Of a stretch of 64,000 bases of DNA, positions 1 through 64,000 are shown piece after piece (position 1 is the first letter of the stretch; each line of letters starts with the position of its first letter). The DNA is from Duganella sp. 1224. GTDB lineage: Bacteria > Pseudomonadota > Gammaproteobacteria > Burkholderiales > Burkholderiaceae_D. The translations under genes were made by a program, and so were the position numbers. The stretch spans positions 2,542,001 through 2,606,000 of the forward strand of contig NZ_JACBYS010000001.1 in NCBI RefSeq assembly GCF_013408245.1, given 5' to 3'. Below the pieces are notes generated by a model. It was not told the DNA's origin. It searched no databases and saw only the letters and a program-made list of their open reading frames with translations.

Positions 1-2
1 GC

Positions 3-3000
3 TGGGCAGACTGGGCAAACGTGGCGAACCCGCCGCTGCCAGGGGCGCTTTTCAGTTCGGCCATCGAAGAGGCAAAGCGCAAGCTCGGTTCCCGCCTCAT
101 AAAGTCTTCTGCAGGGCTGATCGTGATCGCGGCAGATTCTACGGACGAAGCGTTGGCATTCATCGCCCAGTGCTTAGGCCCCGATGGTGGCCCGGAACTG
201 TTCCCCTTCCGGGACCGCGTTCTGGTGTTCGACAAAGTGGGGGTCTTGCCACGACTGGCCGAAGGAGCAAAGTCCTTTATACCGGTCATCCATTCACGGG
301 ATGTCGAGGTGGAATTCGCGCCGTATGCCGGCCAGATGCACGCCTTCGTCGTGTATCCAAGAAATTCGGTCAATGCTGAGCCCGACATCATTCTCGAGCC
401 GGTCGGCTTCGAAACCTTTGAGTCCGCGCTGAAAAGTGTCGGCAAGAACCGTGACGAGATCAAGAACCTGGCGAATGAATCGGGAAGGTCTTTGACCGTG
501 CTTCGTCGTCGGCTAGCGACCGTCCATGCGGTGCGGATGCCACTGTGGACCACGCAGCAACACGCATCGGAGAATCTCATCGCGTTTATGCTGGTAGGTG
601 CATGGCATGTGCTCAACGAGACCGACAAGGCCGGGCTGTCACTGATGGCCGGAGACCGAAACTTCGAAGAGCTGGAGAAAGACTGCCAGCGCTTGGTCCA
701 ATTGAACGACGCACCTGTCTGGTCCATTGGCACATATCGCGGCGTGGTCTCCAAGATCGACCTGCTTTACGCCATTGCTCCTAACGTAACGAGCGAAAAC
801 CTGAAGCGCTACTTCGACGTCGCGCGAATGGTGCTTGGTGAGGATGATCCATCTCTTGACCTTGATGAGGACCAGCGTTGGGCTGCCTCTATCCGAGGCA
901 AGACCCGGGAGTTCTCCCCAACGTTCCGCCAGGGGATTTCAGAAACGCTCGTACTCTTAGCCGTCCACGGCGTAGGCCTATTCAAGGGACGCCTCGGTAT
1001 CGATACGGAGGTGGAGGCGACCAAGGTAGTACGCGAACTGCTGACTCCGCTGACCACGCGCATCCTCGAGGCCAATGACCGGGACCTACCTCTCTACGCC
1101 GAAGCGGCACCGGCCGAGTTCCTCGCAATCATTGACCGCGATCTTAAAGCGGAAAACCCCGCAGTCTTTGGCCTCCTACGCCCTGCAGGGACGGGCATGT
1201 TCGGTAGTCCCAGCCGGACAGGCCTGCTCTGGGCGTTGGAGGGATTGGCATGGAATGTGGAGACCCTCCCTCGCGCCGCGCTGATCCTTGCAAGGCTCGC
1301 TCAAATTGAGATCAATGACAACTGGGTGAATAAACCTGAAAATTCTCTGGAAGCCATATTCCGAGCCTGGATGCCCCAAACGGCGGCCAGCAACGAAGAG
1401 CGGCTAGAGTTGATGAAAACGCTTTTCGTAAAATTCCCCAGTGTCGCCTGGAAAATTTGCGTCGCACAGTTCGGCAATAATCATCAGATCGGGCATCACA
1501 GCCACAAACCGACGTGGCGGCCAGATGGCTACGGTCATGGCGAGCCTTTCCCGACATGGGGTCCCATCCTGGAGTTCAAGGCCGAGATGGTCAAACTGGC
1601 GCTTACGCAGACCAGCTACACGGTCTCGATGCTTTGCGATCTTATCGACCGGCTCCACGCCCTCTTAGAAGTCGACCAATCCCGCGTGTGGGAACTTGTC
1701 GAGACCTGGGCAGGGACCGCCAATGATCGGGACAAGGTAACGTTACGCGAAAAAATCCGCACCTCTACGCTGTCCCGGCGGGCGGCATTGCGAGCCAAGA
1801 AGAATGGTGCGCCGTCCCAGATTGCAACCATCGCGAAAGGCGTATATGCCGCACTCGAGCCGAGCAACCTGGCTGACAAGCACGCATGGCTATTCAAAAA
1901 CTCATGGATTGAAGAGTCGGCCGACGAGCTAGAAGACATTGATAACATGGATTTCGAAGAGCGCGACAGGCGCATCCGCGACCAGCGAGTTGGTGCTTTA
2001 CTGGAAATTAACGAGAAACAAGGAATAGGTGGCCTGCTCGACCTCGCAATTCATAGCGGGGCACCGGGAATTATCGGTTCCCTTTCTGTCGACCGAGTGC
2101 TGAATACGGAGAAGTTGCTTGCGCTCGTTGAGCTCGCTTATCAGCAAATGCTCCAAAGCGGCCCCGCTGCTCGCGCCTCGGAATGGTTAATACAAGGCAT
2201 TTTCGGCGCAATTTCGGACGATGCGGAGCGCGATGCATTCCTCAGGTCCGTCATTGCAGCCGTAGGTTCCGAAAACGCGATTCGTGTTCTGATGCTTGCA
2301 CCATTCGGTAAGGCCACTTGGACGTTGGTCGGATCACATGGTGAGGCTGCTGAGACTCAGTATTGGAAGGAAATCATTCCTGGTTGGCTGCACGAATCCC
2401 CGGTCGAATTGGCGAAGGCAGCCGACATGTTAATGAACGCCAAGCGACCGCGGGCTGCGTTCGCGCTCGCCAAGCACTCGCCTGAGAAGCTGCCGATACG
2501 CACGCTTGTCCAGCTACTCACGGCCATGTCACAAAGTGGTGATGACAAACCGGGCGAATACCTACTTGAACACTACCACGTAGAAAAAGCATTCGAGTGC
2601 ATCGATCAGTCTGCCGAGCTGTCACTTGAGCAAAAAGCTGGGCTTGAGTTTGCGTACATTGATGTACTGGACCGCGCTTGGGATCGGCACGCAAAGTCCA
2701 TGATCCCCAACCTGGAGCGTTACATAGAAGACCATCCGGAAGTTCTGGTCCAGGCCATCGTCTGGACCTACAAGCGCAAGGATCGCGCCGAAGACCCTCC
2801 ACAATTCAAAGTGGAAGCCGACAAGGCCCAAGCGATGGCGGAGCGTGGCTACAAGCTCATTCAGGCGTTGAAGCGAATCCCAGGAAGCGACGAGCACGGT
2901 GACGTAGATTTTGACCGGCTTGCAAAATGGGTTGGCACAGTTCGGAAATCCTGCGCTGAACTTTCCAGAGCCGGGGTCGCTGACCTTATGCTCGGAGAGC

Positions 3001-3317
3001 TCCTTGCATCTGCGCCGGCCGGAAAGGACGGCACCTGGCCTTGCGAGGCGGTAAGGCGTGTCATGGAAGACATCCAGTCCGAAGACATGATGCGCGGAGC
3101 GCACACCGGTGTCTACAACTCCCGCGGGGTACACACTCGAGGCCCCGGTGGAGACCAGGAGCGGCAGTTGGCCGAGAAGTACAGGAAATTGGCCCAGCAA
3201 ATCCGCGCCTCGTCGCCGTACGTGGCATCTGAGCTTCTCCTGAGGCTGACCGATACCTACGAGAGGGAGGCCGTGCGGGAGGACACCGAGGAGCAAATCA
3301 ATCGACGCCTCCGGTAG
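3..3317 (+). CDS. Large defence-island-type protein, 5'-partial; possibly the C-terminal part of a STAND-like NTPase
   Basis: The frame is open from the left window edge to the TAG at 3317. The first possible start inside the window is a GTG at 21, so the true start is probably upstream and at least 1,105 codons are present. I see no Walker A or B motif in the visible part. Conspicuous stretches are a block ending in GRSLTVLRRRL (about residue 155 from the GTG) and long helical, TPR-like sequence to the C-terminus. From memory, unverified, these resemble very large uncharacterised proteins of defence islands, some of which carry an N-terminal effector and a STAND ATPase; those domains would lie outside the window. 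The next gene neighbourhood is restriction systems, which fits defence. GC content is visibly lower than in the core genes to the right. Function is inference only. Confidence 0.6.
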   Translation, partial: WADWANVANPPLPGALFSSAIEEAKRKLGSRLIKSSAGLIVIAADSTDEALAFIAQCLGPDGGPELFPFRDRVLVFDKVGVLPRLAEGAKSFIPVIHSRDVEVEFAPYAGQMHAFVVYPRNSVNAEPDIILEPVGFETFESALKSVGKNRDEIKNLANESGRSLTVLRRRLATVHAVRMPLWTTQQHASENLIAFMLVGAWHVLNETDKAGLSLMAGDRNFEELEKDCQRLVQLNDAPVWSIGTYRGVVSKIDLLYAIAPNVTSENLKRYFDVARMVLGEDDPSLDLDEDQRWAASIRGKTREFSPTFRQGISETLVLLAVHGVGLFKGRLGIDTEVEATKVVRELLTPLTTRILEANDRDLPLYAEAAPAEFLAIIDRDLKAENPAVFGLLRPAGTGMFGSPSRTGLLWALEGLAWNVETLPRAALILARLAQIEINDNWVNKPENSLEAIFRAWMPQTAASNEERLELMKTLFVKFPSVAWKICVAQFGNNHQIGHHSHKPTWRPDGYGHGEPFPTWGPILEFKAEMVKLALTQTSYTVSMLCDLIDRLHALLEVDQSRVWELVETWAGTANDRDKVTLREKIRTSTLSRRAALRAKKNGAPSQIATIAKGVYAALEPSNLADKHAWLFKNSWIEESADELEDIDNMDFEERDRRIRDQRVGALLEINEKQGIGGLLDLAIHSGAPGIIGSLSVDRVLNTEKLLALVELAYQQMLQSGPAARASEWLIQGIFGAISDDAERDAFLRSVIAAVGSENAIRVLMLAPFGKATWTLVGSHGEAAETQYWKEIIPGWLHESPVELAKAADMLMNAKRPRAAFALAKHSPEKLPIRTLVQLLTAMSQSGDDKPGEYLLEHYHVEKAFECIDQSAELSLEQKAGLEFAYIDVLDRAWDRHAKSMIPNLERYIEDHPEVLVQAIVWTYKRKDRAEDPPQFKVEADKAQAMAERGYKLIQALKRIPGSDEHGDVDFDRLAKWVGTVRKSCAELSRAGVADLMLGELLASAPAGKDGTWPCEAVRRVMEDIQSEDMMRGAHTGVYNSRGVHTRGPGGDQERQLAEKYRKLAQQIRASSPYVASELLLRLTDTYEREAVREDTEEQINRRLR

Positions 3318-3330
3318 GCTCGTCGTCGAC

Positions 3331-3356
3331 TCCGACAACACCGCCTGGTTGTCGGA
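3331..3356. other. Hairpin just after the large ORF
   Basis: Perfect inverted repeat with 9-bp arms (TCCGACAAC and GTTGTCGGA) around an 8-nt loop, 14 nt after the stop codon of the large ORF. There is no T-run after it, so it may act as a 3'-end structure rather than a classical intrinsic terminator. The rest of 3357-3529 shows nothing recognisable. Confidence 0.45.
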
Positions 3357-3529
3357 CACGCGGAGCGGCTGAACGAACAGTAGCAGTCAGCCTAGTTGGC
3401 GCTTTTAGGGAGGGCCACCCTTACTGAGAGGAAGGGCCAGCCTCCTAGGCTAAAGCAAAAGCTAAAGCAAGATCGCCCCTTCGCCCTCACCCCCCACGCC
3501 GTTGGGGGCTTTGGCCCGGTAGTCTTTAC

Positions 3530-3553
3530 GATGGTGTCCCACCGAGTGGTGTA
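3530..3553 (+). repeat. Left terminal inverted repeat of the IS
   Basis: Begins GATGGTGTCCC and ends TGGTGTA. It pairs with the reverse complement of 4896-4919, with four mismatches clustered in the middle. Confidence 0.7.
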
Positions 3554-3666
3554 TGAAGACTGCGCCGGAACCGGCGTTTAGGAAGGCTGCCTGAAGGGGC
3601 GGTCATTGTGATTCTTAAGGTAAATTTGGGTTTGCGAAGACTCAACTCAACCAATAGGAAGCCACA

Positions 3667-4862
3667 ATGACCACCGCCACTATCGCATTTTCTGAGCTCG
3701 CCGAAAAGGGAGCAGACGCAGATTTCATTCGCCAGACCCTGCAGCATGCGCTGCAACGTCTCATGGAGATGGATGCCGAGGCGCTGTGCCGGGCTGCTTA
3801 CGGCGAGCGGACTGATGAGCGTATCAACAGCCGCAATGGCTACCGCGATCGAGCGTACGAGACACGGGCCGGCAAGGTAGACCTGAAGATTCCCAAGTTA
3901 CGCAGCGGTACCTATTACCCAGGCTTCCTGGAGCCGCGCCGTACCGCCGAGAAAGCCCTCACGGCCGTGATTCAGGAAGCCTACATTCAGGGCATCTCCA
4001 CCCGCTCGGTCGATGAGCTGGTCAAGGCCATGGGCATGAGTGGCGTGTCGAAAAGCCAGGTTTCACGACTGTGCGAGGAGATTGACGAGCGGGTTCACGC
4101 CTTCCTGAAGCGCCCCATCGAGGGCGACTGGCCTTACCTCTGGATCGATGCCACCTACGTCAAATCCCGCGAAGGTGGGCGCGTCGTGTCCGTAGCAGTA
4201 ATAATCGCAGTTGCCGTTAATACCGACGGTGTGCGCGAGATTCTTGGCGTTGCCACTGGCGCATCCGAGGCCGAAACTTTCTGGACCAATTTCCTGCGCA
4301 GTCTGACCCGCCGCGGCCTGCGTGGCGTGAAGCTGGTCATTTCAGATGCCCACGAGGGGCTTAAGCAGCTGCCAGCAAGGTTTTAAAGACCAGTTGGCAG
4401 CGCTGCCGCGTCCACTTCATCCGCAACGCCTTGGCCCATGTCGGAAAGGGGCAGCGCCAGGCGGTACTGGCAATGATCAACACGATCTTTGTGCAGGAAA
4501 CGGCGGAAGCGGCCGCTGGTCAGTGGCGCATCGCGGCCGACCAACTACGCGCCAAGTTCCCCAAACTGGCCGCCATGATGGACGATGCCGAAAGCGAGGT
4601 ACTAACCTTCATGAGTTTTCCGCGCGCGCACCGAACACAAATCCATAGCACCAATCCCTTGGAGCGCTTGAACGCCGAAGTCAAACGGCGCACCAACGTG
4701 GTCGGCATTTTCCCCAACGACCGCGCCATCGTGCGTCTGGTGGGCGCCATGATGCTGGAGCAGAATGACGAATGGTCGCTGCAGCGGCGCTACATGCAGC
4801 TTGAAGGATTACAAAGCTTGAGCGACAATCAGTCTGCACGGCTCTCTGCCGTGATCAACTAA
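3667..4862 (+). pseudogene. IS256-family (Mutator) transposase, frameshifted
   Basis: DDE transposase that would catalyse copy/paste movement of the element. The first part (3667-4386, 239 aa) contains the zinc-finger-like and insertion-domain region and two catalytic aspartates: D161 in LWIDATYVK and D227 in [10 protein letters not shown]. The second part (in frame with 4431-4862) contains the catalytic glutamate region NPLERLNAEVKRR. After CTT AAG at 4360-4365 the reading frame shifts by one base. Restoring a single G there rejoins the expected reading ...[19 protein letters not shown]..., giving about 398 residues, the usual length for the family. IS256 elements normally use one ORF without programmed frameshifting, so this is most simply a one-base deletion inactivating the enzyme. 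The start ATG follows AGGAAGCCACA, a fair ribosome site. Confidence 0.88.
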
Positions 4863-4895
4863 CCGGGGACCCAGCCCCTTGAGAATCACTTCTCG

Positions 4896-4919
4896 TACAC
4901 CACTTCTGGGGACACCATC
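4896..4919 (-). repeat. Right terminal inverted repeat of the IS
   Basis: Read on the minus strand it begins GATGGTGTCCCC and ends AGTGGTGTA, matching the left end at 20 of 24 positions. Confidence 0.7.
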
Positions 4920-5014
4920 CAGATACAGATCACGACCACCTCACCGCTCCCAATGAACGTGGACGATGATGCAAAACTGCGACTAGATGGCGTCATGACG
5001 CGTGCGTTCCTGTT

Positions 5015-6325
5015 CTACGCAACAAAGATCGATTCCAGTTGCAGGAATGCTGGGAGCATCAGACGACGCTCCTTAAGGCAAAACGGAAGTACCCAAAGAC
5101 GCATCCCGCTGGCCTTCGGAAAATCAAAAACGGGCAGCGCGTGGTCGAATGCATCCGTTCTGGGGTAGATCAACACAACATCCCCGGTGCCATCCAGATA
5201 ACTCAATCCATAGGCTTGCAGCTGGTAAAAGTCGCTCTGGGACAAACCGTATTTGTCCGTTCCGTTCGCCTTCAGGCTATCAAGCAGCTTCCACTTGGTG
5301 TCGAGCACCAGTAAATCTCTATCTAAATCCCGAATCAGCAAATCTGGCTTCAACCGAAACCAATTCTGTTCGCGGTGGCGAACCAAGTGATGACTGCGTG
5401 CCTGGGTCTTCAAGATAAGAGTTGGGGCCAGCTGCCGTACAAGATGCTTGGCCACATACGCTTCAAAGACGGCCTCCATCGGAAACAGCAATGATGGAGC
5501 GGTGTGGCGCCCCGAGCCCGTCAGCGGAGATTCTTCGTTCAAGATGAGGCGTGCCCAAGCAAGGGCATCGACGTAGTAGCCCATGCCTCTGTCCAGGCGC
5601 ACCTGCTGGAAATCGATTCGTGTTTGCGTGGAAGGCGGAACTTCCGCAAAAACGAAATCCAACTCTCGGGCCAGCTGCTGGCTGGCCGGCGTTCCAGTCA
5701 GAATCACCACGCGCCGTAACGCAGCGTGCAGTAGTCGGTTTTCTGGTCGGTCCGTCGAATACTCATCGTGCTCGGTGAAAAAGCGGTCTGCCCGGAACAG
5801 GTTCTGCCGCAAGTGTGGCGACATTAGGAGCTTGCCACGCAAGGCAAACAAGTTGTCTTGCCGTTGGCGATAGTCACTCCGAAGCCCACGCTTGACGACG
5901 TGCTCGACAGCACGTAGAAACTCGCTGATGAAAATTTCCAGTAGCGGCATCCGCGCCGCACAAAGTTGGGCTCTATTGGTCAACACGTGCCGAAAGCCAT
6001 GCAGACAGCACAGCATTTCAATCAGCAACTGACGCGCCTCGACCGCACCGCCACCGATGGCCTTACCGACTTTCGGCAGCACTTCTATCTGGTAACCGTC
6101 CGGCGCACGAATGACGCCGACAAAGCTGGTCACCTGGATAACACGGCGCCCACGACGCTGGGCCAAACGCAGCCAAGCGGCATCTCCCGCGTCTGCAGCG
6201 CGCAGGCATTGCTCCTCAAGCCAGCCAAATACGCTGGCCGGAACCAGGTGCACACCATCGATACCAGAGAAGTCCGCCCCAACTGCTACCAGGGCGTCAA
6301 ACTCGTAAATCGTCAAGCCATTCAT
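5015..6325 (-). CDS. mcrC: McrC-like nuclease subunit of an McrBC type IV restriction system
   Basis: 436 aa, close to the usual McrC length. McrC is the endonuclease subunit that joins an McrB NTPase ring to cut modified DNA. The N-terminal half carries the family's conserved features (FVGVIR...IEVLPKV around 68-86, and ALRGKLL plus the DEYSTDRPENRLLH block at 187-200). The C-terminal half holds a PD-(D/E)xK nuclease core: P327-D328 in RLKPDLLI and D342-x-K344 in LVLDTKWK. Its ATG overlaps the mcrB stop as TGATG, suggesting coupled translation; it is the last gene of the island operon. Family assignment is firm; which modified base is recognised is set by McrB and is unknown. Confidence 0.92.
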   Translation of the reverse strand: MNGLTIYEFDALVAVGADFSGIDGVHLVPASVFGWLEEQCLRAADAGDAAWLRLAQRRGRRVIQVTSFVGVIRAPDGYQIEVLPKVGKAIGGGAVEARQLLIEMLCCLHGFRHVLTNRAQLCAARMPLLEIFISEFLRAVEHVVKRGLRSDYRQRQDNLFALRGKLLMSPHLRQNLFRADRFFTEHDEYSTDRPENRLLHAALRRVVILTGTPASQQLARELDFVFAEVPPSTQTRIDFQQVRLDRGMGYYVDALAWARLILNEESPLTGSGRHTAPSLLFPMEAVFEAYVAKHLVRQLAPTLILKTQARSHHLVRHREQNWFRLKPDLLIRDLDRDLLVLDTKWKLLDSLKANGTDKYGLSQSDFYQLQAYGLSYLDGTGDVVLIYPRTDAFDHALPVFDFPKASGMRLWVLPFCLKERRLMLPAFLQLESIFVA

Positions 6326-8706
6326 CAGGCTGGAAGTGTCTGATAGATGCCGATGTAGGCGTCCGGGTTGGTGAATGACGCATCCTGAACCACGTAGCGC
6401 GGCTTGGTGGCATAGGTGTCCAGGCTGTGATCGCTGCCGAACAAGCGCGCCAGATCCTCTTCATGATCCTGGCTTTCAATCACAAACCGAGCCGCCTCGA
6501 GCTTCTGGTTGTCTGCCAGCACAAGCCGGATTTTTTGCCAGTCCTCGAAGAAGTATTCCTCGAGCAAGGGGACGATGCGATTACTGAAGACCTGCGACAG
6601 CGCCACGAGCCGTTCGTCTCCGTCAGGAACTTGCGCAAGCGATGTGAAGTAAGCATGACCGATGCAATGATCTCGGTCGTAAAGCGCCTCGACTCGCTGA
6701 TTGATGACAGACAGCATTCGAGGGATGTCGATCACCTGCCCACCCAATGTCACCCGCAGACCAAAAAGTGGCGCACCCGCCTCATCACGAGCATCGGGCA
6801 GCACAGGTACAAAGTCGAACCTGCGACGCAGCGCCGTATCCAGCAGGGCAAGCGACCGATCCGCTGTGTTCATCGTGCCGATGATGTCAACGTTGGGTGG
6901 TACCGAGAATGACTCGCCCGAGTACGGCAACGTAACCGAGATGGTGTTTTCAGCACCCTCTCGCTTGTCCGGTTCGATCAATGTGATCAGTTCGCCGAAA
7001 ATCTTGCTGATGTTACCCCGGTTGATCTCGTCAATGACCATGGCAAAGCGCTGCTCCGGTGCGAGGCGTGCCTTGCGGCACAGGTCCTTGAATGCGCCTG
7101 GGCGTATTTCGTACTTGATCGCACCCGAGCCAGTATCGTCATCTAGCACCGGACGCAGGCCTTCCACGAACTCCTCATAGCCGTACGATTGATGGAACGT
7201 GACAAAACTGTAGTGACGAAGGATTTCCGAAGACTGAGCGCCAGCCCGGTACTCCTTGAGTAAGGCAACGAGGTCGGCGCAGGCTTCTTCCCATTCACCG
7301 GTCAGTTGCCAAACAGACTCCTCGCTTTTGTCAAATACCTGCGGGCTAAAGCGCAGCCTCTGTTTGACAGACGTGGATTCATCAACCGTACGTTCTTGCA
7401 GTGTCGTCCAGATTGTCTGTCGCAGGTTCTCCTTGCGGCCTTTTGCCATCGCCAGCGCACCGATGAAGGGATGCCCCAATAGCTGGCTCACGTTGGCCTT
7501 GCCGCCAAGGTCGATCAACGCAAGGACTGCAGCTTCCCACCATTTCAGCGGAGCAATCCTGTCAGCGATAAATTGGCTCTGCCATTCCGCCGTAGACACC
7601 GAGGTCATCGCCTGCTCATAGTCCCGCCGGAGCAATTTAGAAACTTCGTATGTCTTGCCGGTCCCGGGCGGCCCGTAGTAGATGCGATTGAAGGCTTGCG
7701 TGACAGCGGCGTCCATTGGTGGCTCCTCGTCATCGGACTCCTCGTCCGACTCCGTCGGATCATCCCGAAGTTGATCTGGCCACAGACCTGGGCGTTCGGT
7801 TTCCAACACCAACCACTCGTCCAGCGTTTCACGCTCGGAGACCAAGGCGGCTTCAATTTTCGCCACCAGATCATCGATCAGTAGCTCCCGGTTCAACTTG
7901 GGCACGGCACCGACATCACGTGTCCAGGATATCTTTCGGGTGCGGGTCCCACGGATCACACCGAGCACGCCGATCGCACGCTCACTGCCTGGGTTCTTGC
8001 GGCCAAAGCGCACCTGAATTCCTTTGCCCAAATGCCACCAATCTAGCCCCGCCGCGTGAACAACTCTGGCCAGCCGGCAAAACGTAGCCTTGTCCTGCGC
8101 CGACCAAGAAGCCCGGAAGGTTTTGAAGACAGGCTTGCCATCGAAGTGCTTGAGCAGATCTTCGTCGCTGAGCTTTTCCGCCAAATCCAGCTTTGTCACC
8201 ACCTCGTCAAAACGGAAGCGGAATTTGCGAATGGCCTCGATGCTCCAATCGACTAATTCAGCCAGCGATTTACCCAGCCCTTCTGATGCCGGAAGCATAG
8301 CGACGATGGGCGACGCGTTGTCGTAGGCGCCGCGTAGTGCAAGGTAGTCACGACGCACAGGCGCGCCCTCATCAAGCGCGACAGTGTCGATCTTGACCAC
8401 AAAGCCATCATCAGCCCCAATCCCCACGGTATAAGCCAGTTCCTTGGGGGAATCCGCTGCCGGGTAGATGCGTGCCCAGTTGTATGGCAAGAAGGAATTC
8501 GCCTGACTGGTCGGGCGTTTGCGAACCTTAACCACACCCGTCGGGAACAACTTGGTCTTCACCTCGTTGGCCCAAGCCTCGGTGACCTCGTAGGCCTTCT
8601 TCAACTCTTCGTAGGCGCGGTTCTGCTCGGGGTTGGATTCATCGCGCTTTTGCCCCTTCCACTTGTTCAGCAGTTTGAAGTGGTCACTGGTGAAATAGTC
8701 CGCCAT
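6325..8706 (-). CDS. mcrB: McrB-like AAA+ NTPase with a non-classical N-terminal domain
   Basis: 793 aa AAA+ motor of an McrBC system. The AAA+ part shows Walker A GPPGTGKT (345-352), Walker B MVIDEINRGN (556-565) and the McrB hallmark MNTADRS (about 612-618) followed by an arginine-rich RRRF segment. About 200 residues separate Walker A and B, including what looks like a small helical insertion (about 385-490). Residues 1-310 precede an acidic linker (about 312-330, rich in D and E) and do not look like the DUF3578-type DNA-binding domain of E. coli McrB; I do not recognise this region, which should decide target specificity. The gene lies 6 nt after the YgjP-like peptidase gene and overlaps mcrC by one base, so it belongs to the same operon as the type I system. 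Confidence 0.9.
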   Translation of the reverse strand: MADYFTSDHFKLLNKWKGQKRDESNPEQNRAYEELKKAYEVTEAWANEVKTKLFPTGVVKVRKRPTSQANSFLPYNWARIYPAADSPKELAYTVGIGADDGFVVKIDTVALDEGAPVRRDYLALRGAYDNASPIVAMLPASEGLGKSLAELVDWSIEAIRKFRFRFDEVVTKLDLAEKLSDEDLLKHFDGKPVFKTFRASWSAQDKATFCRLARVVHAAGLDWWHLGKGIQVRFGRKNPGSERAIGVLGVIRGTRTRKISWTRDVGAVPKLNRELLIDDLVAKIEAALVSERETLDEWLVLETERPGLWPDQLRDDPTESDEESDDEEPPMDAAVTQAFNRIYYGPPGTGKTYEVSKLLRRDYEQAMTSVSTAEWQSQFIADRIAPLKWWEAAVLALIDLGGKANVSQLLGHPFIGALAMAKGRKENLRQTIWTTLQERTVDESTSVKQRLRFSPQVFDKSEESVWQLTGEWEEACADLVALLKEYRAGAQSSEILRHYSFVTFHQSYGYEEFVEGLRPVLDDDTGSGAIKYEIRPGAFKDLCRKARLAPEQRFAMVIDEINRGNISKIFGELITLIEPDKREGAENTISVTLPYSGESFSVPPNVDIIGTMNTADRSLALLDTALRRRFDFVPVLPDARDEAGAPLFGLRVTLGGQVIDIPRMLSVINQRVEALYDRDHCIGHAYFTSLAQVPDGDERLVALSQVFSNRIVPLLEEYFFEDWQKIRLVLADNQKLEAARFVIESQDHEEDLARLFGSDHSLDTYATKPRYVVQDASFTNPDAYIGIYQTLPA

Positions 8707-8712
8707 GTTTTT

Positions 8713-9471
8713 TTATATTCCCTCAACATCAATTCCGTGTTCGGCCAGCCAGGCCCTTCGCTGCGCATAGTCGGGCATTGCACGCTCAACGCGCAGCCAG
8801 AAGGCAGGGTTGTGGTGCGGCTCGTGAAGGTGGGCAATCTCGTGCACCACCACATATTCCGCGATACGGGCAGGCAGCAAAATAGTCTTCCAGTGGAAGT
8901 ACAGCCAGTCGCCCTTTCCGCAAGAACCCCAGCGATAGCCGAGGTCCTGCACCTTCACGCCAGCCGGTGTCACCTCCATTCGTGACTGGTAATCGCCCAC
9001 CCGGCCCGACAGCCAGACCCGAGCCCTTTCGCTATACCAGCGGATGAAGTGCTCCCGTGCGCCTGCTTGCGCATCGTGACGCAGCGCAAAGCGACCATTC
9101 ACCAACTTCAGGGGCGTGTCTTGGTCACCGACCAATTTCAGCCGATGGCTGCGCCCCAGGTACAGGAAGCCCTCGCCACCAACAAACTCTTTGCGCGGCA
9201 CCTTGCGTAGTAGCCGATCCTTCTCAGCCAGTTTGGTGTAGATCCAGAAGCGCTTCTCGCTGACAAATTCGCGGAGTTGGTCGATGCCCACCTCGGGTGG
9301 CGCGCTCAGAATCAGTTCCCCCGTTCGTTCCACCGTGATTTGCATCGACCGGCGCCGGGCGCTGCGCCGTATCGTGAATTGCAAGTCGTCCACGTGGATA
9401 CTAGCCACGGCCTCAGCCTTGGCCGCAGGGCCATCCACGTGGCGGTTAGTAGATTTCAGGGGCGTCAGCAT
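8713..9471 (-). CDS. YgjP-like (DUF45) zinc metallopeptidase associated with type I restriction
   Basis: 252 aa. The C-terminal half contains the zinc-peptidase motif HEIAH (210-214) with a further histidine pair in EPHHNPAFW (219-220) and the family's YRWGSC segment (179-184), the signature of the YgjP/DUF45 M48-type group. Such genes commonly sit directly beside hsdR in type I operons, as here: 4 nt after hsdR and 6 nt before mcrB. The substrate is not known; turnover or quality control of the restriction subunit is a possibility, not shown. The start chosen is the ORF's first codon; an internal start is possible because the first 25 residues look poorly conserved. Confidence 0.85.
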   Translation of the reverse strand: MLTPLKSTNRHVDGPAAKAEAVASIHVDDLQFTIRRSARRRSMQITVERTGELILSAPPEVGIDQLREFVSEKRFWIYTKLAEKDRLLRKVPRKEFVGGEGFLYLGRSHRLKLVGDQDTPLKLVNGRFALRHDAQAGAREHFIRWYSERARVWLSGRVGDYQSRMEVTPAGVKVQDLGYRWGSCGKGDWLYFHWKTILLPARIAEYVVVHEIAHLHEPHHNPAFWLRVERAMPDYAQRRAWLAEHGIDVEGI

Positions 9472-9475
9472 GGCT

Positions 9476-12400
9476 TTACACCTGCACCAGTTTGTCGTGA
9501 CTGGCGCGCGCCTGCTCCATCAATTTGTCCGCCAGCACGCCCGCCTTGTCGGTGTCCACCAAGGGGGGCCTCAGGCGCATCAAGTGCTCGAACAGTTGCG
9601 TATTTAGGTCTTCCTGTGCCGCACGTTTATGCGGGCTCCAGATATCGCGGTTGCCTTGCAGCTCCTGCACCAAAAGGTCCACCAACTCCACGGACACATC
9701 CTTCAGTCGCAGCAATTCGGCTGCGGTGGGCGTCTGTCCAGCACACACCACGTCCAGTACGGTGCGCAGGAAAGGCGCGCAATGCTCGGGCAAGTCGCTT
9801 GGCGCATCAGCACTACCTGCCTTGCCAGTGCGCAGCTCGTCGATGATCTTCTGCAGTTGCGAGATCACCTCGTTCCACTTTTCGCCCAGCGTTTTGAGAA
9901 TGTCGTTCAAGTGCTCCGAGAGCTTTCGGTACAGCACGGGGTCTTCATCGGTGTACTTGCGGATGTGCGAGCGAATAGCGTGTTCCATTTCGGACGCCTT
10001 GGCGCGGTCGTTCGCGGACCGCGCAACGTGCGTGTCGAACTGGGCATCGGTCAGCTGAATCGGCGGGATCTTGGGGTCAATCCCCATTGAGATCACATGA
10101 TCGTCGATCAGCTTGCGCACCTTGGCGCCCACATCCTTACCCAGCACCGGCGTGTCCTTGTAGCGGTTGCGGGCGCGAGCGTAAATATAAGCGAGTTTCT
10201 TGGCGTCACTGGTGTACGGCAACCCGTCCGGTCGCGGCAATACTGTGTCGAGCGATCCGAGGAAGGCCTTGAGCTTGACCGCGAACTCGGCGCGCAACTT
10301 CTCGCTACCTAGCGCCTCGACGCAGGCTTCGGTGTCCTCCAGCGATTCAATACCCCGCTGGCGGAACAGATCCACCATGCGCAGGTGCCGGTCGCGCAGT
10401 ACCGGTACCTCGTCCTTCAGGCTGGCCAGCGCGCCTTCCAGGTCCTCATCGGCATAGGCCGCCAACGCCTCCTTCAAATGCTGCGCGACGCCGTAGTAGT
10501 CCACCACGATGCCACAGCGCTTGCCGAAGCCAGTGCGGTTGACGCGGGCAATTGCCTGCAGCAACTCCGCCTCGCGGATCGGGCGATCGAGGTACATCAC
10601 GCCTTCGATGGGCGCATCAAAGCCAGTGAGCAGCATCGACTTCACCACCAGAAAGACCAGCGGGTCTGTCTTCTCGGGTTTGGCATGGAACAGCGGCTTC
10701 TTGAAGCGCTTGATCAGCTGCTCGTGCGCGGCACCGTCGGTCCACTGCTTCCAGGCTGGGGCGTCGTTGTTGCTGCCCGAAATGATGGGCGCGAATTCAA
10801 TGCGCGCCAGAGTGTCGCGGTAACGCCAGGCCTGCACCACCGCCTGCATGCTCACAGGGCGCTGACACAGCGCCTCGTCATCCAGCGTTCTGTCCTCAGT
10901 CGAGAGCGCGTGGGCCTCGGCCAGCAACTCATCGCGGGCTGACCGCAGGGCCTCGAAATAGCGAATCGCCGCCAACCGGCTGTATGCCACCACTTGCGCC
11001 TTGTAGCCGTTAGGCAGGATGTTGGTGACGTAGTGGCGAAGGATGTCGCGCGCTTTGTCTCCGATCAGCGCCGGGGCGTCAAAGATGTGGCCCTTGGTGG
11101 CGTACTTTTTCTTGATCGCCTCCAGTTGCTCCGGCGAGTGCTGGCGGAACAGGTCTTCGAACAGTTCGTCGAGGCTGGAGCCGTCTTTGACAGCGCCGTT
11201 GGCTGTGCGGCCTTCGTAAAGCACCGGCACCGTGGCGCCGTCTGCCTCGGCTTCCTTGATGGTGTAACGGTCAATGAACTCGCCAAAAATCTCATGGGTG
11301 CGCTTCTTGTCTCCCATGAGGATTGGCGTGCCGGTAAAGCCGATGCGCGCGCAGTTGGGCAACCCTGCCAGGAGGTTGGCATGCAGGTCTCCCGCCTGGG
11401 TGCGGTGCGCTTCGTCCACCAGCACGAGGACGCTGTCGTCCTCGTTCAGCACCTCAAAATTTTCGTCGACTTTATAGGTAGCCTTCGATTCCTCCACCTT
11501 AGGTAGATCGTCCTCAGTCAACGGCGCATCACCGACGCTGTCCGGGTTGCGGTATTTTTGGATCGTGGCAAAGATCAGCCCTGGGCCCTTGCGCCGCGCC
11601 AATGCCTTGACGCCCGCCGTGCTCTCGGCAACATCAACCAACTCGCCGGTCAGCGTGGCGGTCACGGATAATTGGCCCTGCAAGTCCTTGCGGTCGGTTA
11701 CGACTATGACTTTGAAGCTCCTCAGTTGCGTGTCCCCGCGCATCTTGCGCACCAGGAACACCATGGTGAGCGACTTGCCCGAGCCTTGGGTGTGCCAGAT
11801 GATGCCGCCGCGCTTGTCGTGCTCGCCGTGCTGTAGTCGCGTCTGGCCGGTCTTGAGACGCGCAACCGCCCGATTTACCGCCCGATACTGCTGGTAACGG
11901 CACACCGTCTTGATGGTGTGACCGCCTGTCTGCATGAACAACATGAAGTTCTTCACCACATCCAGCAGATGCGATGGGGACAGCAGCCCGGCGATCAATC
12001 GCTCCTGCTCGGAGAGGACTGGCTTGCCCAAGCCTTGCGCCACTTCAATCTCAGTACCGGTGCCATCGGGGCCAACTACCGTCTTCCACTGGGCGTAGTG
12101 CTCGAAGGCCGCACCCACGCAGCCCACGCGAGCCTCGTCAAAGGTGCTGGCTACCAGCAACTGGTTGGTGCCAAACAGGGGTTCGTTGCCCTCATTGTCA
12201 TCCACCTCAAATGCCGCCTTGCGCTGGTTGCTGTAGCGCCGCAGTTGATCTACGGCCGCGGCCAGCGGCTCAGGGACGGACGGGCTCTTGCATTCCACTA
12301 CCACCAGCGGGATTCCGTTCACCAGCAACACCAAATCGGGCACGATGAATTGCTTGCCGCTGTTGAAGCCGGGCGGGCAATCGACGCGGTACTGGTTGAT

Positions 12401-12793
12401 CACCGTGAAGCGATTGTTGGCCGGGGTATCCCAGTCTATGTAGCGTATGATCTGGCCACGCCCGCCGTCCCAGCCGGACAGGCCTTCCACAGTCAGGCCA
12501 CGGATCAACAACGATGTCGCCTTCTCGTTGGCTTCCATCAGCTTGTGCGTGCCCAGCCGGGTGATGGCAGCTATGGCTTCCGACAGCCGAACCTCGTCCA
12601 GCCACGGCGCACCATCAGGCCCAAGGTTCAGCGCGCGCAGTTGTTCGCGCACCAGCCCCTCTTGAATTACTTCGGCAAAGCCAGTTCGGCCGGTCACCGA
12701 CGGGTCGTCAATGCTGCCCTCGATATGCGCCCAACCCAGCGACTGCAACTGGGCCAGGAAAGGCTTTTCGACGTCTTTGAGTTCCCAGCCCAT
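9476..12793 (-). CDS. hsdR: Type I restriction enzyme, R (motor/nuclease) subunit
   Basis: 1,105 aa, normal for HsdR. The N-terminal nuclease domain has D153 in VPDLVLLV and E167-x-K169 in VVECKS, the PD-ExK signature. It is followed by the SF2 translocase: Walker A TQGSGKS (335-341), DEAH box VLVDEAHRTQ (about 458-466), TGTP and the motif VI-like ARVNRTGFGKR. The C-terminus (about 800-1100) is helical and would dock to the methylase complex. HsdR with two HsdM and one HsdS cuts unmodified DNA after ATP-driven translocation. Its ATG overlaps the hsdS stop (TGATG), pointing to coupled translation; the YgjP-like gene follows 4 nt later. Confidence 0.95.
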   Translation of the reverse strand: MGWELKDVEKPFLAQLQSLGWAHIEGSIDDPSVTGRTGFAEVIQEGLVREQLRALNLGPDGAPWLDEVRLSEAIAAITRLGTHKLMEANEKATSLLIRGLTVEGLSGWDGGRGQIIRYIDWDTPANNRFTVINQYRVDCPPGFNSGKQFIVPDLVLLVNGIPLVVVECKSPSVPEPLAAAVDQLRRYSNQRKAAFEVDDNEGNEPLFGTNQLLVASTFDEARVGCVGAAFEHYAQWKTVVGPDGTGTEIEVAQGLGKPVLSEQERLIAGLLSPSHLLDVVKNFMLFMQTGGHTIKTVCRYQQYRAVNRAVARLKTGQTRLQHGEHDKRGGIIWHTQGSGKSLTMVFLVRKMRGDTQLRSFKVIVVTDRKDLQGQLSVTATLTGELVDVAESTAGVKALARRKGPGLIFATIQKYRNPDSVGDAPLTEDDLPKVEESKATYKVDENFEVLNEDDSVLVLVDEAHRTQAGDLHANLLAGLPNCARIGFTGTPILMGDKKRTHEIFGEFIDRYTIKEAEADGATVPVLYEGRTANGAVKDGSSLDELFEDLFRQHSPEQLEAIKKKYATKGHIFDAPALIGDKARDILRHYVTNILPNGYKAQVVAYSRLAAIRYFEALRSARDELLAEAHALSTEDRTLDDEALCQRPVSMQAVVQAWRYRDTLARIEFAPIISGSNNDAPAWKQWTDGAAHEQLIKRFKKPLFHAKPEKTDPLVFLVVKSMLLTGFDAPIEGVMYLDRPIREAELLQAIARVNRTGFGKRCGIVVDYYGVAQHLKEALAAYADEDLEGALASLKDEVPVLRDRHLRMVDLFRQRGIESLEDTEACVEALGSEKLRAEFAVKLKAFLGSLDTVLPRPDGLPYTSDAKKLAYIYARARNRYKDTPVLGKDVGAKVRKLIDDHVISMGIDPKIPPIQLTDAQFDTHVARSANDRAKASEMEHAIRSHIRKYTDEDPVLYRKLSEHLNDILKTLGEKWNEVISQLQKIIDELRTGKAGSADAPSDLPEHCAPFLRTVLDVVCAGQTPTAAELLRLKDVSVELVDLLVQELQGNRDIWSPHKRAAQEDLNTQLFEHLMRLRPPLVDTDKAGVLADKLMEQARASHDKLVQV

Positions 12794-14130
12794 CAGGTGC
12801 CCCCTTGTTGTTGTACGGCTTCGGCCAGCAGTGGTATGACGCGGACGCGGCCGGTGAGAAGGTCATCCATCAAGCCAGCTTTAAATGCCTTTAACTTCTC
12901 AAGAGACTCATCCTCTGCGCGAATTCGACCATCACTCGCCCGGACACGATCGACGATGGCGGACTGCTCTTCGAATGGTGGTCGCAAGACAATTAAATCT
13001 TTAACAATTGCCTGCGAGATATTTGTCTGAGACTCAGCCATACCACTCAATGCACGACCGAGTTCAGTCTGGACAACTCGACTTGATAGCGCCAAAGCGA
13101 TGTATGCGGGAATCTCTGTAGAAAGAGTCCGCAGACGGTACATCTTGTCAGAAATCATCAACTTCTTACGGCTCGATTCAACATAGGCGACAACTCCGAC
13201 ACGGCTCGCAGGTCCTGCCCGTGTAATCAGTATGTCCTCTGCCTTAACCTCAAGATCGGGCCGCGCTTTGAAGATTGGTGGCAATGCTTTGCTCTCTTGA
13301 TCGCTGTAACCGGCCCAAGTGATCGCAGTAGTTTTCAGGACTCCCCAAGATCCAGAGTCTGCAGGGAGTGAGTCGCAATCGGGGCTCCATCCTTGTCCAA
13401 TACTTAAAACCAAAGCAGCTAACCTGACTGCATCCCACTCCTTCGGAATCCACCCCAACGGCGACTCCTTGTAGAGATGCGGAGCCTCGGCTTGCGGGGG
13501 GCGCAGTTCGCCGTTAGCACCGATGCCGCACGTCAGCACGTCTTGCAGTAGGCCCTGCTTGACGGCCTTGAGCTTGGCGATGATCGCCTCTGTCTCGTCT
13601 ATGGCGATATCGAGGGTGTCGAGGATCTGCGCGACTTTTTGCTGCTCACTTAAGGGAGGCAGTTCGATCGGGACGGCTTCCAAGATGGCCTTTGATAGTC
13701 CGCCGCGACCGCCACCAGACGAACGCGCACGGAGCTCCTCGTATCTTCGATCCAAGTTGTGAAACAGATAGTCTGTGCGCAGGTCGCTTCCGTTTGCTTT
13801 CAGAAGCGCGATGGACTGATTGGTGCTGAGGGCGCATAAAGTAACCGCTACTGTTCCCCGCGTTTTTCCTTGACCAGCTAGGCCAACGGCGACAGCGGGC
13901 GGGTTAGTCAGGGTTGCATTCGACGAACGCAAGCCAAGCGTCGTAATCCGACCGGGAACATCGGTGATCCTTCGGAGATGAACATCACCGGACGCCATCC
14001 AAGGAACGTCACCGCCCCAGAACTGCCGCACCTCTGTCGATGGGGTACCGCCAAGGATGCACTCAGATACTTGCCCAAGGGTTGTGGAGCTCCAGCCCTC
14101 GGGAAGGTCGGTAGCGAGCTGATTAGACAT
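12793..14130 (-). CDS. hsdS: Type I restriction-modification specificity subunit
   Basis: 445 aa with the expected two target-recognition domains, each followed by a helical spacer: the first ends near [18 protein letters not shown], the second near [18 protein letters not shown]. These two similar repeats are the half-site-recognition and HsdM-contact helices of HsdS. The start overlaps the hsdM stop by 8 nt. GC and codon use dip in the variable target-recognition domains (for example around 12900-13450), typical of swapped recognition domains. The recognised sequence cannot be read from the protein alone. Confidence 0.94.
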
Positions 14131-16627
14131 ACCGCAACCCCTTCAAAAATTCCTGCAAGGCTTTCGCCGCCTCATCGCGCTTGCCCTCAATCTCGATCAG
14201 AGTAACGCGATACTTGTCCCACCAGTTCTCGAACGCGGCCACGATCTGCTTAAGCTGGGCAGCCATGTAGCGCTCGACTATTGAGCGCATGTCGTTGTGC
14301 AGGATGGTCAGCAGCAGCTCGGCGGATGCCTCCGCTGTCAGACCACCCACCGCTTCATCAATATGCTGTTTGAAGCTGTCATTCCTGGCCTTGAGCTGCT
14401 TCTTGACTGCAGTCAACTCCTTCTTCCAGGCTTTGATCTGGGCTTCGTCCACGGTATTTTCTTCGTCGGCCTCATCCTCCACTGCATCGGAAGCATCGTC
14501 ATCCTCGTCCTCGGCATCCTTGGGGCCGGCGGCCTTGATCTGGCTGTCCAGCTCGGCCTTCTTGGCTTCCAGTTCGGTGATGCCATCTACGAAATCACTC
14601 ATCAGGAACTTGACCAGCTTGTGCTCCAGCGGGCTTTCCTTGCTGGCCTTGTCTTCCAGCGCGGTGACGATGCTGATGCGCCAGGCGTCTGCCACGCCCT
14701 TGGCTCCACGTGCCATCAGGGTGAGGAAGTCGTATTTGGTCTGGTACCAGAAACCGGCTACGATGCCGCGCACCTGGAAGCGGTCGAGCAGACCAATAGC
14801 CTCTAGGCTTTGACTGAAGCTGGCCAACAGGTCGTTGCGCAGCGCGACCAGGCTGGCGGCGTTGTCCATCTGCCCGGACAGCGCCGTGATGCGGGCGCTG
14901 TGGCCTTGCCACCATTGCTCGAAGGCGGCGCGGATAGCCGCTTCCTTGGCGACTAGGCCAGCATTGGTTTCGATGGTCGGTTTGAGGGCTTGCCGTGTAT
15001 CGAGGGCAGGCGCGAAGTCGAAATACTTGGCATCCCTTTCCACCAGCAGGTCCAGCGGGTTCAGGCCGTGTGCGCTGAACAAGCTTGCCTTGTCGACCAC
15101 CTCGGTTTTGGGGATGCCGCCCACCAGATGGGCGCGCACGTCGTGCGGCTCGGGCGGCGGCGCGTTGTCGGCGTAGCGGCGGATGTTGAGGCTGTAGTCG
15201 TTGGCCTTGAGTGTGGCCTTGTCGACGATGGCCGAGAAGCCGTCGATGGCACGAAACTCGTCGAAGGTGGTGACGATCTTCTCGATGTGCTCGGGCAACA
15301 GGTAGTTCTGCGCGCGACCTTCGAAGAACTCGCGATCTGCGTTGATGAACAGCACCTTGCCCTGGCGCTCCGATGGCTTGCCGCTGACGCGCTTGGCGCC
15401 GTTCTGTACTCTCTGGCGCAACACCAATACGCATGCCGGTATTGGTGTGCCGTAGAACAAGTTAGGTGCGACACCGATAACGGCTTCGAGCAGGTCATCC
15501 TCAATGATGCCGGCGCGGATATTTTTTTCCTCGCCCCCCCGGAAAAGCACGCCGTGAGGTAACACCGTGGCCACCATGCCACCGTCGCGCGTGACGGCCA
15601 GCATGTGCTGTAGGAACATCAGGTCGGCCTTTTTGGCACCCAGCGGCACCTGACCGTAGGGGAAGCGCTCGGCCTCGAATTTAGGCCTCCAGGCGGGCTT
15701 GCCGTCGGCGTCCTTCTCGGTATTACCCCAATGGATGGAAAACGGCGGATTGGTTAGCACGCGGTCGAAGTGCATCAGCTCGCCACCTTCTACGTGCTGC
15801 GGCTCCGCCAGTGTATCTTCGTTTTGCAGGTTGGCGGTACTGATGCCGTGCAGCAGCATGTTCATCTTTGCAATTGACCAGACCGTGCCGTTGAATTCCT
15901 GCCCGAACAGGTTGGCCTTGCGGCCGTCTTCGCCATGCTCGTCGATATATTCCTTGGCGGCGATCAACATGCCGCCGGAACCACAGCAGGGGTCGTAGAT
16001 GTCGTGCTGAAGCTCGGGTTTGATTAGCCGCACCATCATCCGCACCACTGAGCGTGGCGTATAGAACTCGCCGCCTTTCTTGCCCGCCGAATCGGCAAAC
16101 TCACCAATCAGGTATTCGTAGGCCGCTCCCAGCAGATCGGGAAACTCAAAGTCTTCGTTGCACAAGCGGTGCAGGCTGAAATGCGTGATGAGCTGCTGCA
16201 GCTTGATATCGGGAATCTTGCTCTGGCCGATTTTGCGAGTGAAGTCGATGTGCTCCAGAACGTCGTAGAGGCTGACATTTTCACCCTCGATCCCGGCCAG
16301 CGCCTTGCTCAGCAGGCTGCCGACATTGGCCTGACGCGAGTTGTCGACCAGGTAGCCATAGCGCGACTCCTTGGGCACCCAGAAGTAGCCATCCTTCTTG
16401 TACCAACGTTTGTTCTCGGCCGAGGACTCTGCTTCGGCGGGCGTCTTGCCCGCATCGATTTCGAGCTGTATCACCTCGGCACGGCGCTGTTCGAACACGT
16501 CGGAGCAGCGCTTGAGGAACAGCATTCCGAAGATGTACTCCTTGAACTCGGAGGCATCCATCTTACCGCGCAGAATGTCGGCGGCTTTGAAGAGGTGGCG
16601 TTCTAGCTGTGGCAGGGTTAAGGGCAT
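14123..16627 (-). CDS. hsdM: Type I restriction-modification N6-adenine methyltransferase subunit, long form
   Basis: 834 aa gamma-class N6-adenine methylase. The helical HsdM N-terminal domain is followed by the SAM-binding motif I in [10 protein letters not shown] (211-220) and catalytic NPPF (293-296). The usual HsdM is about 500 aa; the extra C-terminal part (about 500-834) contains coiled-coil stretches around a very acidic D/E-rich block (about 700-735), probably for subunit contacts. The gene starts 46 nt after the WYL-regulator gene ends, so the two are probably co-transcribed. Modification protects host DNA from HsdR. Confidence 0.95.
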
Positions 16628-16673
16628 GTAAGGGATCCAGTTAAAGTCGGTTGTTCTGTATTGGCGCGGCGCA

Positions 16674-17585
16674 TCAGTCGGCCTTGCTCGAGGCTGTTTG
16701 CGTATCTGGCGAGCGATAGCCTGGAGCCAGCATTGCGTTCTTCACGCCGTAAAGTGCTAGATGGTCTTTGAGCCACAGGCGATATTCGGGGCCACGCAGA
16801 TGGTGGTCGGGGGAGCAGTCGACGCTCCAGCGCCGGAGCATGTATCCAGCTGCAGCAGCACGAAGCTTCAGCGCCAGCGCGCCGCCCGTGAAGCCATAGT
16901 CGCGTGCAGTGATTTCAGGTCTAGGTTGGTCTGGATGCGGAACCAGCTCGATCTCGATAATTCGTGTCCACTGGATGTCGTCGTCCGGGCGTTCGCCAAC
17001 CTTGGGATTTTCGTCTAGTGTCCTGGGAGATTCGATCCGGGTGATGACGAAGTCGCGGAACTCTCCGGTCTTGCGGTCGAACGCTCGGACGTGCCAACGT
17101 AGGCCGCTGTCAACGAGTGCGAAGGGGACGATCACCCGTTCGGACTCTCCGCTGTTCACTGAGTAGTAGCGGATGGCTACAGGACGCTTGGCGTGGATGG
17201 CTCGGCAGATAGGTGCCAGCACATCCATGCAGGGATTGGTTAGTGCAGCAAGGGACTCGCATGGCAATAACGGCTCTGGCTCCCCGTTCACTCCATCACC
17301 AAAACCCAACGAGAGCGCCGACAGGACACGCTGCGGTGCGTGCTCGAAGACCGGAACGAAACTCTTACCTATACGGTAGATCTTATTGCTACCGTCGAAC
17401 TCAATGTTTTGGGGGGCGACCTCACGGTACAGCGCCAGGTCACGTGTTGCCCCCGCCGGTGCCACTCCGAAGCGACTACTCAGATCAGGTCGGCCGATCT
17501 GACCAATGAAGTATAGGCGGAAGTCGATGTAGGCGAGCCGCTCTCGTTGTGAATGACTCAGGAGCGTGACGCGTTGAGGGTGCAT
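16674..17585 (-). CDS. WYL-domain transcriptional regulator (BrxR/CapW-like), likely repressor of the restriction operon
   Basis: 303 aa from the ATG at 17585; a TTG two codons upstream is also possible. A GAGAG 9 nt before the ATG is a modest ribosome site. The N-terminal third looks like a winged helix-turn-helix ([16 protein letters not shown]...). The middle holds a WYL domain (PVAIRYYSV ... [10 protein letters not shown] ... [11 protein letters not shown]) and the C-terminus a WCX-like segment. The family includes BrxR and CapW, dimeric repressors at the head of defence operons. Here the gene is first in the operon and a palindrome lies about 75-100 bp upstream of its start, so autorepression with control of the downstream restriction genes is the natural reading; this is inference. 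Confidence 0.85.
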
Positions 17586-17659
17586 GGTCAAGCGCTCTCA
17601 ACCGCCGCAAACGACGGAAAGATCGAGGCCAACTTCACGTTTTCTCATTTGCACACGCC

Positions 17660-17684
17660 TAATATCATCAAAATGATGACATTA
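17660..17684. promoter_or_regulatory. Probable operator palindrome of the WYL repressor, with candidate promoter
   Basis: Inverted repeat with 11-bp arms (TAATATCATCA and TGATGACATTA on the + strand, one mismatch) separated by AAA. It lies upstream of the WYL gene on the minus strand. Just upstream on that strand a TTGACC (+ positions 17694-17699) could serve as the -35 box, and the -10 region would then fall inside the palindrome, so a dimer bound here would block transcription. CapW and BrxR repressors are known to bind such palindromes ahead of their own genes. Between 17700 and 17828 I see only a further hairpin (arms AGGCGTC/GACGCCT, 17772-17810 region) and no gene. Confidence 0.6.
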
Positions 17685-17828
17685 TGCGTCTAGGGTCAAG
17701 TTTGAGCAAGCGGCCAAATTGTCGACCCGACGGACTCGGGGCCACGGCATTACTAGGTGCGTGCATAGGCGTCGATCCTTATCGGGATCGAACGTCTAGA
17801 CGCCTGGAGAAAGTGTTACTAAGGAAGA

Positions 17829-17854
17829 GCACAGCAGCCCGAAGGCCGCCGTGC
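17829..17854 (-). terminator. UUCG-tetraloop hairpin, likely terminator of the zinc-ribbon gene
   Basis: On the minus strand an 11-bp stem (with G-U pairs) from GCACGGCGGCC to GGCUGCUGUGC closes a UUCG tetraloop and is followed by UCUUCCUU. It starts 30 nt after the stop codon of the gene ending at 17884. The pyrimidine tract is imperfect. Confidence 0.55.
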
Positions 17855-17883
17855 GCTTAGTATGAGTTAGCGCGGCGTGGTCG

Positions 17884-18258
17884 TTACCACGTCCCCATTT
17901 CCGACGCAGTGACTGCCTCCGGGTCTTCGGCGCTCACCTTTCCGAAGCTGAATTCACAACTCAGACATAGGAAGTTTTTGAGAACGCTCTCATCAATAAT
18001 TTCTCCCAGCACGGCACCAGCAGAGGCACCGGTAGCACCGCACACAAGCGCACCGACGATGGCGCCTGCTATGCCACCGATAGCGATGCCAGGCGGTCCT
18101 GCAACAATCCCGAGGGAAGCGCCCAGCTCCGCGCCACTTGCTGCGCCTAGCCAGCCACGAACCGCGCCAGCAATCGTGCCGATTGAACAGGTGACCATTC
18201 TTGCGTAATTTTTAGTGGCGATTTGGTCAGATTCACATCGAGGGCAACGAAGTGTCAT
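17884..18258 (-). CDS. Small zinc-ribbon protein with glycine-zipper core
   Basis: 124 aa. An N-terminal CPRC (residues 5-8) and a later CLSC (about 97-100) make a split four-cysteine zinc site. Between them lies a 60-residue Gly/Ala-rich hydrophobic segment (IAGAVRGWLGAASGAELGASLG..., IAIGGIAGAIVGALVCG) of glycine-zipper type, which could span or insert into a membrane. I do not recognise a named family beyond this architecture. The ATG overlaps the stop of the upstream membrane-protein gene by 4 nt (ATGA), so the two are translated together. Confidence 0.7.
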   Translation of the reverse strand: MTLRCPRCESDQIATKNYARMVTCSIGTIAGAVRGWLGAASGAELGASLGIVAGPPGIAIGGIAGAIVGALVCGATGASAGAVLGEIIDESVLKNFLCLSCEFSFGKVSAEDPEAVTASEMGTW

Positions 18259-18521
18259 TTTTCGATGCTCCTTTGCTCCATCTGTACGGCTGAGAGGTTA
18301 CGTTCAACATTGGCCCGCTTGTAGTGGTCACGGACGGCGTTACGCCGTACACGCTCCATGTAGCCGATAAAGCTAGCCGTCGATATGACGCCCGCTGCAA
18401 AGACGATGACAAATGCAGTGAGATGCTCCAGGGGTGATGGGAATGGTCGCGTGGGTACTCCTTTGAAAGTGAAAATTGAAATGATCCGGACGATTCGTCC
18501 ACAGAAACGCAAAGAGGGCAT
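18255..18521 (-). CDS. Small putative single-pass membrane protein
   Basis: 88 aa from the ATG at 18521; the frame stays open to a TTG at 18560, which would give 101 aa. A hydrophobic segment (HLTAFVIVFAAGVISTASFIGY) is followed by a basic region (MERVRRNAVRDHYKR), consistent with one membrane helix. The 5' end lies in a strong 21-bp-arm hairpin that would bury the ribosome site of the ATG start, so the start is uncertain and translation may be structure-controlled. The stop overlaps the next gene as ATGA. No recognisable family. Confidence 0.5.
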   Translation of the reverse strand: MPSLRFCGRIVRIISIFTFKGVPTRPFPSPLEHLTAFVIVFAAGVISTASFIGYMERVRRNAVRDHYKRANVERNLSAVQMEQRSIEK

Positions 18522-18558
18522 ACTCCCGCAGCCAAGCTGGCTGCGGGAGTATGCCCTC
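18514..18558. repeat. Perfect 21-bp-arm inverted repeat
   Basis: Arms GAGGGCATACTCCCGCAGCC(A) at 18514-18534 and its exact reverse complement at 18538-18558, with a 3-nt loop AGC. On the minus strand the stem is followed by CTTTGCGTTTCTG, a weak T-rich tract. It overlaps the start region of the small membrane-protein gene. It could be a terminator, an attenuator or a mobile-element scar. Confidence 0.75.
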
Positions 18559-18577
18559 AATGGGTGAGATTACCTTG

Positions 18578-18757
18578 CTAAGCCAAGCCAGTCACGCCGA
18601 CCGACAGTGCCTTAACTTGCCGTTCTCCTTTCAACAATATATTCCTGAAATTTTCTAGCTCGATACGCCTTAACCCGTCAAATACGGTGGCGTCGAACAC
18701 CATGCCCGCAATGATCAATGGGACGCACCGCAGGTAGTAATTTAAGCTGCTATTCAT
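18578..18757 (-). CDS. Doubtful small hydrophobic ORF
   Basis: 59 aa from an ATG at 18757 (63 aa from a TTG at 18769). It contains a short hydrophobic stretch (RCVPLIIAGMVFDATVF). No convincing ribosome site and no family recognised. It lies in the gap between the small membrane-protein gene and the divergent 269-aa gene, so it is listed only as a possibility. Confidence 0.25.
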   Translation of the reverse strand: MNSSLNYYLRCVPLIIAGMVFDATVFDGLRRIELENFRNILLKGERQVKALSVGVTGLA

Positions 18758-18845
18758 TTCTGAAATCAATTTTCCTTCTGGCTCCGCCTAGACATGACCT
18801 TTACAAGCTGGTACGGTTGTTTGGTTTTTAGTATCAGGTGACACT

Positions 18846-19655
18846 GTGAACAACGTCGACAGACAGCCTCCAGGCAGCGCAGACCTACAAAAATCATTCG
18901 GCATGGAAGCCCGTGATTTCGCTTGCATCCTACTTCCCCATATCGACTATGACTCGCAACTTCGGGCCATAGGTTCCCTGCTCGACCTGCACCGGCAGAA
19001 CGCAAAGCGCCGCAGCGAAGCAATCCAAGGGATCGAGCGGGAACTGCCGCATCTTAGCGGCGTGCAAAGCGACCTCGCGAGCGACGAGCGGGTCGAGATG
19101 CTACATCGGTCCGTTTATGAGGACGCCGCACACAGCATGGCCGCAATCGGAATGCTTGCACCGCTTATCGAGACAATTTTCTACCAAGCATTTCAATCCG
19201 CCCGCCCATACTTCGGCGACGCCGCCGAGCAACTTCTTTTTCATCGAAAATTGGAGGCGGATGCGGAGACCCGATGGGATTGCCGATTCATTTGGGCAAA
19301 GGGGAAAAAAGTCGGTAACTCAGTCGAAGGCATAATGCAACTGTCCGCCGCAATTGGGCTAGACGAATTTCTGCCTTGCAACATCCGAGAAACGCTGAGC
19401 GCAGTCTTCGCTTACCGCAACAAGATGTTCCACCTCGGCTTCGAATGGCCGACGGACGAGCGTAAAAGGTTCAGCGCGAGAATTGTGAGTGAGAAATGGC
19501 CAGCGAACTGGTTCGCGTGGGCAACGAGCAATTCCGAGCCTTGGGTCTGCTACATGACAGACACTCTCATTTTTGAGTGCGTCACGCAGATTGGCAACGT
19601 ATTGCACGGCCTGGGTAGATTCGTCGTCGAAAAGCTTCCAAATCCGACAGGCTGA
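18846..19655 (+). CDS. Unrecognised 269-aa protein with HEPN-like Rx4H motif
   Basis: Starts with GTG at 18846; an ATG at 18903 (MEARDF) is an alternative. The protein looks entirely helical. At residues 191-196 it has R-N-K-M-F-H (in AVFAYRNKMFHLGFEWP), which fits the Rx4-6H active-site motif of HEPN-superfamily RNases, including the preferred polar residue (N) after the arginine. HEPN proteins are common effectors of toxin-antitoxin and abortive-infection systems. It lies between the defence genes and the tRNA and has island-like base composition. No cognate antitoxin (for example a minimal nucleotidyltransferase) is visible beside it. The RNase idea is inference from one motif and context. 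Confidence 0.7.
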   Translation: MNNVDRQPPGSADLQKSFGMEARDFACILLPHIDYDSQLRAIGSLLDLHRQNAKRRSEAIQGIERELPHLSGVQSDLASDERVEMLHRSVYEDAAHSMAAIGMLAPLIETIFYQAFQSARPYFGDAAEQLLFHRKLEADAETRWDCRFIWAKGKKVGNSVEGIMQLSAAIGLDEFLPCNIRETLSAVFAYRNKMFHLGFEWPTDERKRFSARIVSEKWPANWFAWATSNSEPWVCYMTDTLIFECVTQIGNVLHGLGRFVVEKLPNPTG

Positions 19656-19811
19656 TTGGCTAGAACTGCGTTTCGGGTGAAGAAAGCATGGAGTTGCACT
19701 CAGGCAGCAAAATTCATATTTAACCGACCATTGGTTTGATAGTCAACTTGATAGTTACACCCATTGAAATAAGAATTTCAATAATAAAATCAATGACTTA
19801 CAACCAAAATA
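19656..19811. other. Island/tRNA junction, no gene seen
   Basis: 156 nt of AT-rich sequence between the HEPN-like gene and the 3' end of the tRNA. I see no integrase, no terminator and no obvious tRNA-end duplication inside it. Confidence 0.5.
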
Positions 19812-19901
19812 TGGCGGAAGCGGTGAGATTCGAACTCACGAACGGCTCTCACCGTCGGCAGTTTTCAAGACTGCTGCCTTCAACCACTCGGCCACGCTTC
19901 C
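19812..19901 (-). tRNA. tRNA-Ser (anticodon TGA)
   Basis: On the minus strand the sequence begins GGAAGCGTGGCCGAGTGGTT and ends with GCTTCCGCCA. It has a long class II variable arm, a T-loop GTTCGAATC and an encoded CCA. The anticodon loop CTTGAAA gives TGA, reading UCA-type serine codons. Its 3' end faces the defence island. Confidence 0.96.
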
Positions 19902-19952
19902 TAAGTGTGCAGCATTATACAGATTTCCTGCACTAACACCACCTGCCGCCGC

Positions 19953-22037
19953 CTACGCGGCCCGGCTGGACTGGTCCGGCAGCCAGTTTTCGCGCAGCGC
20001 GCGTTCAAAGGCGTCCGCTTCCAGCGGCTTGGAGAACAGGTAGCCTTGCACCTCGTCGCAGCCGGAATTCTTCAGGAAGGCCAACTGTTCCAGCGTTTCC
20101 ACGCCCTCCGCGATCACCTTGTGCTTTAGCTGCTGGGCGATGCTGATGATGGTGTTGGCGATGGCGCAGTCGTTAGTGTCCTCGGGAATGCCGATGGTGA
20201 ACGAGCGGTCGATTTTCAGCGTGTCGATCGGGAAGCGTTTGAGGTAGGACAGCGACGAGTAGCCGGTGCCGAAATCGTCCAGCGACAGCGTCACGCCCAT
20301 GGCGGTAATCCGGTCCATGATGCCGATCACGCGGTCAATGTTGTTCATCAGCGTGCTTTCGGTGATTTCCAGTTCCAGCCACGACGGTTCCAGCCCGTAG
20401 CGCCGCAAGGTCTCGCTGACGCGCCCCGGCAGCGCGGCGGTGAACTCGCGCGCGGAGACGTTGACCGCCAGCCGGATCGGCGGCAGCCCGGCGTCTTTCC
20501 ATACCTGCGCCTGGGCGCAGGCGGTTTCCAGCACCCATTCGCCGACCTGCACCACCAGCCCGGTCGCTTCGGCCAGCGGGATGAATTCGGACGGCGGCAC
20601 CAGCCCGCGCACCGGGTGGCGCCAGCGCACCAGCGCTTCGGCGCCGATGATCTTGCCGTCGGGGATCGAATACTTGGGCTGATAGTGCAGCAGCAGCTCG
20701 CCGTTGCCGAGCGCGTTGCGCAGGCCGGTTTCGATGCGCATCCGTTCCTGCATGCCCTGGTTCATGTCCTGGCTGTAGAAGGCGACATGGTCGCCGTCCG
20801 CCCCGCCCTCCTGCTTGGCGCGGTACATGGCGATGTCGGCCAGCCGCAGCAGCGTTTCGGCGTCGGCGCCGTCCTGCGGGTACACGCTGATGCCGATGCT
20901 GCCGCCGACGCGCAGGTCGTGGCCGTCAATCAGGATCGGCGCGTTAAGCGTGGCCAGCAGCTTTTGCGCCACCATGCTGGCCTCGAAGTGCTGGCCGATG
21001 TCGAACAGGCCGACGGCAAATTCGTCGCCGCCCAGGCGCGCCACCAGATCCTGGTCGCGCAGCACCGAGCGGAAGCGGCGCGCCACCTCGACCAGCAGCG
21101 CATCGCCGATGTTGCGGCCCAGCGTGTCGTTGATCAGCTTGAAGCGGTTGAGGTCGATGAACAGCACGCAGCCGTGCGCCTTGTTGCGCTGCGCCACCAT
21201 CAGCGCCTGGTCGACCAGCTTGGTCAGCAGCGTGCGGTTGGGCAGGCCGGTCAGGGCGTCGTAGTAGGCCAGGTGGTGGATGCGTTCCTCGGCCATCTTG
21301 CGTTCGGTGATGTCGGTCAGGTAGGCGATCAGGCCGATCGAGCGGTCGTTGATGTCGCACAGCGGCGACAACGACAGGCTGGCCCAGAACACCTCACCGC
21401 TCTTCTTTTTGCGGCGCACCTCCATCAGCCGGCCGCCCTGTTCGAGGAAGGCGTCGTGGAAGCCGAGGTCTTCGTCGTCGTACAGGAACAGGATGTTGCG
21501 CCCCACCGCTTCCACCGCCGTGTAGCCGAACAGCCGTTCGGCGCCCTTGTTCCAGCTGATGATGAAGCCGTTCATGTCCATCGTCAGCACCGACTCGTGG
21601 ATCTGGTCGAGGATCTGCGCCTGGTGCTGCAGCTGCGCCTCGACCTGCACGTAGGCGTGGGTGGTGCGCTGCGCTACCGAGTGCACCTGCAGCACGCTGG
21701 CCGCCAGTTGCGCCAGGCTGGACAGGTGTTGCCGGTCCAGATCGCTGTAGGCGGTGCGGCCGGACACCACGAAGCGGCCGAAATAATGCTGGTCGAAGTA
21801 GATGTCCTGGCTCAGGCTGGGCACGGCGTCGTCATTGGCGGCCTGGACCGTCTCGATTGGCGGACGCAGCAGCAACGCGGCAGCGTCGGCCGGGATGTAC
21901 TCGCCCAGCGGGCTGTTGAGCACGGCGCGCACGATGCGCCCCAGCTCCTCGGTCAGGGCGCTGCCGCGCAGGCGCAGCACCGCGTCGCACAGCGCCGCGC
22001 TGTTGGTCAGGAAATCGGAGACGGGATGCGCGACCAT
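19953..22037 (-). CDS. GAF-PAS-GGDEF-EAL c-di-GMP signalling protein
   Basis: 694 aa, soluble. An N-terminal GAF-like region (about 1-140) is followed by a PAS domain (about 140-260, ending DITERKMAEERIHHL), a GGDEF domain with intact RLGGDEFAV (about 350) and an EAL domain with [19 protein letters not shown] and KIDRSF, all key phosphodiesterase residues apparently kept. It could make and/or degrade c-di-GMP in response to a cytosolic signal. It starts 3 nt after the stop of the EAL-like/HDOD gene, so the two form an operon. It ends 51 nt before the tRNA-Ser gene, which is on the same strand. Confidence 0.92.
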   Translation of the reverse strand: MVAHPVSDFLTNSAALCDAVLRLRGSALTEELGRIVRAVLNSPLGEYIPADAAALLLRPPIETVQAANDDAVPSLSQDIYFDQHYFGRFVVSGRTAYSDLDRQHLSSLAQLAASVLQVHSVAQRTTHAYVQVEAQLQHQAQILDQIHESVLTMDMNGFIISWNKGAERLFGYTAVEAVGRNILFLYDDEDLGFHDAFLEQGGRLMEVRRKKKSGEVFWASLSLSPLCDINDRSIGLIAYLTDITERKMAEERIHHLAYYDALTGLPNRTLLTKLVDQALMVAQRNKAHGCVLFIDLNRFKLINDTLGRNIGDALLVEVARRFRSVLRDQDLVARLGGDEFAVGLFDIGQHFEASMVAQKLLATLNAPILIDGHDLRVGGSIGISVYPQDGADAETLLRLADIAMYRAKQEGGADGDHVAFYSQDMNQGMQERMRIETGLRNALGNGELLLHYQPKYSIPDGKIIGAEALVRWRHPVRGLVPPSEFIPLAEATGLVVQVGEWVLETACAQAQVWKDAGLPPIRLAVNVSAREFTAALPGRVSETLRRYGLEPSWLELEITESTLMNNIDRVIGIMDRITAMGVTLSLDDFGTGYSSLSYLKRFPIDTLKIDRSFTIGIPEDTNDCAIANTIISIAQQLKHKVIAEGVETLEQLAFLKNSGCDEVQGYLFSKPLEADAFERALRENWLPDQSSRAA

Positions 22038-22040
22038 GGT

Positions 22041-23210
22041 TCAGATATTCCTGCTGACCTGGATGGCCCAGTGGTAGGCCTGCAACTGCGCTTGCCAGTA
22101 GCTTTCGTGGCCAACGCCGGCCTCGGCCAGCGCGGCCGCCCGCGGCGCCTCCACCAGCGTGAGCAGCGCGCCCAGCGGGCCGGTGCGGTCCAGCAGCGCC
22201 ATCACCACGTCGAGATCGAGGCTGAGGGCGGCGACGATTTCGGTCATCGGCATGGCCAGCAGCACATCCAGCAGCGAGAACACGCCGGCCACGAAGGCCA
22301 TGTCCTGCCGGTCGCGGTCCCAGCCCTGCTGGCGCGCCAGCACTTCCATCATCGACGCCCGTACCGCCGCCAGCGGCAGCAGCGGGTTGGCCAGGCCGTC
22401 GTCCTGCTGGCGCGCGTACAGCAGCAGCTGCAGCCAGCGCTGCAACTGGCGGCGGCCCAGCACGTTGATGGCCTGGCTGAAGCTGTGGATCGGCGAACTG
22501 AGCGCGAACGCCGCCGAGTTCACCAGCTTGAGCAGGTGGTAGGACAGCGCCGGATCCTGCTTCAGCAGCACTTCCAGCTCGCGCGTGTCGGCGTCGCGTG
22601 CCAGCAGGCCCAGCAGCGCCAGCAGGCGCTTGCGCGAGGTGCCGTCGCCGACGTTGCTGTCCGGCGCCGGATGGCGCGCGTAGTCGCCAGCGAACCAGCT
22701 GAAGCCGGCCTTGGCGCAGTCGGCGATGCGCGCCTCGCTGCCCATGTTCAGGGCCAGATGCGGTCCCGGCTGGGCCACCAGCGCCAGCACCGGCGGCAGC
22801 GTCAGCGCGGCGTCCACCATCAGCGCGCGGGCGCCGCACATGGTGGCGGCCGAGCCGGCGGCGACGCCGTCGAGGATGATGCGGTAGCCGGCTTCGGCCA
22901 AGCCGGCCAGTTTCTTTTGCACCGCCACGTCGGCGCAGGCGTCGGCCGGGACGCGCAGCAAGATGCGGTGGGCAGGCAGGGTGTCGAGGTGGGAGGCGTC
23001 CAGCAACTGCGGTTGCGGCACCGGCAGGATGCAGTCCAGGGGGGCCAGCGCGGCGAACACATCCGGTGTTTTCAGCAGCGTCAGCGTGGCCTGGAAGGCG
23101 TCGCCGGCGCCGGGCGCGACGTCAAACACCAGTGCCACCCACTCGTGTTGAGCGTTGGAGACTGCTTGTAAGTCCACCAGTGGAAACGGGCTGTTTTCAG
23201 GCGCAGACAT
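22041..23210 (-). CDS. EAL-like/HDOD-domain signalling protein
   Basis: 389 aa from the ATG at 23210. The first half resembles an EAL fold without the EAL motif or metal ligands (degenerate). The second half is an HDOD domain (LEVLLKQDPALSYHLLKLVNSAAFALSSPIHSFSQAI..., then GRRQLQRWLQLLLYA), a non-catalytic HD relative. This YuxH-like architecture is common in beta- and gammaproteobacteria and often acts as a c-di-GMP-linked adaptor or motility regulator. It directly precedes the GAF-PAS-GGDEF-EAL gene in the same operon, so a shared pathway is likely. Confidence 0.88.
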   Translation of the reverse strand: MSAPENSPFPLVDLQAVSNAQHEWVALVFDVAPGAGDAFQATLTLLKTPDVFAALAPLDCILPVPQPQLLDASHLDTLPAHRILLRVPADACADVAVQKKLAGLAEAGYRIILDGVAAGSAATMCGARALMVDAALTLPPVLALVAQPGPHLALNMGSEARIADCAKAGFSWFAGDYARHPAPDSNVGDGTSRKRLLALLGLLARDADTRELEVLLKQDPALSYHLLKLVNSAAFALSSPIHSFSQAINVLGRRQLQRWLQLLLYARQQDDGLANPLLPLAAVRASMMEVLARQQGWDRDRQDMAFVAGVFSLLDVLLAMPMTEIVAALSLDLDVVMALLDRTGPLGALLTLVEAPRAAALAEAGVGHESYWQAQLQAYHWAIQVSRNI

Positions 23211-23258
23211 CAATATCTCATCAGGGTTATGCGCGCCATCTTAGAGCAACAATTGACT

Positions 23259-23396
23259 TTAAGCAATCAGATACCATGAAGATAGTGAAGCAATTAGCAA
23301 TATTACCAGTGTAAGACCAATCGACGCCGCGCTTGGTCGGTGCTGGAATATAGCAGATATTGCCGTACAAACACGTTCGATTGAAAAAAGCGCCAT
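23259..23396 (-). CDS. Possible 45-aa membrane peptide
   Basis: Starts ATG at 23396. Basic N-terminus (MALFSIERV) and a C-terminal hydrophobic helix (IGLTLVILLIASLSSWYLIA). It lies in the gap between the response-regulator gene and the HDOD gene. The nearest purine-rich run (GAGG) touches the start codon, so the ribosome site is poor. No family recognised. Confidence 0.3.
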   Translation of the reverse strand: MALFSIERVCTAISAIFQHRPSAASIGLTLVILLIASLSSWYLIA

Positions 23397-23431
23397 CCTC
23401 GGCCGAAAAATATAGGCGTTTTCACCACACT

Positions 23432-24046
23432 TTATTGCAGGTGCTGGACCGCGTAGCGTATCAGCTCGGCCTGCCCCTCGATGCCCAGCTTGCGCTTGAT
23501 GTTGAGGCGGTGGGTTTCCACGGTGCGCACGCTGAGGTCGAGCGCGCGGGCGATCTGCTTGTTGGACTCGCCGTTGGCGATGTGGCGCAGCACCTCGTGC
23601 TCGCGCGAGGTCAGCTGGTTGTCCTGGTGTTGCGGCTGCGCCAGCTGGCGCGCCAGCGCGGCGCTGTAGTAGATGCCGCCGGACATCACGGTCTCGATGG
23701 CCACCACGATATCCTTGCCGGGCGCGTCCTTGAGGACGTAGCCGCGGGCGCCGGCCTGGATCGCCTGCGACACGTATTCCAGCTTGTCGTGCATCGACAG
23801 GATCAGCACGGCGATGTGCGGGAAGGCCTGCTTGAACAGCGCGGTGGCCTCGATGCCGTTGGTGCCGCGCATATTGATGTCCATCAGCACCAGGTCGACC
23901 GGCTGGCGGCCGGCCTGCTCCAGCGCCTCCGCCGCGCCGCCGGCCTCGGCCACCACGGTAAACTGCGGCATCGCTTCCAGGCGCGCGCGCAGGCCGTCGC
24001 GCACCAGGGGGTGGTCGTCCACCAGCAGGATTTTGATCGTGTTCAT
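23432..24046 (-). CDS. NarL/FixJ-type response regulator
   Basis: 204 aa. An N-terminal receiver domain (acidic pair DD at 10-11, phospho-acceptor D56 in LVLMDINM, lysine in YVLKD) is followed by a LuxR-type helix-turn-helix (LTSREHEVLRHIANGESNKQIARALDLSVRTVETH). It is encoded 6 nt after the histidine kinase gene and forms a two-component pair with it. The transporter gene cstA is divergently transcribed from the kinase, so cstA is the most likely target (inference). Confidence 0.93.
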   Translation of the reverse strand: MNTIKILLVDDHPLVRDGLRARLEAMPQFTVVAEAGGAAEALEQAGRQPVDLVLMDINMRGTNGIEATALFKQAFPHIAVLILSMHDKLEYVSQAIQAGARGYVLKDAPGKDIVVAIETVMSGGIYYSAALARQLAQPQHQDNQLTSREHEVLRHIANGESNKQIARALDLSVRTVETHRLNIKRKLGIEGQAELIRYAVQHLQ

Positions 24047-24052
24047 AGCAGG

Positions 24053-25414
24053 TCAACTGTGGTTGGCGGCGTAGGCGGTCACCACTGTGCCGCCGGCCGA
24101 GGATAGGATCGCGAAGCGGCCGCCGATGGCGTCCATCCGCTCCATCATATTGCGCAAGCCGATGCCGCGCTGCGGATGCAGGGCGATGCCGTCGGCGTCG
24201 AAGCCGTGGCCGTCGTCGCGGATGCGCAGCGTGACGCCGTGCGCCTCGCCGCGCAGCGCGATGTCGATGCGGCTGGCGCCGGCGTGGCGCTCGATATTGG
24301 TCAGCGCCTCCTGCGCCAGCCGGAACAGCACGGTGTTGGCGACGTCCGGCAAGGCGTCGGTGCAGCCGGACGCCTCGAAGTGCACCGGCGTGCCGCTGCT
24401 CAGCGTGTACTCCTGGCCGAGGTGGTGCAGCGCGGCGGCCAGGCCGATGTCGTCCAGGATCGCCGGCCGCAGGTTGTGCGAGATGCGGCGCACCTCGGCC
24501 ATCACGTTGCTGAGCTGGTCGGCGGCGTGCTCGAACACCGCCTGCGCCGCCTGGCGCTGCTCGGGCTTGGGCGAGGTCAGGCGGATGATGCCAGCCTCGA
24601 TCTGCAGCTTGATCGACACCAGCCACTGGCTGATGCCGTCATGCAGATCGCGTGACAGCCGCGCCCGTTCCTGCTCCTGCGACTCGACCACGCGCTGGGC
24701 CAGCACCTTGAGCTTGGCGTCGGCCACGCGCAGTTCGCTGATATTCAGCGCCACGCCGGAGGTGCCCACCGCCACCGCGGCAGCAATGGCGATGCCGGCG
24801 ATCCACAGCATGGTGTTGTGGATGTTGCCGGACTGCTGGACGTCGATCTTGGCCAGCGCCTGGTCGACGTCGTCCAGATAAATGCCGGTGCCCATCATCC
24901 AGCCCCACTTGGGCATGGCGACCACATAGCCCAGCTTGGCGACCGGCTTATGGGTCGATGGCTTGACCCACATGTAACGCTCCAGGCCGCCGCCGGCGCG
25001 GGCGCGCTGCAGCAGGTTCTGGATGGTCGGCTGGCCGCGCTCGTCGCGCAGGCCGTACAGGTTCTGGCCGACCAGCTCCGGCTGGCGCGGGTGCATCAGC
25101 GTGTTGCCCTGCATGTCGTAAAGGAAAAAGTAACCATCGTCGCCGTAGCTGAGCGAGGCCAGGATGCGCATCGCCTCGCGCCGGGTGGCCGGGTCGTCGC
25201 GGCCGGACTCGTACAGATGGGAAATCGAGTGCGAGGCCAGCGCCACGTAGTGCTTGAGTTCGGCCTCCTTGCTGCTCAGGTAAGCTTGCTGGATGGTGGC
25301 GCGCTGTTGCTCTGCCAACAACACCGACTGATGGCGCACGGCCAGCGCGATCGCGCACAGCGCCAGGATCAGCGGCGTAATCGCCAGAAAAATCACCTTT
25401 TGCCGCAACTTCAT
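24053..25414 (-). CDS. sCache-domain membrane histidine kinase (HisKA_3, NarX/DegS type)
   Basis: 453 aa from the ATG at 25414 (MKLRQKV...); longer reading upstream is non-conserved and crosses the intergenic palindrome. TM1 is at 5-27. A periplasmic single Cache domain follows (about 35-195: GYFFLYDMQGNTLMHP ... GTGIYLDDVDQAL), a type that often binds small carboxylates. TM2 is at about 200-225, then a HisKA_3 dimerisation domain with H258 in SRDLHDG and a HATPase (DDGHGFD, GIGLRNMMERM). With the downstream regulator it probably senses an organic acid and controls the adjacent cstA transporter; the ligand is not known. Confidence 0.9.
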   Translation of the reverse strand: MKLRQKVIFLAITPLILALCAIALAVRHQSVLLAEQQRATIQQAYLSSKEAELKHYVALASHSISHLYESGRDDPATRREAMRILASLSYGDDGYFFLYDMQGNTLMHPRQPELVGQNLYGLRDERGQPTIQNLLQRARAGGGLERYMWVKPSTHKPVAKLGYVVAMPKWGWMMGTGIYLDDVDQALAKIDVQQSGNIHNTMLWIAGIAIAAAVAVGTSGVALNISELRVADAKLKVLAQRVVESQEQERARLSRDLHDGISQWLVSIKLQIEAGIIRLTSPKPEQRQAAQAVFEHAADQLSNVMAEVRRISHNLRPAILDDIGLAAALHHLGQEYTLSSGTPVHFEASGCTDALPDVANTVLFRLAQEALTNIERHAGASRIDIALRGEAHGVTLRIRDDGHGFDADGIALHPQRGIGLRNMMERMDAIGGRFAILSSAGGTVVTAYAANHS

Positions 25415-25553
25415 CCCGTCCACCCTGTCTATTCTCCAGCCCCGGATTTTACGCCGCCGCGCGCCGGCCGGCCTACGTAGTTGTACGCAGCGCGCTTGCG
25501 TAGTGCTGCGCTTGATCCTGATATCAGCTTGCTGAATACTACTTATAAATAAA

Positions 25554-25643
25554 TCCGGGGTCAGGTCCGCCATTTGTACACGGTCTCTGCCGTACGCGCG
25601 GGTACGGCAGAGACCGTGTACAAATGGCGGACCTGACCCCGGA
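25554..25643. repeat. Perfect 42-bp-arm palindrome in the kinase/cstA intergenic region
   Basis: The left arm (25554-25595, beginning TCCGGGGTCAGGTCC) is repeated exactly in reverse complement at 25602-25643, with a 6-nt loop GCGCGG. Its outer part (GGGGTCAG/CTGACCCC) resembles the core of the dispersed palindromes at 31.8, 46.7 and 61.1 kb. It ends 24 nt before the cstA start, so a transcript started in the AT-rich stretch at 25540-25553 would carry the whole hairpin in its leader. Confidence 0.9.
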
Positions 25644-25667
25644 GTTGGAGACAACCCTGGAGGAAAC

Positions 25668-27743
25668 ATGAGTACCCTACCGAAGACCCTGGCGAGCAAG
25701 CTGGGGTGGGCCGCCTTGGCCCTGGCCGGCGCGTCCGCGCTTGGCGTCGTGGCGCTGCACCGCGGCGAGTCGATCAGCGCGATCTGGATCGTCATCGCCG
25801 CCGTCTGCGTCTATCTGATCGCTTATCGCTACTACAGCCTGTATATCGCCGACAAGGTGCTGGGCCTGAACCCGCGCCGCCAGACCCCGGCCGGCAAACT
25901 CAACGACGGCCTCGACTACGTGCCGACCAATAAATACGTGCTGTTCGGCCACCACTTTGCCGCCATCGCCGGCGCCGGCCCGCTGGTCGGCCCGGTGCTG
26001 GCCGCGCAGATGGGCTATCTGCCCGGCATGCTGTGGATCCTGGCCGGCGTGGTGTTTGCCGGTGCCGTGCAGGACTTCATCGTGCTGTTCATCTCGATGC
26101 GCCGCGATGGCCGCTCGCTGGGCGACCTGATCAAGTCCGAGCTGGGGCCGATTCCGGGCAATATCGCGCTGCTCGGCACCTTCATGATCATGGTCATCAT
26201 CCTGGCGGTGCTGGCGCTGATCGTGGTCAAGGCGCTGACCGGCTCGCCGTGGGGCAGCTTCACCGTGATGGCCACCATCCCGATCGCGCTGTTCATGGGC
26301 GTGTATGCGCGTTACCTCCGCGTCGGCCGCGTCGGCGAGGTGTCGGTGATCGGCTTCGTGCTGCTGATGGCGGCCATCTTCGGCGGCCAGTACGTGCAGG
26401 AAAATCCGGCGCTGGCGCCGATGTTCACCTTCACCGGCACCGAGCTGACCTGGATGCTGATCGGCTACGGCTTCGTCGCCTCGGTGCTGCCGGTGTGGCT
26501 GCTGCTGGCGCCGCGCGATTACCTGTCCACCTTCCTCAAGATCGGCACCATCGTCGGCCTGGCGCTGGGCATCCTGATCGTCGCGCCGCACCTGCAGATG
26601 CCGTCGCTGACCAAGTTCGTCGACGGCAGCGGCCCGGTGTGGGCCGGCTCGCTGTTCCCCTTCCTGTTCATCACCATCGCCTGCGGCGCCGTGTCCGGCT
26701 TCCACGCGCTGATCTCGTCCGGCACCACGCCCAAGATGATCGAGAACGAAACCCACGCCCGCTTCATCGGCTACGGCGCCATGCTGATGGAATCGTTCGT
26801 GGCGATCATGGCGCTGGTGGCGGCCTCGACCATTGATCCGGGCGTCTACTTCGCCATGAACTCGCCGGCCGCGCTGCTCGGCACCACGGCCGAGTCCGCC
26901 GCGCAGGCGGTGTCGCAGATGGGCTTCTACATCACGCCGGAGATGCTGGTGCAGACCGCCAAGGATGTCGGCGAGCACAGCATCATTTCGCGCGCCGGCG
27001 GCGCGCCGACGCTGGCGGTGGGCATGGCCCACATCCTGTCCGGCGTACTGGGCGGCAAGGAGATGATGGCCTTCTGGTACCACTTCGCCATCCTGTTCGA
27101 GGCGCTGTTCATCCTCACCGCCGTCGACGCCGGCACCCGCGCCGGCCGCTTCATGCTGCAGGACCTGCTGGGCGCCTTCGTGCCGGCCATGAAGAAAACC
27201 GAGAACACCTTCGCCAACCTGGTGGCCACCGGCCTGTGCGTGGCGGCCTGGGGCTACTTCCTGTACCAGGGCGTGGTTGATCCGCTGGGCGGCATCAACA
27301 CGCTGTGGCCGCTGTTTGGCATCGCCAACCAGATGCTGGCGGCGATCGCGCTGATCCTCGGCACCTGCGTGCTGTTCAAGATGAAGCGCGGCCAGTACGC
27401 CTGGGTCACCATCGTGCCGACCGTGTGGCTGCTGCTGTGCACGCTCACGGCCGGCTGGCAGAAGATTTTCGACGCCAACCCCAAGGTCGGCTTCCTGGCC
27501 CACGCGGCCAAGTACCAGGCCGCGCTGGACGAGGGCAAGATCCTGGCCCCGGCCAAGTCGGTCGCCCAGATGCAGCAGGTGATCTTCAACGACTACCTGG
27601 ACGCCTCGCTGGCCGGCTTCTTCGTCCTCGTCGTCTTGAGCGTGCTGATCTTTGGCGCCCGCACCGTGATGGCGGCGCGCGCCAACCACAAGCCGACCGC
27701 CAACGAAAGCCCGCTGGTGCTGACCACGGCGCAGGTGCAGTGA
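25668..27743 (+). CDS. cstA: CstA-family carbon starvation / pyruvate-type transporter
   Basis: 691 aa polytopic inner-membrane protein with about 16-18 hydrophobic segments. Family landmarks are GHHFAAIAGAGPLVGPVLAAQMGY near 90-115, VFAGAVQDF, and ACGAVSGFHALISSGTTPKM. CstA and its paralogue BtsT take up peptides or pyruvate; which applies here cannot be decided from sequence. A GGAGG at 25660 precedes the ATG by 5 nt. The stop overlaps the start of the small YbdD-like gene (TGATG). The divergent two-component system and the long palindrome in the leader suggest regulated expression. Confidence 0.93.
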   Translation: MSTLPKTLASKLGWAALALAGASALGVVALHRGESISAIWIVIAAVCVYLIAYRYYSLYIADKVLGLNPRRQTPAGKLNDGLDYVPTNKYVLFGHHFAAIAGAGPLVGPVLAAQMGYLPGMLWILAGVVFAGAVQDFIVLFISMRRDGRSLGDLIKSELGPIPGNIALLGTFMIMVIILAVLALIVVKALTGSPWGSFTVMATIPIALFMGVYARYLRVGRVGEVSVIGFVLLMAAIFGGQYVQENPALAPMFTFTGTELTWMLIGYGFVASVLPVWLLLAPRDYLSTFLKIGTIVGLALGILIVAPHLQMPSLTKFVDGSGPVWAGSLFPFLFITIACGAVSGFHALISSGTTPKMIENETHARFIGYGAMLMESFVAIMALVAASTIDPGVYFAMNSPAALLGTTAESAAQAVSQMGFYITPEMLVQTAKDVGEHSIISRAGGAPTLAVGMAHILSGVLGGKEMMAFWYHFAILFEALFILTAVDAGTRAGRFMLQDLLGAFVPAMKKTENTFANLVATGLCVAAWGYFLYQGVVDPLGGINTLWPLFGIANQMLAAIALILGTCVLFKMKRGQYAWVTIVPTVWLLLCTLTAGWQKIFDANPKVGFLAHAAKYQAALDEGKILAPAKSVAQMQQVIFNDYLDASLAGFFVLVVLSVLIFGARTVMAARANHKPTANESPLVLTTAQVQ

Positions 27744-27943
27744 TGCTGGGCGAGATCGCCAAGGCCGGCCGCTATCTCGGGCAAAGCGTACGCCTGATGA
27801 TGGGCCTGCCTGACTACGACGCCTACGTCAGCCACCGCGAAAGCACGCATCCCGGCGAGCCCTACATGACGTACGAGGAATTCTTCCGCGAACGGCAGGA
27901 AGCGCGCTACGGCGGCGCCGGCAAGCGCGGCGGTTGCTGCTGA
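27743..27943 (+). CDS. YbdD/YjiX-family small protein, partner of CstA
   Basis: 66 aa. It contains the family pattern LMMGLPDYDAYVSHRESTHP followed by PYMTYEEFFRERQEARYG, ending in GGCC. These small proteins are encoded directly after cstA/btsT in many bacteria and are thought to support the transporter. Its ATG shares an A with the cstA stop codon, so it is translationally coupled. A strong terminator follows. Confidence 0.9.
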   Translation: MLGEIAKAGRYLGQSVRLMMGLPDYDAYVSHRESTHPGEPYMTYEEFFRERQEARYGGAGKRGGCC

Positions 27944-27949
27944 CCCAAG

Positions 27950-27976
27950 ACCGGCTCCCGCGAGCCGGTTTTTTTT
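27950..27976 (+). terminator. Intrinsic terminator after cstA-ybdD
   Basis: 8-bp GC-rich stem ACCGGCTC / GAGCCGGT with a 4-nt loop, followed by a run of seven or eight T, 7 nt after the ybdD-like stop codon. Confidence 0.92.
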
Positions 27977-28005
27977 CATATCGCGCGGAACTTTTGAGCG
28001 TGCCC

Positions 28006-28884
28006 ATGCATCTAACCCGCATGAACTATGACTACCAACAAGCCTACGCGCGCAATATCGGCTGGGTCACGCGGGAAGAACAGGCGGCGCTGCGCGGCAA
28101 GCGCATCGCCATCGCCGGCATGGGCGGCGTTGGCGGCGTGCATTTGCTGACGCTGGCACGGCTGGGCGTGGGCGCTTTCCACATCGCCGATTTCGACACC
28201 TTCGACATCGCCAACTTCAACCGCCAGGTGGGCGCCACCGTCTCCTCGCTGGGCCGGCCCAAGGTCGACGTGCTGGCCGAGATGGCGCTGGACATCAACC
28301 CGGAACTCAAGCTGGTGCGTTTTCGCGACGGCATCAGCGCCGACAACCTGGCCAGCTTCTTTGAAGGAGTAGACTTGTACGTGGACGGACTGGACTTTTT
28401 CGCCTTCAGCGCGCGCCAGGCCACGTTTGCCGCCTGCGCCCGGCTCGGCATTCCGGCAGTGACGGCGGCGCCGCTGGGCATGGGCACGGCGGTGCTGAGC
28501 TTCCTGCCCGGCCACATGACGTTCGAGGACTACTTCGGCTGGGGCGACCAGCCGGACATGGAAAAGGCGCTGCGCTTCCTGGTCGGGCTGGCGCCGGCCG
28601 GGCTGCACGGCGGCTACCTGGTCGATCCGTCGGCCATCAATTTAAAGGAGCAGCGCGGGCCGTCCACCATCATGGGCTGCGAGCTGTGCGCGGGCGCCGC
28701 CGCCACCGAGGCGCTGAAGATTTTGCTGCAGCGCGGCGACGTGCGGCCGGCGCCGTGGGGCTACCAGTTCGACGCCTTCCGCAACAAGCTGGTGCGCACC
28801 TGGCGCCCCGGCGGCAACCGCCACCCGCTGCAGCGGCTGATGATGATGCTGGCCCGGCGGCGCCGGCCAGGAGGAGACGCATGA
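28006..28884 (+). CDS. ThiF/MoeB-like (E1-like) adenylyltransferase-fold protein
   Basis: 292 aa from the ATG at 28006; ATG at 28021 (MNYDYQQAY) is equally possible. It has the Rossmann nucleotide-binding motif GMGGVGG, the E1-family DFDTFDIANFNRQ segment (adenylation-site Asp, Asn and Arg), and a late single CELC. E1-like enzymes activate a carboxylate, often a protein C-terminus, with ATP. The gene overlaps the nitroreductase-like gene by ATGA. Fused ThiF-nitroreductase proteins (Rv1355c/MoeY type) are known, so the two products probably work on one substrate, which is not identified. Not enough is visible to call it MoeB or TcdA. Confidence 0.82.
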   Translation: MHLTRMNYDYQQAYARNIGWVTREEQAALRGKRIAIAGMGGVGGVHLLTLARLGVGAFHIADFDTFDIANFNRQVGATVSSLGRPKVDVLAEMALDINPELKLVRFRDGISADNLASFFEGVDLYVDGLDFFAFSARQATFAACARLGIPAVTAAPLGMGTAVLSFLPGHMTFEDYFGWGDQPDMEKALRFLVGLAPAGLHGGYLVDPSAINLKEQRGPSTIMGCELCAGAAATEALKILLQRGDVRPAPWGYQFDAFRNKLVRTWRPGGNRHPLQRLMMMLARRRRPGGDA

Positions 28885-29978
28885 ACCGCATCGCACCGCA
28901 ACTGGACACCACGCTGGAACAGATCCTGGAACTGGCGCGCTGGGCGCCGAGCGGCGACAACACGCAACCGTGGCGCTTCGAGGTGCTGGACGACCGCCGG
29001 CTGGTGGTGCACGGCCACGACACGCGCGACCATTGCGTCTACGATCTGGACGGCCATCCGAGCCAGATGTCGATCGGCGCGCTGCTGGAAACCATGGCCA
29101 TCGCCGCCAGCACCTTTGCGCTGGCAATGCGCGCCATCCGCCACACCGACACGCAGCCGCACCGCCCCACCTTCAGCATCGAATTCCTGTCCGCGCCCGG
29201 CCTGGATCCCGATCCGCTGGTCGACGCCATCCTGCCGCGCGCGGTGCAGCGCCGCCCGCTGAGCCGGCGACCGCTGGCGACATCGGAAAAAGCCGCGCTG
29301 ACCGCCGCGCTGCCGGACGGCTACCGCGTGCACTGGCTGGAGGGCGAGCAGCGCGTGGCCGCCGCCCGGCTGATGTTCCGCAACGCCAAGCTGCGCCTGA
29401 CGATGCCGGAGGCGCACCAGGTCCACAAGTCCATCATCCAATGGAACGCGCGCTTCAGCGAGGACCGCATTCCCGACCAGGCGCTGGGCGCCGATCCGAT
29501 GACCACGCGGTTGATGCGCTGGGTCATGCAGGACTGGAAGCGCGTGCACTTCTTCAACACCTGGCTGGCCGGCACGCTGGCGCCGCGCCTGCAGATGGAC
29601 CTGATTCCCTCGCTGGCCTGCGCCGCCCATCTGGTGCTGGTGGCGCCACGCCGCCCGCAGGGCGTGGACGACTACGTCGGCGCCGGCCGCGCCATGCAGC
29701 GCTTCTGGCTGACCGCCACCGCGCTTGGCCTGCAGATGCAGCCGGAAATGACGCCGCTGATCTTCGCGCGCTACGTGCGCGAAGGGCGCGTGTTTTCGTC
29801 CACCGCCGGCATGCCGGAGCGCGCGGCGGAACTGTCGCGCGCGGGCGAGGCGCTGGTCGGGCAGCAGGACTGGGAAGCGGCCGTGTTCATGGCCCGCATC
29901 GGCGCCGGCGCGCCGGCCAAGGCGCGTTCGTTGCGGCGCCCCTTGCGCGAGCTGCTGGTGGCGGACGGCGGGGCCTGA
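28881..29978 (+). CDS. Nitroreductase-family-like flavoprotein
   Basis: 365 aa. The N-terminus ELARWAPSGDNTQPWRFEV is the FMN-binding start of the nitroreductase fold. A central region with P...GADPMTTRLMRW and a C-terminal GAGRAMQRFWLTATALGLQMQPEM segment follow the same fold. The protein is longer than classical nitroreductases (about 200 aa), like the nitroreductase half of ThiF-linked proteins. It starts within the ThiF-like gene's stop (ATGA), behind GGAGGAGA, and is followed 2 nt later by the acyltransferase gene. The flavin role is inferred from the fold; the substrate is unknown. Confidence 0.78.
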   Translation: MNRIAPQLDTTLEQILELARWAPSGDNTQPWRFEVLDDRRLVVHGHDTRDHCVYDLDGHPSQMSIGALLETMAIAASTFALAMRAIRHTDTQPHRPTFSIEFLSAPGLDPDPLVDAILPRAVQRRPLSRRPLATSEKAALTAALPDGYRVHWLEGEQRVAAARLMFRNAKLRLTMPEAHQVHKSIIQWNARFSEDRIPDQALGADPMTTRLMRWVMQDWKRVHFFNTWLAGTLAPRLQMDLIPSLACAAHLVLVAPRRPQGVDDYVGAGRAMQRFWLTATALGLQMQPEMTPLIFARYVREGRVFSSTAGMPERAAELSRAGEALVGQQDWEAAVFMARIGAGAPAKARSLRRPLRELLVADGGA

Positions 29979-29980
29979 CG

Positions 29981-30655
29981 ATGCGTGCCATCAAGCCCGG
30001 CCAGGTGGCTGTCTTCCTGTGCCTGCTGCTGCTGATCCTGGCGCTGGCCATCGGCACCACGGCGCTGGCGTTCGGCGCCCTGCCGCTGGGCGACTTCCGC
30101 GGCGTGACGCTGGTGGCGGCAGCGCTCGTGCTGGTTTACCTGTACGCGTTCCTGGTCTACCGCCTGTTCCTGCTGGCGCTGCCACTGCGCGAAGGCGAAG
30201 TGGCCGAGCATACGCGCCACGAACTGGTGGCCAACGTCAACATCCTGTTCTATCTGCTGCTGTTCAACTCGCTGATCCGCACCCACTTCATTCCGGTGCC
30301 GCTGCAGCGGCTGATCTACCTCGCGCTGGGTGCGCGGCTGGGCAGCAACACCTACAGCGCCGGCGCCCTGCTCGACCCGCCGCTGACGCGCATCGGCAGC
30401 AACACCATCATCGGCCACGATGCTGTCATCTTCGCCCACGTGATCGAAGGCGCGCGGCTGGAATTGAAGGCGGTCCACATCGGCGACACCGTCACCATCG
30501 GCGCCAAGGCGGTGGTGATGGCCGGCGTGCAGATCGGCGACAACGCCATCGTCTCCACCGGCGCCGTGGTCACCAAGGACACGCGCATCGGCGCCGGCGA
30601 AATCTGGGGCGGCATCCCGGCACGCAAGATCAAGTCCGCGCCCGGCCAGACGTGA
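29981..30655 (+). CDS. Membrane-anchored hexapeptide-repeat (left-handed beta-helix) acyltransferase-like protein
   Basis: 224 aa. Two N-terminal membrane helices (about 8-32 and 41-66) precede a left-handed beta-helix built from hexapeptide repeats (IGSNTIIGHDAVIF..., IGDTVTIGAKAVVMAGVQIGDNAIVSTGAVVTKDTRIGAG), ending GGIPARKIK as in acetyl- and succinyl-transferases. It probably acylates a membrane-associated or polymer substrate. It is the third gene of a tight set with the ThiF-like and nitroreductase-like genes (2-nt gap). A T-run follows the stop but no clear stem. Confidence 0.82.
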   Translation: MRAIKPGQVAVFLCLLLLILALAIGTTALAFGALPLGDFRGVTLVAAALVLVYLYAFLVYRLFLLALPLREGEVAEHTRHELVANVNILFYLLLFNSLIRTHFIPVPLQRLIYLALGARLGSNTYSAGALLDPPLTRIGSNTIIGHDAVIFAHVIEGARLELKAVHIGDTVTIGAKAVVMAGVQIGDNAIVSTGAVVTKDTRIGAGEIWGGIPARKIKSAPGQT

Positions 30656-30797
30656 CGGATTTTTTTACACCTGCCGCCGCCATCGCGCCGCGGGGACACG
30701 CAAGTCCTTGATTTCACAATGCTTGCCCGCACTGGCAAGGCTTTTGCTCTTCCTCTGGTACGGCCCCGATTCCCGTGGCCCTTTTCGAGGAGCACAC

Positions 30798-31718
30798 ATG
30801 AAAACCTATCCCCCCGCGCTGGCCGTCGCCATGCTGGCAGCCGCCCTGGCCGCGCCGCTGACCGCCAGCGCCGGCCCCACCCTCGGCCTGGACCCAACCG
30901 GCGCCGGTGCCTACAGCACCTATGCCGACCTCTGGACCAACGTCACCGACACCGGCCTGGCCACCGGCTTCGTACCTGGCCGTATTGTCGGCCCCGGCGC
31001 CGCCGCGCCCTACCTGACCGAACTGCGCTCGCAAATGGTGGTCGGCACCATGTCGAACAGCAACATCCCCGCCATCGTCACCCCGGCCGGGCTGAACAGC
31101 AATTTCGAGATCAGCAAAGTGGTACGCTTCCAGGAACTGGTGACGTCGCAAACCGCCAACACCGTCAACTTTGGCCTGCCGCCGGCGCAATCGGCGGCCA
31201 TGGACGTCGACCCGCTGCGCGCCGGCGTGCAGAACCTGGCCATCTACCTGGATGACATCACCGACGGCAGCCGCGCCATTCCCGGCAACGGCGGCAACAC
31301 CGTGCGCTGCTACGGCGCCGGCACCACCTCGACCGGCTGCGGCGGTGGCGGCGGCGATGGTGACGGCCTGCTGATCATGTCCGGCCACCTGGTATTCAAC
31401 CAGGCCAGCTTCAGCGCCTCGGGCGCGGTGGGCACCGGCTCGTTCGACTCGCGCTTCATGATCGACTATGTCGACACCCGCTACCTGGACGCCGTGACCG
31501 GCTCCATCTTTGTCGACCGCTTCACCGGCACCACCAACGTGCCATCGTTCTTCACCCCAACCATGATGTGGGACGGTTCCACGCCCACCACGGTGCCATT
31601 CCTGAAGGTGGACTCATCGCAGAGCTTCGCCACCATTCCGGAACCCGCCACGCTGGCACTGATCGGGCTGGGCTTTGCGGGCCTCGCGCTGGGCACGCGC
31701 CGCAAAGTGCAGTCCTGA
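30798..31718 (+). CDS. PEP-CTERM sorting-domain protein
   Basis: 306 aa from the ATG at 30798, preceded by a GAGGAG ribosome site. It has an N-terminal signal peptide (MKTYPPALAVAMLAAALAAPLTASA) and a Ser/Thr/Gly-rich secreted body with two cysteines around a glycine cluster (RCYGAG...GCGGGGGDGDG). The C-terminal sorting signal is PEPATLALIGLGFAGLALGTRRK: a PEP motif, a membrane helix and basic residues. Such proteins are cleaved by exosortase and exported to the surface or extracellular matrix, usually in exopolysaccharide-making bacteria. No exosortase is in this window. The body has no domain I recognise. Confidence 0.93.
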   Translation: MKTYPPALAVAMLAAALAAPLTASAGPTLGLDPTGAGAYSTYADLWTNVTDTGLATGFVPGRIVGPGAAAPYLTELRSQMVVGTMSNSNIPAIVTPAGLNSNFEISKVVRFQELVTSQTANTVNFGLPPAQSAAMDVDPLRAGVQNLAIYLDDITDGSRAIPGNGGNTVRCYGAGTTSTGCGGGGGDGDGLLIMSGHLVFNQASFSASGAVGTGSFDSRFMIDYVDTRYLDAVTGSIFVDRFTGTTNVPSFFTPTMMWDGSTPTTVPFLKVDSSQSFATIPEPATLALIGLGFAGLALGTRRKVQS

Positions 31719-31737
31719 CCGCAGCAGCGGTTTTGAC

Positions 31738-31767
31738 AGCGAACCCCAAAAATCGGGTTCGCTTTTT
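31738..31767 (+). terminator. Intrinsic terminator after the PEP-CTERM gene
   Basis: Stem AGCGAACCC / GGGTTCGCT (9 bp) with a CAAAAATC loop, followed by TTTTT, 20 nt after the stop codon. Confidence 0.92.
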
Positions 31768-31777
31768 TACGCATGCA

Positions 31778-31852
31778 GCACCCCGAACAGAAGGGTCTGA
31801 CCCCGTACGGGGTCAGACCCTGGCGCCGGCGGTGTGCGGGTTGAGCGGGTGC
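31778..31852. repeat. Dispersed nested palindromic repeat, copy A
   Basis: The core at 31792-31821 is a perfect 30-bp palindrome whose halves are themselves palindromic (GGGTC-T-GACCC, then CGTACG, then GGGTC-A-GACCC). Outer GCACCCC (31778) and GCGGGTGC (31845) and an internal GGTGTGCGGG are shared with copy B. It lies between the converging PEP-CTERM and glycosyltransferase genes. Confidence 0.85.
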
Positions 31853-31863
31853 CGTCCGCAGCC

Positions 31864-33069
31864 CTACGGCTGCAATATGCGCGACAGCAGCCCCGCCAAC
31901 CTCGCCCCCGCGTCATAGCGCCGAAACTGCCCGGCCACCCGCCCCGCCGCCGCCCGCACCTCCGCGTCCGACAACAAGCGCAACGCCATCTCCCGCAACC
32001 GCCCCTCCGCCAACCGATCCGAGCGCAACAACGCCCCCGCCCCGGCCCGCAGCACCCCATCCATATTCAGATACTGGTCCAGATTGCCGGCAATCCCCAG
32101 CACCGGCACCCCAGCCGCCAGCGCCTGCTGGCTGGTCGGACTGCCGCCATTACAGATCACCAGCCGCGAACGCTGCGCCGCCAACTCGCCGGGCAGGTAT
32201 TGGGCTACCCGCGCATTGTCCGGCAACAGCCCGGCATCCACCGTGCCGGCGGTGGCGGCGATCACCGTCACCGGCAACGGCGCCAGCGCCTGCAGCACCC
32301 GCGGCAGCAAGGCCCCCTGCCCAGAGCTGCCCAGCGTGACATAAACAATCTCGCGCCCGGCCGGCAAGCCCTCCCACCAGGACGGCACCCCGGTCGGCGG
32401 CGACCACATCACCGGCCCCAGATAGCTGTGCGTCGCCGGCAAATCGTGCGCCGGAAACATCTCCGGAATATCGGCATACAGCACATGGTCGGCATCAGTA
32501 TAAATACGCCGCAAATCCTGCCCCAGCGATGGCAGACGGTAAGCCCGCCGCACGCTATTCAGCGGCCGGCTGTGCAAGGCAAACGCCAGCGGCCGCACCA
32601 GATTGAAGACGCGGTCGGCCAGCGCCACCGGCAACACCCGCGCCAGCGCGATCGCCGGCACCCGGTAGCGCTGCGTCACGTACGGACTCCAGTACGCATT
32701 GATGACCCCGACATACGGCACCTGCGCCAGCCGCGCGCTGACCGACAGCGACAGCCGGAAATCGCCGATCACCACATCCGGGCTGAGCGTTTGCAGCAGG
32801 CGCATATCGTCCTGCACGTAGCGCGACAGCGTGGCGGCGTCGTACACCGGCTTGCCCGCCGCCAGCGCCGCCAGGAAGCGCGCACTGGAAATACTGTACA
32901 GCGGCCAGTTGCTGAGCTGGCTGCCCTTGAAGAACATCTCGTAGCCCGGCGCGCAGGCCAGGTGCACGTCGTAGCGTTGCCGGTCCAGCGTGCTTGCCAG
33001 CGCCAGCGGACGGCCAACGTGGGCCAGTGTGACCGCCTCGGCCACGAACAGGATTTTTTTGCGTTCCAT
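31864..33069 (-). CDS. UGT/MurG-like glycosyltransferase (GT-B fold)
   Basis: 401 aa from the ATG at 33069 ([21 protein letters not shown]). The C-terminal half carries the nucleotide-sugar donor signature [31 protein letters not shown], as in UGT/MGT enzymes, and an earlier [11 protein letters not shown]. It would transfer a sugar from a nucleotide donor to a lipid, polyketide or other small acceptor; none is evident. It is a single gene, convergent with the PEP-CTERM gene and divergent from the hybrid kinase. Confidence 0.85.
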
Positions 33070-33200
33070 CCCCACAGCTTGCGGCGCTGGCGCGCACGTT
33101 GTTTGAGGCAGCGCAAACGTGCGCCCTTCGACCCAGATCAATGTCGAGCCTGCTAGATGCGGCTATTTTTCTTATTGGCATTTACGGATGGGGCCATGCG

Positions 33201-36200
33201 ATGTTCAACTTTGGACGTTCCGGTCTGAGCCAGAAGCTCACGATCATGTCGGTGGTGTCCACCGGCAGCGCGCTGCTGCTGGTGTTCATCGCGTTCGCCG
33301 CCACCGCCGTGCTCAGCCACAGCGAGGACGCGCGCCAGCAACTGTCCTCGCTGGCGGGGGTTATCGGCAGCAACAGCCAGGCCGCGCTGCGGTACGCGGA
33401 CCGCCAGCAGGCGGGGCAAACGCTGGCCACGCTGGCCGTCGAGGATGACATCCTGCAAGCCGCCTTGTACGACAGCGACGGCAAGCTGCTGGCCCGCTAC
33501 GCCGCGCCGCGCCTGCGCGCTGGCCAGGCCGCGCCGGACGAGGTGAACGCGGCCGCCAGCGCCGCCGACGTGCTGGCCGAACCAAGCGGCCCGCCGTGGG
33601 CGCCGGCGCTGCGCGTCTACCGCGTGCTGCGCGAGGGCGACCAGATCGCCGGCGTGGTGATGCTGGAGCGTTCGCAACTGCGCATGTGGCTGGACATCCT
33701 GAAAAACCTCGGCGCCGCCATCGCTGCCGCCGCGCTGTCGTTCATGATGGCGCTGCTGACGGCGGCCCGTTTCAAGGGCAGCATCGCCGAGCCGGTCGGC
33801 CAGTTGATCGCTGCCGCCCAGCAAGTCAGCCGCGGCCAGGCGACGCCACGCATCGTCCACCAGCGCAACGACGAGCTTGGCGCGCTGATCAACAGCTTCA
33901 ACGACATGCTGGCGCAGGTCGAGGGCCGCGACGCCGCGCTGGCGCAGTACCGCGATCAGCTGGAACGCCAGGTCAGCGTGCGCACCGAGCAGTTGGAAAA
34001 GGCCAAGAATGCCGCCGAGGCCGCCAGCCAGGCCAAGAGCGCGTTTCTCGCCACCATGAGCCACGAGATCCGCACGCCGATGAATGGCGTGCTGGGCATG
34101 ACGGAATTGCTGCTGGCCACGCATCTGACCGAGCAGCAGCGGCACTACACCAGCATGGTCAAGCGCTCCGGCGAGCATCTGCTGGTGATCATCAACGACA
34201 TTCTCGACTTTTCCAAAATCGAGGCCGGCAAGCTGACGGTGGAATACATCCAGTTCAATTTCCGCGACCTGCTGGACGATATCGATAATGTGTTCTCGCC
34301 CCAGGCCCAGGCCAAGGGCCTGACGCTGGAGCTGGACGTCGCCTACAACATTCCGCTCAGCATCTGCGGCGATCCCAACCGGCTGCGGCAGGTGATGTTC
34401 AATCTGCTTGGCAACGCCATCAAGTTCACCGACACCGGCCAGATCACGCTCAAGGTGGCCGTCACGCACGAGGATGCGCAGGCGGTCGGCCTGCGCTTCG
34501 AGGTGCACGACACCGGCATCGGCGTGTCGGCCGAGGCGCGCGCGCGTATCTTCGATTCCTTCTCGCAGGCCGATGGCTCGACCACGCGCAAGCACGGCGG
34601 CACCGGCCTCGGCCTGGCGATCTCCAAGCAACTGGTGGAGCTGATGGGGGGCGCGATTGGCGTCGACCATGCGCTAACTCAAGGTTCGATCTTCTGGTTT
34701 GCCGTACATTTCGACAAACGTCGTCTCGATATCGACGATCCATCCACCGCCACACAGGGAATCCGCGCTTTGATTGTCGATGAACATCCCGCCAGCCGCG
34801 CCGCGCTGGAGCGGCAGCTGGCTGCGTGGCGCATCAGCTGCGCCCACGCCGGCGCCACCGACGCCCTGCCCCAGCTGCGGCAGGCGGCGGCGCGCGGTCA
34901 TGGCTACGATGTGGTGCTGCTCGACATGCAACAACCGCGCACCTCCGGCCTGGCGCTGGCCGCCGCCATCCGTGCCGACGGCGCGCTGGCGTCCGCGCCG
35001 CCGCGTCTGCTGTTGCTCAGTACGCAGCGCAATGCGGCCGATGGCGTGCAGCGGCGCGCGGCCGGCGTCGCCTTCCAGCTGATCAAGCCGCCGCGCGACG
35101 GCGATCTGTACGACGCCATCGTCACGCCGCTACGGGGGCGCGATGGCCGCAATCTCCACGATCTGCGCGAGGGCCACCATGCGCGCGCGAGCCACGATGC
35201 GCGCGAGGAACGCGATGGCCACGACTGCCGCGACCTCCGCGAGGGGGGCGACTGCCGCGATCTCCGCGAGGGCGGCGGCAGCCGTGACAACCGTGACGTT
35301 GGCGATGTCCGCCACGCCGCTGATCCACTCACCGCGGCGGTCGCGGTCGCGGCGGCAGCCACGCAGCGCCCATCCTCCGCACCGCGCCACGCGCCCGGCC
35401 TGGCTGCCGCGGTTGCGTCCGCCGCCCCGCCGGTCAGCGTACTGAGCGCCGGCACACGTCCGCGCAAGCGCCGCAAGGTGCTGCTGGCGGAAGACAACCC
35501 CGTCAACGTGGAAGTCGCCAGCGCGATGCTGGAGGGCTTGGGCCTGGACGTCAGCCGCGCCTGCAACGGCGAGGAAGCGCTGCAGTCGGTGCAGGCCGAC
35601 GATTTCGACCTGATCCTGATGGACTGCCAGATGCCGGTGATGGACGGTTTCGCTGCCACCACCGAAATCCGCCGCCACGAGCAACAGCATGGCCGCGCGC
35701 GCAGCCTGCCCATCATCGCCATCACCGCCAACGCCCTGCAGGGCGACCGCGAATCCTGCCTGGCGGCCGGCATGGACGATTACCTGAGCAAACCGTTCAC
35801 CCAGCAGGCGCTGGGCCAGACGCTGTCGCGCTGGATCAGCCTGCCGCGCGGCGCCACGACGGCGCCCGAGCCGCCGCTAGCGCCTGCGCCTGCGCCGGCT
35901 CCTGCGCCTGCGCTGCCGGCCGACGACATCATCAACCAGCAGGCGCTGGACAACATCCGCGCCCTCAGTCCCGCCAACGGCGACGCGCTGCTGGAACGCG
36001 TAGTGCACGCCTTCCTCAACGATACACCGGCCCATCTGCAAACGCTGCGCCAAGCCATCGCCGCCGGCGACGCCGGCCAAATGCGCAAATCCGCGCACAG
36101 CCTCAAATCCAGCGCCGCCAACGTCGGCGCCGACGCCCTCGCCCAGCGCAGCAAGGAACTGGAGCAACTGGGACGCAACGACACCACCGCCGGCGCCGCT

Positions 36201-36278
36201 GTCTTGCTGGCCGACATGGAACGATCTTTCCAGGCCGCGCGGCAGGCGTTGGGAGCAATGCTGGAAAAGGAAACGTAA
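33201..36278 (+). CDS. Hybrid sensor histidine kinase: TM-sensor-TM-HAMP-HisKA-HATPase-REC-REC-Hpt
   Basis: 1,025 aa from the ATG at 33201; the frame is open further upstream to a TTG at 33099, and ATG 33141 is another option. TM1 (about 13-38) and TM2 (about 170-190) flank a short periplasmic sensor. HAMP (about 190-245) is followed by HisKA with H288 ([13 protein letters not shown]), HATPase ([22 protein letters not shown]), REC1 (acidic pair DE at 527-528, D575), a low-complexity linker (about 645-705), REC2 (EDN at about 764, D808, K864) and a C-terminal Hpt with H966 ([12 protein letters not shown]). BarA/RpfC-like phosphorelay architecture. It lies 2 nt before the REC-PAS-GGDEF-EAL gene, its likely output. 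Confidence 0.92.
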
Positions 36279-36280
36279 TC

Positions 36281-38419
36281 ATGGCAACTTCCCCCAAGCG
36301 CGGCCTGGTACTGGTCGCCGACGACGATCCCACCATGCGGCTGCTGATGCTGGAAATGCTGGCCCAGGTCGGCCTCGACACCATCGAAGCCGAAGACGGC
36401 GTGAAAGCGCTGGCCTGCTACCAAAGCGTGTCGCCCGACCTGGTGTTGCTGGACGTCGACATGCCCGGCATGGACGGCTTCGCCGTGTGCCGCGCCATCC
36501 GCCAGCTGGAAACCCAGGCGGCCGTGCCCATCATCATGGTCACCGGCGGCGACGAGCTGGAATCGGTCACGCGCGCCTACGAGGCCGGCGCCACCGACTT
36601 CGTCTCCAAGCCGATCAACTGGCCCATCCTCGGCCACCGGGTGCTGTACGTGCTGCGCGCCAGCGACGCCATCAGCCGCCTGCGCATCGCCGACGCCCAG
36701 CACCGCGCCGTGCTGGCCGCCATCCCCGACACCTTCTTCCGCATGAACAAGGACGGCTACTACCTCGACTATGAACAGGGCCACGAGGCCAGCAACGTCT
36801 TCTCCACCGAGCGGTGCGTGGGACGCCATCTGAGCCAAGTGCTGCCGCCGGACATCGCCAACCACATGCTGGAGCAGGTGCGTACCGTGCTCGATACCCA
36901 GCACATCCACTCGCTCGACTACGAGCTGCCGCTGCCGGGTCCGGCGCCGCGCGTGCGCCAGGGCGAGCATCCGGCGCTGCAACCGGTGCGGCATTTCGAG
37001 GCGCGGCTGGTGGCCACCGGCCCGGACGAGGTGCTGGGCCTGGTGCGCGACATCAGCGAGCGCAAGCGCAGCGAGGAGCAGATCCGCCGGCTGGCATACT
37101 GCGATTCGCTGACCGGCATCCCCAACCGCCAGGCATTCCTGGAAACGCTGGAGGCCGAACTGGCGCGCTCACGCAAGGCCAACAAGAAATTTGCCGTGCT
37201 GTTCATGGACCTGGACGCCTTCAAGCGCATCAACGACACGCTGGGCCACGACGTCGGCGACCATCTGCTGCAAGCCGTCTCCGAACGGCTGCGCGAAACC
37301 ACGCGGCCGGGCGACCTGGTGTCGCGCACCGAGGCCGGCACCAACCTGGCGCGGCTGGGCGGCGACGAGTTCACCATCCTGATTCCCGACCTGGAGCGGG
37401 TGGAAGACGCGCTCAACGTCGCCCACCGCGTCAAGGAAGCGATGCGCCGGCCATTCCTGCTGGATGCGCATGAAATCTTCGTCACCGCCAGCATCGGCAT
37501 CTCGTTGTACCCGGAGGATGGCGAGGACTGCAACTCGCTGCTCAAGTATGCCGACACCGCCATGTACCACGCCAAGAACTGCGGCAAGAACAACGCCAAG
37601 CTGTACAGCTCCTCGCTGACGATGCAGATCATGAGCCACGTCAAGCTGGAAGTGGGCTTGCGCAAGGCCTTGCAGAACGACGAGCTGTACCTGCTGTACC
37701 AGCCGCAGATCGACGTCGCCAGCGCGCGCATCGTCGGCTTGGAGGCGCTGGTACGCTGGCGCCATCCGGAGCGCGGCGTGATCTCGCCGACCGAGTTCAT
37801 TCCGCTGGCCGAGGAAACCGGGCTGATCGTGCCGATCGGCGACTGGGTGCTGCGCACCGCCTGCCGCCAGGCGACCGCGTGGCAGACGCCGGGCAAGCCG
37901 CCGGTGCGGGTGGCGGTCAACCTGTCGGCCAAGCAGTTCAAGGACGAGAATCTGATGCAGAGCGTGCTGTCGGCGCTGCACGAAACCGGCCTGCCGGCCG
38001 AGCTGCTGGAACTGGAGCTGACCGAGGGCACGCTGATGGACGACGCCCGCGCCACCATGGCCACGCTGGAGCAATTGCGCGGCATCGGCGTGTATTTATC
38101 GATCGACGATTTCGGCACCGGCTACTCGTCGATGAACTACCTCAAGCGCTTCGACGTGCGCGCGCTGAAGATCGACAAGAGCTTCATCAGCGGCCTGCCG
38201 CTGGACTCGGAAAACGCCGCCATCACGCATGCCATCATCGCCATGGCGCACGGGCTGAAACTGGCGGTGGTGGCCGAAGGCGTCGAGACCGACGCCCAGC
38301 TGGTGCTGCTGGAGCAATATGGCTGCGACATGGTGCAAGGCTACTACCTCGGCCATCCCTCCCCGCCCGACACCATCGACCGCATGCTTGCCAGCCAGGA
38401 CGCGCTGGCGATGACATGA
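36281..38419 (+). CDS. REC-PAS-GGDEF-EAL response regulator of c-di-GMP turnover
   Basis: 712 aa. The receiver domain (DDD at 14-16, D58, K108 region) is followed by a PAS-like domain (about 140-260, ending [15 protein letters not shown]), a GGDEF domain with intact [10 protein letters not shown] and an EAL domain with [27 protein letters not shown] and KIDKSF. Phosphorylation by the upstream hybrid kinase would set c-di-GMP synthesis or breakdown. It is encoded 2 nt after the kinase stop. The EAL motifs look catalytically complete; whether the GGDEF is active or only GTP-binding cannot be told. Confidence 0.93.
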
Positions 38420-38653
38420 TCCCCATCACCCAGCGCCTGGCGGCACATCCTCAAGCACCATACCGGCGCGCAATCCCGGTCACGCGTTAGAAAGAGTACA
38501 TTTAACCGCGGAGAGGATCTTGTTCGGTTAATCAATCAAGCTAGCTTGCATCCTCCCATTGGGCAAATCAGAAGACGCCTTGTGAACGTGTTCGACGCCG
38601 GGCACATCGTCGGCATCGACTGCTACAGCGGGAAACCAACTTCGGATTAACCT
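38420..38653. other. Intergenic region with a small possible gene remnant
   Basis: Between the convergent GGDEF-EAL and CoA-transferase genes. It contains a 12-bp perfect palindrome CAAGCTAGCTTG (38537-38548). On the + strand a short open stretch from GTG 38582 to TAA 38650 reads VNVFDAGHIVGIDCYSGKPTSD, which looks like the tail of a lost gene but is too short to name. Confidence 0.35.
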
Positions 38654-39871
38654 TTACAGCGCGCCATCCCGCTTCAGCGCGGCGATGGCGTCGGCGCTGT
38701 AGCCGAGGGATTGCAGCACCTCGTCGTTGTGCTGGCCCAGCGTGGGGCCGAGCCATTGGGTGTGGCCGGGCGTGGCCGACAGCTTCGGCGAGATCGCCGG
38801 CAGCTGGACCGGCGTGCCGTCGGCGAACTGGTGCTGCTCGAACATCTCGCGCGCCAGGAACTGCGGGTCGGTCATCATGTCGCGCACCGAGTAGATCTTG
38901 CCGGCCGGGACGTCGGCCGCCTTCAGCACCGCCAGCGCGCTGTCGATGGTCTGGGTGTCGCACCAGGCCTGGATGGCGTCGTCGATCATCTGCGTGTGCC
39001 TGACGCGGCCATCATTGCGCTCCAGCTCGGGATTGCCGGCCAGCTCGATGCGGCCCATGGCCAACACCAGCCGCTTGAAGATGGCGTCGCCATTGCCGGC
39101 GATGACGATGTTCTCGCCATCGCCGGTGGTGTAAGTGTTGGACGGCACGATGCCCGGCAGCGAACCGCCGGTGCGCTCGCGCACCACGCCCGCATGGTCA
39201 TACTCCGGCACCAGCGACTCCATCAGGTTGAACACGGATTCGTACAGCGCCACGTCCACCATCTGGCCCTCGCCTTTGCGCTTGCCGCCGGTGGCGTCGC
39301 GGTGACGCAAGGCCATCATGGCGCCGATCACGCCATGCAGCGCCGCCACCGAATCGCCAATCGACACGCCCACGCGCACCGGCGGCCGGTCCGGATGGCC
39401 GGACACATAGCGCAGCCCGCCCATCGACTCGCCGATGGCGCCAAAGCCCGGCAAATCCCGCATCGGCCCAGTCTGGCCGAAGCCGGACAGGCGCACCATG
39501 ATGGTCGATGGATCGAGCGCCTTCAACTGCTCGTAACCGAGGTCCCACTTCTCCAGCACGCCGGGACGGTAGTTTTCGATGATGAGGTCCGCCTCCAGCG
39601 CCAGCTGGCGCGCGATGGCGCGGCCCTGGGCGTGCTTCATGTTCAGCGTCAGCGATTTCTTGTTGCGCGACTGCACCGACCACCACAGCGAGGTGCCATC
39701 CTTCAGCACCCGCCACTTGCGGATCGGATCGCCGCCGTCCGGCGACTCGACCTTGATCACCTCGGCGCCAAACTCGGCCAGCATGCGCGCACAAAAAGGG
39801 CCCGCGATCAGCGTGCCCAGTTCCAGCACCTTGATGCCGGCCAGCGGGCCGGCCGTGGTTGGTGCCGTCAT
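38654..39871 (-). CDS. CaiB/BaiF-family (class III) CoA-transferase
   Basis: 405 aa from the ATG at 39871. It begins with the family hallmark [33 protein letters not shown] and contains [17 protein letters not shown] and the catalytic-Asp segment [15 protein letters not shown]. These enzymes move CoA between organic acids such as oxalate, carnitine or succinate derivatives; the substrate is not predictable here. The start overlaps the recR stop by 4 nt, so it is co-transcribed with dnaX-ybaB-recR, which is probably a positional rather than functional link. Confidence 0.9.
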
Positions 39872-40458
39872 GTCGCCCGCCGGTCCAGCATGGCGCGGGC
39901 GATGGTGCCCGCGTCCACGTATTCGAGTTCGCCGCCGACCGGCACGCCGCGCGCCAGCCGGCTGACCTTGAGGCCGCGCGCCTTCAGCATCTCGCTGATG
40001 TAGTGCGCGGTGGCCTCGCCCTCGTTGGTGAAATTGGTGGCCAGCACCACCTCGGTGACCAGCCCGTCGGCGGCGCGCGCCACCAGCTTTTCCAGGTGGA
40101 TGTCTTTCGGACCGATGCCGTCCAGCGGCGACAGCCGGCCCATCAGCACGAAGTACAGGCCCTTGTAGGTCAGCGTCTGCTCGATCATCAGCTGATCGGC
40201 CGGCGTTTCGACCACGCACAGCAGGCGGCGGTCGCGCGTCTCGTCGCTGCAGGTGTCGCAGACTTCGTCTTCGGTGAAGGTATTGCACAGCGCGCAGTGG
40301 TGCACCGCGTGGACCGCCTGGTGCAGCGCGCGCGACAGCATGTCCGCGCCGTCGCGGTCATGCTGCAGCAGGTGGAACGCCATGCGCTGGGCCGACTTGG
40401 GGCCGACGCCGGGCAAGCGGCGCAGCGCCTCGGTCAGGAATTCCAGCGACTTGGACAT
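39868..40458 (-). CDS. recR: Recombination mediator RecR
   Basis: 196 aa, standard length. An N-terminal helix-hairpin-helix ([20 protein letters not shown]) is followed by a zinc finger ([16 protein letters not shown]), then the Toprim domain ([17 protein letters not shown] ... [10 protein letters not shown]) and a C-terminal Walker-like stretch. RecR acts with RecO (and RecF) to load RecA on SSB-coated gaps. It is 6 nt after ybaB in the conserved dnaX-ybaB-recR order. Confidence 0.97.
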
Positions 40459-40464
40459 GGTTCC

Positions 40465-40803
40465 TTAGAACGGCATCTTGAAGCCGGGTGGAAGGCCCAG
40501 GCCGGCAGGCAGGCCGGCGGTCACGCTGCCCATCTTTTCGGCGGCGGTGGCTTCGGCCTTGCGCACGGCGTCGTTGAAGGCGGCGGCTACCAGGTCTTCC
40601 AGCATGTCCTTGTCGTCGGCCAGCAGCGACGGGTCGATCGACACGCGCTTGACGTCGTTCTTGCAGCTCATGACGACCTTGACCAGGCCGGCGCCCGACT
40701 GGCCTTCCACGTCGATCAGCGCCAGCGATTCCTGGGCTTTTTTCATGTTGTCCTGCATGGCCTGGGCTTGTTTCATCAGGCCGGCGAGTTGGTTTTTCAT
40801 CAT
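40465..40803 (-). CDS. ybaB: YbaB/EbfC nucleoid-associated protein
   Basis: 112 aa. The sequence [27 protein letters not shown] and the central [30 protein letters not shown] are typical of the YbaB DNA-binding dimer. A second in-frame ATG directly follows the first. It sits between dnaX (36 nt) and recR (6 nt), as in most proteobacteria. Confidence 0.96.
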
Positions 40804-40839
40804 GGTGGAGTTCTCCGTGTTGTAAGTTTAAAGAGGCGA

Positions 40840-43482
40840 TCAGGCAGCCGCGGCGCCGGTTTGCGGCGGCACGATGGTGCCGGGCACAACCCAGGCGTCC
40901 AATTCGCGGATCAGACTGTTCACAAAGGGATCGTTGGCGACGGTTTCCTCGGCCGCGCGCTGGCAGGCCTCGCGGTAGGCTTGGGCCTCGGCGCTGGCGG
41001 TGTACCAGACGGCACCCAGTTCGCTGTCGACGCGCACCGGACGGCCGAAACGTTCGCTCAGGGCGGCGGTCAGTTTGTCGACATTGCCGGGGGTGCGCCA
41101 GGTTTCGATCGGCACGCGCAGCGTGAATACGGCGGCGTTGCCTTCGATGCCGCAGCGGACCATCTCGGCCTGCATGGCCAGTTGCTGGGCGGTGCCGCGC
41201 AGCGGCAGCGCGGCGGCCACGGCAGGCCAGTTGCCGTCCCAGTTGAGTTCAGGCACGGGCGTGATGACGTAGGCGTACGGCGCCTTGGCCGGGGCCGGCG
41301 CGGCGCGCGCGGGCATGGCGATGGCGTGCGGGTCGTCGGGCTGGCCGGCGTGGCCGGATGCCTGCGACGGCGCTGGCGCGTACGGGTGCGCCGATGGCGC
41401 GGCGACGGCGCTGTCGTCGGAAAACTCGGTGACCCAAGGCGGCAGGTCGTCGTCTTCGACGGCCTGCGCTGGCCTGGCTTGTGGCGCTGGCGCCAACTGC
41501 TGCGGCGCGGCCTGTGGCGGCGCGACGCGGACTGGCGCTTCCAGCACGGCGGCATCACCGTCGGTGGCGGGTGGCATGTCTTCCCACGGCGCCGGACGCG
41601 CCGGCGCGGCATTCATCTGCGCGCTGGTGGCCGACGCGGCGGGTGGCGTGTAGGCGGCCGCAGGCGCGCGCGACGCGGCCGAAGCTGGTACGCCTGGCGC
41701 ATGCGCGGTGGCAGGCGCGCCACCCGGCGCTCCGCCGAAGCCGCCCGGGGCGGCCGCTGTCGATGCCGCCGCGGCAGCGGGCGCCGGTGCCGCTGGCGTG
41801 GCGGGTGCGGCGGCTGCTGGGGCGGCGCTTGCTGGTCGCGCGCCGCCGGGACGCGAGGCGGCGCGCGCGGCTTCCAGCGCGGCGTTGATGGCTGCGCGGG
41901 CGGTGCTGATCGGGGCAGACGGCGCCGGTGCCGGTGCGGCGGCTGGCGACGGTGCGCTCGGAGCAGCTGGTGCTGCCGCCGGCATGGCGGGCGCGGCTGC
42001 GACAGGGACGGCAGAGGCGCCGCCGTCGGCGGCTGGTGCGGCTGGTGCCGGTGCTGCTGGTCCGTCAGCGGACGGCATCGCGGCGCGTGATGGCGCGGCG
42101 CCGGCTGGCGCAGCGGACGGCATCGCGGCGCGTGACGGCGTGGCGCCGGCTGGCGCAGCGGCGGGCGATTGCGGTGCGGCGGGTGGATTGTCGTTGCGCG
42201 CCATCGCGGCCGCGCCGGCGACCACCGACGGCGGCACCACGCTGGCGTGGCTGGCCTGCACATTGGCAGCCGCGCGCGCCGGCGGCGCACCTGCTCCGGC
42301 CGCCGCGGCCGCGCGGGCCGAGGCCATCGCCGCCTGGCGCGACACCGCCGGCGCCGCCGCGGGTTGTCCCTCCGCCCCGCCTACGCCGGGACGAAAGGCC
42401 AGCATCCGTAACAAGGTCATCGAGAAACCGGCGTACTCATCCGGCGCCAGCCCCAGCTCATTGCGGCCATGCACAGCGATCTGATAATACAGCTGCACCT
42501 CTTCCGCATCGAACAAGCCGGCCAGACGCACAATATCCGCATACTCCGGCAAATCCTCCGGCAACGCCGCCGGCACCGTCTGCGCCAGCGCGATCCGGTG
42601 CAGCAAGGTGCCCAGATCCTGCAAGGCGCCGTTGTACGACAGGCTGCGCGTGGCCATCTCATCGGCCACGGCCAGCAGATCGGCGCCATCCTGCGCCGCC
42701 AGCGCGTCCAGCAGGCGGATCAGATACGACTGATCCAGCGCACCCAGCATGCCCTGCACCGCCTCCAGCGTCACCGCGCCGGCGGCGTAGGCGATGGCCT
42801 GGTCGGTCAGCGACAGCGCATCGCGCATCGAACCGTGGGCGCCGGTCGCCAGCAAGCGCAGCGCCGGATGTTCAAAGCTAATGCCCTCCTGCCCCAGAAT
42901 ATTTTCCAGGTGGCCGATGATGTGGCCCGGCGGCATCTGCTTCAGGTTGAACTGCAGGCAGCGCGACAGCACCGTCACCGGTATCTTTTGCGGATCGGTG
43001 GTCGCCAGAATGAATTTGACGTGCTCCGGCGGTTCCTCCAGCGTCTTCAGCATGGCGTTGAAGGCGTGGTTGGTCAGCATGTGCACCTCGTCGATCATAT
43101 AGACCTTGAAGCGCGCATTGCTCGGCGCGTACACCGCCTGCTCCAGCAGTTGCGCCATCTCGTCCACGCCGCGGTTGGAGGCCGCGTCCATCTCGATGTA
43201 ATCGACAAAGCGGCCGGCATCGATGGCCGTGCACGCCTCGCACACGCCGCACGGGGTGGCGGTGATGCCGCCCGTGCCGTCCGGCCCCACGCAGTTGAGC
43301 GACTTGGCCAGAATCCGCGACAAGGTCGTCTTGCCCACGCCGCGCGTGCCGGTGAACAGGTAAGCATGGTGCAGCCTGCCGCTGTGCAAGGCATGCGTCA
43401 GCGCGCGAACCACGTGCTCCTGGCCGACGAGCGTTTCAAAGTTCCGTGGACGGTATTTACGGGCGAGGACTTGATAGGACAT
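40840..43482 (-). CDS. dnaX: DNA polymerase III subunit tau (DnaX)
   Basis: 880 aa clamp-loader ATPase. The N-terminal AAA+ module has Walker A FTGTRGVGKTTL, the four-cysteine zinc module starting at LNCVGPDG...CGVCEACTA, Walker B MIDEVHML and sensor LATTDPQKIP (about residues 1-370). A long Ala/Pro-rich linker (about 370-690) is unusually repetitive, and the C-terminal alpha-binding tau domain (about 720-880) follows. The gene is longer than E. coli dnaX (643 aa) because of the linker. I saw no A-rich slippery heptamer of the E. coli gamma type; a short gamma form by frameshift is not predicted. Confidence 0.96.
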   Translation of the reverse strand: MSYQVLARKYRPRNFETLVGQEHVVRALTHALHSGRLHHAYLFTGTRGVGKTTLSRILAKSLNCVGPDGTGGITATPCGVCEACTAIDAGRFVDYIEMDAASNRGVDEMAQLLEQAVYAPSNARFKVYMIDEVHMLTNHAFNAMLKTLEEPPEHVKFILATTDPQKIPVTVLSRCLQFNLKQMPPGHIIGHLENILGQEGISFEHPALRLLATGAHGSMRDALSLTDQAIAYAAGAVTLEAVQGMLGALDQSYLIRLLDALAAQDGADLLAVADEMATRSLSYNGALQDLGTLLHRIALAQTVPAALPEDLPEYADIVRLAGLFDAEEVQLYYQIAVHGRNELGLAPDEYAGFSMTLLRMLAFRPGVGGAEGQPAAAPAVSRQAAMASARAAAAAGAGAPPARAAANVQASHASVVPPSVVAGAAAMARNDNPPAAPQSPAAAPAGATPSRAAMPSAAPAGAAPSRAAMPSADGPAAPAPAAPAADGGASAVPVAAAPAMPAAAPAAPSAPSPAAAPAPAPSAPISTARAAINAALEAARAASRPGGARPASAAPAAAAPATPAAPAPAAAAASTAAAPGGFGGAPGGAPATAHAPGVPASAASRAPAAAYTPPAASATSAQMNAAPARPAPWEDMPPATDGDAAVLEAPVRVAPPQAAPQQLAPAPQARPAQAVEDDDLPPWVTEFSDDSAVAAPSAHPYAPAPSQASGHAGQPDDPHAIAMPARAAPAPAKAPYAYVITPVPELNWDGNWPAVAAALPLRGTAQQLAMQAEMVRCGIEGNAAVFTLRVPIETWRTPGNVDKLTAALSERFGRPVRVDSELGAVWYTASAEAQAYREACQRAAEETVANDPFVNSLIRELDAWVVPGTIVPPQTGAAAA

Positions 43483-43558
43483 GCTGGGATTTTACCGTAG
43501 ATGGCGGAATGCCAAAGCAGCCATTGTAACAAGCCGGGCCCGGATTGAGTAGCAATGA

Positions 43559-43654
43559 AAAAAGCTCCCCAAGGGACGTGAAACCGTTAAGTTAGCGTTG
43601 GATTCGTCGAATGACGGGCTTAACTTGACAGCATCACCGCGAGGGGAGCTTTTT
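43559..43654. repeat. Structured ~96-nt element between ffs and dnaX
   Basis: Outer 12-bp arms AAAAAGCTCCCC (43559-43570) and GGGGAGCTTTTT (43643-43654) are perfect reverse complements. Inside are a 6-bp stem GTTAAG/CTTAAC and a central ATTCG-T-CGAAT. Because both ends finish in GGGGAGCTTTTT on one strand or the other, it can act as a bidirectional terminator, but the nested stems also fit a small structured RNA or a miniature element. It follows the SRP RNA on the same strand. No flanking duplication is seen. Confidence 0.5.
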
Positions 43655-43665
43655 GTAGAATAAGG

Positions 43666-43762
43666 AGGCGAGCCTGATCTGCGGCACTTATGGTGAACGG
43701 CTGTGGCTGCTTCGTTCCCGACCTGACCAGGTTGACCATGCCACAATGCGCAGGGGCCCGCC
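43666..43762 (-). ncRNA. ffs: Signal recognition particle RNA (4.5S, small bacterial type)
   Basis: On the minus strand the invariant SRP domain IV sequence is present: GGTCAGGTCGGGAACGAAGC followed by AGCC. The ends pair as a long hairpin (5' GGCGGGCC with 3' GGCTCGCC). About 97 nt, the expected size. It binds Ffh to target membrane proteins. The position 16 nt after ubiD and upstream of dnaX-ybaB-recR matches the ffs-dnaX synteny seen in many bacteria. Ends are estimated from the pairing. Confidence 0.93.
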
Positions 43763-43777
43763 AGATGTCATTATACC

Positions 43778-45262
43778 TTACAGCCCCAGTTCCTGCCAAA
43801 TCTGATCCACCCGTGCCTTGACCTCGGGCGTCATGGTGATGGTGGTGCCCCACTCGCGGCTGGTTTCGCCCGGCCACTTGTTGGTGGCGTCGATGCCCAT
43901 CTTGCTGCCGAGGCCACTCACCGGCGAGGCAAAGTCCAGGTAATCGATCGGCGTGTTATCGACCAGCGTGGTGTCGCGGGTCGGATCGACGCGGGTGGTG
44001 ATCGCCCAGATCACCTCGTTCCAGTCGCGGATATTGACGTCCTCATCCACCACCACGATGAACTTGGTGTACATGAACTGGCGCAGGAAGCTCCACACGC
44101 CGAACATCACGCGCTTGGCGTGGCCGGCGTACTGCTTCTTGATCTGCACCACCGCCATGCGGTAGCTGCACCCCTCGGCCGGCAGGTGGAAGTCGGTGAT
44201 CTCGCTGAACTGCTTCTGCAGCAGCGGAATGAACACCTCGTTCAGCGCCAGGCCCAGCACGGCCGGCTCATCCGGCGGTTTGCCGGTGTAGGTCGAATGA
44301 TAAATCGGGTCGCGGCGCATGGTGATGCGGTCGATGGTAAACACCGGGAACCAGTCCTGTTCATTGTAGTAACCGGTGTGGTCGCCATACGGCCCCTCCA
44401 GTGCGTGCTCGTAGCCGGACGGGTGATTCTCGTCCGGATAAATATGCCCTTCCAGCACGATCTCGGCCGAGGCCGGCACGCGCAGCTCGCTGCCGATCGC
44501 CTTGACCAGCTCGGTGCGGCTGCCGCGCAGCAGGCCGGCGAACTGGTACTCGGACAGCGCGTCCGGCACCGGCGTCACCGCACCTAATATAGTAGCGGGA
44601 TCGGCGCCCAGCGCCACGCACACCGGATACGGTTTGCCCTTGCTCTGGATGGCGTGCTCGCGGAAGTCCAGCGCGCCGCCGCGATGCGCCAGCCAGCGCA
44701 TGATCACCTTGTTCGGGCCCAGCACCTGCTGGCGGTAGATGCCCAGATTCTGGCGCTTCTTATTAGGGCCCTTGGTAATCACCAGCCCCCAGGTAATCAA
44801 AGGCGCCACGTCGCCCGGCCAGCAGTGCTGGATGGGCAGCTTGCCCAGATCGACATCGGCGCCCTCCCAGACGATTTCCTGGCACGGCGCGCCGCGCAAT
44901 TCCTTGGGCGCCATGTCCCACACGGCCTTGACCAGCGAGCCCAGGCCCATCAGGTCCTTGAAATCCTTGGGCGGCTCCGGCTCCTTGAGGCGCGACAACA
45001 CATGGCCGATCTTGCGCAGCTCGCTGACGTCGCTGGCGCCCATGCCCAGCGCCACGCGGCGCGGCGTACCGAACAGATTACCCAGCACCGGCATGCTGTG
45101 GCCGGTCGGATGTTGGAACAGCAAGGCCGGTCCGCCGGCCCGCAAAGTGCGGTCGCAGACCTCGGTCATCTCTAAATGCGGCGAAACCGGCGTCAAAATG
45201 GGTTTAAGTTCGCCCATTCCTTGCAGCTGGGAAATAAAATCTCGGAGATCGGAATATTTCAT
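43778..45262 (-). CDS. ubiD: 4-hydroxy-3-polyprenylbenzoate decarboxylase
   Basis: 494 aa prenylated-FMN-dependent decarboxylase of ubiquinone biosynthesis. Typical UbiD sequence from [13 protein letters not shown], with [25 protein letters not shown], the active-site E-containing [12 protein letters not shown], and the C-terminal [13 protein letters not shown]. It depends on UbiX for its cofactor, which is not in the window. It is upstream of and on the same strand as ffs. Confidence 0.97.
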
Positions 45263-45752
45263 GAGTTTTTAAGTTTTTCTTACATTGAAGCGCACTGTTT
45301 AAAAATACAGGTCAAGTGGTTGATTTTATTGGTTTTCCAGCGCACACATGGCAAAAAACTAGATTTAAAAGTTATAAAGATTGATTGTGTTAGTATTGAC
45401 TCGGTATAAAACAGCTTCTAGAATCCACCCTACTTGAAGAGGACAGGTCTCAGGACCTCATGCGGACTACACAAAAGTTGTCGCTCATTCATTCACGGAG
45501 TCGGGGCTCCACATGACATTTTAAGGAGTGTTTTCAAAAGGCGTCTGCCTTCCTCCCCGAAAGTAGTTGTATTGCATTCTGGTTGACTCCTGCGGGAGAG
45601 ATCAGCAACAAGCAAGCAATGATGGCGTTCTTCCGCGCACTTCCTACAGTGGCGACGAACGAGATATTTCTGATGCACGGCATTAGCACACCTGTTGAGC
45701 TGCGTTTGACGCTGGCAGGGACCCGCTTTTACGGACATTTCAGGGGAACTTT
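45263..45752 (+). promoter_or_regulatory. 490-bp intergenic region with candidate promoter and long leader
   Basis: The left part is AT-rich. A sigma-70-like promoter is visible: TTGATT (45381-45386), 17 nt, GTATAA/TATAAA (45404-45410). Transcription would start near 45417, giving a leader of about 335 nt before the lytic transglycosylase gene. The leader contains a small hairpin AGGTC-TCAG-GACCT (about 45445-45458) and no convincing gene. A GGGGAAC lies just before the ATG. I recognise no known riboswitch. Confidence 0.45.
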
Positions 45753-46643
45753 ATGATTAATAGCAATACCGGTGCAACCTCGTTTGCCCGTTTGATGGCT
45801 CGCCAGCCAGCCGCGTGGTTGTCCACGACGCGCATTTCGGCAAAGGGCGTGTTGACCACCGCCCAGCACACGCTGACCGTAGTAGGTGTTACCGCTTTAG
45901 TTGTCATGGCAGTACTGTTTGTCCGTCCGGATCTGGCCAAAGCCCTGAGCGACAGCCTGAACCGTACGCCGGAGGTGGAAACCGTCGCCGTCACCGCGCC
46001 GCCACTGACGGCCCTGATGGACGCGCCAGCGGCCCCAGCGCCGGCCGCCGCCGCTCCGTTGAGCGCCGAGGAAAAAGCCCTGCTGGGCACGCAGAAGCAG
46101 CAGCAACTAGTGACCACCTGGCTGTCCAAGCGCTACCGCGTGGCCGGTGACGCCGCCAACATGCTGGTGTCCACCGCGTATCTGACCGCCCGCGAAATCA
46201 AACTCGACCCGCTGCTGATCCTGGCCGTGATGTCGATCGAATCCGGCCTGAATCCGTTCGCCGAGAGCCCGATGGGCGCGCAGGGCCTGATGCAGGTGAT
46301 GTCCAAGGTGCACCACGAGAAGTTCCAGGACATGGGCGGCCTGCAGGCCGCGCTGAACCCGGTGGCCAACATCCGCGTCGGCGCGCTGATCCTGAAGGAT
46401 TACGTGACCCGTGGTGGCTCGGTCGAAGCCGGTCTGAAGAGCTACGTCGGCGCGGCCGCGTTTGAAACCGATGAAGGTTATGGCGGCAAGGTGATGGGCG
46501 AGTACAATTTACTCAAGCAGGTCTCGGCTGGTAAAAAGGTGCCGCCGGTCACCCGCGTGATGGCCGCCGCGCCAGCCAAGCCAGCAGCACCAGTCGCTGC
46601 CGCTGAGAAATCGGTGAGCGGCACGCAGATTGCTGGGTTATAA
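45753..46643 (+). CDS. Membrane-anchored lytic transglycosylase (SLT domain)
   Basis: 296 aa. A cytoplasmic N-terminus is followed by a membrane helix (about 40-57, LTVVGVTALVVMAVLFV), a Pro/Ala-rich linker, and an SLT domain (about 125-245) with catalytic glutamate in LAVMSIESGLNPFAESPMGAQGLMQVM. It would cleave peptidoglycan glycan strands in the periplasm. The C-terminus is an Ala/Pro/Lys tail. Single gene with its own promoter, long leader and terminator. Confidence 0.92.
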   Translation: MINSNTGATSFARLMARQPAAWLSTTRISAKGVLTTAQHTLTVVGVTALVVMAVLFVRPDLAKALSDSLNRTPEVETVAVTAPPLTALMDAPAAPAPAAAAPLSAEEKALLGTQKQQQLVTTWLSKRYRVAGDAANMLVSTAYLTAREIKLDPLLILAVMSIESGLNPFAESPMGAQGLMQVMSKVHHEKFQDMGGLQAALNPVANIRVGALILKDYVTRGGSVEAGLKSYVGAAAFETDEGYGGKVMGEYNLLKQVSAGKKVPPVTRVMAAAPAKPAAPVAAAEKSVSGTQIAGL

Positions 46644-46662
46644 GGGGTCAGCGCCAACAGAA

Positions 46663-46686
46663 GCCACCGACATCGGTGGCTTTTTT
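46663..46686 (+). terminator. Intrinsic terminator after the lytic transglycosylase gene
   Basis: 8-bp stem GCCACCGA / TCGGTGGC with a 2-nt spacer, followed by TTTTTT, 20 nt after the stop. Confidence 0.92.
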
Positions 46687-46694
46687 GCTTTTTA

Positions 46695-46770
46695 GCACCC
46701 CAAAACGAAAGGGTCAGACCCCGTACGGGGTCTGACCCTGGCCGCAGCGGTGTGCGGGGTCAAGGGGTGC
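46695..46770. repeat. Dispersed nested palindromic repeat, copy B
   Basis: Perfect 30-bp core palindrome at 46710-46739 (GGGTC-A-GACCC, CGTACG, GGGTC-T-GACCC: the central base pair is flipped relative to copy A), with outer GCACCCC (46695) and GGGGTGC (46764) that can also pair. The GCGGTGTGCGGGGT stretch is shared with copies A and C. Confidence 0.85.
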
Positions 46771-46779
46771 CGTCAGCTT

Positions 46780-47502
46780 TTACTGCGGGCACCGGCTGAC
46801 GATGATACGCCCGCTATCCCGGAATGGATCGCGCCCCCCACTGAAATTATTCGGCGCCGCCGTGTAGCAGACCGACCCGCCTCCCGGCAGGATGAACTTG
46901 GTGATACGGCTGCCATCCGGCCCGATGATTTCCACCTGACGCGCCCCGCCACCCCGGTACGCCTTGCCGATCGCGGCCGCCAGCGCCGTCTCATCATTCA
47001 CCAGCTTGCGATCGCGCTGCGTGAACGACTCTTTCAACGCCGCCTTATCCGCAGCCGCCGCTGCCGCCAGCGCGCGCTGTTTTAAATCCATCTCCGGCTT
47101 GACCGGCAGGGCAAACGGATCGGGTGGCGGAGCCGTCTGCGTGATGGCTTGCGGCGGCTCGGCCACCGGCGGCGCCGTCATCGGCTGCGGCTGCGGTTGC
47201 GGCGCTTCCGACGGCGCCACCGGCACCACCCTGGCCGTCTGCCGCGCCGGCCGCTCCGCAGGCGGCGTCAACGGGCGCCGCAGCACCGGCGGCAGCGGCT
47301 TGGGCCGCACCGGCGCCAGGATATAGGTAATGGCCTCATGCGGCCTGACAGTCGCGGCAACGGGCCGCTGCGGGTGTTGCCAGCTCAAGAACGCCAGCAC
47401 GTGCGCGCCGCCGATCACGGCCAGCCAGCCGCGCCGCCAGCGAAAAGAATGCGATTCGATGATACAACTCCGGAATGCCTGAAAATCAATTCTGTGCAGC
47501 AA
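46780..47502 (-). CDS. Proline-rich single-pass membrane protein of unknown function
   Basis: 240 aa from a TTG at 47502; the start is uncertain because no ATG is available and the ribosome site is unclear. There is a membrane helix near residues 25-42 (GWLAVIGGAHVLAFLSW), a Pro/Ala/Gln-rich periplasmic linker (about 60-130), and a C-terminal region ending GGSVCYTAAPNNFSGGRDPFRDSGRIIVSRCP with two cysteines. The layout resembles TonB-like proteins but I do not see a TonB C-terminal fold. It lies downstream of nusB on the same strand, past a terminator. Confidence 0.7.
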   Translation of the reverse strand: MLHRIDFQAFRSCIIESHSFRWRRGWLAVIGGAHVLAFLSWQHPQRPVAATVRPHEAITYILAPVRPKPLPPVLRRPLTPPAERPARQTARVVPVAPSEAPQPQPQPMTAPPVAEPPQAITQTAPPPDPFALPVKPEMDLKQRALAAAAAADKAALKESFTQRDRKLVNDETALAAAIGKAYRGGGARQVEIIGPDGSRITKFILPGGGSVCYTAAPNNFSGGRDPFRDSGRIIVSRCPQ

Positions 47503-47526
47503 CCTCCGGCACGGTCAATCCAGAAA

Positions 47527-47559
47527 TAAAAAAAACCACCACACGCTACCGTGGGTGGC
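47527..47559 (-). terminator. Intrinsic terminator after nusB
   Basis: On the minus strand GCCACCCAC pairs with GTGTGGTGG (one bulge), followed by eight or nine T, 22 nt after the nusB stop codon. Confidence 0.85.
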
Positions 47560-47580
47560 TTTTAACGATACCTGCAACGC

Positions 47581-48051
47581 TTAGCGCTTCTTGTCGGCGG
47601 CAACCTCTTCCGGACGCAGCTGGGCGGCCAGCTTGTCCAGCACGCCGTTGACGTACTTGTGACCGTCGATACCGCCGAACGACTTGGTCAGCTCGACCGC
47701 CTCGTTGATCACGACGCGGTACGGAATTTCCAGATTGTTCTTCAGCTCGTAGGTGCCGATCAGCAGCACCGCGTGCTCGATCGGCGACAGCTCGGCCACA
47801 CCGCGATCCACCAGCGGCGCAAACATCGCGCGCAGCTCGACCGACGAACCGATGGCGCCGTTCAGCAGCACGGTGAAGTGCTCGGCGTCGGCCTTGTCGA
47901 AGCCGTGCGCGCCACGGATGTGATTGACCACGGTGGAGGCGGACTCATTGTTCAGCAGCCACTGGTACAAACCCTGCAGCGCGAACTCGCGCGCGCGGTG
48001 ACGCGGCGTGCGGTTCTTGCTCGGGTTGGCGTGGGTAGTCTTGTCGTTCAT
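47581..48051 (-). CDS. nusB: Transcription antitermination factor NusB
   Basis: 156 aa, normal length. [18 protein letters not shown] at the start, then the conserved LLIGTYEL and [32 protein letters not shown]. NusB with NusE (S10) binds boxA in rRNA leaders to allow antitermination. It is the last gene of ribBA-ribH-nusB, an order common in proteobacteria (18-nt gap from ribH). Confidence 0.97.
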
Positions 48052-48069
48052 ATGCTTACCTTCTTGTAT

Positions 48070-48558
48070 TTACTCGTCGTCGCCGTGGTCCTGGTTCAGC
48101 TCTTCCAGGGCGATGGTCAGGTTGGCCATCTCGACCGCCACGCGGGCGGCGTCGGCGCCCTTGACGGCCATGCGCACTTCGGCCTGCTCGTCGTTCTCGG
48201 TGGTCAGGATGGCGTTGGCGATCGGGATGCCGTAGTCGAGGCCGATGCGGGTGATGCCCGCGCCCGACTCGTTGGACACCAGCTCGAAGTGGTAGGTTTC
48301 GCCACGGATGACGGCGCCCAGCGCGATCAGCGCGTCGAACTGCTGCGACTCGGCCATCTTCTGCAGCACCAGCGGCACTTCCAGCGCGCCCGGCACGGTC
48401 ACGTGCAGGATGTCCTCGTCCGCCACGCCCAGGTGCTTCAGCTCGGCCAGGCAAGCGGACAGCAGGCCGTGGCAGATGTCTTCGTTAAAACGGGCTTGGA
48501 CCACGCCGATGCGCAGGTCTTCGCCGTTCAGATTGGTTTCGTAGCTTCCTACGGTCAT
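48070..48558 (-). CDS. ribH: 6,7-dimethyl-8-ribityllumazine synthase
   Basis: 162 aa. It condenses the pyrimidine intermediate with dihydroxybutanone phosphate to make lumazine, the penultimate riboflavin step. Motifs: [23 protein letters not shown] and the active-site histidine in [13 protein letters not shown]. An acidic tail (LNQDHGDDE) ends the protein. 24 nt after ribBA and 18 nt before nusB. Confidence 0.97.
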
Positions 48559-48582
48559 GATGGCCTCTTGTATGTTGGTTGA

Positions 48583-49695
48583 TTATTCAGGTTTGGCGGC
48601 GTAGCCGGTCACTTCCAGATTGAAGCCGGTCATCGACGGCATCTTGCGCGGGCTGGCCAGCAGCTTCATCTTGCAGACGCCGACTTCGCGCAGGATCTGC
48701 GCGCCGATGCCGTAGCTGCGCAGGTCCATGCTGGCGGCGCGGCCCTTCGGCTTGACCTCGACCGGATTGCACAGCGCCTCGAACTGGTGGAAGAACTGCT
48801 CGGCGGTTTCCTCGCAGTTGAGCAGAACGATCACGCCGCTGTCGGCGGCCTGGATGGCGGCCATCGACGACGACAGGTTCCACGAGTGGGTGGTGGCTTC
48901 CGATTCCAGCACGTCCAGGATGGACACCGGCTGGTGCACGCGCACCAGGGTTTCCTTGCCCTTCTGGATTTCGCCGTGCACCAGCGCCAGGTGGGCTGAG
49001 CCGCTCGGCTTGTCGCGGTAGGCGATCATGCGGAAGTCGCCGTGGGCGGTCTTCAGCGTGCGCTCGCCGGCTTTTTCCACCAGCGACTCGTGGCGGCTGC
49101 GGTAGTGGATCAGGTCGGCGATGGTGCCGATCTTCAGATTGTGTTCCTTGGCGAATTCCAGCAGGTCCGGCAGGCGCGCCATGGTGCCGTCGTCCTTCAT
49201 GATTTCGCAGATCACCGAGGCGGGCGTGAGGCCGGCCATGGCGGTCAGGTCGCAGCCGGCTTCGGTATGGCCAGCGCGCATCAGCACGCCGCCCTTCTGC
49301 GCCTTCAGCGGGAAGATGTGGCCCGGCTGGACAATGTCGGCCGGCTTGGCATCCTTGGCCACCGCCACCTGGATGGTCTTGGCGCGGTCGGCCGCCGAGA
49401 TGCCGGTGGTCACGCCTTCCGCCGCCTCGATCGAGACGGTGAAGTTGGTGCCGTAGGCGGTGCCGTTCTTGGCCGACATCATCGACAGTTCAAGCTGGTT
49501 GCAACGTTCCTCGGTCAGCGTCAGGCACACCAGGCCGCGCGCGTACTTGACCATGAAATTGATGGCTTCCGGCGTGACGAAGTCCGCCGCGAGCACCAGG
49601 TCACCTTCGTTTTCCCGGTCTTCCTCATCGACCAGGATCACCATGCGGCCAGCGCGCAATTCGGCGACGATTTCTTCGGTGCTGGAAATTGACAT
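48583..49695 (-). CDS. ribBA: RibBA-type fusion: dihydroxybutanone-phosphate synthase with a degenerate GTP cyclohydrolase II half
   Basis: 370 aa from the ATG at 49695, preceded by AAGGA. The N-terminal RibB domain is complete: [13 protein letters not shown], and [26 protein letters not shown]. The C-terminal half aligns with cyclohydrolase II in outline (LALVHGEIQ...[13 protein letters not shown], then [16 protein letters not shown]). However, where active RibA has the zinc motif with three cysteines (C-x2-GD...RCDC type), this protein reads [20 protein letters not shown] with no cysteine. The RibA activity is therefore probably lost (RibBX-like), and a separate ribA would be needed elsewhere in the genome. 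First gene of ribBA-ribH-nusB; no FMN riboswitch is seen in the 206 nt upstream. Confidence 0.9.
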
Positions 49696-49901
49696 TTTTA
49701 ATCCTTCAAGACTGTGCATGAGTATTTCTTAACCCGCTATTTTAAAGGATTTACGCCCACCCTACCGTAAAAGCCTGCTTTTCTCGCCCAATCTTGCAAA
49801 TTTTCTATCGATTCAGATAAGATTGCTGCAGGCAATGCCATGAATCCATTTGCCGGGCCCTTGCGTATAAGCAAGATACAAACAAACACGCAAGTCAGGT
49901 T

Positions 49902-50384
49902 ATGAAATTCACCATGCTCATTCGTGTCGTACCGCTCTGTCTGGCCACATTGCTGGCCGGGTGGGCGCAGGCGCAGCCGCAGGACACCCGATTGATCGGG
50001 CAGGGCCAGCGCCTGTGGCAGCAGCGCTGCACCGAATGCCATACGCTGGATGTCGACGACACCGGCCCGCATCATCGCGGCGTGTTCGGGCGCCGCGCTG
50101 GCAGCGTCAAGGGCTATGATTATTCGCGCGCGCTGCGCAAGGCCAATCTGGTGTGGGACGAAACCTCGCTCGACCGCTGGCTGACCGATCCGGAAAAATT
50201 CCTGCCCGGGCAGAACATGGATTACCGCGTGCGCAGCAAGGCCGAGCGCGCGGCGCTGATCGCCTATCTCAAAAGCCTGTCACCGGCACCCGCGTCAGAT
50301 CCGCAGACAGCGCCACCGGCCCCGCATACGCCTGGCGGATCGACGCCAGCACCGCGTCCTGCTGCTGCTCCACCAAGGGGCTGA
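49902..50384 (+). CDS. Secreted mono-haem cytochrome c
   Basis: 160 aa. A signal peptide (MKFTMLIRVVPLCLATLLAGWAQA) is followed by a class I cytochrome c domain with haem-binding CTECH, TGPHHRGVFGRRAG and the axial methionine in PGQNMDYRV. It ends with a Pro/Ala-rich tail (about 130-160). It would carry electrons in the periplasm. The gene converges on the MBL-fold gene and their coding sequences overlap by 116 nt, so the low-complexity tail lies antisense to the hydrolase C-terminus. Confidence 0.9.
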   Translation: MKFTMLIRVVPLCLATLLAGWAQAQPQDTRLIGQGQRLWQQRCTECHTLDVDDTGPHHRGVFGRRAGSVKGYDYSRALRKANLVWDETSLDRWLTDPEKFLPGQNMDYRVRSKAERAALIAYLKSLSPAPASDPQTAPPAPHTPGGSTPAPRPAAAPPRG

Positions 50385-51261
50385 TGTGCGTGAGCAGCAC
50401 GCGGCCCGCGTGCGCCTGCGCGGCCAGCTTGCCGATGGCGGCCGGCGGCGTGTGCAGCTCGTACAGTTGCGGCGCCGAGCCGGGCGGGTCGAGCACCACG
50501 CTGTTGAACACCAGCAGGTCCGTGCCTTGCGCGAGTTGCGCCAGCGCCGGCAAGCCGTGGGCGTCGATGTCGCCGGAGAAGGTGATGCTGTGGCCCTTGT
50601 AATCGACGCGGTAGATCACGGCCGGCGCGTCGCGGTGGTGGCCGGGGATGGCGGTGATGGTGAGGCCGTCCTCGGTCAGCAGCACTTGCGGTTTGATCGG
50701 GCGGGCGGGGATGTCGCGCGCGCTGTAGTGTAGCGGCGCGGAGAAGTCTTTCAGGTAGGCGTATGCGCCCTTGGGGCCGAAGTTGAGGTCGACAAAGCGC
50801 CTGGTGGACGGGAACTGCCCCGCCCCGCCGGGGCCGAAGATGCGCGCGTCCAATGGGCGGCCGGTGGAGACGGCGCGGCCCAGCAGAATGCCGGGCAATT
50901 CGCCGGCGTGATCGATATGCAGGTGGGTCAGCAGCACGATGTCCATCGCCTGCATGTGCAGCCTGGCCTCGCCGGCGCGGGCAAAGCTGCCGGGGCCGGC
51001 ATCGACGAGGATGCGCGGCTGACCATCCAGCAGCACCACGAAGCTGGAACTGGCGCGGCCGACGGCGCCGGGGCCGCCCGAGCCAAGCACCAGCAATTCC
51101 AGCGCGGGCGCGGATGCGGCCGAGGGCGCCGCCTGCGCCGTCGTGGGCGCGGATGCCACCGCGGGCGGTGGCGCCGGCGTGGACTCGCCCGGCGCGGGCA
51201 CTTGTGCTTGCGCCATGCCGCACGCCAGCATCAGCACGGCGGCGGCAAGGCGGCGCATCAT
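50269..51261 (-). CDS. Exported MBL-fold metallo-hydrolase
   Basis: 330 aa from the ATG at 51261. A signal peptide (MMRRLAAAVLMLACGMAQA) and a Pro/Ala linker lead into a metallo-beta-lactamase fold. It has LVLGSGGPG near 57, the metal motif LTHLHIDHAG, GHHRDAPA, and FSGDIDAHG, and ends with LLTHISPL. The fold is closest in outline to arylsulfatase/RNase Z-like enzymes; the substrate is unknown. Its start overlaps the ribE stop (ATGA), so it rides on the ribD-ribE transcript. Confidence 0.85.
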   Translation of the reverse strand: MMRRLAAAVLMLACGMAQAQVPAPGESTPAPPPAVASAPTTAQAAPSAASAPALELLVLGSGGPGAVGRASSSFVVLLDGQPRILVDAGPGSFARAGEARLHMQAMDIVLLTHLHIDHAGELPGILLGRAVSTGRPLDARIFGPGGAGQFPSTRRFVDLNFGPKGAYAYLKDFSAPLHYSARDIPARPIKPQVLLTEDGLTITAIPGHHRDAPAVIYRVDYKGHSITFSGDIDAHGLPALAQLAQGTDLLVFNSVVLDPPGSAPQLYELHTPPAAIGKLAAQAHAGRVLLTHISPLVEQQQDAVLASIRQAYAGPVALSADLTRVPVTGF

Positions 51262-51893
51262 TTGGTCGCGGCGCCGACCGCGACCATGCGCTCGACGTAA
51301 CGGGCAATCAGGTCGATTTCCAGGTTGACCTTGGCGCCCACCGTCAGATGCTTCAACGTGGTCACCGCAATCGTGTGCGGAATCAGGTTGATCGAGAACT
51401 GGCACACCAGATCCTTGCCGGTGCCGATGTCGGTCACGCGATTGACAGTCAGCGACACGCCGTTGACCACGATCGAGCCCTTGTAGGCCAAAAACTTGGC
51501 CAACTCGTGCGGCGCTTCCACCACCAGCTCCCACGATTCGCCCACCGGCTCGAACTTGCGCACCACGCCCAGCCCATCAACGTGGCCGGACACCAGATGG
51601 CCGCCCAGGCGCTCATTCAGCGTCAGCGCCTTTTCCAGGTTGACTTCGGTTAGCGTATCGAGACCGACAGTCTTGTTCAGACTCTCGCGCGAGACATCGA
51701 CGCGGAAGTTGGTGGCATCCTTTTCGATGACGGTCATGCAGGCGCCGTTGATAGCGATCGAGTCGCCCAGGTTGACATCGGCCAGCGGCAAGCCGCCGGC
51801 GTTGATGTCCAGGCGCACACCCGCGAAAGAGCCGCCTTCCAGCGGCTTGACCGATTCAATTTTGCCGACAGCAGCGACGATACCAGTAAACAT
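51258..51893 (-). CDS. ribE: Riboflavin synthase, alpha chain
   Basis: 211 aa from the ATG at 51893. Two similar lumazine-binding repeats: MFTGIVAAVGKIESV...SIAINGACMTV and HLVSGHVDGLGVV...SIVVNGVSLTVN. It turns two molecules of 6,7-dimethyl-8-ribityllumazine into riboflavin. 8 nt after ribD and overlapping the MBL gene. Confidence 0.97.
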   Translation of the reverse strand: MFTGIVAAVGKIESVKPLEGGSFAGVRLDINAGGLPLADVNLGDSIAINGACMTVIEKDATNFRVDVSRESLNKTVGLDTLTEVNLEKALTLNERLGGHLVSGHVDGLGVVRKFEPVGESWELVVEAPHELAKFLAYKGSIVVNGVSLTVNRVTDIGTGKDLVCQFSINLIPHTIAVTTLKHLTVGAKVNLEIDLIARYVERMVAVGAATK

Positions 51894-51901
51894 AATTTTT
51901 C

Positions 51902-52996
51902 CTAATGAGTAAAGCGGGCCAGGAGTCGCAGATCGTCGCCGATCTGCTTCACCTCGTGAAATTTCAACACCTTTTTGTCGCGCAGGTCGGTCAGCGCCGG
52001 CAGCGCGAACATGCCTTGCGCGTCGCCGATCAGCGCTGGCGCCAGATACACCAGCAACTCGTCCACGCAGCCCTCGCGGATCAGCGAGCCGTTCAGCTTG
52101 CCCCCGGCCTCGACGTGCAGCTCGTTGATCTGACGGCGGCCAAGCTCGCGCATCAGCGCCGGCAGATCGACCTTGCCAGCGGCGTTGGGCAGCATGATGA
52201 CCTCGTGACCGGCGGCGGCCAGCGCGGCCTCCTTCTGCGGATTGCCGACGGCGGCCACGATCCACGTGCCGCCTCCCTCCAATATCTTGGCGGACAGTTC
52301 AATATCAAGCTTGCTGTCGACCACGATACGGCGCGGCTGGCGCGGCGTCTCGACCGCGCGCACATTCAACTGCGGATTGTCCGCCTTGACGGTGCCGATG
52401 CCGGTCAGAATGGCGCAAGCGCGGGCGCGCCAGTGATGGCCGTCGGCGCGCGCCTCCGGCCCGGTGATCCACTGGCTGACGCCGTTGTGCAGCGCCGTCA
52501 TGCCGTCCAGGCTGGCGGCGGTTTTCATGCGCACCCACGGCAGGCCACGCGTCATGCGCGAGAAAAAGCCGATGTTCAGCTCATACGCCTGGTCGGCCAG
52601 CAGGCCAACGCTGGTGTCGATGCCGTTGGCGGCCAGCTTGGCCAGGCCCTGCCCGGCCACCAGCGGATTCGGATCCTCCATCGCCGCCACCACGCGGCCC
52701 AGGCCGGCGCGCACCAGCGCGTCCGAGCAGGGCGGCGTGCGGCCATGGTGGTTGCACGGCTCCAGCGTGACGTAGGCGGTGGCGCCGCGCACGTCGTGGC
52801 CGCGCGCCTGCGCATCCTTCAGCGCCTGGATTTCTGCATGGTCACTGCCGGCCTTTTGCGTGACGCCGGCGCCGATCACGACACCGTCGCGCACGATCAC
52901 GCAGCCGATGTGCGGGTTCGGCGCGGTCGTGTACAGGCCCTTGGCGGCCCATTCCAGCGCCAGCGTCATGCCTTCGAGATCGTTACGGATGTTCAC
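51902..52996 (-). CDS. ribD: Bifunctional deaminase/reductase RibD
   Basis: 364 aa, starting with GTG at 52996 behind CAGGAA (an ATG two bases upstream is out of frame). The N-terminal cytidine-deaminase-type zinc site is HAEIQAL with EPCNHHGRTPPC. The C-terminal reductase domain contains MKTAASLDGMTA and HVEAGGKLNGSLI. It performs the second and third steps of riboflavin synthesis. It is first of ribD-ribE-MBL and follows the pilin operon after 44 nt, so read-through from pil transcription is possible. Confidence 0.96.
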   Translation of the reverse strand: MNIRNDLEGMTLALEWAAKGLYTTAPNPHIGCVIVRDGVVIGAGVTQKAGSDHAEIQALKDAQARGHDVRGATAYVTLEPCNHHGRTPPCSDALVRAGLGRVVAAMEDPNPLVAGQGLAKLAANGIDTSVGLLADQAYELNIGFFSRMTRGLPWVRMKTAASLDGMTALHNGVSQWITGPEARADGHHWRARACAILTGIGTVKADNPQLNVRAVETPRQPRRIVVDSKLDIELSAKILEGGGTWIVAAVGNPQKEAALAAAGHEVIMLPNAAGKVDLPALMRELGRRQINELHVEAGGKLNGSLIREGCVDELLVYLAPALIGDAQGMFALPALTDLRDKKVLKFHEVKQIGDDLRLLARFTH

Positions 52997-53040
52997 ATTA
53001 TTCCTGCCAAATTGGACGTTGCGCCATTATAAAGGCTAGT

Positions 53041-53577
53041 TCATCCGTCGGCAGCGGAGCAATTGGCCGAGCCGCCAGCGGGGTCGCACACGCGCGCCCG
53101 GCCCAGCATGTTGATCTTGATGTGGCGCGCCTGTTGGCTATAGGTCATCGACAGCGTTCCCCAGCGCGCGGCCAGGCTGTTGCCAGCGGCGCAACTGCGG
53201 CCGGCGGCGTTGTAGGCCAGATAGGTTGGGTTGTTGCCGGACGTGAACCGGGCCGTGACGCTGATGCCGGCGCGCAGCCGGTCATGGCGGTAGAACACGC
53301 GCTCGCTGGCGTCCGCGCGCCGGTTGTCGTTGGTGTCGAGAAAAACGGCCCAGCCGCTTTGCCAGTCGTCCGCCAGCGGCGCCAGCAGCACCTTGTCGCC
53401 GCGCGCCATCGCTTGTGTGCGGGTTAGCTCGATGGCGGCCAGCAGGTCATTGGTGGCCGACTGCAGCCGCAGACGTTGCAGCGTCTGCTGAAACGAGGGC
53501 ACCGCCGCGCCCATCAGCACACCGGCGATGACCAGGATGATCAGCAACTCCACCAGCGTGACGCCGTCGCGCTTCAT
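53041..53577 (-). CDS. fimT: Type IV minor pilin, FimT/GspH-like
   Basis: 178 aa from the ATG at 53577. Short leader MKRDG, then the processed N-terminus VTLVELLIILVIAGVLMGAAVPSF with Glu at +5, as needed for prepilin peptidase cleavage and pilus assembly. A FimT/GspH-type globular domain with two C-terminal cysteines follows. Last gene of the minor-pilin operon; its start overlaps the pilE stop by 4 nt. Confidence 0.88.
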   Translation of the reverse strand: MKRDGVTLVELLIILVIAGVLMGAAVPSFQQTLQRLRLQSATNDLLAAIELTRTQAMARGDKVLLAPLADDWQSGWAVFLDTNDNRRADASERVFYRHDRLRAGISVTARFTSGNNPTYLAYNAAGRSCAAGNSLAARWGTLSMTYSQQARHIKINMLGRARVCDPAGGSANCSAADG

Positions 53578-54020
53578 GGCCAGCACCCGGTTGCCGGGCC
53601 GCTGGCCAGGCGCAGGCCGGTGCTGGTCAACGTCAGCACGCCGCAGTCGGGATCGCGGAAGCTGGCATCGACTTGCGCGGTGCCGGGCGTGGCGACAATC
53701 TGTACGCATTCGACGATGAGCTCGCCGTCGCAGGCCTTACCTTCGACCTGGTAGGCGCTGCTTTGCGGGCTGGCGCCGCTCCACCATGGGAAATGCCGCG
53801 CCTCCGGCGCCGTGCTGGCGGCGGAAAAGGCCACGTAGGTATTGTGCTGCGTATGAAAGCGTTCCTGTTGCAGCATCAGCTTGAGCAGGGCCGACTGCGC
53901 CTCACCGCGCCGCGTGCGGATGATGTGCTGCTGATACACCGGCATGGCCTGCGCCGCCAGCACGGCCAGGATCACCAGCGCCACCAGCAGCTCGACCAGG
54001 CTGAAGCCGGCGCGGTTCAT
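53574..54020 (-). CDS. pilE: Type IV pilin PilE-like
   Basis: 148 aa. Leader MNRAG, then FSLVELLVALVILAVLAAQAMPVYQQ with Glu at +5, followed by the PilE pattern RRGEAQSALLKLMLQQERFHTQHNTY and a C-terminal disulphide-type cysteine pair. It overlaps pilY1 and fimT by 4 nt each. Confidence 0.88.
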   Translation of the reverse strand: MNRAGFSLVELLVALVILAVLAAQAMPVYQQHIIRTRRGEAQSALLKLMLQQERFHTQHNTYVAFSAASTAPEARHFPWWSGASPQSSAYQVEGKACDGELIVECVQIVATPGTAQVDASFRDPDCGVLTLTSTGLRLASGPATGCWP

Positions 54021-56035
54021 TTTGCGGCCTCGTGCAGTTCGCGCCAGTTGACGATTTCGCGCCAGCTGAGGCGTCCGCTGCGGCGCGTGGCTTTGATGCT
54101 GCCAATGGCGGCCACCTGCCCGGCGCCGTTCACGCGCACGATGGCGATGTCGCGCGTTTGCTGCTGGCGGCCGGTGGACTCGCGCGGGCCATGCGTGACG
54201 GACTGCGGCAGCAACCATGGCGCGGGCGCGAAGTCGGGCAGCATGACGTCGTTGCCGGGCAGGATGGCGGTGAAGCGGCCGTCGTCGGGCAGGCCGCTGA
54301 GCGGATTCAGCACAAGGCTGCGGCTGCGCGTGGCGCTACACAGATCCGCGCCGGGGAGCACGGTGTTGAATAGCAGCGCGCCGTCGGACAGCGCGCCGGC
54401 GTGGAGGCTGCGTTCGCCGGGCTGCATGAAGTCGAGATACCAGCCTTTGCTGTGCGCGTCCATCGGCGGGCCGCTGCCGTCGAGAAAGCGCTGGGTCAGC
54501 TGCTGGCGGCCGGGGATGACTTCTTGCGGCGTTTGCAGGCTGTCGATGATGCCGTAGTAGGACTGGGTGACCGGCGAGGCACTGCGGTCGGTTTTTTCGA
54601 TCAGCTTGCCGGTGCCGAACAGGACCATGTAGCCGCGCACTTTGGCATAGGCCAGCAGCGGTTGCTCGGCGATCGGCTGGCGGTGGCCGTGCGCGTCGCG
54701 TGCGACGAACAGTGGTTTGCTTATGGCGTCCGGCCACGGTGCGTTGCCGCTGAAATCGAAGCGCCACAGCTGGCCTTGCAGGTCGCCGGCGTAGGTGTAT
54801 AGCAAGGCGCCGTCGCTGCCTTTCAACAGCACGGGAGCGCTGAGCGCGTTGATGAGGGTGGCCTCGGCGGCGGATGTGGTGATGCGGTAGTAGTTGGTAT
54901 TGAGTTGCCAACCGGCGTTGCGCGGTTTATCGACGGCCAGCAGGAATAAGGCGCCCTTGCCGTCGCTGTCACTGTTGATGCCGCTGGCGACCACGGCGAA
55001 GTGGCGTAGCGCGCCGGCCTGCTCGCGCACCTGGACGATCTGCGGCGTGGTGGTGACGTTGCCCATAATGGGGTCGTCGCGGCTGGTGAATTCCCATAGT
55101 ACGCCGAGTCCGTCGGCGAAGCGTCTCGGATCGGTCACGTCCAGCGCGAACACGCCGCGCGCGCCGCCGCCCATGGCGGAGATCAGGGCGGTTTTTTGCT
55201 GTCCGCTTATGATTGTCTGGCCGATGCTGGCGGGGCCGTCCACGTAAGCGCGGTGGATGTAGGTCGGGCTGGTCAGGTGGTGCAGGTGGGCGATCAGCGC
55301 ATCTGGTACGTAGGCGAAGAGTTCGATGCCGGTGGCGGCGTCGAAGGCGTGCAGCATGCCATCGTTGGCGCCCAGGAAAACGGCATCGCGGTGATCGACG
55401 GCGCCGAGGTAGACGGCGGTGCTGTGGACCGCGTCGCCGAGGATGCTGCCGCGTGGGCGGAAGGGTTTGCCCTCCAGTGCGCGGTCACCACGCAGGTAGG
55501 CCAGGCGTTGTTCGCCGGCGTTGTCGTTCTGGTTGAGCAGGGCTTGCTGTTCGGCGGAGAGCGTCTGCCAGGTGAATGGCACCATGGCCAGTGCGCCGCT
55601 CGGCTGTACGATGGCGGTGTAGATGTTGCGCTGTTCCGGTGGCGGCGTGGGCGGCTTGCCAGCGCCGCCGGTGAGGATGGCGCCGGCGTCCCAGGCCAGC
55701 ACCGACGCCCCGCCGCCCGCCGCGCCCGCCGGCACCAGATAGCGGGAGAAATGACCGCTCCAGTCGCCGAGTTCCATTGTGGCCTGGTAGAGCTCGCCAG
55801 CGCTGGTGGGAATCGGCGCCGGTGCAGCCTGCGATGGCGCGGATGACGCAGGTCGCAGCAGCGCGGGGCCGCTCGCCGTCCCCGCCAGCGTCTTGCCTGG
55901 CTGGCAGGCTGCGGCGGCCGGCAAGCTGTCGATCTCCACCGGCACCGCCGCGTGCGCGGGCGCGCCGACGCATTTCGTCAAGACAAGCGCCAAGGCCGTC
56001 CACCAGTACCGGCCGCGCGACAATTTCCTGCTCAT
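54017..56035 (-). CDS. pilY1: PilY1-like pilus tip/biogenesis protein, short form
   Basis: 672 aa from the ATG at 56035, with a signal peptide (about 1-30, ending PAHA). The C-terminal half is the PilY1 beta-propeller: AVFLGANDGMLHAFDAATGIELFAYVP, MGGGARGVFALDVTDP, VVASGINSDSDGKGALFLLAVD (a calcium-site-like DSDSDGKG) and YAGDLQGQLWRFDFSG. Classic PilY1 is 1,000-1,400 aa with an N-terminal von Willebrand-type domain; here that region is short and I see no MIDAS motif, so this is a reduced form. Overlaps pilX and pilE by 4 nt. Confidence 0.9.
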   Translation of the reverse strand: MSRKLSRGRYWWTALALVLTKCVGAPAHAAVPVEIDSLPAAAACQPGKTLAGTASGPALLRPASSAPSQAAPAPIPTSAGELYQATMELGDWSGHFSRYLVPAGAAGGGASVLAWDAGAILTGGAGKPPTPPPEQRNIYTAIVQPSGALAMVPFTWQTLSAEQQALLNQNDNAGEQRLAYLRGDRALEGKPFRPRGSILGDAVHSTAVYLGAVDHRDAVFLGANDGMLHAFDAATGIELFAYVPDALIAHLHHLTSPTYIHRAYVDGPASIGQTIISGQQKTALISAMGGGARGVFALDVTDPRRFADGLGVLWEFTSRDDPIMGNVTTTPQIVQVREQAGALRHFAVVASGINSDSDGKGALFLLAVDKPRNAGWQLNTNYYRITTSAAEATLINALSAPVLLKGSDGALLYTYAGDLQGQLWRFDFSGNAPWPDAISKPLFVARDAHGHRQPIAEQPLLAYAKVRGYMVLFGTGKLIEKTDRSASPVTQSYYGIIDSLQTPQEVIPGRQQLTQRFLDGSGPPMDAHSKGWYLDFMQPGERSLHAGALSDGALLFNTVLPGADLCSATRSRSLVLNPLSGLPDDGRFTAILPGNDVMLPDFAPAPWLLPQSVTHGPRESTGRQQQTRDIAIVRVNGAGQVAAIGSIKATRRSGRLSWREIVNWRELHEAAK

Positions 56036-56664
56036 GGCTTCTCCTCCGGTTTGCTGAACACGCTTTGCACCACCACCTCCGTCCCCGGTCTGGCGCCGAA
56101 GCCGATCGCGGTGACGCGGTAGCAGTAATGCGGCTTGGCCCCCGCCGACGCATCGTCCCCAGGCTGATGGCACTCCATCCGCTCGATCAGATAACGCGGC
56201 TTTTTGAACGGCAGAAAGCCTTCGCCCGTCGGCATCACCGCCGCCGTGTACGCGCCGTGGGTGACCGTGCAAGCACCACCGTCCTCCGCGCCGCTCAAAT
56301 CAACCACCTGCCAAACCACCTTCTCACCCACCGCCGCCCGCAAGCGCAAGCCGACACCGCCCGCACCGCACGTCGCGCCAAACGCCCCGCCCGCCTCAGC
56401 CCCCTCGCCGTCCACAAGTCCCGCGCCGTCCTCAAACGCCGCCCGCCGCGAAGGATCGCTGCTGTTCCGAATCTCCCGCTCCGCATCAGCCAAGGCATCC
56501 TCCGCCGTCAGTAACGCCACCTCCCGATCACGCTCCGCCCGTGCCGCCTTCTCACCCTGCAAGCACAACTGCGCCGCCGACACGCCCAGCAGCAATACCA
56601 TGATCAGCAGCACCAGGCTGACCACCAATGCCGCCCCCCGCTGCCCGCGCATGATCTCAACCAT
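56032..56664 (-). CDS. pilX: Type IV minor pilin PilX-like
   Basis: 210 aa from the ATG at 56664; ATG 56652 is an alternative. It begins MVEIMRGQRG followed by AALVVSLVLLIMVLLLGVSAAQ. As in other PilX/GspK-type minor pilins, position +5 is not Glu. The start overlaps the pilW stop by 8 nt. The C-terminal region contains the cysteines of a disulphide-bonded domain (MECHQPGDD...HYCYRV). Confidence 0.87.
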   Translation of the reverse strand: MVEIMRGQRGAALVVSLVLLIMVLLLGVSAAQLCLQGEKAARAERDREVALLTAEDALADAEREIRNSSDPSRRAAFEDGAGLVDGEGAEAGGAFGATCGAGGVGLRLRAAVGEKVVWQVVDLSGAEDGGACTVTHGAYTAAVMPTGEGFLPFKKPRYLIERMECHQPGDDASAGAKPHYCYRVTAIGFGARPGTEVVVQSVFSKPEEKP

Positions 56665-57532
56665 CCCGATTCCGCAACGCCACCGTCATGCTGAACAGGC
56701 GCCGCGTCCGCAGCCGCTGCGACGCCGGCAACGCCGCCTCCTCCACCCGCACGCCAACATCGCCAGGATGCGCGTCCGCATAGGCCGCGCCGAACAGATC
56801 GAACGTGGTATCCAGCGTGTCCGCCCGCGTACTGTTCTCGCCATGTAGCAGCAAGCCCAGCCTGACGGCGCACACGCGTTTCCATCCGGCGGCCGCATCC
56901 ACCGCCGTCGCATTCAGATAGGTATTGGGCACGCCGTCCAGCGGCGTATCGGTGTCCACGCCATACAGCACCTGAAAGGAATCGACGCCGCGCACCACCG
57001 CGTCCGCGCCCCAGCCGGACGCGCTGCGATACTTGCAGCGCAACTCAGGCTCGCCGTCCGCATCGGCCGCCACGTAGAAGATGCTCCAGCCGCGCGTATC
57101 GCCTGCCACGCTGAAGCCGGCACAGTTGACGCTGGAACCGTCACCCGTCGCCCCCGCTCCGGAGCCGGTAAACCGTAAAGCCAGCACGTCGCTGCCATGC
57201 GCCACCGCCGGCAGCGGCTCGCTGATGCCTTCGCTATTGCGGGTGATGGTGGCGGCGTCACGCCCGGCCACCGAGGCGGGCGTGTCTGGATCAAGCTCCG
57301 GCGGGACGCCGTCGCGGTCCCAGTTGACGTACGCGGCCTGGCGTATGGACTGCGCCATCAGTTGCATCGCATAGCGGCCGCCGTCGCTGAGCCACAAGGT
57401 CTCGCTGTGATGGCGATAGTTGCTGCCTGACGCAACCAGCAGCCCGCTGGCCAGCAAGGTCACCAGCAAGCCCAGCGCCAGCGCGACCATCAGCTCGATC
57501 ACGCCCCAGCCACGACAGGAAACCGGCTTCAT
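56657..57532 (-). CDS. pilW: Type IV minor pilin PilW-like
   Basis: 291 aa from the ATG at 57532. Leader MKPVSCRG, then WGVIELMVALALGLLVTLLASGLLV with Glu at +5. The body contains the PilW pattern GGRYAMQLMAQSIRQAAYVN and a C-terminal FSMTVALRNR, typical of PilW. Overlaps pilV by 4 nt and pilX by 8 nt. Confidence 0.88.
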   Translation of the reverse strand: MKPVSCRGWGVIELMVALALGLLVTLLASGLLVASGSNYRHHSETLWLSDGGRYAMQLMAQSIRQAAYVNWDRDGVPPELDPDTPASVAGRDAATITRNSEGISEPLPAVAHGSDVLALRFTGSGAGATGDGSSVNCAGFSVAGDTRGWSIFYVAADADGEPELRCKYRSASGWGADAVVRGVDSFQVLYGVDTDTPLDGVPNTYLNATAVDAAAGWKRVCAVRLGLLLHGENSTRADTLDTTFDLFGAAYADAHPGDVGVRVEEAALPASQRLRTRRLFSMTVALRNRDG

Positions 57533-58065
57533 GGCAGACCTCCCACCGTCAGCGCCACGCCTGGCGCAAATTCTCCGGCCGCGTCCTGGTCCCGCGCGCC
57601 ATCCGGCCGTTTGCCGCGCCAGCCGATCTTGACGACCACCGGCGCCGAGGCGCCGCCGGCGCAAGACCAGCGCAACGTGCCGCCGCTCCACAAGCCGGCA
57701 TCGCGGCAGATCATGACGCGGCCGCCAGGCAGATGCGACAGCAACTGTTGCCTGGCCTCCTGCAGATCGGATAGCGCCAGCTGCGCCGGTGCGCACGCCA
57801 CGCCATGGCACAAGGCCGCCGGCGCGGGCGAGGCCGGCGCGGCAAACGCATCGTAATCCAGGGTCAGGTAGAGATCGGCCTGCGAGGGATTGGCGCGTAT
57901 GCGCTCCGCCAGCCCGGTGGCCAGCTGCGTGGCCTGCGACAGCCGCACCGCCTCATGACGCGCCCGCAGCGCCGCCAGTTGCAGCGCCACACCGCCGAGG
58001 ATGCCCAGCGCGAGCACCACCACGGCAACCAACACTTCCAGCAGCGTAAAGCCACGGGCGCGCAC
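57529..58065 (-). CDS. pilV: Type IV minor pilin PilV-like
   Basis: 178 aa. The GTG at 58065 is chosen because CGGAGG lies exactly 6 nt upstream; a TTG at 58080 would include the ribosome site inside the gene. Leader MRARG, then FTLLEVLVAVVVLALGILGGVALQ with Glu at +5, as in PilV. First gene of the pilV-W-X-Y1-E-fimT operon, whose products prime pilus assembly and form the tip complex. Confidence 0.88.
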   Translation of the reverse strand: MRARGFTLLEVLVAVVVLALGILGGVALQLAALRARHEAVRLSQATQLATGLAERIRANPSQADLYLTLDYDAFAAPASPAPAALCHGVACAPAQLALSDLQEARQQLLSHLPGGRVMICRDAGLWSGGTLRWSCAGGASAPVVVKIGWRGKRPDGARDQDAAGEFAPGVALTVGGLP

Positions 58066-58159
58066 AGCACACCTCCGCAAGTCAGCAAGACTGTGCTAGA
58101 AGGTAGCAGTGCTAATTGATGAGAATATGAGGTGTATCAAACGTGCGCCAGCCGTGCGC

Positions 58160-58618
58160 TCAGCGAGCCGGCTTGCCGACTTCGGCGATGGCGTTCTGGA
58201 ACTCGGCCAGGTCTTCAAAGTTTTTGTACACGGAGGCAAAGCGGATGTACGCCACGTTGTCGAGGCGCTGCAGCTCCTGCATCACCAGCTCGCCGATGTA
58301 GCCGGTGTCCACTTCACGCTGACCGCTGGTCAGCAGTTTTTCCTCGATGGAAGCGATGGCCTTGTCCACCGCCGGCGCCGCCACAGGACGCTTGCGCAAG
58401 GCCAGCTCCAGGCTGCCGCGCAGCTTGGCCGACGAATACTCGGTGCGGCTGCCGTTCTTTTTGACCACATACGGCATCACCAGTTCGATGCGCTCATACG
58501 TGGTAAATCGTTTATCACATTTGCCGCAGCGCCGCCGCCGGCGTATGGCGTCGCCCTCCTCCGATACGCGCGTATCGAGGACCTGGGTTTCTTCATGCTG
58601 GCAGAACGGACATTTCAT
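58160..58618 (-). CDS. nrdR: Transcriptional repressor NrdR
   Basis: 152 aa. N-terminal zinc ribbon [17 protein letters not shown] ... [16 protein letters not shown], then the ATP-cone domain ([28 protein letters not shown]). It senses ATP/dATP and represses ribonucleotide reductase genes. Located downstream of glyA on the same strand, the common glyA-nrdR arrangement, separated by a REP doublet. Confidence 0.97.
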
Positions 58619-58638
58619 ATGGCGCTGGACTTTGGTTG

Positions 58639-58712
58639 CCGTCGTTCCGGCGCAAGCCGGAACCCATAGAACGCGTGCTCAGCATGGGTCCCGGCCTTCG
58701 CCGGGACGACGG
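58639..58712. repeat. REP doublet (REPIN-like inverted pair)
   Basis: Two 29-bp copies in inverted orientation (58639-58667 and 58684-58712, 25 of 29 positions identical) separated by 16 bp. Each begins CCGTCGT and contains its own hairpin (TTCCGGCGCAAGCCGGAA; TCCCGGCCTTCGCCGGGA), with CCCAT at the inner edge. This is the structure of REP elements mobilised by RAYT transposases. Lies between glyA and nrdR. Confidence 0.85.
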
Positions 58713-58719
58713 AGATTAA

Positions 58720-59967
58720 TTACTTGGCGTAGACAGGGAACTTGTCAGCCAACACCTTCACCGCCGCTTTCACGCGTTCGATGGTGGCGGCGTCGTGCGG
58801 GTTATCCAGCACGTCCGCGATCAGGTTGCCGACTTGTTCCGCTTCCGCTTCCTTGAAACCGCGGGTGGTCATCGCTGGCGAGCCCAGACGAATGCCCGAA
58901 GTCACGAATGGCTTCTGCGGATCGTTCGGGATGCCATTCTTGTTGGTGGTGATGTGGGCCGAACCCAGAATCGCCTCGGCTTCCTTGCCGGTCAGGTTCT
59001 TCGGACGCAGGTCCACCAGCATCACGTGCGACTCGGTGCCGCCCGACACAATGCGCAGGCCGCGCTTGATCAGCGTTTTGGCCAGCACGTCGGCGTTCTT
59101 CACCACCTGCTGCTGGTATTCCTTGAACGCCGGCTGCAGCGCTTCCTGGAAGGCCACGGCCTTGCCGGCGATCACGTGCATCAGCGGGCCGCCCTGGATG
59201 CCAGGGAAGATCGCCGAGTTGATGGCTTTTTCGTGCTCGGCCTTCATCAGGATGATGCCGCCGCGCGGGCCGCGCAGCGATTTGTGCGTGGTCGACGTGA
59301 CGAAGTCAGCGTGCGGCACCGGATTCGGGTACAGGCCGGCGGCGATCAGGCCGGCGTAGTGCGCCATGTCGACCATGAAGTACGCGCCCACCGACTTGGC
59401 GACGGCGGCGAAGCGTTCGAAGTCGATCTTCTTCGAGAAGGCCGAGGCGCCGGCGATGATCAGCTTCGGCTTGTGTTCCTTGGCCAGCGCTTCCATGGCG
59501 TCGTAATCGATGTCCTCGTCGGCGGTCAGGCCGTAGGACACCACGTTGAACCACTTGCCGGACATGTTCAGCGGCATGCCGTGGGTCAGGTGGCCGCCTT
59601 CGGCCAGCGACATGCCCATGATGGTGTCGCCCGGCTTCAGCACGGCGAAGAACACGCCCTGGTTGGCCTGCGAGCCCGAATTCGGCTGCACGTTGGCGGC
59701 TTCCGCGCCGAACAGTTGCTTGACGCGGTCGATGGCCAGTTGCTCGACCACGTCCACGTACTCGCAGCCACCGTAGTAGCGCTTGCCTGGATAGCCTTCG
59801 GCGTATTTATTGGTCAGTTGCGAACCCTGCGCTTCCATCACGGCGGGCGAGGTGTAGTTTTCCGACGCGATCAGCTCGATGTGATCGTGCTGGCGGGTGT
59901 TTTCGTGTTGAATGGCGGCGAACAGCTCTGGGTCTACGCTGGCGAGGGTGTGATCTTTTGCGAACAT
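58720..59967 (-). CDS. glyA: Serine hydroxymethyltransferase
   Basis: 415 aa from the ATG at 59967. PLP enzyme that interconverts serine and glycine and charges tetrahydrofolate. Motifs: [28 protein letters not shown], and the PLP-lysine segment [15 protein letters not shown]. The gene is preceded by a long leader that contains a probable ZTP riboswitch, consistent with control by folate/one-carbon status. Confidence 0.98.
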
Positions 59968-60061
59968 GAAAAAACTCCAATCGAATGAGTAACTTGTTAC
60001 TGGCAGTTGGATCGAATGAGAGAAGCCATAGCGAACCGGCAGCCTCTTCGTGCTTTCCATC

Positions 60062-60135
60062 GAGGGCTGCCCAGGCGAACGGCTGATGAAATCTCACGTT
60101 TCCCGGTGGATGTCCACCTTTCGCCGACTGACCAA
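60062..60135 (-). promoter_or_regulatory. Probable ZTP (pfl-motif) riboswitch in the glyA leader
   Basis: On the minus strand the leader contains GTCAGTCGGCGAAAGG, then a hairpin GGTGGACATCCACC followed by GGGAAACGTGAG, and 26 nt later CCGTTCGCCTGGGCAG. The 5' SxGGCG-type strand, the small hairpin with GGGAA, and the 3' CGCCTGGGC loop match the pfl motif as I remember it, and glyA is a known target class. About 94 nt separate the aptamer from the ATG. The expression platform (around 60010-60060, with AGTAAC-TT-GTTACT near the start codon) is not clear. 59968-60061 holds no gene. Confidence 0.72.
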
Positions 60136-60328
60136 AACGCACCATTGTGGGGCATTTTTGAAAATCACTCCAGCTTTTCGCCAGTTACGTGAGACGTAAT
60201 GGAACCCAAATTGTATTGGATGCGCCAGATTTGAGCAAGAAAATGAGTTGCAATTCAGGCAAGATCACCAATGGGACCGTTTGCGGCTACAATTTTGTCC
60301 ACCTTTCCACTCACAGCAAGGACAGATC

Positions 60329-61072
60329 ATGATCGTCTTCATCACCGGCGCCACCGCCGGCTTCGGCGCCGCCATGGCGCGCGTCTTCGCCGGCAACGGC
60401 CACCGGGTCATCATCAGCGGCCGCCGCGAGGATCGCCTGCAGGCGCTCGCGGCCGAGCTGGGCGACGCCGTGCGCCCCATCGTGCTGGACGTCACCGACA
60501 AGGCCTCGATCCAGGCCGCGCTGGACGGCCTGCCGACCGACTGGCGCGAGATCGACGTGCTGATCAACAATGCCGGCCTGGCGCTGGGCGTCACGCCGGC
60601 CCACACCTCGTCGCTGGAGGACTGGGATACGATGATTGCCACCAACGTCAGCGGCCTGGTGGCGATGACGCGGGCGATTTTGCCGGGCATGGTGGAGCGC
60701 AACCGTGGCACGGTGATCAACATCGGCTCGATCGCCGGCTCGACGCCTTATCCGGGCGGAAATGTATATGGGGCCACCAAGGCGTTCGTCAACCAGTTCA
60801 CGCAGAATCTGCGGGCCGACCTGGCCGGCACCGGCGTGCGCTGCACGAATCTGGCGCCGGGGCTGTGCGGCGGCACCGAGTTTTCCAATGTGCGCTTGAA
60901 GGACGATGCGGCGGCAGCCAAGGTCTACGAAGGCACCACGCCGCTGACGGCCGAGGATATCGCCAACACCGCGTACTGGATTGCCACGCTCCCGCCGCAC
61001 GTCAACGTCAACCGGATCGACATGATGCCGACGTGCCAGGGTTATGGCCCGCTGAACGTCAAGCGCACCTGA
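60329..61072 (+). CDS. Short-chain dehydrogenase/reductase, YdfG-like
   Basis: 247 aa from the ATG at 60329, behind AAGGA. Classical SDR: cofactor motif TGATAGFG (7-14), NNAG, the catalytic Ser in INIGSIAGS, and YxxxK in YGATKAF. The closest picture is YdfG, an NADP-dependent 3-hydroxy acid (serine/malonic semialdehyde) dehydrogenase (GxxFGxA start, PGLCGGTEFSNVR). The exact substrate is not certain. Divergent from glyA. Confidence 0.88.
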   Translation: MIVFITGATAGFGAAMARVFAGNGHRVIISGRREDRLQALAAELGDAVRPIVLDVTDKASIQAALDGLPTDWREIDVLINNAGLALGVTPAHTSSLEDWDTMIATNVSGLVAMTRAILPGMVERNRGTVINIGSIAGSTPYPGGNVYGATKAFVNQFTQNLRADLAGTGVRCTNLAPGLCGGTEFSNVRLKDDAAAAKVYEGTTPLTAEDIANTAYWIATLPPHVNVNRIDMMPTCQGYGPLNVKRT

Positions 61073-61140
61073 ACCCCGAACCGACAGAGGGGTCTGACCC
61101 CGTACGGGGTCAGACCCCGCAGCGTAGCGCCGTGCGGGGT
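61073..61140. repeat. Dispersed nested palindromic repeat, copy C
   Basis: Perfect 30-bp core palindrome at 61089-61118 (GGGGTCTGACCCCGT and its reverse complement), preceded by ACCCCGAA and followed by GCCGTGCGGGGT as in copies A and B. It starts directly at the stop codon of the SDR gene. The rest of 61141-61301 shows no gene. Confidence 0.85.
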
Positions 61141-61301
61141 AGCAGCAAACGCCGCCTGAAAAGCGTAAGGCGCCCGCCCTCGGCTTAAGAGAGGCTTATA
61201 CCCCGCTTCATTCATGAAATAATTTCGTAAAGGGTTGTTACAATACTTGGCAAGTTGCAAGTAAACCGCTTTACTGTCGTTCAGGCACCTTTGCGCGCCA
61301 G

Positions 61302-61330
61302 TTGATAAAGTTCAACCAAAACAACAATAT
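61302..61330 (+). promoter_or_regulatory. Candidate sigma-70 promoter of the ybgC-tol operon
   Basis: TTGATA (61302-61307), a 17-nt spacer and CAATAT (61325-61330). The predicted start near 61337 leaves room for the ybgC ATG at 61369 but not for the upstream ATG at 61339, which supports the downstream start. Confidence 0.5.
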
Positions 61331-61368
61331 CGCGTAGAATGTTGCTCAATCTTATAAGTCCAACCAAC

Positions 61369-61791
61369 ATGCCAGCAGATTTCATCTGGAACGTCCGGGT
61401 CTACTACGAGGACACCGACGCCGGCGGTATCGTCTATTACGCAAACTACCTGAAGTTCTTCGAGCGCGCCCGCACCGAGTGGCTGCGCGCCCTCGGTGTG
61501 AACCAGCACACATTACTCGCAGAACACGACACCCTGTTCGTCGTCAAAAGCGTCAGCGCGGAGTATCATGCGCCTGCGAAGCTGGATGATGAACTAAAAT
61601 TAACAGTTAGCATCGAAAAGCTCGGCCGCGCCTCCATCCTCTTCCGCCAGGAAGCCTGGCATGGCGAGCAATTGCTGAACACGGCGCAAGTCAAGGTGGG
61701 CTGCGTCGATTCCGCCCTGCGTCCGCGCGCCCTGCCCGCGGTCGTTGCCGACAAAATACGCAATACCAGTGTCACCACCCAAACCGACTGA
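61369..61791 (+). CDS. ybgC: Tol-Pal-associated acyl-CoA thioesterase YbgC
   Basis: 140 aa from the ATG at 61369; a start at 61339 would add ten residues. Hot-dog thioesterase with the hallmark [31 protein letters not shown], including the catalytic Asp. It is the first gene of the Tol-Pal cluster in most proteobacteria and lies 6 nt before tolQ. It probably acts on acyl-CoA or acyl-ACP at the membrane. Confidence 0.95.
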
Positions 61792-61797
61792 TAAACA

Positions 61798-62490
61798 ATG
61801 AACGTCACTCAAGACCTCTCCTTCCTGTCCCTCATCACCAATGCGCACCTGATCGTGCAGTTGATCATGGCGCTGCTGTTCATCATCTCGCTGACCAGCT
61901 GGACCTACATCTTCGGCAAGCTGTTCGCGATCCGCTCGGCGCGCCGGCTGACGGTGGAGTTTGAAAAAACCTTCTGGGCCGGCGGCAACCTGCACGCGCT
62001 GTACCAGAACGCCGGCAAGGACCGCGCCAACAGCGGCCCGCTGGCGCGCATCTTCGAGGCCGGCATGGGCGAGTTCATCAAATCCAAGGCGTCCTACACC
62101 GCCAGCCGCGAAACGCTCGACCTCAGCGCCGTGCTGGACAGCGCGCGCCGCGCCATGCGCGCCGCCTTCCAGCGCGAGATGGACGCACTGGAATCGCACC
62201 TGGCCTTCCTGGCCTCGGTCGGCTCGGTGTCGCCGTACATCGGCCTGCTGGGCACGGTGTGGGGCATCATGAACGCCTTCCGCGGCCTGGCCAATGTGCA
62301 GCAGGCCACGCTGGCGGCGGTGGCGCCGGGCATCGCCGAAGCGCTGATCGCCACCGCCATCGGCCTGTTCGCGGCGATTCCGGCGTTTGTCGCCTATAAC
62401 CGTTTCTCGTACGACGTGGACCGCCTGGCGATCCGTTTTGAGAGCTTTGTCGAAGAGTTCTCCAACATTCTGCAGCGTCAATCGCGTTAA
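61798..62490 (+). CDS. tolQ: Tol-Pal system proton-channel subunit TolQ
   Basis: 230 aa with three membrane helices (about 15-40, 135-160, 170-195). Conserved LLGTVWGIMNAFRGL and PGIAEALIATAIGLFAAIPAFVAYN line the proton path. Works with TolR and TolA to energise outer-membrane invagination at division. Confidence 0.97.
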   Translation: MNVTQDLSFLSLITNAHLIVQLIMALLFIISLTSWTYIFGKLFAIRSARRLTVEFEKTFWAGGNLHALYQNAGKDRANSGPLARIFEAGMGEFIKSKASYTASRETLDLSAVLDSARRAMRAAFQREMDALESHLAFLASVGSVSPYIGLLGTVWGIMNAFRGLANVQQATLAAVAPGIAEALIATAIGLFAAIPAFVAYNRFSYDVDRLAIRFESFVEEFSNILQRQSR

Positions 62491-62495
62491 TCATC

Positions 62496-62933
62496 ATGGG
62501 CTCCTCCTTCTCCGGCGGCATGCGTAGCGGCCGCACGCGCAAGCTGAAATCCGAGATCAACGTCGTGCCGTACATCGACGTCATGCTGGTGCTGCTGATT
62601 ATTTTCATGGTCATGCCGTCGGCCAACGACCCGAGCGTGGTCGACCTGCCCAAGGCCGAGAAATCGACCAAGCCGCCAAGCGACTACGTGCAGATCGTCA
62701 TCAAGCCGAACGGCGCGCTGTCGATCGGCGTCAAGGGCAAGGACGAGGACGCGCCGGAAACCGCGCCCAACCGCGACGCCCTGGTGCGCAAGCTGCGCAC
62801 CATCCACAACGACCATCCCGACTACCCGGTGCTGATCGCCGGCGACAAGGACAGCAAGTACGACGACGTCATCCAGCTGATCTCGGAAGCGAAAAAGATG
62901 GGCATCACCCGTGTAGGCCTGTCGACCAAGTAA
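62496..62933 (+). CDS. tolR: Tol-Pal system protein TolR
   Basis: 145 aa ExbD/TolR family. One membrane helix with the essential aspartate in NVVPYIDVMLVLLIIFMVMP, then a periplasmic domain ending TRVGLSTK. 5 nt after tolQ; its stop codon abuts the tolA start. Confidence 0.97.
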   Translation: MGSSFSGGMRSGRTRKLKSEINVVPYIDVMLVLLIIFMVMPSANDPSVVDLPKAEKSTKPPSDYVQIVIKPNGALSIGVKGKDEDAPETAPNRDALVRKLRTIHNDHPDYPVLIAGDKDSKYDDVIQLISEAKKMGITRVGLSTK

Positions 62934-63869
62934 ATGCAAACGATGAAACCCGCAACCGCAGGCGGTCCGTACAAGGTACCGCGACAACACAACAGCTTGC
63001 GTTCGATCACGCTGGCGGTGGCGATGCACGCCCTGTTGTTGCTGTTCCTGTGGGTCGGCGTGAGCTGGCAGAACAACGAACCGACTGAAGTCCAGGCCGA
63101 AATCTGGGACATGAAGGTGCAGGACGCCGCCCCGCCCGCCCCCACGCCGGAGCCGGCGCCCAAGCCGGAACCCGAACCGGAACCCGAGCCGGTCAAGACG
63201 CCGCCACCGCAGCCGGTGCAGGCGCCGCCGGTGCCGAAGGAAGACCCGGAGATCGCGCTGGAGCGCCTGAAGGCCAAGAAGAAGGAAGAGGAACGCCAGC
63301 AGAAGCTGGAGCAGGCCCGCCTGCAGAAAATCGAGGACGAGAAGCAGGCCAAGCTGGACGCCAAGAAGAAGGCCGACCAGAAGGCCAAGGAAGAGAAGGA
63401 CAAGGCCGAGCAGGAAGAGAAGGACAAAGCGCTGGCCGCCGAGAAGGAGAAGAAGAAGCTGGCCGCCGAAAAGGCCGCCAAGGACAAGGCCGAGAAAGCC
63501 GCCAAGGACAAGGCCTTCGCGGCCGAGATGAGCCGCATCACCGGCGCCGCCGCCAAGGGCAGCACCGGCACCGCGGCGCAGTCGACCGGCGGCCGCGTCG
63601 ACGGCGGCTACGCGTCCAAGATCCGCGCCAAGATCAAGAGCAATCTGGTCTACGGCTCGCAGGACGACAGCCTGAGCGCCACCTACTCCATCACCCAGCT
63701 GCCGACCGGTGAAATCATCGGCGTGCGCAAGGTGCGGGGCAGCGGCTCGGCCGCCTACGATACCGCCATTGAAAACGCGATCGCCAAATCGTCACCACTC
63801 CCAACGAAAAATGATGGTACGGTAGAGCGCGAACTTACTCTCGACTTCAAGCTGAAGGAAATGCACTGA
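62934..63869 (+). CDS. tolA: Tol-Pal system protein TolA
   Basis: 311 aa. N-terminal membrane anchor (about 25-45, LAVAMHALLLLFLWVGVSW), Pro/Glu-rich segment (PEPEPEPEPVKTPPP), a long Lys/Ala/Glu helix (about 105-205) that spans the periplasm, and a C-terminal TonB/TolA-type domain (YASKIRAKIKSNLVY to LTLDFKLKEMH). Links the TolQR motor to TolB-Pal. Confidence 0.96.
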   Translation: MQTMKPATAGGPYKVPRQHNSLRSITLAVAMHALLLLFLWVGVSWQNNEPTEVQAEIWDMKVQDAAPPAPTPEPAPKPEPEPEPEPVKTPPPQPVQAPPVPKEDPEIALERLKAKKKEEERQQKLEQARLQKIEDEKQAKLDAKKKADQKAKEEKDKAEQEEKDKALAAEKEKKKLAAEKAAKDKAEKAAKDKAFAAEMSRITGAAAKGSTGTAAQSTGGRVDGGYASKIRAKIKSNLVYGSQDDSLSATYSITQLPTGEIIGVRKVRGSGSAAYDTAIENAIAKSSPLPTKNDGTVERELTLDFKLKEMH

Positions 63870-63870
63870 C

Positions 63871-64000
63871 ATGAAAAAACTGAATATGCTCTACACCGGC
63901 CTGGTCATCGCCGCCACCATGGGCAGCGCCCGTGCCCAGATGCGGATCGAGATTTCCGGCGTCGGCAGCAATCAGATCCCGGTGGCAGTGGCTGGCTTCG
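63871..64000 (+). CDS. tolB: TolB periplasmic protein, 3'-partial
   Basis: Only the first 43 codons are in the window. A signal peptide (MKKLNMLYTGLVIAATMGSARAQ) is followed by MRIEISGVGSNQIPVAVAGF, the start of the TolB N-terminal domain. One nucleotide separates it from tolA, completing the expected ybgC-tolQRAB order. Confidence 0.93.
   Translation, partial: MKKLNMLYTGLVIAATMGSARAQMRIEISGVGSNQIPVAVAGF

Follow-up and report, generated by a model that had tools for sequence, protein, structure and literature searches.

Whether a type I restriction-modification system and a McrBC system that follow one another on a single strand make up one defence operon, and what a metallopeptidase gene is doing between them, are the questions raised by a locus of Duganella sp. 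1224, which was analysed within a stretch of 64,000 nucleotides (hereafter the window). The pairing as such has already been described and is not new with this operon. In this regard, the immigration control region of E. coli combines a type I system with McrBC, according to the available part of PMC3874165, and the accessible text of Bell et al. 2024 (PMC11090510) reports that the McrBC branch of E. coli K-12 is often found with type I systems, usually in one direction and potentially within one operon. As in the E. coli K-12 case, the two modules of the window are adjacent and McrB carries an NxxD motif, but here the modules are separated by a YgjP gene, the first gene encodes a BrxR-type regulator, and McrB has a different N-terminal domain. 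The puzzling part is the peptidase, which is kept beside hsdR even where McrBC is unmatched.

A seven-gene locus on one strand

Seven intact open reading frames occupy the minus strand between positions 5015 and 17591, in the order WYL, hsdM, hsdS, hsdR, ygjP, mcrB and mcrC:

16674..17591, minus strand: WYL regulator gene, BrxR-family by its relationships, 305 aa from a TTG, with an in-frame ATG at 17585
14123..16627, minus strand: hsdM, type I N6-adenine methyltransferase, 834 aa (Pfam N6_Mtase 5.2e-95, HsdM_N 9.8e-29)
12793..14130, minus strand: hsdS, specificity subunit, 445 aa (Pfam Methylase_S in two stretches)
9476..12793, minus strand: hsdR, type I motor-nuclease subunit, 1105 aa (HSDR_N 8.4e-36, SWI2_SNF2 1.2e-70, TIGR00348 9.1e-122)
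8713..9471, minus strand: ygjP, YgjP-like zinc metallopeptidase, 252 aa (PF01863 3.2e-54)
6325..8706, minus strand: mcrB, McrBC-type AAA+ GTPase, 793 aa (Pfam AAA_5 1.7e-11)
5015..6325, minus strand: mcrC, endonuclease subunit, 436 aa (PF10117 3.7e-103)

The coordinates and the uninterrupted frames bear out the order given in the initial annotation, and its description of gaps of 46 nt or less with three overlaps agrees with both coordinates and sequence: 46 nt separate the WYL gene from hsdM, hsdM and hsdS overlap by 8 nt, hsdS and hsdR meet in a TGATG (a 1-nt overlap), 4 nt lie between hsdR and ygjP and 6 nt between ygjP and mcrB, which is the module boundary, and a second TGATG joins mcrB to mcrC. 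The start of the operon had been set at 17585, where an in-frame ATG is indeed found, but the WYL frame reaches a TTG at 17591. All seven gene identities are backed by Pfam, that of McrB via AAA domains alone. The order and the tight junctions make one transcription unit likely, as had been proposed, from which all seven genes would be co-transcribed.

In the type I half, the HsdM translation carries an NPPF motif and that of HsdR carries PD-ExK, GSGKS and DEAH motifs; these and the other catalytic motifs read in the translations of the operon are intact. Pfam, PADLOC, NCBIfam and the motifs together find the methylase, target-recognition, motor and PD-(D/E)xK nuclease domains of a type I system. 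HsdS is 34-41% identical to the HsdS of ten sister loci (loci are designated by L numbers), whose HsdR proteins reach 72-94%, a divergence that is usual for type I specificity genes. Moreover, some loci have genes inserted between hsdS and hsdR, namely a YhcG-type nuclease in L015, a Schlafen-AlbA protein in L022 and L026, and an AbiEii-like ATPase in L024.

The other half encodes a McrB with GPPGTGKT and NTAD motifs, whose relatives among PDB structures include the McrB GTPases 6ut3 and 6hz4, and a McrC with a PD...DTK motif, that is, the NxxD-bearing GTPase and the PD-(D/E)xK nuclease of a McrBC system. The accessible text of PMC11090510 distinguishes this NxxD motif from a shortened NxD; the CoCoNuT branch of McrBC, which needs the shortened form, was considered and rejected, the NTAD of the window being of the NxxD kind.

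The reader region of McrB is far less familiar. Residues 1-335 matched no Pfam family, and at E <= 0.001 Foldseek returned no match either for a model of this whole N-terminal region (335 aa, mean pLDDT 76.9) or for residues 1-175 alone, which form a separate N-terminal domain (pLDDT 93.7), so that modification dependence is assigned by family only. Structural alignment of residues 1-175 with VIA-align placed 2a8e first (Z 11.4, rmsd 3.8, 159 aligned), well above unrelated rows, and 3mqz, which like 2a8e we take to be a DUF1054 protein, scored Z 6.4 with the same residues, level with unrelated rows, and Z 8.4 with the longer model; no paper linking DUF1054 with McrB was found in the open literature. 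The DNA-binding domain of E. coli McrB, represented by eight entries, gave Z 4.2-4.6 against residues 1-175, values that alone mean little, and no YTH or EVE entry was named among the best 50 VIA-align rows, which excludes nothing. As modelled, the N-terminal fold leans weakly to the kind of reader represented by E. coli McrB-N, which the available text of PMC12707154 presents as a reader of modified cytosine. The region itself was matched in two of 369 genomes of the class, one being the window's own, and on four plasmids over 41-55% of its length. The initial annotation had pointed out that the two halves are compatible only if McrB ignores the HsdM mark, which is sound logic, and the question is a real one, since some McrBC relatives read N6-methyladenine (PMC12707154, available text).

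The protein encoded by the first gene has a Pfam WYL domain (3.4e-14) and, among solved structures, is best matched by 7qfz (7e-81, residues 11-293), followed by CapW and BrxR entries, with 7t8k, named BrxR, at 2.4e-20. The entry title of 7qfz is 'WYL domain-containing protein', and we take it to be the BrxR of E. fergusonii pEFER. This full-length relationship places the WYL protein in the BrxR family, and the sequence supports the proposal of a WYL regulator at the 5' end, predicted to act as a repressor. Three features lie upstream of its gene:

17660..17684, minus strand: candidate repressor operator, an imperfect inverted repeat with 11-base arms and a 3-base spacer
17681-17709, minus strand: weak candidate promoter, CATAAT with TTGCTC 17 nt upstream, placed by eye
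17829..17854, minus strand: terminator-like hairpin just upstream of the operon, 11 pairs of which 8 are G-C, by consensus match only

The inverted repeat, found in an inverted-repeat scan, sits 99 nt upstream of the WYL ATG, and its first arm overlaps the -10-like CATAAT; a comparable inverted repeat, immediately 3' to its own -10, is the binding site of BrxR in E. fergusonii (PMC9122601, accessible text). The repeat is kept in L017, whose WYL protein is 90% identical to that of the window, and no counterpart was detected in front of the WYL genes in L014, L016, L020, L028 and L104, whose products are 36-62% identical to it. A consensus scan of 4800-18000, weak as evidence, gave no sigma-70-like promoter on the minus strand and also misses the one placed by eye at 17681-17709; its terminator-like sites numbered 14 on both strands together, the hairpin at 17829..17854 among them, which is the rate of shuffled sequence (mean 12.0, sd 3.3).

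Recurrence of the order and the module boundary

Named genomes were scanned with HsdR alone. In each of the 15 loci obtained (67-94% identity), YgjP comes directly after HsdR, and McrB-McrC follow YgjP in 9 of the 14 loci that could be evaluated (L014-L020, L025 and L028), L021 ending at YgjP. At the other five (L022-L024, L026, L027) McrB and McrC were unmatched, the queries being the proteins of the window at E 1e-4, a setting that could overlook a distant McrBC. The WYL gene stands directly before hsdM in 4 of the 15 loci (L014, L017, L028 and L019, where it is partial at the contig start), and L021 and L027 have no HsdM match. All seven genes are present in an IMG/VR contig (L104), in which HsdM is a single frame of 913 aa and the WYL/HsdM gap measures 46 nt as in the window; elsewhere this gap is 92 nt (L014), 70 nt (L017) or 58 nt (L028). 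The junctions are much alike in hosts such as Acidovorax, Sheuella, Rhodoferax and Alcanivorax. Such similar junctions in other hosts, including the 46-nt gap of L104, speak for more than a chance arrangement. The genome search proposed in the initial annotation thus recovers the order elsewhere, and the absence of a second genome, which had been named as grounds for refutation, does not hold.

More distant arrangements were also seen. A cyanobacterial plasmid carries in one direction HsdM, a PDDEXK nuclease, HsdS, HsdR, a SprT-type peptidase, McrC and an AAA ATPase; the latter matches the McrB of the window, and mcrC there precedes the McrB-like gene, in an arrangement perhaps assembled separately. 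On a Klebsiella plasmid, HsdR and a SprT-type peptidase are followed about 860 nt on by two DUF262 proteins, which may be another type IV partner, to judge from this one record. On the other hand, McrBC occurs in L101-L103 with no match to HsdR, HsdS, YgjP or WYL in the stretch covered, L101 having one weak HsdM-like match (23%). A McrC match was obtained in 5 of 80 genomes, which makes McrBC uncommon in that sample.

The most replaceable part of the operon is the WYL gene. No match to it was obtained in L015 and L018, its counterpart in L014 is divergent (36%), and two genes stand between it and hsdM in L016 and L020, those of L016 coding for a DEAD helicase and a DprA-like protein.

A comparison of L014 with L019, in a set from which the L020 McrB row was left out, revealed a step within the remaining genes. 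The proteins of the type I side are nearly the same (HsdM 96%, HsdR 98%, YgjP 95%), whereas McrB and McrC are 74% and 76% identical, and at the YgjP|McrB junction the identity of the DNA steps down, from 97% before it to 72% after; in windows of 250 alignment columns it runs at 86-98% to the end of ygjP and at 58-80% beyond. We read this step as an exchange of the L014 McrBC block as a unit, which would leave YgjP on the type I side, a reading that comes from one locus and has the faster change of one block as its alternative. In L015 and L018, identity falls gradually from HsdR to McrC. The initial description of the two systems as fused into one is therefore too strong, given that the McrBC of L014 differs as a block and that McrB/McrC go unmatched at the five evaluable loci named above.

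The operon also looks horizontally acquired and mobile, to judge from its sequence. Seven loci from several genera (L014-L019 and L028) carry an HsdR with 82-94% identity to that of the operon, and no full-length McrB match was found in 24 genomes of the same genus. The first 20 kb of the window have a G+C content of 53-62%, against 66% for 20-64 kb, and a tRNA-Ser gene adjoins the end of this low-G+C stretch; no direct repeat of at least 15 nt is shared by the tRNA-Ser region and either the remainder of the window or the 20 kb upstream.

The peptidase beside HsdR

YgjP belongs to PF01863 and has a HEIAH active-site motif, peptidase activity being predicted. In 80 genomes (that of the window and G041-G119), at least 15 of the 46 HsdR genes are immediately followed by a co-oriented YgjP gene, with HsdR counted at HSDR_N >=60 bits and with weaker rows, as well as five low-scoring or secondary YgjP rows, left out; the count is a lower bound because several HsdR genes end at contig edges. 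Neighbourhoods were obtained for 39 of the 45 HsdR regions other than the window's. Relatives of YgjP are found much more widely (228 of 369 genomes), and of the 68 YgjP places in the 80 genomes, 53 have no counted HsdR next to them.

A tree of 45 HsdR rows, 23 with YgjP and 22 without, needs three changes of the linkage label, two of them forced by well-supported branches, compared with a mean of 15.3 in shuffles (0 of 500 as low as 3); this is a quick tree with several long branches, some flagged as doubtful joins, it includes 8 of the 15 named-genome loci, close kin of the window that favour clustering, and it omits two loci with a short HsdR (L091 and L097) and one that lacks downstream DNA (L089). 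In the clade of the window's HsdR, a single row of 14 (L087) is without YgjP. On the corresponding YgjP tree, for which L063 gave no YgjP and in which four genes appear twice, the HsdR-linked label needs six changes (against an average of 10.2 in shuffles, none of 500 being as low), so that linkage to HsdR was gained or lost several times. The HExxH motif is kept in all 38 HsdR-linked YgjP rows printed, and ygjP overlaps hsdR by 4 nt in 20 of them (17 of 34 when each gene is counted once).

Moreover, YgjP stays with HsdR at the loci where McrB, McrC and WYL are all unmatched (L022-L024, L026 and L027), and plasmid annotations show an HsdR-peptidase pair in cyanobacteria, Hoyosella, Arcobacter and haloarchaea. 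YgjP, to which the initial annotation had given no role, belongs with HsdR by adjacency and by its linkage on the HsdR tree: it is a type I companion, read here as the fourth gene of that module, and a stable partner of this HsdR lineage. In the titles and abstract openings of the open literature, with subscription journals mostly outside it, no role of a YgjP, DUF45 or M48 peptidase in restriction was found.

Proposed working and relation to known systems

From the gene identities, the intact motifs, the conserved order, the one module breakpoint and the HsdR-YgjP linkage, we consider it probable that the locus is a horizontally acquired defence operon, in which a single regulator stands before two restriction modules that can be exchanged, with YgjP acting together with HsdR and McrBC working as a type IV system. 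The BrxR-type WYL repressor, probably bound to the inverted repeat at its own promoter, would keep the operon low. Upon derepression, the hsdM-hsdS-hsdR-ygjP module would mark adenines at its site and cut DNA without the mark, and the GTP-driven type IV nuclease encoded by mcrB-mcrC, with its variable N-terminal reader, would most likely cut foreign DNA bearing other modifications. For YgjP, the most likely activity is the trimming or clearing of HsdR complexes, by which self-damage would be limited or spent enzyme recycled; this substrate is suggested by the linkage and is the weakest step of the scheme.

Plain defence-island clustering, in which co-oriented neighbours are separately expressed and mutually independent, could produce a McrBC block that differs independently in L014, the five evaluable loci where McrB/McrC are unmatched and the McrBC of L101-L103, where HsdR, HsdS, YgjP and WYL are unmatched in the stretch covered. 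It is less easily squared with the 6 nt that separate the modules, with nearly the same junctions in several hosts and with a similar one-direction set on the cyanobacterial plasmid, and we regard it as unlikely while allowing it some weight. Much less credible is a McrBC that does not depend on modification, its N-terminal domain reading an unmodified site and HsdM protecting the host, so that one system would have two nucleases. LlaJI, a McrBC relative, does read an unmodified site and has two methyltransferases (PMC12707154, available text), and the McrB N-terminal domain is matched by no Pfam family. However, the window and L019 share 37% identity in HsdS and 96% in McrB, so that McrB is not tied to a single HsdS specificity; McrBC is present in L101-L103, where HsdR and HsdS go unmatched and L101 has its weak HsdM-like match, and the N-terminal domain aligns weakly with E. 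coli McrB-N. All this makes the proposal very improbable.

The peptidase allows two further readings. It might serve McrBC or the repressor rather than HsdR, for instance by cleaving the WYL protein on infection, as suggested by its position between HsdR and McrB and by the metallopeptidase IrrE, which works by proteolysis of a repressor (PMC7213743, accessible text); its persistence with HsdR at the five loci with no McrB, McrC or WYL match, and its presence beside HsdR in an E. coli locus with a different kind of regulator, render this quite improbable. That YgjP is a passenger with no function in restriction would agree with how common its relatives are, with the many places where they do not adjoin HsdR, and with a literature that, as far as it was accessible, yielded no direct test of the peptidase. 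Against it stand a linkage that is stable across deep HsdR branches, the short overlaps and gaps and the HExxH motif of every linked row printed, and we hold it to be improbable. An operon of two modules, with YgjP acting on the side of HsdR, is thus the reading that we prefer.

A layout that recalls the type I half of this operon has been described by Zhang et al. 2025 in RRDM, a seven-ORF island of EPEC E. coli (RptR-HsdM-HsdS-DarTG2-HsdR-M48) that protects against phage; the available text reports no separate test of the M48 gene (PMC12255303). In both cases a repressor comes first, followed by hsdM, hsdS and hsdR, with a metallopeptidase directly after hsdR, but the RptR of RRDM is not a WYL protein, DarTG2 is inserted and the island has no McrBC. 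Membership in RRDM was rejected for the operon, which has a WYL regulator and in which hsdS and hsdR overlap by 1 nt with no DarTG2 between them. On an E. coli plasmid with the RRDM layout by annotation, the M48 protein matches the YgjP of the window at 25.2% identity (E 1e-11).

A further parallel is the BREX-BrxU defence island of pEFER, reportedly the subject of Picton et al. 2021. There, BREX and BrxU lie under one BrxR and give complementary protection, and BrxR homologues adjoin type IV systems in 37 of 210 cases and type I systems in 34 of 210 (Picton et al. 2022, PMC9122601, available text). The operon resembles pEFER in having one BrxR-family repressor over a modification-based system and a type IV enzyme, and differs in that these are type I restriction-modification and McrBC instead of BREX and the GmrSD-type BrxU.

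The general protease ClpXP depends on ATP and has its genes elsewhere. To our knowledge, the way in which type I enzymes spare their own host beyond the ClpXP-controlled E. coli case is not settled. In the restriction alleviation of EcoKI, proteolysis of HsdR by ClpXP protects the host (Simons et al. 2014, PMC4231737, accessible text). By analogy, proteolysis of HsdR is the role proposed here for YgjP, which unlike ClpXP is a small metallopeptidase coded in the operon, with HsdR as candidate substrate. More tentatively, and as a possibility that we would not call probable, YgjP may be a built-in fourth component of a broad type I class in bacteria and haloarchaea, a dedicated metallopeptidase acting on HsdR complexes on DNA that would equip these systems with alleviation of restriction, or with turnover, of their own instead of by ClpXP, and that in this operon would also mark the seam where type IV modules come and go. 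A peptidase after about a third of the sampled HsdR genes (at least 15 of 46) is a concrete candidate for host protection, and the exchange seam between the type I and type IV modules, as read here, helps to explain how composite defences are assembled.

Surroundings of the operon

The first 19,901 nt of the window have a lower G+C content than the next 44 kb, and features of this stretch besides the operon include:

Window 21-3317, plus strand: 1098-aa protein, weak PADLOC match to PD-Lambda-4_A (9.8e-5)
Window 3667-4386 and 4431-4862: transposase-like gene in two frames, directly downstream of mcrC
Window 19812-19901: tRNA-Ser gene, at the end of the low-G+C stretch

Direct repeats of at least 15 nt were not found between the tRNA-Ser region and either the rest of the window or the 20 kb upstream. 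The transposase-like gene, which we take to be of the IS256 type, is probably broken. The 1098-aa protein, for which a Pfam search gave no match above the cut-off, may represent another defence gene.

Related parts on plasmids and viral contigs

Klebsiella accounts for 355 of the 562 plasmid records matching YgjP, a single one of these 355 (L116) having been examined:

L116:1412-15090, on a Klebsiella plasmid: type I module with YecA and cold-shock-domain genes; HsdR is followed by an SprT-type peptidase and then by two DUF262 proteins

The C-terminal part of McrB is present together with McrC (66-70% identity) on three viral contigs (L101, L102 and L103), with matches to HsdR, HsdS, YgjP and WYL being absent from the stretch compared. 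On a Rhizobium plasmid (L110:3899-5422), a 507-aa protein without a match in a Pfam search has the first part of the N-terminal domain of McrB (residues 1-176, 43.5%), which suggests that this domain is employed in other systems too.
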